Origin: a virus
Direction: 5' to 3' (one strand)
DNA: 37,713 nt
IMG/VR virus record: IMGVR_UViG_3300037891_000228
Location: 1 to 37,713 of that record
Shown here: one piece after another, positions 1 to 37,713 of the stretch
Numbering within the stretch: position 1 is the first letter of the stretch
Layout: each line of letters starts with the position of its first letter
Program-made: the position numbers and the translations under genes
The notes under the pieces: model-generated
Databases searched by the model: none
What the model was told of the DNA's origin: nothing
What the model saw: the letters and a program-made list of their open reading frames with translations, nothing else

Positions 1-3000
1 AGTAATAACCTCACGCAGAACTTCATTGTTCATGTTGTTCCTACCACGCTCTAATGCATCCTTAACTGAATCACTTAGAGGAGGTTTATTTTCTTGGTCT
101 CTTCTAGCCTGAATCTGAGCTAACATTTCAGGAGTTACAGTCATTTGTGTCTGTGCTTCTTGTGCATTTAACTTAGCTAAGTCAGGTGATATGTAATTAA
201 AGATTGCATATCTTATACTGAATTTTAACTTATCTCTTAAAGGTCCTTCTGGATTTGCATCTAGCAAAGTCTTTAAGTTATCATTCATCATAACTGTAAT
301 GACACCTTCGTCATTATAGTTTTCATTAGTAACATCTCTTCCAGCTTTAAATAAAATCTTTGAACCTTGAGGACTAGTAAATGTATTAGTTGTTTTATTA
401 TCTAATACAACCTCACTAGTTTGTTCTGGTAATGTAGGTTCTGAAGATGTAGTCTTTTTAATAACCTCAACTCGTGTTTGTTTTGGTAGTACTACTTCAG
501 ATATAAAATCTTCAGCATTATCTTCGTTTACAAAGTATACACCCTTTCTGTTAACTTCATCACTACCCTTTATTACAGGTTTCATAGTTGTATGTAAAGG
601 AAGTTGGAAGTTTTCTCTTGTGCCCCCTCCTGGTATATTCTTAGATAGTAAATAGGTTTGATAGTTAGGCCACACTATTGACTCTACTGTTCCATCATCT
701 AGAACTTTTATTACTTGTTCAAATGGTTGTTCTATATTTTGTAATTTAGAATTGTCAATATTATTATACATTTGACCTAATGTCTCAATAATAAGTTCTT
801 TATTCTTTGATATAGATACAGGATTAAACTGTATATTATTTACTGATGTTCCTAACGTTAGCATAAGTTTAGTAAAACTTAACCCTTTTACTGTTTGAGC
901 AACTTCTTTTTGGAAGAATACACTATTCTGTCCGGCTGTTTTTCTATTACCACTAGCGTCTACAGGAACTCCCCAATAAGTTACACCTTGTAAGAAGTTA
1001 AACATTCTCACTGACATATCGCTAGTTGCCCCTTTATCTAAATCTACTATCTCTTTAGATACTGCATACAGTGCATCATATATAGCCTCTGCTTCCTGTA
1101 TAGTATGTTTTCTATTTCTTAATTTAACATATCCATTAGGTAGATCTAAAAACACACTACCAAAAGGTTGAGAGTATGCAACTGTACCTTTGAATATATT
1201 CTGATTAGTTGTAGGAATAAATATTACATTAGATTTAGATAAATCTTCTTCACTAATTAAGTCTGCTTCTACTACAGATGTAGTTCCTAAGACATCATTG
1301 TCGTTAGAATCTTGTTCATACACAGGTACTCCAAAAGATGCTTCCACCTGAAAAGGTACACCTATCATGGTCTTATCTAGAATCTGTTGTCTGAACACAG
1401 CAAACTGTTTTTTAATTTTAGCTGTTGCCTCATTCTCTCCTCTAAACATACTACCTTTACTATTACTAAGATTTGCTTCAGGTATAGTTTGGTATATAGC
1501 ATTATCTAATTCATTCTCAGTATTAGGAATTGGTTTCCCATCAACCCCTACTAGGTTACCAGCTGTATCAATCATAACCATAACAATAATAGAGTCTCCA
1601 AACTTTTCCATAAGTTCTGGACTACCATCATCAAGTATTCTTTGTACAACACCATCTAATCTTTGGTCTTGAGTTTTAAGTGTTACATATACAGCACGAA
1701 TTTGATCTCTATTCTCAAACTTATTTAAGTTTACTCCAAACTTATTAGATCTAACTTGATGATCTTTTATAGTGCCATCAGGTTGTCCTATACTAGCTCT
1801 TGGAACTATTTCGTTAGACTTTTTAGGAATAGGATCAAATGATTTTGGTTCCGCATATGTTACAGGACTCGTAACTGCAGTTTGGTTTAAGTCTGAGATT
1901 AACTTGGTGTCATTAGCAATCTTATCTTGAGCTTGTTGTTCTGCAGCATACTCATCCATTACTCTTTGGAATCTATCTACAATAGCTTTCTTAGCTTTAT
2001 ACTCTCCTCTTAGACTCTCTAATGTAGCTTCTAATTCTTTAAGACTTTGTAATGCATCAAATACACCTCTCTCAGAAATACTAGTTTCCTTTTGTATATC
2101 ATTAGTAAGATTAAAATTAGCTAGTTCTTGTTTTAATAAAGGCCATGTAGTTAGTAAGTCTTCACCAGTAGCAGTTTTTTCTAAAAGCTCTCTTAGATAA
2201 TCACCATAGTCTTGATCATATACATATGTAGTTTCTAAAGCACTCTTAAGTAGCTTAGCTGCTTTCTTAGCAGCTTTCTTTATAGAGTCTAGTAATTTGT
2301 TATTAGCTTTTATTTCGTTCTTTACAGCTTTTCCATTTTGTTCTAGTAAAGAAAGTTGATCTTTTAATTCTTTTAAAAACTCTCCAGTGTTACCTGGTAA
2401 GTCTAATAGATCTACTTCAAATGCTTCAAAGTATGAAATGTTTAAATCAAGCTCTTCTTGTTCTCTTTCTAACTCTGTGATACGATCTTGCGTATCCTGC
2501 TCCATAGCAGTGTAGTTATTTATAGCTCTGGTAAAATTCTTTTGTGCCTTAGAATATGTTAGTTTTATTCTAGGACCTCCCTTTTTCATTGTATAGATAG
2601 ACTCAAGGTCTTTCTTAATGATAGCTAGTTTCTTTCTGTCCTTCTCTAACTGTTTATTTATCTCCTCTAATCTTCTCTTAGATTCTACACCTAAGTCATT
2701 CATTATCTTAAGTCTGCTCTCTCTATTTGACTGAAGAGTTTGTTCGTTCTTTGCTAACTCTTCAGGACTAAGAAACTGATCTGCAGCTTCTTGTTGCTCA
2801 GCAGTAACTGTTCCTACTGGAGTAATTATTGCTTTATCAAATCCAGGTTGAGGATCAAACAACTTATTAGGTACGTATTTTTTAACAATTGTACCATTAG
2901 AATCTTTATATACAAAAAACAGTTTCCCATTATCGTACATAAGTCTTCCTTTTCTTTCGCCTCCTTTGTTTTTGCCAAAATTAAATTCAAATACTTTATT

Positions 3001-5571
3001 TCTATTTCTGTAATAAAAGTTAGCTGTCTTGTTATTTTGTAATGTAGATTTTCTACCTACATTATAATCTAATAAAACATCTGCTGATACATCTCTTATC
3101 TCTCCAGACTGATCTTTGATCTGAATAGTTCCATCTTCATTCTGTCCTATTGGAACAAAACTACTTACTACTACTGGTTCATCAAGAGGTGTTTCTCCTT
3201 CAAAGTTTACACCTTGTCCCACAAAATACTCTTGTCCTATTTGTAATGACTGATCTCCATTCTTAGTTTTTACCACAAAAGTATTAACATCATCTTCTAA
3301 TGTTTCTTCTGTACGTTCCTGACTTAATGGTTTTTCTTGAAAGTTTTTAGGATTAGTTTTTATAAGCTCATACTCTTGAAGCATTAATTCTCTAATCTTA
3401 ATTAGAGCAGCTGCATCATTTAGCTTTTCTCCTAGCTCATCTTTTATATCAGAGAGTACGTCTAGGTTTGATATAGTGTCTACAGCATTATTAAAACTTT
3501 CAGTTTCTCCACGTAGTATATCTTGTAATACTTGTTGTATATCTAAAGTAGGAACAACTGCTTGTATGTCAGATGTTAATTGAGGTATACGATTATCTGT
3601 ATCTGCAATTGTAGAAGCTGCATATATCATTTTGTTTATTACGTCTGGACCATAAACACGATATTGTTTTCCATCAGGTCCTTTCTCAGTAATTCCTCCA
3701 TACCTAAGTTCTAAGGATTGGTATAGACTCTGTACATCTTCACCTGTTTGTTTAAAGTTTTCTAATCTTGCAATAAAAGCCTCTTTAGTATCTCCATCTT
3801 GCACCTTTCCTTCTGCTTGCAGTTGAGCAAAACCTTGTTCAGTAGAAGCAAGCTTTTTCATATCTGCTATGTCTTGCAGAACTAAATCAAATCTACCATA
3901 CTTTACTCTAGGAGTAAGATAATTAATTATGTATTGACTTTCTAAGTTTTTATATGATAGGGCATCACCTCTTTCAGCAGCTTGTTCTAACTCTTCTCCT
4001 AAAACACCAGCTCTGTTGTTAGAGTATATACTTTCTTTTGTAAAGTCAGAGAGTTGAAAATCATTCAACATCTCTATAGCTTGTGCTGTATCTGCTGCCT
4101 TTTGTTTATTTCTTCTATACCTACCTCTTCCGGTCATTATACCACCAGAGAACCCACCGATCATTGCATTCTTTGCACCTTCATCACTAAAGACACCTTT
4201 AGTTAAACCTACACCTACAGATGTTAACCAACTTGTTGCTTCATTATTATATTGTTTATTGTAATAATCTTGTGTTCCTACACTAGTTCCATACTGTGAA
4301 ACTTCTTCTACTGCTTCTGAAACAGTAAATGTGTAAGGTCTAATATTATTTAGAGTACGTAGTATAGGATGTAACTTAGATGTCTTTGCTGCATACTTTC
4401 CTCCCTCATATGCAATATCATCTATCTCTCTTACTAAACCATTAATGTTTCGTTTACTTGCCTTATATCCAGAACGTGCAATACGTGGGAACATAATATA
4501 GTTACTTGCACTTAGTATTCCTACATTAGCATAGAAAGAAGCATTACCTGCTCCTTCAACAGCTGCATTAATATTCTCCATTGCATCACCTGAAGGTATT
4601 ACTCCAAACTCTGCTTTATATTCATCTATAAGTTCTTGTCTAAACTCATTACTGTTGTGAAGAGCTTCAATCCCTGCTTCACCAGTTGTAGATAACCCTG
4701 CTACTACAGCTCTTCCTGCTGGGTTAAGTAAGTTATATGATGTTAAGAAACTATCTGATAAAGCTTTTATTTCACCATATACACCAGCTCCTTTATTTGC
4801 TGCACTTAATCCCTTCTCTGTAGCAGCTAAAGTTTCTGAAGCCTTACCCATAGAAAATAATCTAGAGGTTCCTGGAAGTGCTTTTAGTGCACTTGTATAT
4901 GCACCACCTGTAAGATAAGCACCAGTTGCAAATCCAAGATTTTTAATTACACCATCAAATAGAAAGTTACCGGTTTTCCAATATTTAGGAGAATACCAAC
5001 TAGCTTCACTTTCTGCTGTAGTATAATAGTTTGGCATAGCATCTTCAGACCATTTATTAATTTCATCTAATGATCTATTAAATTCATTATCATAAAAAGA
5101 CGAAAACTTACCATCATTGACTGCTTGATATATACCATTTACTAATCCCACGGTACCTTGTAAGAATGTTGTACCTGTAAGAATAAGACCTTTACCCACA
5201 CCATTAATAGCTTTGCTTCCAAAGCTTTGATACTGTCCAGCTAGATCCTCATTATTAACTCCCATAGATGATGGTTGAAAATAATCATATCTATCAGCTC
5301 CTACATATTCATCTGCTGTTGTATTTCTAGATCCCTTCCCTCGATTTCCAGGACTTGCAGCATTACTTATTAAAGATTGTAGGGCACTAGGTTCATTTTG
5401 ATTAGATGTAGCTACCCCTAAGTTAGGACGTGTAGCTATATTAGGCATAGGACCAGGAAGTGATGGTTGTGTAAATCCTGTAGACAAAGGTCTACCTGCA
5501 GGACTGTTAGGAACAGTGGGCATTGGTGGTAGATTTATACCTGTTTGTGCTTTCTTTATTTCTTTTGACAT
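1..5571 (-). CDS. Giant virion cargo-type protein, N-terminal 1857 residues (runs off left edge)
   Basis: An open frame starts with ATG at 5571 and continues without a stop for 1857 codons to base 1, so the 3' end is missing. It starts 7 bases after the stop of the upstream gene. The N-terminus (MSKEIKKAQTG) carries the KAQxG motif seen in the neighbouring cargo proteins. Residues about 80-450 include several Gly/Ala-rich stretches that could contact membrane, and a Trp/Tyr-rich patch (NYYTTAESEASWYSPKYW). Residues about 770-840 look beta-rich. Residues about 940-1210 are highly charged, Lys/Glu/Leu-rich and probably coiled coil. In crAss-like phages the genes after the nozzle encode giant virion proteins, some with RNA polymerase motifs; no DxDxD motif is visible here, though one could lie beyond the edge. 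Role as an ejected internal protein is inferred from position, size and motif. Confidence 0.85.
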   Translation of the reverse strand, partial: MSKEIKKAQTGINLPPMPTVPNSPAGRPLSTGFTQPSLPGPMPNIATRPNLGVATSNQNEPSALQSLISNAASPGNRGKGSRNTTADEYVGADRYDYFQPSSMGVNNEDLAGQYQSFGSKAINGVGKGLILTGTTFLQGTVGLVNGIYQAVNDGKFSSFYDNEFNRSLDEINKWSEDAMPNYYTTAESEASWYSPKYWKTGNFLFDGVIKNLGFATGAYLTGGAYTSALKALPGTSRLFSMGKASETLAATEKGLSAANKGAGVYGEIKALSDSFLTSYNLLNPAGRAVVAGLSTTGEAGIEALHNSNEFRQELIDEYKAEFGVIPSGDAMENINAAVEGAGNASFYANVGILSASNYIMFPRIARSGYKASKRNINGLVREIDDIAYEGGKYAAKTSKLHPILRTLNNIRPYTFTVSEAVEEVSQYGTSVGTQDYYNKQYNNEATSWLTSVGVGLTKGVFSDEGAKNAMIGGFSGGIMTGRGRYRRNKQKAADTAQAIEMLNDFQLSDFTKESIYSNNRAGVLGEELEQAAERGDALSYKNLESQYIINYLTPRVKYGRFDLVLQDIADMKKLASTEQGFAQLQAEGKVQDGDTKEAFIARLENFKQTGEDVQSLYQSLELRYGGITEKGPDGKQYRVYGPDVINKMIYAASTIADTDNRIPQLTSDIQAVVPTLDIQQVLQDILRGETESFNNAVDTISNLDVLSDIKDELGEKLNDAAALIKIRELMLQEYELIKTNPKNFQEKPLSQERTEETLEDDVNTFVVKTKNGDQSLQIGQEYFVGQGVNFEGETPLDEPVVVSSFVPIGQNEDGTIQIKDQSGEIRDVSADVLLDYNVGRKSTLQNNKTANFYYRNRNKVFEFNFGKNKGGERKGRLMYDNGKLFFVYKDSNGTIVKKYVPNKLFDPQPGFDKAIITPVGTVTAEQQEAADQFLSPEELAKNEQTLQSNRESRLKIMNDLGVESKRRLEEINKQLEKDRKKLAIIKKDLESIYTMKKGGPRIKLTYSKAQKNFTRAINNYTAMEQDTQDRITELEREQEELDLNISYFEAFEVDLLDLPGNTGEFLKELKDQLSLLEQNGKAVKNEIKANNKLLDSIKKAAKKAAKLLKSALETTYVYDQDYGDYLRELLEKTATGEDLLTTWPLLKQELANFNLTNDIQKETSISERGVFDALQSLKELEATLESLRGEYKAKKAIVDRFQRVMDEYAAEQQAQDKIANDTKLISDLNQTAVTSPVTYAEPKSFDPIPKKSNEIVPRASIGQPDGTIKDHQVRSNKFGVNLNKFENRDQIRAVYVTLKTQDQRLDGVVQRILDDGSPELMEKFGDSIIVMVMIDTAGNLVGVDGKPIPNTENELDNAIYQTIPEANLSNSKGSMFRGENEATAKIKKQFAVFRQQILDKTMIGVPFQVEASFGVPVYEQDSNDNDVLGTTSVVEADLISEEDLSKSNVIFIPTTNQNIFKGTVAYSQPFGSVFLDLPNGYVKLRNRKHTIQEAEAIYDALYAVSKEIVDLDKGATSDMSVRMFNFLQGVTYWGVPVDASGNRKTAGQNSVFFQKEVAQTVKGLSFTKLMLTLGTSVNNIQFNPVSISKNKELIIETLGQMYNNIDNSKLQNIEQPFEQVIKVLDDGTVESIVWPNYQTYLLSKNIPGGGTRENFQLPLHTTMKPVIKGSDEVNRKGVYFVNEDNAEDFISEVVLPKQTRVEVIKKTTSSEPTLPEQTSEVVLDNKTTNTFTSPQGSKILFKAGRDVTNENYNDEGVITVMMNDNLKTLLDANPEGPLRDKLKFSIRYAIFNYISPDLAKLNAQEAQTQMTVTPEMLAQIQARRDQENKPPLSDSVKDALERGRNNMNNEVLREVIT

Positions 5572-5578
5572 ACTGTTC

Positions 5579-8263
5579 TTAGTTAGTTCCTCTTTGGTTA
5601 CCTTCTGCTGCTTTTTTTAATGCATTAAATGTTTTATCAGTAAACTGTGCATTTGCTCCGTTAAGAATTTGATATATTACTTGATCAGTTATATCTTGTA
5701 AAGTAGGAACCACCTGTTCTTTTCTTATTATCATTTCTGGCATTATACCTTCAATTAATTTATCACTAACTGGATCATATATATTTAATATTAATCTAAA
5801 CGTAGTCTCTAATGATTTAGGATTGTTAGAACTTATAAGATTACCACTGACTCCGTAGTATTGAGTATTAGGAAAATCAGCTTGTCCTGATAGTCCAGCA
5901 TTTTCTGCATTTGTTTCATATTCCATATCAAGAGCAGTAGTCCAAAATGTTTGAGGTTCTCTGCTATAACCACCTGGTGCATTAGGATTTTGTAATAATG
6001 GCATTCTAGTATTTAACATAGCACCAAGATAATTATCATCAAAGAATTGTAACTCAGGACTTTTATCAAACCTACCTTGAAATATTTCATTGTATTGTGC
6101 TTGAGTAAGAGCAATGTTTTCTGTACTAGGTGTATTACCTAATCCCATATCTCCCATTATTGTGAGAGAATAATCTCCACCTTCTTGATTCGGTGTAATA
6201 ACATTAGCACCGGTAATATCATTTGCTATCTTTCTTATATTGTCTGCTAAATCATCATCAAGATTTTGTCTATCATTTGCTATTCCTAATAACATTGATG
6301 TGAACGATGCCTTCTCTGCAGTATTAGTTAAAGGGACTTGATAAGATACAGATTGAGGAATGATAGTAGTTGACTGAAGTTCAGTAGCTATGTATTCATT
6401 TCTTTTTTCATTTACATCCTCCATAATGTCCCTGTTAGTGCTTAAGTATTTTTTAACATTAGAGTTTATATCTCTAACAGCTTGAGGGTTACTATATAAT
6501 CTATCATAAGGATCATTAATTTCAAACTGATTATTCAGGTCTTGCTCCTCAGCATAGAATATTTCAAATATAGCAAATTCTCTATCTGTTAATTCCGTTT
6601 CTGCTCTATTATATGCTTCGTCTGTAATCTCATTCAGACTACCAGGGTTGAGAAACATCATTGGCAAACTGTCCTGATATACGTCATTCTCATAATCTGT
6701 TTTAAATCTAGAATAAAGATCTGCAGCTTCCTGTACTGTATATGTCTGTCCTCGGTGTGTGAATGATCCACCATCCCCTAGATTATTTTCAAATAGTAAC
6801 TCAGACTCTTGACGTAATTGTAACATTATGTTGTTCTCAAGTGTACTCTTTGTATATAGTTTTTTAAGTTGAATTAGATCTTGCTTGACATCTGTTCTTA
6901 ATGAAGCAGGATTAGACTCTAACACAATCATCATTTCTTGTAAAGATTCTGGAGTAAGATTATATTTAGAAAGTACACCATTAGTTTTATTTGTAAGTGC
7001 ATCCGTATTGTTTTGAACATTTATTTCTGCTTTAGCTATAATCTCAGCAGTACTTAATTCTTGTGGATTACTTTGAGAAACTCCTCCATAAGGATCCTTT
7101 AGTAACTTTAGTTTAGCATTTTCTATTTCTAGTCTTGATTTGTTATATTTTTCTTTCTGTTTATATGTAGCATTAAATTGATCAGCAGCTTGCTGCATCT
7201 GCATCTGTTTTAACTGTACTGTCTTAAAAGGATTAGTTTGTATAGTTTGAGAAATGTTCTGACTAGACATAGAATTGGAAAAGTCTCTCATCCAATTAGT
7301 ACTATATAATCTAGCCTTTGCACTGTCTACATCTCCACTAGTAAACGTACTAGATACATTATCATATTCTTCTTTTAGTAACTTTGTTTGAGCATCTATA
7401 GCATCTATTTGAGATTGAATCTGTAACTTTTTTTCAACAGTAGAAGTTTTACTCATTAAAGATTCTAGATTGGTTCTATCTTTTAATAGTATATCAAAAG
7501 TAGAACTATAACTTTCATTAACATTCTGTGCAAACATTTCATCATCTTGATTTGAAAACTGAAATTCTCCATCTATTCCCATTTGTCTAAAGGCATCTGG
7601 TGAAAGGCCAGCACTTAAAGCAGTTTGTATTTTATCTGCAGTTATACCTTCTATCTTAGTTCTTGTAATTGCATCATATATTACTGTTCTTCCATTTTTA
7701 TCTTTACCCATGTAGACATCATTCTCAGTACTGTCAGAAGCAAGAGCTTTAACTATCTTCATAGCCTCCTCATTATAGTCAACGTAAGGTTTAAACTGTG
7801 TATTAAAGCTTGCATCAATACCTCCGTTGTACCATGCTTCTACTCTTCTGTTAAAGTCCCAGTCATTTGATTCAGAACCTTTACCATCTACATTAATCTT
7901 TTCTTGATTTTCTAATTGTTTTCTGTACTTAGCTGCAGAACCTACTGCGTTTAATATATTAGGATCTTTAATTAGTTGATTTGTCATACCGTCTACAGTA
8001 TTAACAAGTTGAAAATTTGAGAAGTCTCCTCCTGCCACACCAGAAAGCTGTGATCCTAAAGAGTTTAATTTAGACTGTAGATATTGTTTATCTACATCTC
8101 TAACTACATCCAGTCCAGCAATGTTGTCAATACTCTTTTGGATTTTTTGAACGCCCTCTTCATAACGTTGTTGTTTGAACAGACCAACCTTAAGCATTTC
8201 ATCCTGTGGACGTTGCTCTACGTATTCATTGAAGGTAGGTATGTTATCTAGATATGATGCCAT
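5579..8263 (-). CDS. Conserved helical virion (cargo/ejection-type) protein, 894 aa
   Basis: The N-terminus (MASYLDNIPTFNEYVEQRP, then MLKVGLFKQQRYEEGVQKIQ) resembles a protein I remember as conserved downstream of the tail nozzle in crAss-like phages. The protein is mostly Gln/Asn/Glu/Lys-rich helix. Coiled-coil-like runs lie near residues 263-300 and 350-390, the latter with QMQMQQAADQF followed by alternating Lys/Glu. No enzyme motif was recognised and there is no signal peptide. It lies between two other giant cargo-type genes, with 80 bases upstream that hold a hairpin and a Bacteroidota-type promoter match, and the next gene begins 7 bases downstream. A long helical internal protein delivered with the DNA is the best inference; a structural lining of the tail is an alternative. 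Confidence 0.85.
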   Translation of the reverse strand: MASYLDNIPTFNEYVEQRPQDEMLKVGLFKQQRYEEGVQKIQKSIDNIAGLDVVRDVDKQYLQSKLNSLGSQLSGVAGGDFSNFQLVNTVDGMTNQLIKDPNILNAVGSAAKYRKQLENQEKINVDGKGSESNDWDFNRRVEAWYNGGIDASFNTQFKPYVDYNEEAMKIVKALASDSTENDVYMGKDKNGRTVIYDAITRTKIEGITADKIQTALSAGLSPDAFRQMGIDGEFQFSNQDDEMFAQNVNESYSSTFDILLKDRTNLESLMSKTSTVEKKLQIQSQIDAIDAQTKLLKEEYDNVSSTFTSGDVDSAKARLYSTNWMRDFSNSMSSQNISQTIQTNPFKTVQLKQMQMQQAADQFNATYKQKEKYNKSRLEIENAKLKLLKDPYGGVSQSNPQELSTAEIIAKAEINVQNNTDALTNKTNGVLSKYNLTPESLQEMMIVLESNPASLRTDVKQDLIQLKKLYTKSTLENNIMLQLRQESELLFENNLGDGGSFTHRGQTYTVQEAADLYSRFKTDYENDVYQDSLPMMFLNPGSLNEITDEAYNRAETELTDREFAIFEIFYAEEQDLNNQFEINDPYDRLYSNPQAVRDINSNVKKYLSTNRDIMEDVNEKRNEYIATELQSTTIIPQSVSYQVPLTNTAEKASFTSMLLGIANDRQNLDDDLADNIRKIANDITGANVITPNQEGGDYSLTIMGDMGLGNTPSTENIALTQAQYNEIFQGRFDKSPELQFFDDNYLGAMLNTRMPLLQNPNAPGGYSREPQTFWTTALDMEYETNAENAGLSGQADFPNTQYYGVSGNLISSNNPKSLETTFRLILNIYDPVSDKLIEGIMPEMIIRKEQVVPTLQDITDQVIYQILNGANAQFTDKTFNALKKAAEGNQRGTN

Positions 8264-8270
8264 AATTTAA

Positions 8271-8301
8271 CAAATGTATTATTATTTATAGAACTTTCCA
8301 A
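8271..8301 (-). promoter_or_regulatory. Putative Bacteroidota-type promoter ahead of the 894-aa gene
   Basis: On the minus strand, TTG (8301-8299), a 20-base spacer and TACATTTG (8278-8271) match the Flavobacteriia consensus TTG-N17-23-TAnnTTTG. The start codon follows only 7 bases later, so the transcript would be nearly leaderless. The match is good, but the DNA is AT-rich and one such match could be chance. Confidence 0.35.
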
Positions 8302-8321
8302 GATAGGATAACCTATTCTGG
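8298..8321 (-). other. Intergenic hairpin
   Basis: Minus-strand arms CCAGAATAGG and CCTATCTTGG pair around a TTAT loop with one G-U pair and one mismatch. It lies in the 80-base gap after the 1208-aa gene. It has no following T-run, so it is not a convincing terminator; it could be an RNA-processing or stability element. It overlaps the TTG of the promoter candidate. Confidence 0.4.
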
Positions 8322-8343
8322 TAATTCTTTCTCATCAGATTTG

Positions 8344-11300
8344 TTATAGATTTTTATATTCTCTTAGAATATTACTATTTCTCTGATTCTTTTTTACTTT
8401 TCTTTTTATCGGTGTAAGCTTAGTTCCATGTCGTCCTCCTGTAGTATCAGTAGTAGTTTGTTCTGCGTTTGGATTAAAGCCAGGAGTTTGCAAAAGTTGT
8501 TGTAATCCCCCAAGTCCTACAGCATTTAGAATAGTGTTTAGACCGTTTGCTGTATTATTACCTTGCCCTCCTGTAATGTTAGGTACAAAAAAACTAGCTG
8601 CTCCTTGATTGTTTAAATCTAAACCTTGATTAAAGTTGTAGTTAGGAAATAAGTTACTAAGAACTTTCTCTCTTCTATTTTCTAATTTGTTTTGTTGATA
8701 CTTATCAGATATAGATTTAACAATCTCTTGTTGTGTTGCTTTTGTATTAGCTACAGCTTGAGCTTGTCTTGTTTGTTGTTGATCAAGAATACCCATGTTC
8801 ATTATCCTAGCTTGGTTAATCGCTTCAATATTTCCACTGTATACTGTATCTTTCATTTCTTGATTAGCTCTAAACTCTTGTGCTTTAACTTTATTAATAG
8901 CTTCATACTGAGGAGCTTGCATTGCTGCCAGTAGTGCAGGATTGTTTTGAACTATTGGATTTTGCGTAGCTGCTCTAGTAGCTGCAGTGATCTCATTCAT
9001 TTGATCTTGCATGCTAATATCATAAGGAACTCTAAGCCTTGGATTGTATTGCTGTGCATATACAGGCTCAAGTTGATTATTTGCAGCAGCATTAATCTCA
9101 GGCAGTATTTGATTATAATCTAAATTATTTCTTACACGTCTATTAAACAACGGTCTAAGTAGACTTGGATCAAATGGTATTTTAGAATCGTCTTCTTCTT
9201 CTTTGATTTCTTCTTCAACTTCTTCTTCTTCTACTTCAACATCTCTGTAACGTCTTTCTGTCTTAGGTGTATTACTATCTTCACTTTTATATTTAGCTGA
9301 TACTGTTTGATCACCAAAGAATCCATCTTCTTTTATGCTGTCTTTAGAACCACCTTGTTCTTCTTTTACTTTCTTATTATATTCTCTTTGGAAAAACTTT
9401 ACATCTTCTTTTGAATTAGGTTTCCAATCAGGGTTCTTATCAAAAAACCATTTGTTGGATTTTTTCCAATCATTATATTGATCAGCAGTTATTTCTTTAT
9501 TAACCATTTTTCCTATCTCAGAGCCTCCAAACTCTTGATCTTCAGGTATCTCCATCATAAAACTAACATCAACGTTGGACAGCATCTCTGATGAGTCCTC
9601 ATCTATAAACCATCTACCAAAGTTTTTTGAGTTTTTATCTTCATCTTTAGTGTAACCAGCATCTATTGCATCTTGTTCTGATTTAAAAGGTAGCTCATTT
9701 AAAGTAAGACCTTCATCTGGACTTAGGTTAGCATCATTTTGAGCTTTAGGTATCTTTCTACCACTCTCAGCATACTTAGTATATGTTTCCTTTTTACCAT
9801 TCTTCGCATAGTCCTCTGTATCTTTAATGTCTTCAAGTACTCCTTTAGTAATAAACTTGTTACCATCAATACCATTCTCTTCAAAGGTATCATTTAATGC
9901 ACTTTGAATATCAGCTAGTACTCTTTTCTTATTAGCAATATCTTTTAATTTCATATCACCACCATTTATAATAGCATCTGAAGTAGATCTTAAAAGTTCT
10001 CCCCATTTAGTATTATCAATATCAGCAGCATTATCTACAGCAGTAACCATTTGTTTATTTATTCTTGCCTCTTCATCATTAAGATTGTTTACATACTTTT
10101 TAAACTTTTGACCACCAGCTTTCTCATCACCAATTTCACTTGCATACCCTTTTGGTATTTTTAAGTCTCCGTATATAACTAAATTATCTTGCCCATTCTC
10201 TGTTATTATTTGCCCTGGTTCATTTTCAACTTCTACTACTGGTTCGTTATTAGCTACAGATTCAGGTCCATACGCTACACCAATACCAGTTTCACCTGTT
10301 TCAGGATCTCTGTAGTCATGAGAGTTTCCAGAGAAAAACATACTCTCACCACCAGCATAAGGATTGTAAGATACTGCATTAACATCACCACCCCATAAAG
10401 TTTTAACATCTCCGTTTCCTGAAACAGAACCACCTTGCTTCATGTGTGAAGCATATTGTGATTGAATACCAGACCCCACTTTCATGTTTTGCATAAAGTT
10501 AACATTTCTATCTATTTTTTTTCTTTCTATCTTCTGTCTACTATCATTTCTATCTAGCAGATCTCCAATACCACTTCCAAGAAAACTTCCTACTGCAGAT
10601 CCTAGAGGACCAAAAGCAGAACCAATAGTTCCACCTATGGTACCACCAATATTAGATCCAGCATCGTTGTTAAAACCTACAGCATCACCAAATGCATTTC
10701 CAATACCTGATCCTGCACCTCCACCATAAGATATAGTACTAGGATCAAAACCAGTAAATCCAGCATTTGCTTGAGGTAAGTAACCTCCATTCATAAAAGT
10801 CTTAGCTTTATTTATATTATTTATTGGTGCATACTCTGGATTATTAAATAAGGTAGCTCCATTTTTTGCAAGAACATTTGTACCTACACCATAAATTGGA
10901 AAGAACTCTTCTCCTGTATTTTGTATATCTTCAGGACGTACATAGTCTCTTTCTATCTCTTCTGGTTTAGTCATAGCAGCAGCTCTGGCAATACCAGTAA
11001 CTTCTGTCATTTGTTTGAGATCTTTTAAAGCATCTTTCTGTTGTCTAATTTGACCACCAATTTTAATAGCATCACTAACAATAGGAATTCCAAAGTTCTG
11101 TACAGCATCAGAGTTAAATACATCAGAAGCTCCTTGCATGAAATTACTAAATCCAGAGGGTTTATTAGCAGTATTAGCACCTCCACTACCTCCACCACCA
11201 AATCCCATAAAAGCTTTAGGTGTTTTCTTTTTTAGTTTTCGTTTTAGTTTTAAAGAATCAATTTTGTTTTTTAACTTTTTAGTTTCAAGATCATTAAAAG

Positions 11301-11970
11301 TTTTTGTTTGTTTAAGTTTAGCAAACATGTTATTTATCTCCTCGTCTGAAACTCTTTCTGTTACATCTTTACCACCCTGTGCTTTAGGTGCATCATGTCC
11401 CCATCCTTTTTTCTTAAGTGCTAAGTGCTCTTTGTAAGTCATAGCTTTCTTGCCCTTCTTAGTCTTAGGATCATACATCATATGAGGTGTAAACTTTTTA
11501 ACTTTAGCACCCTTTTTACCACCAATAAGACTTGTAAGCATGCTCGGATCAAATCCACTATCTTCTCCAAAGATAGAAGTAATATCTGACATACCTTGTT
11601 CACTACCTAAGAAGTCCATTAAACCACCACCACCAGAATTTTGCTTATTATACATAGCATCCACCTTTGCTTTGTATTCATACATTTCTTTTTCCTCATC
11701 AGTAGTCATAGACTTAACACCAAGTTCAAAAGCTTTATCTTTAAACTGATCAAACTGACCTAGAACATTTTTCTGAATGTTTTCATCAATCACTGGTTTA
11801 TTGTTACCAACTTCCACATCAGTATATTTTATAACATCACCTACTGCAGCTTTCTTAAGCTTAGCTAGTTCTTTTCCATGTTTTTTTAAGAATGCTTCTT
11901 CTGTAGGAAACTTCTTGTAGAATTCTTTTTCAGACTTAACGCCTGCTATTTTTAATATTTGAGCTTTCAT
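8344..11970 (-). CDS. Large virion cargo-type protein with peptidoglycan-binding-like motif, 1208 aa
   Basis: The N-terminus (MKAQILKIAGVKSEKEFYKK) is Lys-rich and helical. Residues about 410-475 form a Gly/Ala/Ser-rich stretch (NIGGTIGGTIGSAFGPLGSA) that could act as a glycine-zipper membrane segment. Residues about 530-640 hold a conserved-looking block (YNPYAGGESMFFSG, then LVIYGDLKIPKG). Near residues 845-895 the pattern FFQREYN followed by DGFFGDQTVSAKY resembles PG_binding_1 repeats. Residues about 905-928 are very acidic (VEVEEEEVEEEIKEEEDD). Several PKAQGG/MKQGGS-type motifs match those in the adjacent 1584-aa protein. It starts 4 bases after that gene's stop. I infer an internal protein ejected to help cross the cell wall; the peptidoglycan-binding call is by motif only. 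Confidence 0.85.
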   Translation of the reverse strand: MKAQILKIAGVKSEKEFYKKFPTEEAFLKKHGKELAKLKKAAVGDVIKYTDVEVGNNKPVIDENIQKNVLGQFDQFKDKAFELGVKSMTTDEEKEMYEYKAKVDAMYNKQNSGGGGLMDFLGSEQGMSDITSIFGEDSGFDPSMLTSLIGGKKGAKVKKFTPHMMYDPKTKKGKKAMTYKEHLALKKKGWGHDAPKAQGGKDVTERVSDEEINNMFAKLKQTKTFNDLETKKLKNKIDSLKLKRKLKKKTPKAFMGFGGGGSGGANTANKPSGFSNFMQGASDVFNSDAVQNFGIPIVSDAIKIGGQIRQQKDALKDLKQMTEVTGIARAAAMTKPEEIERDYVRPEDIQNTGEEFFPIYGVGTNVLAKNGATLFNNPEYAPINNINKAKTFMNGGYLPQANAGFTGFDPSTISYGGGAGSGIGNAFGDAVGFNNDAGSNIGGTIGGTIGSAFGPLGSAVGSFLGSGIGDLLDRNDSRQKIERKKIDRNVNFMQNMKVGSGIQSQYASHMKQGGSVSGNGDVKTLWGGDVNAVSYNPYAGGESMFFSGNSHDYRDPETGETGIGVAYGPESVANNEPVVEVENEPGQIITENGQDNLVIYGDLKIPKGYASEIGDEKAGGQKFKKYVNNLNDEEARINKQMVTAVDNAADIDNTKWGELLRSTSDAIINGGDMKLKDIANKKRVLADIQSALNDTFEENGIDGNKFITKGVLEDIKDTEDYAKNGKKETYTKYAESGRKIPKAQNDANLSPDEGLTLNELPFKSEQDAIDAGYTKDEDKNSKNFGRWFIDEDSSEMLSNVDVSFMMEIPEDQEFGGSEIGKMVNKEITADQYNDWKKSNKWFFDKNPDWKPNSKEDVKFFQREYNKKVKEEQGGSKDSIKEDGFFGDQTVSAKYKSEDSNTPKTERRYRDVEVEEEEVEEEIKEEEDDSKIPFDPSLLRPLFNRRVRNNLDYNQILPEINAAANNQLEPVYAQQYNPRLRVPYDISMQDQMNEITAATRAATQNPIVQNNPALLAAMQAPQYEAINKVKAQEFRANQEMKDTVYSGNIEAINQARIMNMGILDQQQTRQAQAVANTKATQQEIVKSISDKYQQNKLENRREKVLSNLFPNYNFNQGLDLNNQGAASFFVPNITGGQGNNTANGLNTILNAVGLGGLQQLLQTPGFNPNAEQTTTDTTGGRHGTKLTPIKRKVKKNQRNSNILREYKNL

Positions 11971-11974
11971 ATTA

Positions 11975-14900
11975 TTAGTATTTGTCTAACCAGCCGCCTG
12001 GTTGTGGGGTGTTATAGTTCGTAAAGTTAGTTAATTGAGCTTTCTTCTCCAAAGATCCTCCCTGTTTCATATCTATTATTTTCTTAGTTTTTGGATCAAA
12101 ATATATTCTTTCATATACTTCAAATGGTTTTCCTGCTCCAAATAGTTCGGATGCTTCTGATTCTGAAGTAGCTTTCTTACCACTTTTTTTATTAAAAAGA
12201 TTTAGTAATGCTTTACCAGCTCTATTTAGAGACGATCCTTCGCCTGTGCTACTGAATGGCTGTAAGTCCCATATATCATATATAGATATGTAGCTTCCTT
12301 TGTCATCCTCTCCCATATCAAAAGTAAAGTCTCCTAAAGCGTTATCTGCACTAGGGAATGGTGTACCATCTCCTTGCCATTCTCCTCTTGATAATTGTCT
12401 TTCATTACCTATTCCTCTTTTATCTTGAAACCCTAGACCATACTTTTCATCAATCCCTGAATTATATTTCCTAAAATAATCATCTAATAGTTCTTGTCTA
12501 ATTTCTGGATTTTGAAAATAAGTAGGTTTTAAATAAACCATACTTTTATCTTCTGAATCACCAGGTCTGTAATCACTTACAGAAAAACTATTATTAATTT
12601 GTGGCATTCCTAGATATAGTCTAAATGCATCATCTCGGTTAGGTATAGTATAATGAGTCTTATCATCTTCTGGTCCGTCATACCACAAAGCTTCTGGGTC
12701 ACGCCCTAGATTTCCTTTAAATCTTCTGTACCTATCAAGACTTGTTTTTATATTTCCATAACCTTGAGGGACTATATTATTATATGCTCTTTCAGATTTA
12801 TCTTTAACATAACTTTTTCTTAATTCATCAGTTATTCCATACTCTTTCATTTGTTCTTTAGCTGATGTTATAGGACCTTTTGAGGTAACAACTACTTCAT
12901 CTAAAAGAGATACTTGTTGAGGATTACCTTCTTTGTCTTTAAACACACTACTTGGATAGGTCAGGCGTTCTAGTTCACCAAACTCATTAACTGTCTTAAG
13001 AGGTATATTATTACCCTCTTGTGCATATGCCATATTAGAAGGACCAGATGACTTACTGTTATCTGATACAGTATTTAAAAGTTCCAGTATTTCCTCATCG
13101 TTGTATACCTCTTGCAACTCTCTAAACTGTTGATTATCTTTCATCACTTCCATCATGTCAGAAGTTACCTCTGAATCAAAGATGCTAGGCATTCCTTCCT
13201 CTTTTCCAATTGGACTAGTTTCATAGAAGTATCTAATAGAATTAAGTCTTGCTCTAGTTTCTGTTGGATCACCTATATAGTTTACTCTGTCTTTAATATC
13301 TTTTCTAACTTTTCTAGGTGCATCTAATTTCTTTGTGTCCTTAATAGTTCTCTTTCTATATTTATTAATAAGCTTTTGATCACTAAGCGGTATGGTTATT
13401 CTGTTAAACTCAGCACCTGGTGAGAAATCTTGAGCGTGTGACAACTCATGAAGTACTACATCTTTATCTTGATTACCTATTAGTTTAGGTTCTGATGTAT
13501 CTAGAAGACTAGAGTTTAATTTAATGTCATGCCTGTTGCGATTATATCTACCTAAGAAATCACTAGCATGATCGTCTATACTAAAATCAACTTTATCTAA
13601 ATTGTTTATTCTTTTGTAAGTTAGTTTCTCTATATCTTTTTCATCTCCATCAAAACTCTTACTTAATAGTTCTTGACCTCTTGGAGAATTTGTCCAGTCT
13701 TTTAAAAAGTCAACTTGAGGTGAAGTGTCAGGAACTCTGTTTATATATGGAAAGCTTGGTGTTGGTGTTTTAGTTGTAAGTCCATCTTGAGCCATAGGGT
13801 ACTCTGTTACAGAGTTACCACCAAACTTATAATCTTTACCTGGTTGCATCACCTTTGTATCACCAGTGTCAGATACTCCTAGTACAGGGTAGTTGACACC
13901 CTTCATTGTTATATTATTGGAGTTTATTTTAGTTATCTTTCCTGGATTAGTTAACTGTCCCATGTCATCTTCTATCACCTCATAGTTATCTAGCCATCCA
14001 CCTTGAGCTTTAGGTACATTACCTCCATGTTTATATTCTAATAATCCATCAGCTCCTATAGCCATTGGTATTGTAGCATATAACCCTTTCATTAGTTTCT
14101 TAAGTCCTTTTTTATCTATAACTCTAAAGAAGTCTGCATTTACTTTAGACTTACCAGAGAGTCCATCTCTAAATATTCTGTCAATTAACTTATCTGGTAT
14201 ATTATATTGTTTACTAGTTCCCCAGTATGTTGGATTAATGTATTGTCTTCTAAGTTCCATTACCCTTGCAATCATTTCTGTAGGATCTTGTAAATACTTT
14301 GCCCAGTCTTTATAAGTTGCATCAGGCCGTCCAATGAACTTCTGAAGGTATTTACTTGTACCTTCTTTTATTTTAGGATTAGGTTTAAGTGCATTTTTAA
14401 TTAAGTCGTTAGTCTGTTTAGTTAAAGCAGTTCCTCCTACATTACTAGCATGGCCAAGAGTTTCATGTATACCTGTTAACATTTCTTCTGTTCTAGCTGT
14501 ATTTCTAACAGCATTATTAGCTCCTACAGGCACCTCTCTTAGCTTAACAACACTATTATTACCTATACCCATTTTATTTGGCTGATTTGGATACATATAT
14601 TTCCAATTATTCATTGGTTGAGATGAGTATGGAATGTAATATGTTCCACCACTTCCAGGAAGGTATCCTGTGGTACTGTATACAGTATTAAACTCGCCAG
14701 CCTGTATTGCTTTCATGTTGTTTCTTGCTAACTCGCTATATTGTATTTTGTAAAAACCATTAATGTTATTTTCTAATTGAGTAATTGACTTTTGTAAAGC
14801 TTTGGCTTTAGGAAGAACACTATTACCTGTTTCTTTCACAAAATCATCTAATTGTTGTTTCAACACATTTAGTTCTCTTGTCTGAACTCTAAGATAATTT

Positions 14901-16729
14901 TCATTCATCGCTCCAGTAGAAAAAGGCTTCATTATCTGATCATCAAACTTAGACACAAAACTTGGATTGTTAGGATTTGTCCATGATTGCATAAAATTAT
15001 TCGCATCTATCTTAGAGTTACCTCTAAGTGGGTTTGGTGGATTCTGACCTCTAGTAAGAAAAGTTGGTATATTAGGATTATTATTCCCTATTTTAAAAGC
15101 ATCTCCTAAAGGGTTTTTATAGTACCTATAAATATTTTGTAAAGTATTTTTACTGGGAAGAAATTTGTTTAAAAATTGTTTTCCATATTTTAAACCACCT
15201 TTAATAATTGGACCTCCAAAAACATTTGCTGCAGCCCATCCTGTTTCAGGAAGTCCTTGCATAAGGTTTCCATACATTTGCTCTCCTCGTGATATCTGAC
15301 CTCTTTCTCTTCGAACTCTTCTTGAGTTAAGTTTTCTTGCCACTTCATCACTAGTCAATAAATCTCCTGTAAGAGGTTGTAGTGTGGAAGTAGAAAATAT
15401 ATTTGTTGCTAGTGGTTGTATAGTAGAATTATATATATCACCTATCAATCTAAAAGGATTAGATAGATATGTAAGAGGCATTGCTCCGGTTGGTAAGATA
15501 GGCGAGTTCATCTCGTTAGTATATGCTCTATCTATTTTTCTTTGCTCAGAAGTTCTGTTGTCCTGTGAAAACATTGGTGGTGTTTTTTGTACAACTGGTA
15601 TTTCATTAGGAAACTTCTTCAGTTTTGTCTTATCTATAATTGGAATCCTAATTGATCGAACGGCTGTATTATCTATAGCTATCTCTCTACCATCCTGAGC
15701 TTTCTTACAACTATCTTTACTAAAAGGTGTCTTGCCTGCAACAGCTTTATATCCAGACCAACATCTACCACCTGACTTAGCTTTCATTTCTGATTGTGTG
15801 TATAGAGGTGGTGGAGTATTAGAACGTGAATACATCATACCAGATGCACCAGGAAGACTTCCTCCCATTTTATATTTTGGATTAATTTGTATATCTCTAG
15901 ATCTACTATTGCCATACATTTTTAAAAGCTCCTCCATTCTTTTTTTGTCACCTTCTACATTTATTTCTTTTGACATCCAGGAAGGATTAGGATTTGCCAT
16001 GTTTTCATCTGGTGATATAATAGCCTCATATGATGTAGCTATTTGTGGTATATTTATCTGACTAGCTTCTATTGAATTAGAAACATTAATAGGTGTAATT
16101 CCAGAAGAATTTAATGAAGATACTGGTTTAAGACGTTCTATTTCTACAGGCTGTGTTGGTTTTTTATAAATAAATTGGTGAACGTTCTCTGGTATATCTT
16201 CTCTTTCACTATCTTCTCTTAACATATCTCTTAGGATACTTCTAGGGATGTAGTTGGGATTTTGAACACTTCTATCTGGTCTGATTCCTGTTTCTTTTTC
16301 CAGCTTCCCTTGTGTTTCCTTCGTCCATTTCATCCATCTTTCATGAACATCATTAAATTTTTCTGTTGCAGGACCAGAACTACCTGCTTCACTTTCAATC
16401 GCTATAGGTCCATGATCCACCAGTTCACCTGATTTAAAAGTTTTATTATAAGCTAATTCCCATTCTAGCATCTTTTGACCTACTACTGGATTAAGATTAT
16501 ACGCTCTTAAACTATCTTGGTAAGCTTTATATCTAGGATCATTTTTAGAATTAACTTTAATAGTACCACCTTCTTGATACTTATCTAACCAACCACCGTT
16601 AATCTTTTTCATAGGTGTTGCACCCCCAGCTATAGCACCGAAGTATTTCTTCTGCTTATCAGTCAGACCTCTACCATGGACAGTTCCATCGCTTAACATC
16701 TTCTTTGCTTTACCTGGTGTTAATGCCAT
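11975..16729 (-). CDS. Large virion cargo-type protein with two tandem zincin-like domains, 1584 aa
   Basis: The N-terminus reads KAKKMLSDGTVHGRGLTDKQ and then GGWLDKYQEGG, a signature I associate with Bacteroidota phage virion proteins. A Cys block (GGRCWSGYKAVAGKTPFSK) follows near residue 320. Two metalloprotease-like segments are visible: HETLGH near residue 753 with DPTEMIAR near 814, and HELSH near residue 1093 with DPTETRAR near 1154. In both, the Glu of DPTE lies 63 residues after the first His, so it could be the third zinc ligand. The C-terminal region has YISIYDIWDLQPF, and the protein ends in PGGWLDKY. Its ATG overlaps the previous stop by one base (TAATG), suggesting translational coupling. 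It is probably packaged in the virion; whether it acts in maturation, on the host envelope or on host proteins is unknown. Confidence 0.85.
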   Translation of the reverse strand: MALTPGKAKKMLSDGTVHGRGLTDKQKKYFGAIAGGATPMKKINGGWLDKYQEGGTIKVNSKNDPRYKAYQDSLRAYNLNPVVGQKMLEWELAYNKTFKSGELVDHGPIAIESEAGSSGPATEKFNDVHERWMKWTKETQGKLEKETGIRPDRSVQNPNYIPRSILRDMLREDSEREDIPENVHQFIYKKPTQPVEIERLKPVSSLNSSGITPINVSNSIEASQINIPQIATSYEAIISPDENMANPNPSWMSKEINVEGDKKRMEELLKMYGNSRSRDIQINPKYKMGGSLPGASGMMYSRSNTPPPLYTQSEMKAKSGGRCWSGYKAVAGKTPFSKDSCKKAQDGREIAIDNTAVRSIRIPIIDKTKLKKFPNEIPVVQKTPPMFSQDNRTSEQRKIDRAYTNEMNSPILPTGAMPLTYLSNPFRLIGDIYNSTIQPLATNIFSTSTLQPLTGDLLTSDEVARKLNSRRVRRERGQISRGEQMYGNLMQGLPETGWAAANVFGGPIIKGGLKYGKQFLNKFLPSKNTLQNIYRYYKNPLGDAFKIGNNNPNIPTFLTRGQNPPNPLRGNSKIDANNFMQSWTNPNNPSFVSKFDDQIMKPFSTGAMNENYLRVQTRELNVLKQQLDDFVKETGNSVLPKAKALQKSITQLENNINGFYKIQYSELARNNMKAIQAGEFNTVYSTTGYLPGSGGTYYIPYSSQPMNNWKYMYPNQPNKMGIGNNSVVKLREVPVGANNAVRNTARTEEMLTGIHETLGHASNVGGTALTKQTNDLIKNALKPNPKIKEGTSKYLQKFIGRPDATYKDWAKYLQDPTEMIARVMELRRQYINPTYWGTSKQYNIPDKLIDRIFRDGLSGKSKVNADFFRVIDKKGLKKLMKGLYATIPMAIGADGLLEYKHGGNVPKAQGGWLDNYEVIEDDMGQLTNPGKITKINSNNITMKGVNYPVLGVSDTGDTKVMQPGKDYKFGGNSVTEYPMAQDGLTTKTPTPSFPYINRVPDTSPQVDFLKDWTNSPRGQELLSKSFDGDEKDIEKLTYKRINNLDKVDFSIDDHASDFLGRYNRNRHDIKLNSSLLDTSEPKLIGNQDKDVVLHELSHAQDFSPGAEFNRITIPLSDQKLINKYRKRTIKDTKKLDAPRKVRKDIKDRVNYIGDPTETRARLNSIRYFYETSPIGKEEGMPSIFDSEVTSDMMEVMKDNQQFRELQEVYNDEEILELLNTVSDNSKSSGPSNMAYAQEGNNIPLKTVNEFGELERLTYPSSVFKDKEGNPQQVSLLDEVVVTSKGPITSAKEQMKEYGITDELRKSYVKDKSERAYNNIVPQGYGNIKTSLDRYRRFKGNLGRDPEALWYDGPEDDKTHYTIPNRDDAFRLYLGMPQINNSFSVSDYRPGDSEDKSMVYLKPTYFQNPEIRQELLDDYFRKYNSGIDEKYGLGFQDKRGIGNERQLSRGEWQGDGTPFPSADNALGDFTFDMGEDDKGSYISIYDIWDLQPFSSTGEGSSLNRAGKALLNLFNKKSGKKATSESEASELFGAGKPFEVYERIYFDPKTKKIIDMKQGGSLEKKAQLTNFTNYNTPQPGGWLDKY

Positions 16730-17598
16730 TACTTATATGATATTTGTGCTGGTGTTACAATAAACTGACTTACTATATGTGTTATAGAAGAGTTGTCTAA
16801 TATATGTCTCACCTTCAAATTCTTAGCTCTTAGTTGTGACTTCTTAAATGATAGGTCACCGTAATTCATGTTGTCTTGATTAACTACTTTATCTATTGAT
16901 TTAGATTCACATGATGTTTTAAATAAAGGCACTTCATCATCTTTTTGCAGTGCCCAGAAAGTATTGTATTGATAGAAACTATCTGTCTTTGCATATGTTA
17001 TAGTCTTACTATCAGTATTTAATATAGGATACTGTAAGTAGGAACTTAAATCATTCATAGGTTTAGGTACAAGTTCTATTATACCAGTAGATTGCTGACC
17101 ATTATAAAGAACAGCTTTATTAAAGTATTTATCATTGACTTGCACTTTACTATTAGAATCAAATGACCCTACTGTAGAAGGTAAGTATACATATACTTTA
17201 CTATAATCTTTTACATTCTGTAATATCTCATCGTAATACTTATATGCAAAAGGATACTCAATTATATAAGGAGCTATATCTCCATAGTAATAATTGTATA
17301 AAGTATCATTTCTTAAATGAGTCCATAAACATCCAGTTCGTTTAGGAGTGTATGTAGCATTTATATATTGTTGGTTAGGTATATTAACAACCTCAAAGGT
17401 TTTTGAATACTCACAATCACCTTTAGATTTAACTGTTACCGCTTTTACAGATGAATTTACTTCATAGCTTACACCAAAGATAAGATCACTTAATGAGACA
17501 TTGCTTCCCACAGTGACACCTCTATCAGTAATGATATCAAAAGGTCCTACATTAGGACTAGAGCTTGTTATTTTTAAGTTTATTATTATTGTTGCCAT
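16729..17598 (-). CDS. GPFD domain fused to a tail nozzle (muzzle) C-terminal-like region, 289 aa
   Basis: Residues 1-75 (VGPFDIITDRG) match the N-terminal domain of the four small fibre-cassette proteins at 28036-30374. From about residue 88 (CLWTHLRNDTLYNYYYGDIA) the sequence is different: IIEYPF, YFNKAVLYNGQQSTGIIEL, the FYQYNTFWAL stretch and a C-terminal KKSQLRAKNLKVRHILD with a final ISYK. This pattern is what I recall as the C-terminal part of the P22 gp10-like nozzle protein in crAss-like phages, and that part is missing from the 2210-aa protein encoded just upstream. The gene starts 6 bases after that gene's stop and overlaps the next start by one base. I infer a split nozzle; an independent nozzle-associated protein is the alternative. 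Confidence 0.7.
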   Translation of the reverse strand: MATIIINLKITSSSPNVGPFDIITDRGVTVGSNVSLSDLIFGVSYEVNSSVKAVTVKSKGDCEYSKTFEVVNIPNQQYINATYTPKRTGCLWTHLRNDTLYNYYYGDIAPYIIEYPFAYKYYDEILQNVKDYSKVYVYLPSTVGSFDSNSKVQVNDKYFNKAVLYNGQQSTGIIELVPKPMNDLSSYLQYPILNTDSKTITYAKTDSFYQYNTFWALQKDDEVPLFKTSCESKSIDKVVNQDNMNYGDLSFKKSQLRAKNLKVRHILDNSSITHIVSQFIVTPAQISYK

Positions 17599-17604
17599 AG
17601 TTAA

Positions 17605-20600
17605 TTATAAAGGACATGCTCCTAATAAAGTTATACCTGTACCAGTTATAGTGTTATCTGACGAACAGAACTGTAAGGTTTCTCCTGTAGGTACAGATAT
17701 TGCTTGCTCATCTCCTACACAGTTAGAGTACCATACTACTTGAGGTCCCACTACCTCATATCCGTAACATGGATATATTGATGTAGTAGTTGTTGTGGTT
17801 GCAGGTGAAGTTGTTGTTGTAGTTGTTGTTCCAAATTGATTTGTGCCTTTACTAACACAAGATGCTTGTTGGGTTACATTTGTAATATTAAGTTTACTCC
17901 ATATAGGTGTAACTTCATTTGGTGTAGGTGGAGTTATTATATCGTCTAAACACCCTTGTGGTATCACGCTAAAAGGAGATACAGTTTCTACTATAAATAA
18001 GTAATTCTCACAAGTAGAACCTTCTGATACAATACTTATCTCACAATCACATGACATGATCGCTCTACAACTTACAAACTCTGAATTAATTATCTCAGAA
18101 TTTATTTCTGGAGTTACTACTGCATTATCATAATCCCATTCAAAGTAATGGAAGTTTCCTGATGTAGTATTTTTTCCTACTGTTATTAATTTACCTGTTC
18201 GAGTATACAATAAGTTAGTTGTAAAGGTATAACCAGCAGGTAAAGCAAACTTAACAGTTTCTACAGCTAAGCCAGAAGTTAAATTAATTTCTATAACATT
18301 TACATTAGTAAAAGCAATAAGTGTATTGTTATCTTTTACAATAATTCCAGTAGTACTACTAGAACTCATAGTAAATGTTTCTTTAAAGGTTGCACTGAAT
18401 GGAGATGCTATCATATCCCATTTATCTAAATCAGTACCATCCCATGCATATATTGTATCTGGTCCAATTGCTAACTTACCAGAAGTATAGTTAGGAATTG
18501 TAACTGGAATACCATTCATATCTGGTATATTTTCTTTATATATATTAACAGTTCCATTGTCATCATTCATTAACCATGTGCAACATTGATCAAATGCTCC
18601 TGTATATATAGTTGTAGTTGTTGTAAGAGTATCACAATCACATGGTTGTTCTATTTTTACAAATCCATTTTCTACATAAAACACTGTTCCAGGTTCATAT
18701 TGAACACTATACCAACCATCAGGAACTACAGTACAATTTTGACTTGTTCCTAAGTAGACTTGAGAGTTAAGTATACTAGTAGTATTGTTTGTTAGTGGAC
18801 TATACTCATAATTAAAACTAATAGGAATAATGTCAATAGTACCAAATGAGAACGCAGCTACACTACATGCTTCTTGTGCAGTAGCTGTTCCTATTACTGG
18901 AGTGGTTGTTCCTTTTATTTGATATCCTTCTACAAAAGTTGCAGTAGTTAAAGGTGTAGGTCTTACACACAAAGTTGTAGTTGTAGGAGTAGGAACTGTT
19001 ATATATCCTACACCATCTATCTCACAACTTAACTCATCCATTAATGATATACTAAAATCACAGTCAGGTACATAAGATGTAGTTGTACTTGTTGTAAATA
19101 AAGGATTAGAAGTACTTGTTGTAGTTGTTGTAATAAGAACAGGTGACTGTACTACTCCTACAAGCATGTCTAAAATAGGTTCTTCTTTGTCTATTCGACT
19201 TCTATCTGGAGTATCAAGAATAGCAGTAAAGTTTGTACAACACCCATTAATTCCTGAGTAGTAGAAATTGTTTTCCCCTATATAAAAGTTCGGTAGGTAT
19301 GTGTGAAACGATATCCAGCTTTTTGTACTAAAATCGAATGACATAGTCCAAGATTTATTACAAAAGTATTTCTTATCATTTAAGAACACTTCTTGATCTA
19401 GTCCACCGGCTACTAAAGATGGCAAATAGAAATTTTGAGTGTCTACATCAAAGTAAACTAAAGGATCTATAGGAATGTAATCTAGTTTTGTAATAATAAT
19501 TCTATCAAATTTACTATCATATACTCCGTGAAGTCCAAATCCTGTAAAGTTATTGTCTATGTTTACTTCTGGAAAATATTCTAATATCTCAAAAGGTAAA
19601 CTGTTTGTCATAAATCTGTTTACTCCTGAACCAAACCCTGTTAGATCAACAGCTTTATTTCCACTTATAAGAAATAACTGTCCTCTTTTTGCATCTACAG
19701 TAATCTGACCATATGGTAACTTGAGCAAGAATTTGTGTTGAGATCCTACATATCCTAAGTCCGTTTCTGCAAAGTCTATTGGAGGAGAACTAGAAAACAG
19801 TCTAGGGTTACCTATATAAGCTGCTTGTGGATTACTAGTATCAATAGTTAAAAGTTTATTGTATAGTAAAGCTTTATTTTCAAATCGTGCTAATACTGCT
19901 TTATCTTGAATACCATCTAATGATATAAGATCACCATAATTTTGTGGAAAGTCAAATAAATTAAGAGCTCTGTATACTAACCAGTTGTTTACTCTATTGT
20001 CAGGAGTATCTGATTGTGAGTCAGAGTAAATTGCTCTGAATGGGAAAAATGTAAAACATAATTCCTCTCTCCAATCCGGAGGTAGTTGACTAAATGAGTT
20101 CTCTTTGTTTTGTTTAGAGTAAGTTACATTATAATAATAAGTATTATCTTGAGCAATTGGAACATTTATTTCTTGGAACCACTCATCTGGAATACCACTA
20201 CTTACGTGAGGCCAGAAGTCTCCTTCTTTAGTATTAAAAGCTTGTCTTAAATCTGTATTGTATATACTTTCACAATAGAAGTTAGGAACACCATAAGCCC
20301 ATAGATACATGTATCCGTCATAGAATGTTCTAGCTGTACCTGCATAAGCACTTTCTGATCCTTGAGTATAATTAGCAGGATCACTAGGACAATCTAAATA
20401 ATTAGCCTTAGTAGAGATAAGGTTAAACATATTTTGAGGAGCATTGTTACCTTCAGTTACTGTGTAATTACTTAGTATAGATCTAGCAGAATGCCAGTAT
20501 TTAGGATAAGCTACATTACCTAACTCATCAAAGAATATATCTGAATCATCTGGTGCTGCCACTCTATTATCTATAAAGAATGGTAGTTTAGTTTTAAATG

Positions 20601-23600
20601 TAAATCTAGATATAAATACATCACCACCAAATATAGTATCATTAGCGTTTTTAATTACAGGGTTTATAAGTTTTTGATATCCTGTATCTATTCTTTTAAA
20701 TGAATTTATTTGACCCCACTGATTAGGTATAATATTCTTCATAGAAGCATAATAGGAAACTACCTTTATGTCTTGTTCTTTTTCAGGAGTACCACAAGCT
20801 CCACTTTCTCCTATAGCAAATCTTGAATACTCTACCATACTAGAAGTTCCATCTGGAGCATCTAAACTATTTGTATCTTGTGGAAGAGGTAATGCTAATA
20901 AATTATCATTGGTTTTAGTTTTAATGTATACTGATGATTCTCTATTCCAATTATTTATAGGAGAATCATTATTATTAAATGATTGAACACCTGGTATTAA
21001 ATATCTTGTAAGTTCTATCTCTCTTTGTTTGATACCACCGCTAACATTATTGTCAATAGAAAAAGAATAATCATAGTTTGCTCTTGAGTTGAAAGACATT
21101 GCATAATTCTTTCTTGTTATACCATTTATGTATATAGTAAGATAGGATTGGTATACTGTAAACATTACACCAGCATTCCATTCACTACCCATTGCTGCTA
21201 CTCTTTCTGCACTATTTAAAGCATCTTGTTGAGCCTCTTTACTTAGAAGTTTATACTTAGCATTGTCTTTAACTTCTACAAAGTGAGCCTTTCCTGCTCC
21301 AGCCATAACACTTTCTAACTTTAGTACCCCACCTAAGAAAGGTTGTCCAAAAGATGTATCCGGTGAATTAAATATTAATTTATCTAAAAGATCTTTTGCT
21401 CTTTCAGCATCAATACCATCTAAAGGTGAAATCTCTATATTTTTTTCACAGTTTAAACAAGACCTTCTTCCTTGACGACTACCTGTACCACTAAGAGCAG
21501 CAGTTCCACCATCAGTCAATGCTATCTGAGGGGTAAGAGTGTCCCTTAAATCGTTAGGTGGAGGTGTTACTGGAGGAAGAGGGTTAGTAGGTTCTCCAAA
21601 ACCAGATGGTTCACCATTAACTGTATCAATACAACATTGACATGCTTCTCCATTAGGACCTTCAGTACATTGGGTTGAAAAACAACCTGGAGAATAAGTA
21701 CCGTTAGGAGCATTAGTTCCATCTTCATTTACACAAACTCCATCATTACCAAGAGGTGCTAATTTTAATTTAGGTTTACGACCAGACTGACCATTAATAG
21801 TTGGACACTGTCTAGTACCAATTCCTGGCCTAAAGGCATGACCTTCAGCATCAGTATCAAATTGACCATCATAATCAAAGTCAGGATCATAATCAGTTAT
21901 AACAGTACCTCTTTTGTTTGTAAAAATGTCGCTGAACCACCACTTTGTTGCTTCTAAGGTTCCGTCAAAATTTATATTATTAAAAGGATTTTCAGTTATT
22001 GATCTCCAACCACAAAATGAACCACTACCATGAAAACATTTCCATATATCATAATTTCCAGGACCTATTGTCATTCTTCCAGTAAGAGCTACAGGTCTTG
22101 TAAGAGAACATACTTCTATAATACAATTAGGTGATATTGTTGCTTTTGTAGATTTTCCATTAGTGATACTAATATATTGAAATACACCATCTCCTTCATT
22201 TACTGTTATATCTTGATCTATTCCTGGAAGACCTACGGTTGCAATATCTGGCATGTATACAAGCCATGGTTTAGATTTATAATTCCATGCGTTATTATTC
22301 TCTTGAATAAATGAGTCTTCTCCAGAAACTTGGTTGTATGGGTAGTTAGGATAATAATACTCTTGACCTTCTCTTTTGTAAGCATTTATATTTCTAAGTA
22401 TACCTTTAGCTATAATTGAACGATTGGTTGAACGATCTCCTCTAACTATTTTAAATCCTACAATATCATCTTTTTGTTCTTGTGTTAAATCAGAAGTTAT
22501 TATTAAATTATTAATTTGAATGTCGTTAATCTTTACTCCTATAGGAAATACAGCATTGCTGTCTTGCATAACAGGTGCCATATTATTTCCGTCATAAGTC
22601 ATAACAGGGCTTTCCATAATAGGACTAACTAATACATCTGGAAACTTATGATGTCTAATAGGTGTGTCAGCTAACTCACCCCACACATCTGTATTACAAG
22701 GATATTTTTCTGTAGATTCCCAGTATGCAAACTCTCCGAATTCATAAGGTCCTTTATAACTCTCAGCCGAACTATAGTCTGGTGAGAAACCTAAATTTAT
22801 AGCATTGTTATATATCTTCCAATATGAACTATATCCTATATCATTTTGAAAGTAATCTGGTTCACCTACAAAATCATCATTAGTGTTAGGTACATCAGGT
22901 TGAACATTAAGATTATCAGGACCTGGAATATGAAAAGAGTCTGTCTGTTTTCCATTTTTAAGAAGAAATACTATCTCAAATGCATACACTTCATCACGCA
23001 TATATCCACGTAAGTTTGTAGCATTATCTTCATCAGCATAATTTTCATCAGCAGGGATTCTGTGTGTTTCCCATTGTAATGTTATATTACTAGCAATTTG
23101 CTGATAGTTAATTCTATCTATAGATGTTAAATTATCCCACACCAATACATCTTGAACCGATGTTAAATCTTGAGCTATATCATAATAAGGATACTTTTCA
23201 AATATATCATTTATTGATAATCTTATAGCTGTCTGGTCTGTTCCTGTATAAGTTATTTCTTCACTAGGTTCAGTAATATTATATGTTCCTACTAATTCAA
23301 CCGCAGAGATGTTGTTTATGGTTTTAATTACTGCTAAGTTAAAGTAGTTAAATTGTCCTGATGTATCTAGGTTAGATACTTTTACTAAAATAGATTTACC
23401 TACCGGATAGTTAAAGTTTACTGTTGTTATAAGAGGATCAGCAATAGGACAAGGATTAGTTACTGAATAATAAGATGTTAGATCATTACCTCCAGCATCA
23501 GCATATTGAATAGCAAACTGATAAACGCCAGCTACTAATGATCCTACATTAGTTACTTCATTAACTTCTAAAAAAGGTATATCAAAGTTAGGTTGTATCT

Positions 23601-24237
23601 TTAATTGATTACAGTCTAGTTCATCACTATATACAGGATCACAATTAATACTTCCAGAAATTAGTTTATAGGGAATACCAATTGGTTGTAAGTTCTCATC
23701 TGTTTCTACATCTAAATATCTTCTAGCATTAATTCCATCAGTCCAATATATCTCTGTAGTACAGTTTGTTATTTTATGTACTACCTTTGGTATAGGGTGA
23801 TCAACACTAAAGTTTAAACATGGAGCATTAATTAGCTTGCGATATTGACAATCATTATTAAACATAAAGCCAATTTCACTTCCACCAGTTAAGGGGTTTG
23901 CTAAAAAGAATATGTTTTTCTTTTTCTCAGGAATAGTGTGTTTTCCTATAAGTTCATAACCATCAGGAAAACTAAAACAAGGTTCATTACCAGGTTCGTT
24001 TTGATAATTAATAGAACTAGAATCAAAGTTTTCAACAGTTGCATTTAAGGCATAGGTGAGGTTTCCTGTTTTCACCTGGTTAATTGTACTGTCCATGTTA
24101 AGTCCAGACTGAGCTTGATTAAACTCCATCCTTACTTGCCCTTTCTGAGAAGATTCCATCTTCTTAGCTGCAGCAACTTTTTTCTTAGCCGCACTTAAAC
24201 CTGAAGCAGTGTCGTCTCTTTCTTTTCTAGTAGCCAT
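17605..24237 (-). CDS. Giant tail nozzle/muzzle (P22 gp10-like stabilisation) protein with adhesin-like C-terminal modules, 2210 aa
   Basis: After a Lys/Ala-rich start, GLNMDSTINQVKTGNLTYALNATV opens a long beta-rich core (to about residue 1660) with family-like segments such as TDGINARRYLD, FNSPDTSFGQPFLGG and SWISFHTYLPNFY. These fit the P22 gp10-like tail stabilisation protein that forms the muzzle of crAss-like phages. A Cys-rich insert lies near residues 830-910. From about residue 1698 the protein changes character: poly-Thr linkers near 1698-1725, 1872 and 2135-2152 separate small Cys-containing beta modules and a propeller-like region (about 1880-2080). The canonical C-terminus seems to sit in the next gene instead. 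It directly follows the tubular protein gene, the expected order. It would form the channel through which DNA and cargo leave, and may also bind host receptors. Confidence 0.8.
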   Translation of the reverse strand: MATRKERDDTASGLSAAKKKVAAAKKMESSQKGQVRMEFNQAQSGLNMDSTINQVKTGNLTYALNATVENFDSSSINYQNEPGNEPCFSFPDGYELIGKHTIPEKKKNIFFLANPLTGGSEIGFMFNNDCQYRKLINAPCLNFSVDHPIPKVVHKITNCTTEIYWTDGINARRYLDVETDENLQPIGIPYKLISGSINCDPVYSDELDCNQLKIQPNFDIPFLEVNEVTNVGSLVAGVYQFAIQYADAGGNDLTSYYSVTNPCPIADPLITTVNFNYPVGKSILVKVSNLDTSGQFNYFNLAVIKTINNISAVELVGTYNITEPSEEITYTGTDQTAIRLSINDIFEKYPYYDIAQDLTSVQDVLVWDNLTSIDRINYQQIASNITLQWETHRIPADENYADEDNATNLRGYMRDEVYAFEIVFLLKNGKQTDSFHIPGPDNLNVQPDVPNTNDDFVGEPDYFQNDIGYSSYWKIYNNAINLGFSPDYSSAESYKGPYEFGEFAYWESTEKYPCNTDVWGELADTPIRHHKFPDVLVSPIMESPVMTYDGNNMAPVMQDSNAVFPIGVKINDIQINNLIITSDLTQEQKDDIVGFKIVRGDRSTNRSIIAKGILRNINAYKREGQEYYYPNYPYNQVSGEDSFIQENNNAWNYKSKPWLVYMPDIATVGLPGIDQDITVNEGDGVFQYISITNGKSTKATISPNCIIEVCSLTRPVALTGRMTIGPGNYDIWKCFHGSGSFCGWRSITENPFNNINFDGTLEATKWWFSDIFTNKRGTVITDYDPDFDYDGQFDTDAEGHAFRPGIGTRQCPTINGQSGRKPKLKLAPLGNDGVCVNEDGTNAPNGTYSPGCFSTQCTEGPNGEACQCCIDTVNGEPSGFGEPTNPLPPVTPPPNDLRDTLTPQIALTDGGTAALSGTGSRQGRRSCLNCEKNIEISPLDGIDAERAKDLLDKLIFNSPDTSFGQPFLGGVLKLESVMAGAGKAHFVEVKDNAKYKLLSKEAQQDALNSAERVAAMGSEWNAGVMFTVYQSYLTIYINGITRKNYAMSFNSRANYDYSFSIDNNVSGGIKQREIELTRYLIPGVQSFNNNDSPINNWNRESSVYIKTKTNDNLLALPLPQDTNSLDAPDGTSSMVEYSRFAIGESGACGTPEKEQDIKVVSYYASMKNIIPNQWGQINSFKRIDTGYQKLINPVIKNANDTIFGGDVFISRFTFKTKLPFFIDNRVAAPDDSDIFFDELGNVAYPKYWHSARSILSNYTVTEGNNAPQNMFNLISTKANYLDCPSDPANYTQGSESAYAGTARTFYDGYMYLWAYGVPNFYCESIYNTDLRQAFNTKEGDFWPHVSSGIPDEWFQEINVPIAQDNTYYYNVTYSKQNKENSFSQLPPDWREELCFTFFPFRAIYSDSQSDTPDNRVNNWLVYRALNLFDFPQNYGDLISLDGIQDKAVLARFENKALLYNKLLTIDTSNPQAAYIGNPRLFSSSPPIDFAETDLGYVGSQHKFLLKLPYGQITVDAKRGQLFLISGNKAVDLTGFGSGVNRFMTNSLPFEILEYFPEVNIDNNFTGFGLHGVYDSKFDRIIITKLDYIPIDPLVYFDVDTQNFYLPSLVAGGLDQEVFLNDKKYFCNKSWTMSFDFSTKSWISFHTYLPNFYIGENNFYYSGINGCCTNFTAILDTPDRSRIDKEEPILDMLVGVVQSPVLITTTTTSTSNPLFTTSTTTSYVPDCDFSISLMDELSCEIDGVGYITVPTPTTTTLCVRPTPLTTATFVEGYQIKGTTTPVIGTATAQEACSVAAFSFGTIDIIPISFNYEYSPLTNNTTSILNSQVYLGTSQNCTVVPDGWYSVQYEPGTVFYVENGFVKIEQPCDCDTLTTTTTIYTGAFDQCCTWLMNDDNGTVNIYKENIPDMNGIPVTIPNYTSGKLAIGPDTIYAWDGTDLDKWDMIASPFSATFKETFTMSSSSTTGIIVKDNNTLIAFTNVNVIEINLTSGLAVETVKFALPAGYTFTTNLLYTRTGKLITVGKNTTSGNFHYFEWDYDNAVVTPEINSEIINSEFVSCRAIMSCDCEISIVSEGSTCENYLFIVETVSPFSVIPQGCLDDIITPPTPNEVTPIWSKLNITNVTQQASCVSKGTNQFGTTTTTTTSPATTTTTTSIYPCYGYEVVGPQVVWYSNCVGDEQAISVPTGETLQFCSSDNTITGTGITLLGACPL
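17777..17831 (-). repeat. Poly-Thr-coding triplet repeat (nozzle, C-terminal linker)
   Basis: ACA/ACT/ACC triplets encode two Thr runs split by Ser-Pro-Ala. The tract separates the last small module, which ends in CPL, from the propeller-like region. Synonymous codons are mixed, so the run is kept at protein level rather than as a perfect DNA repeat. Confidence 0.8.
18609..18630 (-). repeat. Short poly-Thr-coding tract in the nozzle protein
   Basis: It encodes LTTTTTI between the CDCD-ended module and the next module beginning with DQCC. It is a linker of the same kind as the other Thr runs. Confidence 0.65.
19075..19135 (-). repeat. Poly-Thr/Ser-coding tract at the nozzle core-to-module boundary
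   Basis: It encodes two Thr/Ser runs around NPLF. It marks the point where the conserved nozzle core ends and adhesin-like modules begin. Confidence 0.75.
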
Positions 24238-24242
24238 ATATA

Positions 24243-25247
24243 TTAATTAAAACCATTACGTCTCCAATATCTATTTGAATATCTACCTGATACTTGAGAT
24301 TTTGCATCTGGTAGTTCATATTGGTTAAAACGATTTAAGTCAGTAGCAATTTTTCTTTGCTTTTGATAAGCTGTCTCTTTTTTAAGTTCTATTTCTGCCA
24401 TTACCCATGCCTCATCCATTATTTGTTTATGATAAAGAAGCTTAGTTTGTAGTTGATTAAATGTTTCATCTACTGTTTGATTTGTAAGAGTTTCAAACAC
24501 TTTGAATTTAATAAATGATTCAATATATTCTCTAACACGAAAGTTATCAGGTACTAATTGATTACCTATTTTATCATAATCTGTTGCATAGAATACTAAG
24601 TGTACTGTTCCTGATCTAAAATTTGTTACAAATTTATTATCTCTAATATCAAAAGAGTCAAAGGAAGATGCACCAGGTGTAAATTCACGACCTGCTAAAG
24701 TTAATTGATTAAACTCTGACCAAGAGTTGGTGTAAGATAAATTACAACTTTTACGTGCAGATATGTTTCCTGGTTTTAGTAAATAAGATCTTCTCCAAGT
24801 TCTAGGAATCTCACTGTTTGTTTTATATACAGCTTGAACAACTGTAGGCATACATGTACCATCACAACTAGGATGTTGACACTCAGGATTATCACAAGGA
24901 GTTCCTCCTATTGTTAGAGGAGCCACTTGAATAGTTGTAGCATTAACTGCTTGAGTGTATAAAGAAGATGCAGCAGGGTAAGGATTTCCTTGTACCACAG
25001 CACACATCCATGCTTCTCTCACTGCATAAAAGTTATCAGGAAGTCTTGCTTGAAAATCTTCTATAAACAAAATATCAGTAGTGATTTGAAATGTAGTCCT
25101 ACCCATCTTCCTAAGACATTTGTCTAGGTAAGTAGGAAATAATAAATCATCTACAGCTCCAGTATCAAAATAACTTTTAAGTTCTTCTTTTACTGTTGCA
25201 TATAATGGTTCTGGGGATACAAAATCGTATTTATAATAGTATGACAT
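24243..25247 (-). CDS. Tail tubular / neck ring protein (P22 gp4-like), 334 aa
   Basis: The N-terminal half has YATVKEELKSYFDTGAVDDL, LDKCLRKMG and then FQARLPDNFYAVREAWMC, a pattern I recognise from the tail tubular (P22 gp4-like) ring protein of crAss-like phages. It lies immediately upstream of the nozzle gene (5 bases apart), as expected for the ring that joins portal to nozzle. The C-terminal third is helical (IESFIKFKVFETLTNQTVDE) and ends in a basic tail. An odd Cys/His cluster (C118, C123, H125, C128, C132) sits in a loop after residue 115 and may bind a metal or form disulfides. The ring assignment is strong by order and motif; the exact ring number is not claimed. Confidence 0.78.
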   Translation of the reverse strand: MSYYYKYDFVSPEPLYATVKEELKSYFDTGAVDDLLFPTYLDKCLRKMGRTTFQITTDILFIEDFQARLPDNFYAVREAWMCAVVQGNPYPAASSLYTQAVNATTIQVAPLTIGGTPCDNPECQHPSCDGTCMPTVVQAVYKTNSEIPRTWRRSYLLKPGNISARKSCNLSYTNSWSEFNQLTLAGREFTPGASSFDSFDIRDNKFVTNFRSGTVHLVFYATDYDKIGNQLVPDNFRVREYIESFIKFKVFETLTNQTVDETFNQLQTKLLYHKQIMDEAWVMAEIELKKETAYQKQRKIATDLNRFNQYELPDAKSQVSGRYSNRYWRRNGFN

Positions 25248-25250
25248 AAG

Positions 25251-25730
25251 TTATTTTTTCCATTCATGATATATGTGTTGGTATTTATTATCTGCTTTTA
25301 GGTAGTGAGAAAGATCTCTTGAAGTTCTTCTAGATGGTTTAAAGTACCATAGATCAGAGTTTCTAAATCTAGCACTTTGTTTAAACCACATCCAGCCAAA
25401 GAAATATCCTTCTGTATGGTAATTAAAGTTATATATGACTTTTCCTTTTTCTCTGGTTTTCTGCCAGTCAATAGGAAGGTTTACAAACTCCTTACCGTTA
25501 ATTCCTTTAGTTCTTCTTCTTTTCTTTTTATTAATAGAAAACTCTCCAAATCCAGTAGGTAGCTTTTCTTTCTCTCCTGTTTCTAAGATATAGTATTTAA
25601 ATGATTCATTAAATGCATATAAAATATTTCTCCACTCATCAAAAGTAAGAGATATTAAGGGGTTCTTTTTAGAGAAGTCTTCGTAGTTGCTTTTACTTGC
25701 ACTTCTCCAGTCAACTGCTACTCTTGACAT
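25251..25730 (-). CDS. Conserved crAss-like phage structural-block protein, 159 aa
   Basis: The protein is basic and aromatic: LTFDEWRNILYAFNESFKYY, LPTGFGEFSINKKKRRR, NLPIDWQKT, then NYHTEGYFFGWMWFK and SDLWYFKPSRR. I recall this pattern as a highly conserved small protein of crAss-like structural blocks, located just before the tail tubular gene. No catalytic motif is visible. Gaps to both neighbours are 3-8 bases, so it is in the same operon. The many Lys/Arg and aromatic residues would suit DNA contact at the neck or packing in a ring, but its function is not established from the sequence. Confidence 0.8.
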   Translation of the reverse strand: MSRVAVDWRSASKSNYEDFSKKNPLISLTFDEWRNILYAFNESFKYYILETGEKEKLPTGFGEFSINKKKRRRTKGINGKEFVNLPIDWQKTREKGKVIYNFNYHTEGYFFGWMWFKQSARFRNSDLWYFKPSRRTSRDLSHYLKADNKYQHIYHEWKK

Positions 25731-25738
25731 ATATAGTT

Positions 25739-26467
25739 CTAGTTTGTAGGTTGAGCATTTGGAGCTTGTCCATCTATGCCTTCATTACTCATATCATCTT
25801 TAATTTGGAAGTATGTTGATAATAACTTTTGAGAAGTTAAAGATAACGCTTGTTGCTCTAGATAGCCAGGTAGTGCATACTCCTTATCTAAGGGGTTTTT
25901 ACAATACTCTTCATCTGTATATTCAGGACTTCCACATCCACATTCTGGATACATGATTTCGTTAGGCACATCTTCTTCAAAGAATGCTGCCAACCTTATT
26001 GCTTTTAATAAAGGATTATTTACATAGAGGTATCCATTAGATATCCAAAAGTAATAATCATTTTTTACTATAGGTAGTTTTAATAAATTAATATATCTAT
26101 TAATTGTTATTTCTTTTAATTTAGTACCTTTTCCACCCATGGCATCTATAGAATAAACACCTTGAATTACATATTGATAGTTACCTTCAGAGATCCTAGG
26201 TAACTTAAACACTGTTCTTGACACTGTACACTCATCTGCATACTCACAACATTCAGAGATAGGTACTTCTTTCATCTCTAGACAAGGTATTGTAGTAAAC
26301 AAGGTGTCACTTGCCCATAGCTTTCTTAAATTAGTTTCTCTTTTAATTAACAATTGAGCAGTATTCTTAACTTCAGAAGCGATTGCTCGATCTGTTATAA
26401 GTGCGTCTGTTGATAAAATCTTGTGCATTGATCGCACATCTGAAACTAATTTTCTTAGTGTTGCCAT
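25739..26467 (-). CDS. Conserved ring/neck-type structural protein, 242 aa
   Basis: The N-terminus (LRKLVSDVRSMHKILSTDALI) is helical, the centre is beta-rich (QYVIQGVYSIDAMGGKG, then INRYINLLKLPIVKNDYYF), and the C-terminus has a Cys-containing stretch (YPECGCGSPEYTDEEYC) and a helical end (LEQQALSLTSQKLLSTYFQI) with a disordered tail. Gene order just upstream of the 159-aa and tubular genes fits one of the ring or head-completion proteins of crAss-like phages. I did not identify which one. It begins 2 bases after the stop of the 48-aa gene. The structural role is inferred from position and composition. Confidence 0.75.
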   Translation of the reverse strand: MATLRKLVSDVRSMHKILSTDALITDRAIASEVKNTAQLLIKRETNLRKLWASDTLFTTIPCLEMKEVPISECCEYADECTVSRTVFKLPRISEGNYQYVIQGVYSIDAMGGKGTKLKEITINRYINLLKLPIVKNDYYFWISNGYLYVNNPLLKAIRLAAFFEEDVPNEIMYPECGCGSPEYTDEEYCKNPLDKEYALPGYLEQQALSLTSQKLLSTYFQIKDDMSNEGIDGQAPNAQPTN

Positions 26468-26469
26468 TT

Positions 26470-26616
26470 TTACTTATTGTTTCTGTAATTACCGAATCCT
26501 AGTATGCCTCCCATTTGATCAGCCTCTCTCATATAATTCTTTTTCATATTATAAGGACGAATCTTAGGAGCTTTTACATTCTTGCCTGGTGTAGGCTTTC
26601 CATATTTTGTTGCCAT
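26470..26616 (-). CDS. Small basic protein, 48 aa
   Basis: The ORF runs from ATG at 26616 to TAA at 26470, begins 2 bases after the metallophosphatase stop and ends 2 bases before the next start, so it fills its gap exactly. The product starts MATKYGKPTPGKNVKAPKIR and ends GGILGFGNYRNNK; it is rich in Lys, Arg, Gly and Tyr. It has no recognised domain. The tight spacing on both sides is the main evidence that it is a gene. A small virion or DNA-binding role is possible but not shown. Confidence 0.7.
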   Translation of the reverse strand: MATKYGKPTPGKNVKAPKIRPYNMKKNYMREADQMGGILGFGNYRNNK

Positions 26617-26618
26617 AT

Positions 26619-27863
26619 CTATATTCTTTCTTCAAATTCAGCTACCTTTCCCACCTTACTATCGTATACTAGGGCTAAAGCAGCTCGTACACTATGTACG
26701 AAATTATTATCTTTATGCCACCTATCTGTTCCAGATAAGCTAGGCATTTGTTGTATTCTTACTCCCTTTATTTCTTTTGCCATATAGTGATGTTTATCAC
26801 CTGTATGAACTTCTCTATATTTAGCATCTCCAAACCATTTACTATAAGTTGGATGTGTTGCAAACAATAAAGGCAGAGCATCAATTTTACAGTTACCGTG
26901 ATGGAAACCAATAAAAGTACTTCCTACCACAGTAGCTTTAATTAATCCTTCTTCTCTAACAAATGATATGTTATCATCTTTTTTAAAGAATATATCTAAA
27001 GCATGAGCTAGATAATATGATTTAGTTCTATCATGATTACCTTGTACTAGAATAACCTCAACATGCTTAGAATTAGTCTTAAGCATCTTAATAGTATCTA
27101 CTAGAATATTAAATCCCATCTCATACTCTGAAGCATAATCTAAGATTATATCCTGTGGAGTACCATTAGTTGTAGTGTTTTGATAATTATCTGTATGAAA
27201 GAAATCATTAGATATAGGAAACACTACTTTATTTATATCATAAACAGATCTAACTTTATGTGTTAAAGCTTCTGCTATCTGTATAAATCTTGTAGCTCTA
27301 GTCTCTGGATCATTATCTCCATCAACATATCGTTTACCTAGATGGTAATCAGATAAAGATAACTCAATATCTACAAGAGATTTATCGTTATCTAGTTTAG
27401 GAGAAGAAATAGGGATGTAGTTTGATTTATAGTTCTCTAGGAACTTGCTGAAATCATCAGCTGTATAATCTTGTGGACCTTTTCTTTTTGAAAAGATCGA
27501 AGATGTAAACTTACCAGTTGGAAGTACTTTAGACCAGTAGTTAGTAATTATATACTTTTCTAGATCTATCTTGTGTAATTGTGCTAACTCTATATCATTC
27601 TTAGGTTCATAATCTAGAGTTATTGTACTTTCTATTGTTCCTTTATCATTGCTTACCTTCCGCAATGCTTGTTCAAATTCTTTACTGTGAGTTATTTCAT
27701 TTAAAAACTCTTCTCCTTCATCTACATTCTTTCCTCTCAGCTCTTTTAATAATTCATTTACTTCAGACAGTGTTATATTTAATTGTTCTGCATACCACTG
27801 TTTGCTTCTTTTTCTCTTCAATAATGATTTTAGGTCATTAAGAAGACTTTGATTTTCAGCCAT
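26619..27863 (-). CDS. Calcineurin-like metallophosphatase with N-terminal HTH, 414 aa
   Basis: Residues 1-45 (SKQWYAEQLNITLSEVNELL) look like a helix-turn-helix. The catalytic domain shows the metallophosphoesterase motif series: D172-x-H174 (LSDYHLG), ND at 219-220 (SNDFFHTDN), GNHD at 275-278, a later HH (321-322) and GDKHH at 355-359. The family uses two metal ions to cleave phosphoesters; related phage and SbcD/Mre11-like enzymes act on nucleic acids, but the substrate here is unknown. Metallophosphatases occur in the structural region of crAss-like phages, so the position is expected. The gene follows the terminator at 27966-28004 and a 113-base A/T-rich leader with only weak promoter-like matches, so it may open a new transcript. 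Confidence 0.88.
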   Translation of the reverse strand: MAENQSLLNDLKSLLKRKRSKQWYAEQLNITLSEVNELLKELRGKNVDEGEEFLNEITHSKEFEQALRKVSNDKGTIESTITLDYEPKNDIELAQLHKIDLEKYIITNYWSKVLPTGKFTSSIFSKRKGPQDYTADDFSKFLENYKSNYIPISSPKLDNDKSLVDIELSLSDYHLGKRYVDGDNDPETRATRFIQIAEALTHKVRSVYDINKVVFPISNDFFHTDNYQNTTTNGTPQDIILDYASEYEMGFNILVDTIKMLKTNSKHVEVILVQGNHDRTKSYYLAHALDIFFKKDDNISFVREEGLIKATVVGSTFIGFHHGNCKIDALPLLFATHPTYSKWFGDAKYREVHTGDKHHYMAKEIKGVRIQQMPSLSGTDRWHKDNNFVHSVRAALALVYDSKVGKVAEFEERI

Positions 27864-27965
27864 TTGTCCTGTATTTAATTAGTAAATATGGTAAAGATAG
27901 ATAAATTATTTGACTAAACATAAAAAACTTAATCATCAGAGTTATTCTTTATAATTAGTTTGATT

Positions 27966-28004
27966 ATAAATAAAAACTCCCAAGGGCTATTTAGCCCCTA
28001 GGAG
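27966..28004 (-). terminator. Rho-independent terminator ending the fibre cassette
   Basis: On the minus strand CTCCTAGGGGCT and AGCCCTTGGGAG form a 12-bp stem (two G-U pairs) around an AAAT loop, followed directly by TTTTTATTTAT. It lies 32 bases after the stop of the 221-aa gene and before the metallophosphatase, so it separates the fibre cassette from the neck genes. Confidence 0.85.
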
Positions 28005-28034
28005 AAGTTCTCTAAAACCAACAAAAGAGAACTT
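28005..28034 (-). other. Second hairpin next to the terminator
   Basis: AAGTTCTCT pairs with AGAGAACTT around a 12-base loop, directly after the stop at 28036. On the plus strand it is followed by a T-run, so it could act as a terminator for antisense transcription or protect the 3' end of the cassette mRNA. Confidence 0.5.
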
Positions 28035-28035
28035 T

Positions 28036-28701
28036 TTATGGGTTAAAATCATTACAACATTTACTGTGTATCCATGTAAAATTAAAGCTATCTCCAGAGC
28101 TTCCACTAAAATTAAAGTCATCAACTGCACAAGGTGTTTCTAATGAGTTACCTACTACATCATAGTTTCTTATTGAAAGTGTTCCTACATTACCGTTTCC
28201 ATTGTTCTGAGTGTTTTTCATTGTTACAGTGTTTCTGTAAGATATAAGATCAGGATCAAAAAAGAACAGCTGCATATTATTTAAAGGGCAAGCAAAGTCT
28301 GGTTGTGTTATAACTTGAGTAACATTACTTCCAACCATTACTGATCCTACTTGTGCACTTTGATTTAAACTTACATCTCCTATCTTTACACCATTTAAAA
28401 GTATATCAAAGTCATCTTGTACAGTAGCACTAGTATTACATAGTTGAAAAACTATTGTTTTATTTGTACAGACAGGTGGAATATTAATAACTATATCTTC
28501 ATGGTTATTACAATTAGGATTAACTGATACTATCCTTATAGATGTAGTTCCATCAGGAACATTGTAAGACACAAAACCTACAAGCAATTGTACTGAAGTT
28601 ATTTCAGTTTCAAAAGCTTCTGTATATCCATTAACTTGAGAAAATAAGTCAAAGGGTCCAGCATCACTTCCTATATTACTAGCTTGTATTAATACTGTCA
28701 T
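28036..28701 (-). CDS. GPFDLFS-domain fibre-cassette protein, 221 aa
   Basis: Residues 1-75 (DAGPFDLFSQVNGYTEAFET) carry the domain shared with the next three genes upstream and with the 289-aa nozzle-associated protein. From about residue 85 a second beta-rich region follows (FDILLNGVKIGDVSLNQSA, then LFFFDPDLISYRNTVTM), ending in a Cys pair (KCCNDFNP). No signal peptide or enzyme motif is seen. It is the last gene of the cassette, immediately before two hairpins. I infer a small virion-surface or fibre-tip protein in which the GPFD domain is the anchor and the C-terminus the variable head. Confidence 0.75.
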   Translation of the reverse strand: MTVLIQASNIGSDAGPFDLFSQVNGYTEAFETEITSVQLLVGFVSYNVPDGTTSIRIVSVNPNCNNHEDIVINIPPVCTNKTIVFQLCNTSATVQDDFDILLNGVKIGDVSLNQSAQVGSVMVGSNVTQVITQPDFACPLNNMQLFFFDPDLISYRNTVTMKNTQNNGNGNVGTLSIRNYDVVGNSLETPCAVDDFNFSGSSGDSFNFTWIHSKCCNDFNP

Positions 28702-28711
28702 TGTTAGTTTA

Positions 28712-28954
28712 TTATGTTATAGTTACATCTACAAAGTTCTCACCACATAGAAGGTTATTTGCACTATTTTGTAGTCTTACAATAGTAGTACCAGCTGGAG
28801 AAGCAGACGTATTAAATCCTAGTGGACTAGTTAATACAGTAATAGATATATTAGTAGCAAAGGCAGTTTGATAAAAATCTGCATTCGAATATAAATCAAC
28901 AGGGCCAGCACAGGCACCTGCAGAAGTTAATTTTATGTTTATTGTTTGTGCCAT
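28712..28954 (-). CDS. Stand-alone GPFD-type domain protein, 80 aa
   Basis: The protein is essentially one copy of the shared domain (AGPVDLYSNADFYQTAFATN), ending in a beta strand (ENFVDVTIT). GPVDLYS replaces the usual GPFDLFS. Gaps to its neighbours are 10-11 bases. As a bare domain it is the best guide to the domain's boundaries (about 80 residues). It could be an adaptor or capping subunit for longer relatives. Its function is unknown. Confidence 0.72.
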   Translation of the reverse strand: MAQTINIKLTSAGACAGPVDLYSNADFYQTAFATNISITVLTSPLGFNTSASPAGTTIVRLQNSANNLLCGENFVDVTIT

Positions 28955-28965
28955 ATATAATTATT

Positions 28966-30123
28966 TTAAGCAAAGCATGTATCTACGTATGAAATTATTC
29001 CACCTGTTCCTACTCTTATAGTGTAAGTTACTTGTCCAGCAGGTTGAAGAGATGAAAAATAATGCCAGTAATTATTCAATCCGTTGAATGTTGATTGACC
29101 AGGAGTAGCAGGAGTACCAGCTAGATTATAAAGAGTGTCTCCAATTGCTGGTGTTAATCCTCCACTTTTAAAAGTAAATGTGTTTAAATTATAGTTACAA
29201 ATACCAACAACAAGGTTACTACTAGATTGACTAGATCTTAATGCAGATTGTAATTGTGAACCAGAAGTAGTTGTAGTAGTTGTTGTAACAGGTACTAGTG
29301 TAGTAGTTGTTCCTGCTGTTACTACTGCAGTTGCCCCATTTAATGAACAATCACAAGTAGTGGTTGTTGTTGTTGTTGAAGAAGAGCTACTTGTTGTAGT
29401 TGTTGTTGTAGGTGCTACAGTAGTACTAGTAGTAGTAGTTGTAGCTTCTTCTTTGTAAGTATCAGCTACAAAAGAGAAATCTACATCTACTCCTGCTCCT
29501 ACAAAGTTTGGAGATAGAGCAGTAGTATAATCATCAAAACAATCATTACATGTATCTTGTGCTTGATATAATATACCATCTTTTATTATTGTATGGACAA
29601 AGTTATACATACCTTCTCTTTGAGTAAAGACAGTAGCAGCTACAATATCTCCAGGTAGTATATCTACTGATCCACTTGCAGAGGATGCAGTTCCTGTAAT
29701 AGCCACATTTACCACTTCAACACTATTAATAGTAATTGTTAAAATAGATTTTTGTGGGAATGCTGGTGCAGTTAATGATCCTGGTGTATTTGTTATAAGC
29801 TCCCAATTAAATTGGTTTGGTGGAACTTCTGTAGTAGTAGTTGATGTTGAGGTTGAAGTACTTGTAGTAGTTGATGTACTAGAACTAGTAGTTGTAGTTG
29901 TTGTAGGACAGTTAGTAGGAATACTTACACAATTAGTACACACTCCTGTAGAGCAAACTTTAACAGTAGAGGTTCCTGCAGGAGCTACTACTAGATATCC
30001 AGCAGTTAAACTTGCAGCAGGTACTTGTGTAGCAAAAGCTTGTACATAGTTATCTACATTTGAAAATAAATCAAATGGTCCTGCTTGTCCGTCTATTGTT
30101 AATGTTATTTCTATTAAAGCCAT
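28966..30123 (-). CDS. GPFDLFS-domain protein with poly-Thr linkers and two further modules, 385 aa
   Basis: Residues 1-75 hold the shared domain (QAGPFDLFSNVDNYVQAFAT). A Thr/Ser run (about 73-98) leads to a beta-rich module (FNWELITNTPGSL onward, about 103-222). A second set of Thr/Ser runs (about 227-256) precedes a short Cys segment, and another Thr run (near 278-286) precedes the C-terminal module (VVGICNYNLNTFTF onward), which ends in DTCFA. This bead-on-string layout resembles a surface adhesin or fibre. The Thr runs could be flexible, O-glycosylated stalks, but glycosylation is speculation. It starts 2 bases after the previous stop. Confidence 0.75.
   Translation of the reverse strand: MALIEITLTIDGQAGPFDLFSNVDNYVQAFATQVPAASLTAGYLVVAPAGTSTVKVCSTGVCTNCVSIPTNCPTTTTTTSSSTSTTTSTSTSTSTTTTEVPPNQFNWELITNTPGSLTAPAFPQKSILTITINSVEVVNVAITGTASSASGSVDILPGDIVAATVFTQREGMYNFVHTIIKDGILYQAQDTCNDCFDDYTTALSPNFVGAGVDVDFSFVADTYKEEATTTTTSTTVAPTTTTTTSSSSSTTTTTTTCDCSLNGATAVVTAGTTTTLVPVTTTTTTTSGSQLQSALRSSQSSSNLVVGICNYNLNTFTFKSGGLTPAIGDTLYNLAGTPATPGQSTFNGLNNYWHYFSSLQPAGQVTYTIRVGTGGIISYVDTCFA
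29266..29443 (-). repeat. Poly-Thr/Ser-coding triplet repeats in the 385-aa protein
   Basis: Three interrupted runs of ACA/ACT with some AGC/AGT code for Thr/Ser linkers between modules (Cys segment and GTTTTLVPV in between). On the plus strand they read as GTT/GTA-type low-complexity DNA. Confidence 0.8.
29830..29907 (-). repeat. Poly-Thr/Ser-coding tract after the GPFD domain
   Basis: A run of about 26 Thr and Ser residues joins the GPFD domain to the first module of the 385-aa protein. Ser and Thr alternate in part (STSTSTST). Confidence 0.8.
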
Positions 30124-30125
30124 AA

Positions 30126-30374
30126 TTATGGTGTTGTTGTTGTGGTAGTAGTTGTTTGCTGTAATATAATATCAAAACTATTCTCACATAATGAATCTGA
30201 TGCTACTTTAATTATAGTAGTAAAATCAGTAACAGCTGATGTTGTATAACCAGCTAGTAATTGAGTTTTAGTTATTCCAGTTTCAAAAGCAGAAGTGAAC
30301 CCATCTACATCTGAGAACAGATTGAAAGGTCCAGTGTTATTTCCTGCAGTAGTTAGTTTTATAAATGCTTCCAT
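30126..30374 (-). CDS. GPF(D/N)LFS-domain protein with C-terminal poly-Thr tail, 82 aa
   Basis: It is a single copy of the shared domain (NTGPFNLFSDVDGFTSAFET) followed by a run of eight Thr and a terminal Pro (30130-30155). It looks like the N-terminal part of the 385-aa protein cut off right after the linker. Either it is a stand-alone subunit or it is a remnant of a longer protein that lost its C-terminal module. It starts 1 base after the upstream stop and ends 2 bases before the next start, so it is an intact member of the operon. Confidence 0.7.
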   Translation of the reverse strand: MEAFIKLTTAGNNTGPFNLFSDVDGFTSAFETGITKTQLLAGYTTSAVTDFTTIIKVASDSLCENSFDIILQQTTTTTTTTP

Positions 30375-30375
30375 C

Positions 30376-30684
30376 TTATGGGCAACAAGTATTTAGTGTT
30401 TGATTTATTTGTATCACTTGTTCTTTAAGTGTAGCAATATCTGATGTGTTAGTTACTTGTTGAGTCTTCAATATACAAAGAAGTTCATCAATTTTAGACA
30501 AAGCAACGTTTAAATCGTCACAAGGTTCTACATTAGAACATGGTAATATGGGTCCATTATATGTAATAGACTTTGAATAATGCACTCCAGTCTTACATGG
30601 ATCAGCAACTGTGGTGCTTGAACATCCACAAGTAGAGTTTAATGTTATATCTGTACAACAAGGATTTGTAGCTAAGTATGCCAT
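30376..30684 (-). CDS. Short Cys-rich fibre-cassette protein, 102 aa
   Basis: The N-terminal half has many Cys residues (NPCCTDITLNSTCGCSST), then HYSKSITYNGPILPCSNVE. The C-terminal half is a probable coiled coil (VALSKIDELLCILKTQQ, then DIATLKEQVIQINQTLN) ending in CCP. The YNGPxLPC...L..AL.KIDELL pattern resembles the N-terminal attachment regions of tail-fibre proteins in Bacteroidota phages. It may form a short trimeric stem or an adaptor for the collar fibre encoded 10 bases upstream. The assignment rests on composition and position. Confidence 0.7.
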   Translation of the reverse strand: MAYLATNPCCTDITLNSTCGCSSTTVADPCKTGVHYSKSITYNGPILPCSNVEPCDDLNVALSKIDELLCILKTQQVTNTSDIATLKEQVIQINQTLNTCCP

Positions 30685-30694
30685 AGTTTTAGTA

Positions 30695-31831
30695 TTAAGG
30701 TATGTAAATTATATAATATGCTCCTATTCCTGGTTGGAAATTGTTATGACCTAAACCTCCACCAGTTGGATTAATAGTAATAGTGTGTGAATGATTCCCT
30801 TCAGCTTCTGTAAATGCTGATTCATAACTACCAACACCAGCAACACCTTGATCCATTGTTCTTCTATTTCCTTCTCCTGCTCCTCCAGGATTAGAATAGT
30901 CTTGATATACAGTAGCTCCTCCTTGTCCCATGACTCCTGGCTTAACTAGCATTTGATGTGTGTGAGTTGACGGAGTGGGTGCACTTACTGTTCCTGTGTG
31001 TATGTGTGAAGGAATTTGTGCTGTAGTTAATACGACTTGATTTGATCCTGCTAGATCACTTAAGTTATATGTAGGATTACCACCAACACTTGGGTTGACA
31101 GTACTATCCATAGAGGCTCCTGGCATATCAGTAGCTCCTACTGCAACTCTTCCTCTAAGGTCTGGTGTTCCATTATTTCCATTACATAAGAATATTCTAT
31201 CCCATACACCTATACCAGCACCAGATGCATCAAATGGTGATAATGATCCAAAATAAGGCTGAGCAGAAAATGGAACCATTCTGTTACTAAACAACTGTTC
31301 TGCAGGATTAGTGTTTAAATAGTTCTCTATGTATGTATTTATGTCAACAATTTGTACATAGTTAGTAGTAACATCGGTAATAAAAGTATTCAGTGACTGC
31401 TCAACTTCACATAACTTTACTATGGTTTGTTGTAGCACATCTGATGTACTAGATGTATCTTGAACATTTTGTACACATTCTACATTATAAACTATAGAAG
31501 GATTAGCACCTTCTATATTTGATATCTGTTCATTTAAATCACAGATAGTTTTTATTATACCAGTTAGATAGTTATTTAAAGATAGAGGGCTACATTCATT
31601 TAGATTAGCATCTACTATAGGACATATATCCGATGCAGGAACTACAGGTTGTATACCTGTACCATCAAGAGTAGAACCTAAAAAGGTAATAAGAGCTTGC
31701 TCTACAAAAGATAGAGAGTCTCCAGTTTTTATTCCTAGTATAGGAACATCTACTCCTGTATATTTAACGCACTTGTCTGAAGTAATTTCAGTACAGCCGT
31801 TGTAACAATTTGAGCAATTTTGTGTTGACAT
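30695..31831 (-). CDS. Tail fibre with phage tail-collar domain, 378 aa
   Basis: The N-terminal part (CTEITSDKCVKYTGVDVPIL, then TGDSLSFVEQALITFL) is an attachment region with Cys pairs. The middle is helical. From about residue 180 the tail-collar (Phage_Collar) pattern appears: VPFSAQPYFGS, WDRIFLCNG, TPDLRGRVAVGA, then LTTAQIPSHIHTG. His-rich and Gly-rich segments follow (GNHSHTITINPTGGGLGHNN), ending in the typical FQPGIGAYYIIYI. Such proteins form the distal receptor-contacting part of short tail fibres. It lies 25 bases downstream of the protease gene and upstream of the Cys-rich 102-aa gene. Confidence 0.85.
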   Translation of the reverse strand: MSTQNCSNCYNGCTEITSDKCVKYTGVDVPILGIKTGDSLSFVEQALITFLGSTLDGTGIQPVVPASDICPIVDANLNECSPLSLNNYLTGIIKTICDLNEQISNIEGANPSIVYNVECVQNVQDTSSTSDVLQQTIVKLCEVEQSLNTFITDVTTNYVQIVDINTYIENYLNTNPAEQLFSNRMVPFSAQPYFGSLSPFDASGAGIGVWDRIFLCNGNNGTPDLRGRVAVGATDMPGASMDSTVNPSVGGNPTYNLSDLAGSNQVVLTTAQIPSHIHTGTVSAPTPSTHTHQMLVKPGVMGQGGATVYQDYSNPGGAGEGNRRTMDQGVAGVGSYESAFTEAEGNHSHTITINPTGGGLGHNNFQPGIGAYYIIYIP

Positions 31832-31856
31832 AATTTTATTATTTTATTTGTTTGTT

Positions 31857-33191
31857 TTATGGACAATTATTTTCTAATGTATCTGTAAATCCTGTTTGCC
31901 AGTATTCTATATTATCACAAGTTAATGTTTTTTGATCACTTGCTCCATCTACAGTTATATATTGGATGCTGTTAGGATCTATCATTGAAATATTTCCTAC
32001 TCCACCTTGAGTTACATATTGTTCTATTCCTAACTGAGCTACAATATCATCTATTCTACATGCCATACCATATATTACAGGATTACCAGCACCAGCATAA
32101 ACTAGTCCTATTATTTTAATAGTTCCGTTAAAATCTGCTAATAACATAGATCCAGAATCACCACTAAATATAGGGTTTGTACAGCCTGGAGTTTGAGCAT
32201 TAGGAGTTTCTTGTGGTGGTTTTACAAACTGGATAGATCTTGTAAATGTACATGGTATAGAAAAATCACTATCAACACATAGAAGTTGTAAATCAGCTTG
32301 TTCAGGATTTTGCATTTGATAGCATATTGGAGTTACAAGTTGAGGACTTGCACTCACTCTTAAAGGACAATCAGGCTCTAATCCTTTAGGACCAGTTCTA
32401 TAACCAGCTGTATATAAAGGAGGGTTTGTAGCTAGTATATTATCTAACTCAGATGTACTAGCAAAAGGTGGAGCGTCTGATCCCATTATTGATTCTAGTC
32501 CTACTTGTAGCCAAGAAGCAGTTGATGAGAAGTCTTCCTCTGCTACTGAACATATAGCAGCATCTACTTGATTTACTTCTCCTGAAGCAATAGAATGTAT
32601 AGGAACATATCTTAAACTTACTCCGAAGTTATTACTAGAAGGAGTAGAAGGACCGAATACATTATTGTAAACTCTATTTACAGGATATGAGTCATTTAAT
32701 AAAAAGCCAGTACTATCTCTATCGGATGTAAAGAAAGCATCATTGATTGAAACGTGATTGTTTGTTAAACCAACTAAACCACCAGTATCACTGTGTACTA
32801 CAAAACCTCCTAGAGTTCCTACAGTTGAATCATTGTTTCTACTTGATACAGCTATTCCACCTTTTAAAGGTCTTGTATAAGCTCTATTTGCTGCATTATG
32901 TGGACCAGGATTTACATTACTACAACTATTACTACAAGTCATACGTTGATTTATAGATATTTCTATTATATCAGTTTTTATTTTTACACCATCTAAATCA
33001 ATTTCAGCACTGATTAATTCATTTGCTGGGATTTCAGAAAGTGGTTTCTTTTTTGGAACTGCTATTTGAAAAGCAAATTCCCCAGTGTCCACTCCATCTA
33101 CAATCTTCTTACCCCAACCTATACCTGTAGCATTAGGATATTGTTTATGCAGCTCTAAAATCTTATCTTCTATTTCTTGTATTGATTGCAT
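31857..33191 (-). CDS. Trypsin-like (PA clan, chymotrypsin fold) serine protease, 444 aa
   Basis: The N-terminal segment (ATGIGWGKKIVDGVDTGEFA, then IAVPKKKPLSEIP) resembles the lead-in of bacterial Nal1/trypsin-like peptidases. A complete triad can be proposed: H146 in GLTNNHVS, D210 in NQVDAAICSV and S346 in FSGDSGSMLL. GGFVVHSDTGGLVGL fits the strand before the catalytic His, and the C-terminal KIIGLVYAG fits the strand after the Ser. There is no signal peptide. It sits between the 1043-aa fibre protein and the collar fibre (1-base and 25-base gaps), so it may process a virion protein, or be carried on the tail to cut host surface proteins. Neither is shown by the sequence. Confidence 0.82.
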   Translation of the reverse strand: MQSIQEIEDKILELHKQYPNATGIGWGKKIVDGVDTGEFAFQIAVPKKKPLSEIPANELISAEIDLDGVKIKTDIIEISINQRMTCSNSCSNVNPGPHNAANRAYTRPLKGGIAVSSRNNDSTVGTLGGFVVHSDTGGLVGLTNNHVSINDAFFTSDRDSTGFLLNDSYPVNRVYNNVFGPSTPSSNNFGVSLRYVPIHSIASGEVNQVDAAICSVAEEDFSSTASWLQVGLESIMGSDAPPFASTSELDNILATNPPLYTAGYRTGPKGLEPDCPLRVSASPQLVTPICYQMQNPEQADLQLLCVDSDFSIPCTFTRSIQFVKPPQETPNAQTPGCTNPIFSGDSGSMLLADFNGTIKIIGLVYAGAGNPVIYGMACRIDDIVAQLGIEQYVTQGGVGNISMIDPNSIQYITVDGASDQKTLTCDNIEYWQTGFTDTLENNCP

Positions 33192-33192
33192 A

Positions 33193-36100
33193 TTATGATG
33201 GATTAATTTTTACGGAAAACGTAGTGAATATTGTTCTTACACCAGGTGTTACAGTGGTAGTGGTTGTTGTTGTTTGCCCAGGTTGAGTTGTAGTTGTAGT
33301 GGTAGTATTTGAAAAATTAAATCCGTCACTTATTCTACAGCTTGGTTTACTTCCTGAACTTCCACCATTATAACTATTATCAGACTCTGCAATGCTCCAT
33401 TCTAGTGTATTGAAACTAACCTTCCATAACTCAGTAGTATTAGTATCTAAACGTCTTGCAGTAATATATAGGAACTCACCAATTACACACATGTCTCCTG
33501 AAGTCCTATAGCTGTCAGGAACTAGTCCTGGACCAGATAACATAGTATCACCTTCAAAGTTACCTGTAGCATAATCAAATTGTGAAACTACTATAGGTTC
33601 ATTTGATCGTAAAGCTATATATTTACTTGGTGTTCCATCTTCGTTAAGAGTTACTACATGCTCACTACCTCCATTAAATGGTTCAGGTATTGTAAATTGT
33701 AGACTTACTGCTAAAACATTAGATCCTGGTACAAATGAAGCTTCAAACACCCTTTTACCTGCTCCTCCGGCTAATCTATAATTAAGAACAAAAGTATTAT
33801 CATTGATTGTAGACATTCCCCCTGGAAACCTGACTGTTCCGAATGGATCAGGTAAATCATTTGGATCAAGTTCATAAATTATTCCATCCCAAGAAAGATT
33901 TTCAGGTACCCCACTTGCTGATGGAGTATACTGAAGTCTGGCAAACCTATAGGTCGATATATTTTGGTCATCATCTACGCTGATTGTCCATGCCATATAA
34001 TTTTCACTAACACAACTATTAGGAACTGTGAAAGCACTTCCTGGTGGTAATACTATTGGTTCTAAAGTACCTGTTACAATATTGTGTGACTGGAAGACCC
34101 TGTATATAGCATCTGAAGCATCTGGAAAGTTGTTTTGAGGAGCACATATTCCAGGATTGTCATTACAGTCATATGTATCCAAAGTTGTATATATTCTATT
34201 ACAATTCAGAGCTGGGCTAGGACATCCTAAGAATAAGTCCCCACCACTTGGTGCATTACCATATATAGTCATAGATGTATAGTTAGCAGGAGCAGTAACT
34301 TTAAACTCTCCATCCCCTTCATTGTAAATAGGTTCTTGAGAAGGCACAAAAGGATTTTGTACCCCACCCCATAGTCTATTACTATCAACTTGAACGTAAC
34401 ACCCTTGATTTATAGAAAGTGTTGGAGTTCCACCATTAGTTTCTACATAGTATACATCTCCATCTGTACCATCTACATTACTATTTAGAACACCAGCTCT
34501 AATTGCAATGTTGTTAACTGGTACAGGGAAATTAATTGTAATACTAAAGTTATCACCTTGTACAAATGCAGTTACAGCTTGTCCTTCAGATGATGGTCGT
34601 AGAAGTCCACTACACGGTGAAGTAAGAGATGATCCAGATTGGCCTAAATGTCCTGAAACTATGCCAAGTGGTTGTACGAGATCAAATGCGTCTACATTCT
34701 CTGCTATACTTGCTGTACAAGTCATTCCTTGATATGTAAATGTCTGAGGAGTAGGATCATATACACCTCCGACACTCGGTCTAGCTGGATTACCTTCTGA
34801 ATCAAAGAAGAAAGGAGGGAAGTAAGCAACACCACAATCAGGAGTATCTGCTGTTTCAAATTCAATGTTAGAACAATGTGTAGCTGAACTTAACCAGTCA
34901 TTAGAACTGGTTACACTATTGGCAAGTGTAAAATTGTAAGGAGGTAATTGATCTAGTGTGTAAACCTCTAAAGTTTCTGGTTGTAACAATTGTGCTACTC
35001 CATTTACACCCCAGAAAGGTACATCTTTTGGTCCATTATAACTTTCTGAAAAGTCTGGAATTCCAGTTAACTGGAGGTTACGTGAAGCAATAGCTGTATT
35101 GTAATTTTCAAATTCAGGACTAGATGGAGTTACAGGGAATACTTTGAGGTAGTTACCTACAAGACCTGCAAAACCTGATCCATCAGGCTTAAGATCTAGT
35201 CTATATCCCATTACTAACTGCCCTGAATTTGTATAAGTAATATTACTCAACTTATTTGCATTACCTATTCCAGGACTACCTGCCCACTCATTAGATATAT
35301 CAGTTCCAAAAATTGAAATATCTCCTGCAGCTGCAATACTAAATTCATTAAGATAGATTCTACCAAGACCACCAGTACCCTCTTGTGGTGGTGGAGCGAA
35401 TTCATAGCCTGTTCCAATAATAAGTGTATCATTATCTTTTGCAGTCATAGCCCATACAGAAGTTCCTGAAAGATTAACACTATATACCTCTCCTATACGA
35501 ACTGTTATCTCTCTTACATAAGTTAGTATAGGAAGTGCACCAGTTGCATCTATATCCCACTCTCTAATATATACATGGTTCAGCATACCAGATGATCCAC
35601 TACCAGCACGTTGATTAACTATACTAGATAACCATAGTTTATCTTCTGTAGCACAAATAGGTCTTTCAATACCCACTGTCTCAGTAAAGTCATTGGGAAC
35701 TAATACAGTTGTACTTGTGTTAGTATCAAAGTCATATACAGCTACACTTCCTGGATTACCACCATCAGTAGACCAAAGACATGGTACACCAAATGCATCT
35801 GGGAAGTAACTGGTTGTAGTGGTTGTTGTAGGAGGAGGTGTGGTAGTAGTTGTTGTTGTAATACTACAATCAATTACACCAGTAAAGTTACAATTAAGTG
35901 TTGTTGTACTTGTTGTGGTACTACTTGTAGAAGTTGTAGAAGTTGTACTTGTACTAGATGTACTAGTAGTAGTAGTTGTAGGATTAGGACATGGTGTAAT
36001 AGCACATGTAGTTATCTCACATACAGTTGGTTCATTACAGAATGAAACGTAACCAGCAGTAAGACGAATAACCTTGCTAGCAATATCCTCTGTACTTATT

Positions 36101-36324
36101 TCTGGGCATCTAGTGGCATAATGTGTATCACAATATCTAAACATTAGTACACGTTTGTATACTAAAAGTTCTGAGATCTGAGTAACCGCTATAGGTTTAT
36201 TCAACATAAATACAACATTGTTGTATAAGTTGTTCCCTAGCTCTGCTAATTTACAGTCTATTCTTCTAAGTAAATCAGGAATGTCTGCACATCCTTTGCA
36301 ATTGGTTAATCTTGGTGATAACAT
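33193..36324 (-). CDS. Modular tail-fibre/adhesin-like protein with poly-Thr linkers, 1043 aa
   Basis: Residues 1-100 (LSPRLTNCKGCADIPDLLRR, then NNLYNNVVFMLNKPI and YKRVLMFRYC) look like a virion-attachment domain that I associate with crAss-like phages. Thr/Ser runs at about 114-171 lead to a region of repeated beta segments (about 175-500) that resembles a beta-propeller. Residues about 530-690 form another beta-sandwich-like module (TFTYQGMTCTASIAEN, then FSITINFPVPVNNIAIR). A second propeller-like region follows (about 700-1000), then two more Thr runs and a short C-terminus. It is probably a receptor- or glycan-binding fibre. Propeller and lectin assignments come from pattern only. Confidence 0.78.
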   Translation of the reverse strand: MLSPRLTNCKGCADIPDLLRRIDCKLAELGNNLYNNVVFMLNKPIAVTQISELLVYKRVLMFRYCDTHYATRCPEISTEDIASKVIRLTAGYVSFCNEPTVCEITTCAITPCPNPTTTTTSTSSTSTTSTTSTSSTTTSTTTLNCNFTGVIDCSITTTTTTTPPPTTTTTTSYFPDAFGVPCLWSTDGGNPGSVAVYDFDTNTSTTVLVPNDFTETVGIERPICATEDKLWLSSIVNQRAGSGSSGMLNHVYIREWDIDATGALPILTYVREITVRIGEVYSVNLSGTSVWAMTAKDNDTLIIGTGYEFAPPPQEGTGGLGRIYLNEFSIAAAGDISIFGTDISNEWAGSPGIGNANKLSNITYTNSGQLVMGYRLDLKPDGSGFAGLVGNYLKVFPVTPSSPEFENYNTAIASRNLQLTGIPDFSESYNGPKDVPFWGVNGVAQLLQPETLEVYTLDQLPPYNFTLANSVTSSNDWLSSATHCSNIEFETADTPDCGVAYFPPFFFDSEGNPARPSVGGVYDPTPQTFTYQGMTCTASIAENVDAFDLVQPLGIVSGHLGQSGSSLTSPCSGLLRPSSEGQAVTAFVQGDNFSITINFPVPVNNIAIRAGVLNSNVDGTDGDVYYVETNGGTPTLSINQGCYVQVDSNRLWGGVQNPFVPSQEPIYNEGDGEFKVTAPANYTSMTIYGNAPSGGDLFLGCPSPALNCNRIYTTLDTYDCNDNPGICAPQNNFPDASDAIYRVFQSHNIVTGTLEPIVLPPGSAFTVPNSCVSENYMAWTISVDDDQNISTYRFARLQYTPSASGVPENLSWDGIIYELDPNDLPDPFGTVRFPGGMSTINDNTFVLNYRLAGGAGKRVFEASFVPGSNVLAVSLQFTIPEPFNGGSEHVVTLNEDGTPSKYIALRSNEPIVVSQFDYATGNFEGDTMLSGPGLVPDSYRTSGDMCVIGEFLYITARRLDTNTTELWKVSFNTLEWSIAESDNSYNGGSSGSKPSCRISDGFNFSNTTTTTTTQPGQTTTTTTTVTPGVRTIFTTFSVKINPS
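33253..33308 (-). repeat. Poly-Thr-coding tracts near the fibre C-terminus
   Basis: Two runs of seven Thr each separated by QPGQ lead to a final segment of about 18 residues. With no further module after them, they may be the remnant of a lost module. Confidence 0.75.
35811..35981 (-). repeat. Poly-Thr/Ser-coding tracts after the fibre attachment domain
   Basis: About 57 residues rich in Thr and Ser, broken by a short Cys segment (LNCNFTGVIDCSI) and a PPP, separate the attachment domain from the propeller-like region. This is the longest such stretch in the window. Confidence 0.8.
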
Positions 36325-36331
36325 ATATATC

Positions 36332-36442
36332 TTACTTTTTACCTTGCTTTTCTTTTAATTTCGCTTGACAGGTTGCACACAGACCATTACTTAGTCTACA
36401 GCTACATCCCACCTTAGCTCCACATCCTGCACACTGTGCCAT
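36332..36442 (-). CDS. Zinc-ribbon-like mini-protein, 36 aa
   Basis: The ORF runs from ATG at 36442 to TAA at 36332. It starts 1 base after the upstream stop and ends 7 bases before the next start. The product contains CAGC, then CSC, then CATC (CxxC, CxC, CxxC), followed by a Lys-rich tail. Six Cys in 36 residues suggest a zinc ribbon or a metal-binding knuckle. I recall similar very short Cys proteins beside capsid genes in Bacteroidota phages. Its role is unknown; being a virion protein or a small regulator is equally possible. Confidence 0.78.
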   Translation of the reverse strand: MAQCAGCGAKVGCSCRLSNGLCATCQAKLKEKQGKK

Positions 36443-36443
36443 A

Positions 36444-37010
36444 TTAAATGAAGTTTACTCTATAGTTGTTTCCTGTACAACCACAGTTTGATTTTATAAA
36501 TGTATCAAGCATGTTACTAGCTTGACTGTATAGTTTTAATGCTTCTTTCTCAGCACAGTTATTAGCAGCTGCTAAAGAACCCTGAATAAAAAAGTTAATT
36601 GTATTTAATGTAACATTTGATTGTGTTTTTAATTCACTTGCACACTCCAACATGTTAAGTTTTAAAAATGCAGAATCAAACTTTTCTTGAAGTTTATCTA
36701 TACGCATAATTGTTTTCTCAACATAGTTTAAATATGCAGGTGCCACAGAATACTTCAAATGGTAGATACCATCTGGGAGGTCTTGCTTACATCCAGCTTC
36801 AGTAATACCTAAGGTATCTGATGCAAAAATGTTTGTCTCTAAAGGTACAAAAGGTAATATCTTGGTTCCGAATCCTGGAACCTGAATTTCAATACTTGGT
36901 GATGATACAACAGGTGGTGTATCTGGATAGATAGACGCATCTGTAACAGCAAGTAATTTTACACTGTAACTAGGAGGAACAATAAGATCTAACTGAAAAT
37001 TGGCTGCCAT
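36444..37010 (-). CDS. Conserved structural protein downstream of capsid gene, 188 aa
   Basis: The N-terminal half is beta-rich (FQLDLIVPPSYSVKLLAVTD, then SIEIQVPGFGTKILPFVP) and includes LPDGIYHLKYSVAP, like a small beta-sandwich. The C-terminal half is helical (TIMRIDKLQEKFDSAFLKLN) with a final CGCTGNNYR. It is the first gene after the putative capsid gene and its terminator. It could be a head-decoration or fibre-attachment protein; helix-plus-sandwich layout and position fit this, but no specific family was identified. Confidence 0.75.
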   Translation of the reverse strand: MAANFQLDLIVPPSYSVKLLAVTDASIYPDTPPVVSSPSIEIQVPGFGTKILPFVPLETNIFASDTLGITEAGCKQDLPDGIYHLKYSVAPAYLNYVEKTIMRIDKLQEKFDSAFLKLNMLECASELKTQSNVTLNTINFFIQGSLAAANNCAEKEALKLYSQASNMLDTFIKSNCGCTGNNYRVNFI

Positions 37011-37021
37011 AAGTTTTATTT

Positions 37022-37070
37022 AAAAAAAAAATACCAGAGGATTGAGCGTTATCCTCGCCTCTCTGGTATT
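37022..37070 (-). terminator. Strong rho-independent terminator after the capsid gene
   Basis: On the minus strand AATACCAGAG and CTCTGGTATT form a 10-bp stem around a 21-base inner region, followed by a run of about nine T. It lies 36 bases after the stop of the putative capsid gene. Downstream genes probably depend on read-through, which would give high capsid expression. Confidence 0.88.
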
Positions 37071-37105
37071 AGATTAGGTTAGTATTGTGTTAGGTAGTTT
37101 CTCCC

Positions 37106-37713
37106 TTATGCAGCAGTTGTAGTAGTTGTAGTTGTAATACAAGTATTATTATCAACAACAGCACCAAGAGCAGCAACTAAAACAGTTTCTACGTCAGCAG
37201 CTATACCACTTCCACCATCAGTGTCAGCGTTAGGTACAGCTATCATTACGATAGAATCTTGGTGAATGTAATCACCCCATTGGTATGCACCTTTGTCAAA
37301 TTGATTAAATCTGATATAGTAGCTATCATAAACAACTCCATCAGATACATAAGATTCAAAGTTCTCATTGTATCCTCCCATTCTATATAGAGATTTCAAG
37401 TACCCAGCTTGGTAGCTATAGTAGTTGATTTCTGCTTGCTTCCATTCAGCAGCGAGTCCTGAAGGGTAAGTAGAATTTTGGATGATAGAAGAAGTTGCAA
37501 CAATGTTACATGCATCAGCTACGATAAAGTCAGCAGTTGTAGCTGGTCCATCATAAATAAATGTGTTGAAATACATTCTGTCATACTCAAATGGGAATGC
37601 AGCAACATCACAAGGCTGTCCATATTTAGTTAATGGCTTACCGTGTATTCTTAATTTTGTTCCACCAACGTTTTCAAATGTAAAGAAACTTTTGAAAGAT
37701 ACGTTATCTGGAT
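37106..37713 (-). CDS. Putative major capsid protein, C-terminal 201 residues (runs off right edge)
   Basis: The frame is open from base 37711 through the internal Met at 37576, so that Met is probably not the true start. Segments such as LRIHGKPLTKYGQPCDVAAF, EYDRMYFNTFIYDGPATTAD and FNQFDKGAYQWGDYI resemble the C-terminal region of crAss-like major capsid proteins as I remember them. The protein ends in VVDNNTCI, a run of seven Thr and two Ala, the same Thr motif seen in fibre and nozzle proteins. A strong terminator follows, as expected for a highly expressed capsid gene. If not the capsid protein, it is another conserved head protein. Confidence 0.6.
   Translation of the reverse strand, partial: PDNVSFKSFFTFENVGGTKLRIHGKPLTKYGQPCDVAAFPFEYDRMYFNTFIYDGPATTADFIVADACNIVATSSIIQNSTYPSGLAAEWKQAEINYYSYQAGYLKSLYRMGGYNENFESYVSDGVVYDSYYIRFNQFDKGAYQWGDYIHQDSIVMIAVPNADTDGGSGIAADVETVLVAALGAVVDNNTCITTTTTTTAA
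37112..37138 (-). repeat. Poly-Thr-coding tail on the putative capsid protein
   Basis: Seven Thr codons (ACA/ACT) and two Ala codons precede the stop. It is notable because the tract lies at a C-terminus rather than between modules. Confidence 0.7.

Follow-up and report, generated by a model that had tools for sequence, protein, structure and literature searches.

The muzzle, or tail nozzle, is a hallmark of the Crassvirales and serves as the gate that retains genome and cargo in the particle. In phiCrAss001 the channel is gated by the propeller, and published accounts put differences in muzzle length down to insertions that lie within the crass and IG2 domains (PMC10172136). In the T7 nozzle gp12, the fibre dock lies on the outer surface, between the propeller end and the platform, and a disulfide connects blades 7 and 1 (PMC6702177). 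Among crAss-like phages, stop-codon recoding occurs, and structural genes of the Zeta group are reported to be split by introns (PMC7886860).

We analysed a stretch of viral DNA of 37,713 nucleotides (IMG/VR record IMGVR_UViG_3300037891_000228, positions 1 to 37,713), hereafter the window. Being made as a single polypeptide is a trait of the known muzzle members and not part of the Pfam definition; this trait is absent from the window, which has two genes instead. A split muzzle was not described in the literature that we searched, which left out preprints and most subscription papers.

A muzzle divided between two genes

The genes concerned and their structural neighbours are as follows.

17605..24237, minus strand: large muzzle gene (2210 aa), core (residues 1-1664) plus module extension (1665-2210)
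19246..24237, minus strand: muzzle core, residues 1-1664, whose last strand, 'NNFYYSGIN', lies immediately ahead of the break
16729..17598, minus strand: small muzzle gene (289 aa), made up of a GPFD domain and the muzzle C-terminus
17344..17598, minus strand: GPFD domain at the new N-terminus, residues 1-85, by hhalign to the GPFD domains of the fibre cassette
16732..17343, minus strand: muzzle C-terminal part, residues 86-289 (hhalign E 5.7e-24)
24243..25247, minus strand: ring protein 1 homologue (PF24228, E=6.4e-7), directly upstream of the muzzle gene
25739..26467, minus strand: ring protein 2 homologue (PF25702, E=3e-19)

The 2210-aa ORF matched Pfam crAss_MUZ (PF25731, E=1.3e-34) and PHROG 37948 (E=1.9e-109; best stretch, residues 1031-1595), and the gene adjoins the ring protein genes, as expected of a Crassvirales muzzle. 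Alignment to intact muzzles placed the boundary of the core at residue 1664 ('...FYYSGIN'), and as far as this residue the gene encodes a Crassvirales muzzle. The 289-aa protein had no Pfam or PHROG match; its residues 86-287 aligned by hhalign with intact muzzle C-termini (99.6%, E 5.7e-24), and tblastn matched it to Lbo-JY46 (E 4e-13), MT837925 (E 6e-9) and csAssE-Sib (E 5e-7), with Flavobacterium phages also among the matches. Both halves are held, contiguously, by one annotated gene in Lbo-JY46, csAssE-Sib, phi17:2 and Fpv1. Residues 86-289 of the small gene product are the muzzle C-terminus that the large one lacks. The break falls inside a hairpin where intact chains show the pattern '..F.SG....LW.H..'; in the window the core of the large protein finishes '..YYSGIN' and the muzzle part of the small protein opens 'TGCLWTHL'. 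By profile alignment, the break maps to residues ~1234-1238 of gp44, the phiCrAss001 muzzle.

A sequence-only reading of the window had proposed that the nozzle is split over two genes, with the core running to about residue 1660 and the absent C-terminus carried by the next gene, and had taken the halves to be contiguous in crAss-like homologues. All of this held: the split is supported by Pfam, PHROG and profile alignment, the boundary is refined to 1664, the C-terminus occupies residues 86-289, and the halves form one chain elsewhere.

Downstream of the split muzzle, at the position of the ejected cargo protein, lies a 1584-aa gene (11975-16729, minus strand) with two HExxH-type motifs (HETLGH and HELSH) and a sub-threshold SprT-like match (E 0.0098). 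Its product could be an injected protein with two metallopeptidase-like domains, although this is no more than a possibility.

Distribution of the split among relatives

Three IMG/VR scans together with reference records yielded 249 loci, of which core and C-terminal profiles classified 239 (209 split and 30 intact). Removal of duplicates left 160 split versus 29 intact loci: 29 with the muzzle in one piece, 102 in two pieces, 48 in two pieces with more than 150 nt between them, and 10 in three pieces. The split is thus not peculiar to the phage of the window; in 160 distinct relatives the parts are separate genes with the same hairpin cut. All muzzles found outside the split group are one chain (csAssE-Sib, Lbo-JY46, phi17:2, Fpv1 and 24 more). 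The joining loop in intact loci measures 0-9 residues (13 in one locus, L109), and in split loci the same points lie ~350 nt or more apart. A search of genome contigs returned only one relative, fragmentary, from a Flavobacteriaceae MAG.

Phylogeny of the shared core gathers the split loci into one group (SH-aLRT 100). Nested inside it, beside the split loci L171-L173 (support 100), is L109 (IMGVR_UViG_3300033571_020867, ~11081-12742), where the halves are one chain joined by the 13-residue loop, both cysteines that flank the break are kept, and the cassette and GPFD domain are deleted. An AU test did not reject a monophyletic split group with L109 outside (p 0.37); more rows place L109 inside, with support 100. 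We consider L109 a probable case of re-fusion by cassette deletion, a conclusion that rests on a single contig; such a re-fusion is the strongest sign that both pieces do one job.

The ten three-piece loci (L038, L039, L041, L058, L059, L061, L070, L078, L080 and L249) carry a second cut at a site that remains intact in the window:

19399..19425, minus strand: loop A, residues ~1605-1613, second break point in three-piece relatives

At these loci loop A is cut ahead of 'YFCNKSW', where the core gene stops with modules of its own, and a separate middle gene consists of ~50 muzzle residues plus modules. The three-piece state requires 4 changes on the best tree, 2 of which are forced by strong branches. 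In phi17:2 and Fpv1, whose muzzles are one chain, loop A holds inserts of roughly 200-300 aa; it is therefore a tolerant site in the wider family.

Modules at the cut and constraint on the two halves

On both sides of the cut, the window carries sequence related to its fibre genes.

17608..19245, minus strand: C-terminal extension of the large chain, residues 1665-2210, with fast-evolving modules linked by poly-Thr
18643..18948, minus strand: first folded module, residues 1764-1865, predicted mostly beta (AlphaFold2 pLDDT ~80-95)
17833..18600, minus strand: second module, residues ~1880-2135, predicted six-bladed-propeller-like by structure comparison
17617..17766, minus strand: last small module, residues 2158-2207, predicted beta (pLDDT ~90)
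28036..30374, minus strand: fibre cassette of four GPFD-domain genes (28036-28701, 28712-28954, 28966-30123 and 30126-30374), from blastp among the window genes and alignment
33193..36324, minus strand: putative fibre/adhesin gene, 1043 aa, with poly-Thr linkers

The extension of the window had no Pfam or NCBIfam match. A model of the window chains joined by read-through (pTM 0.38) did not show docking of the chains; few C-terminal alignment rows were correctly placed, and because most of them were misplaced we used this model for the extension modules only. The predicted second module resembles the LRP6, megalin, Kelch, NHL and Pizza propellers (Z 12-14, rmsd 3.4-4.5, ~200-220 residues). Among relatives the extension ranges from 27 to 1691 aa, its median Thr content being 20% versus 7% for the core, and 108 of 394 extension segments match ORFs outside the muzzle genes; those matching ORFs that we examined lie a few kb upstream, at fibre-cassette positions. 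The extension of L038 includes a FISUMP domain (PF09603, E 4e-36). The 1043-aa gene of the window gave blastp matches to the muzzle extension, driven in part by Thr runs.

The GPFD domain of the 289-aa protein is homologous to the N-terminal domain of the four fibre-cassette genes (hhalign 96%, E 4.4e-9). One of these, an 80-aa gene (28712-28954, minus strand), is almost entirely a single GPFD domain, suggesting that the domain folds and works alone.

Several further observations concern these regions. The longest extension seen, 1691 aa in L165 (11843-16915), is leucine-rich-repeat-like by eye and has no Pfam match. In a close relative, L002, a stop interrupts the extension (~9444-9559), which is either a further split or a sequencing error. 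Within the fibre cassette of the window, a gene at 31857-33191 (minus strand) encodes a 444-aa protein with trypsin-like motifs by eye ('TNNHV' and 'GDSGS') and no Pfam match. Additional GPFD-domain genes sit between both muzzle genes in L137 (13690-14346) and L116 (13176-13631), where the cut looks as though it might be a landing site for fibre genes.

Selection acts unevenly along these proteins. Overall, dN/dS is 0.04-0.11 for the C-terminal part, 0.10-0.26 for the core, 0.19-1.05 for the GPFD domain and 0.41-0.64 for the extension. When the window is compared with its own relatives, the values are 0.04-0.09 for the C-terminal part, 0.10-0.14 for the last 500 codons of the core, 0.32-0.66 for the GPFD domain and ~0.41-0.49 for the extension. 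Split loci have median identities of 68% in the core, 33% in the extension, 40% in the GPFD domain and 71% in the C-terminal part. The contrast in dN/dS and identity indicates that selection shifts sharply near residue 87 of the 289-aa protein. The C-terminal part is present in a single copy in all 19 records of ~98-126 kb, with no second copy of the muzzle C-terminus found in these 19 genomes.

The residues flanking the cut are coupled across the two genes.

19240..19242, minus strand: codon of C1666 in the large chain, coupled with C90 of the small chain
17329..17331, minus strand: codon of C90 (TG-C-LW) in the small chain, coupled with C1666 of the large chain

With z 19.2, this pair tops the ranking of 64,842 inter-gene column pairs; the next pair reaches 10.4. 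Among 151 loci, 117 have both cysteines, 34 have neither and none is mixed; a cysteine at residue 107 of the small protein occurs in 26 of the 34 loci without the pair versus 0 of the 117 with it. Two caveats apply: the state shifts only ~5 times on the tree (3 times on well-supported branches), and recombination of the whole cassette could carry both cysteines together. A C1666-C90 disulfide that staples the cut in most of the clade is the probable explanation, inferred from the coupling.

The one-chain model of L109 (pLDDT 75, pTM 0.70) matched the phiCrAss001 muzzle (7qok_A) with Z 12.4 and rmsd 4.7 over 315 residues spanning the join (model 114-594 on 7qok_A 1025-1359); the nearest other nozzles scored Z 8-9. 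Foldseek with this model listed other nozzles first, gp44 not being among its best rows, and a second fold comparison found gp44. A phmmer search of both window proteins against PDB sequences gave nothing useful, so that gp44 was reached by fold comparison only. The C-terminal propeller and ring-joining fold of gp44 is seen in the L109 model, and the C-terminal part of the window aligns with intact relatives. The single copy, the constraint, the cysteine coupling and the L109 model together strongly favour the view that both pieces still form one functional unit, the assembly of two chains being inferred.

The sequence-only reading had further claimed that a GPFD domain is common to the 289-aa gene and the fibre cassette and that adhesin-like modules are grafted at the break; both claims held, the modules being of fibre type and placed exactly at the break. 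Its view of the modules as receptor-binding elements on the nozzle surface is unproved, the surface position being inferred from T7 (PMC6702177). Both tests that could have overturned it came out in its favour: aligned homologues outside the split group have the parts as one chain, and a natural one-chain relative, L109, matches the phiCrAss001 muzzle across the join.

Proposed mechanism, alternatives and known nozzles

Homology, contiguity elsewhere, restriction to a single clade, independent starts and stops, the selection pattern and the coupling were all computed. From these we arrive at a reading that we hold to be very probable (roughly 0.85), namely a muzzle beta-propeller built of two chains, probably stapled by a disulfide, with host-contact modules displayed at the free chain ends; we infer the assembly, the disulfide and receptor binding. 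The Crassvirales muzzle, a single chain, would have been cut at a hairpin by gene fission. The large chain would provide the ring-joining, IG and crass parts and most of the propeller, the small chain would complete the last blade and add the platform, the ring-joining part at the C-terminus, and both would fold as one subunit across the cut hairpin, with the C1666-C90 disulfide as the staple in most of the clade. By analogy with T7, the cut would lie on the outer side of the muzzle and leave a free C-terminus and a free N-terminus, and to these ends exchangeable modules of fibre type would be attached (on the large chain, beta modules with poly-Thr linkers; on the small one, the GPFD domain). 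The modules may most plausibly touch the host surface or other fibres beside the gate. Surface position, host contact and gating of the channel by a hexamer remain inferences made without virion data for this clade.

The alternative that survives best, although we think it unlikely, is that the halves assemble and the extensions do not bind the host, being neutral tails or virion-attachment parts for other fibres. In its favour, minimal extensions of 27-64 aa exist, and GPFD stands at the N-terminus of fibre genes, a frequent place for virion-attachment domains; against it, a FISUMP domain and a predicted six-bladed propeller are among the modules, which evolve fast and also occur in fibre genes. 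Less likely still, and in our view very improbable, the 289-aa protein would be a virion component in its own right, for example a fibre adaptor, with a muzzle-like C-terminal fold that does not complete the muzzle. It does have its own GPFD domain, common to fibre genes. However, the large protein lacks the C-terminal part and no other copy exists in any of the 19 genomes, this part is under the strongest constraint, the residues flanking the cut are coupled, and the parts have been re-fused in one lineage.

Production of one polypeptide through stop-codon readthrough, recoding or frameshifting, which would give a single-chain muzzle with a long insert, is all but excluded. The two ORFs of the window do share a frame, with a sole TAA between them (junction TAA TTA ACT ATG), and stop-codon recoding is known in crAss-like phages (PMC7886860). 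Against this, adjacent split pairs are distributed 43/33/19 over the three frames, so that no frame relation is conserved, and their stop-to-ATG distance is mostly -1 to 12 nt; the 48 loci with more than 150 nt between the parts have room for a gene, and in some of them another gene intervenes; and TAA is the stop of 17 of the 19 listed window genes. Readthrough is excluded because all three frame relations occur in relatives, some of which have an intervening gene. Equally remote is the idea that the split is a side effect of mobile introns or inteins. Such elements do break up genes in some crAss-like phages, and intron-split structural genes are reported for the Zeta group (PMC7886860), but a search of the window matched no Rfam family, the sequence between the parts is coding and holds modules of fibre type instead of an intein or a homing endonuclease, and in relatives both parts have start and stop codons of their own. 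Sequencing or assembly error as the origin of the split is ruled out by the 160 distinct split loci.

Beyond the two-chain muzzle with displayed modules, a bolder reading takes the propeller as a multi-chain scaffold whose blade hairpins are breakpoints, the chain being cut at one or two positions, each cut displaying exchangeable host-contact modules and disulfide staples restoring the fold. We offer it tentatively, as less likely than not. If it is true, contact with a receptor through modules tied directly to the last blades would exert a pull on the gate, so that recognition and opening become one. A lineage whose gate protein comes in two or three chains, with fast-evolving modules at the cuts and a coupled cysteine pair, illustrates how a channel that is otherwise conserved can become open to change, and the split muzzle points to experiments on the link between recognition and gate opening.

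Among known nozzles, the locus resembles phiCrAss001 gp44 (PF25731; 7qok/7qol), with which it shares a homologous core, ring genes directly upstream and the C-terminal propeller and ring-joining fold; unlike the window proteins, gp44 is one chain of 1371 aa in which the corresponding loop is only a few residues ('FKDGKMW', ~1233-1239). Whereas published muzzle variation lies in crass and IG2 insertions (PMC10172136), the window has a chain break near the last propeller blade. By analogy, it resembles T7 gp12 in placing a host-contact or fibre-docking element between the propeller end and the platform, and in its probable disulfide, which in gp12 links blades 7 and 1; but gp12 is one polypeptide, with a fixed domain as its dock in place of an exchangeable extension at the free end of a chain. 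The phi17:2 and Fpv1 muzzles resemble the three-piece relatives in their loop A inserts; in contrast to the window, these inserts are in frame within a single chain, and loop B is short.
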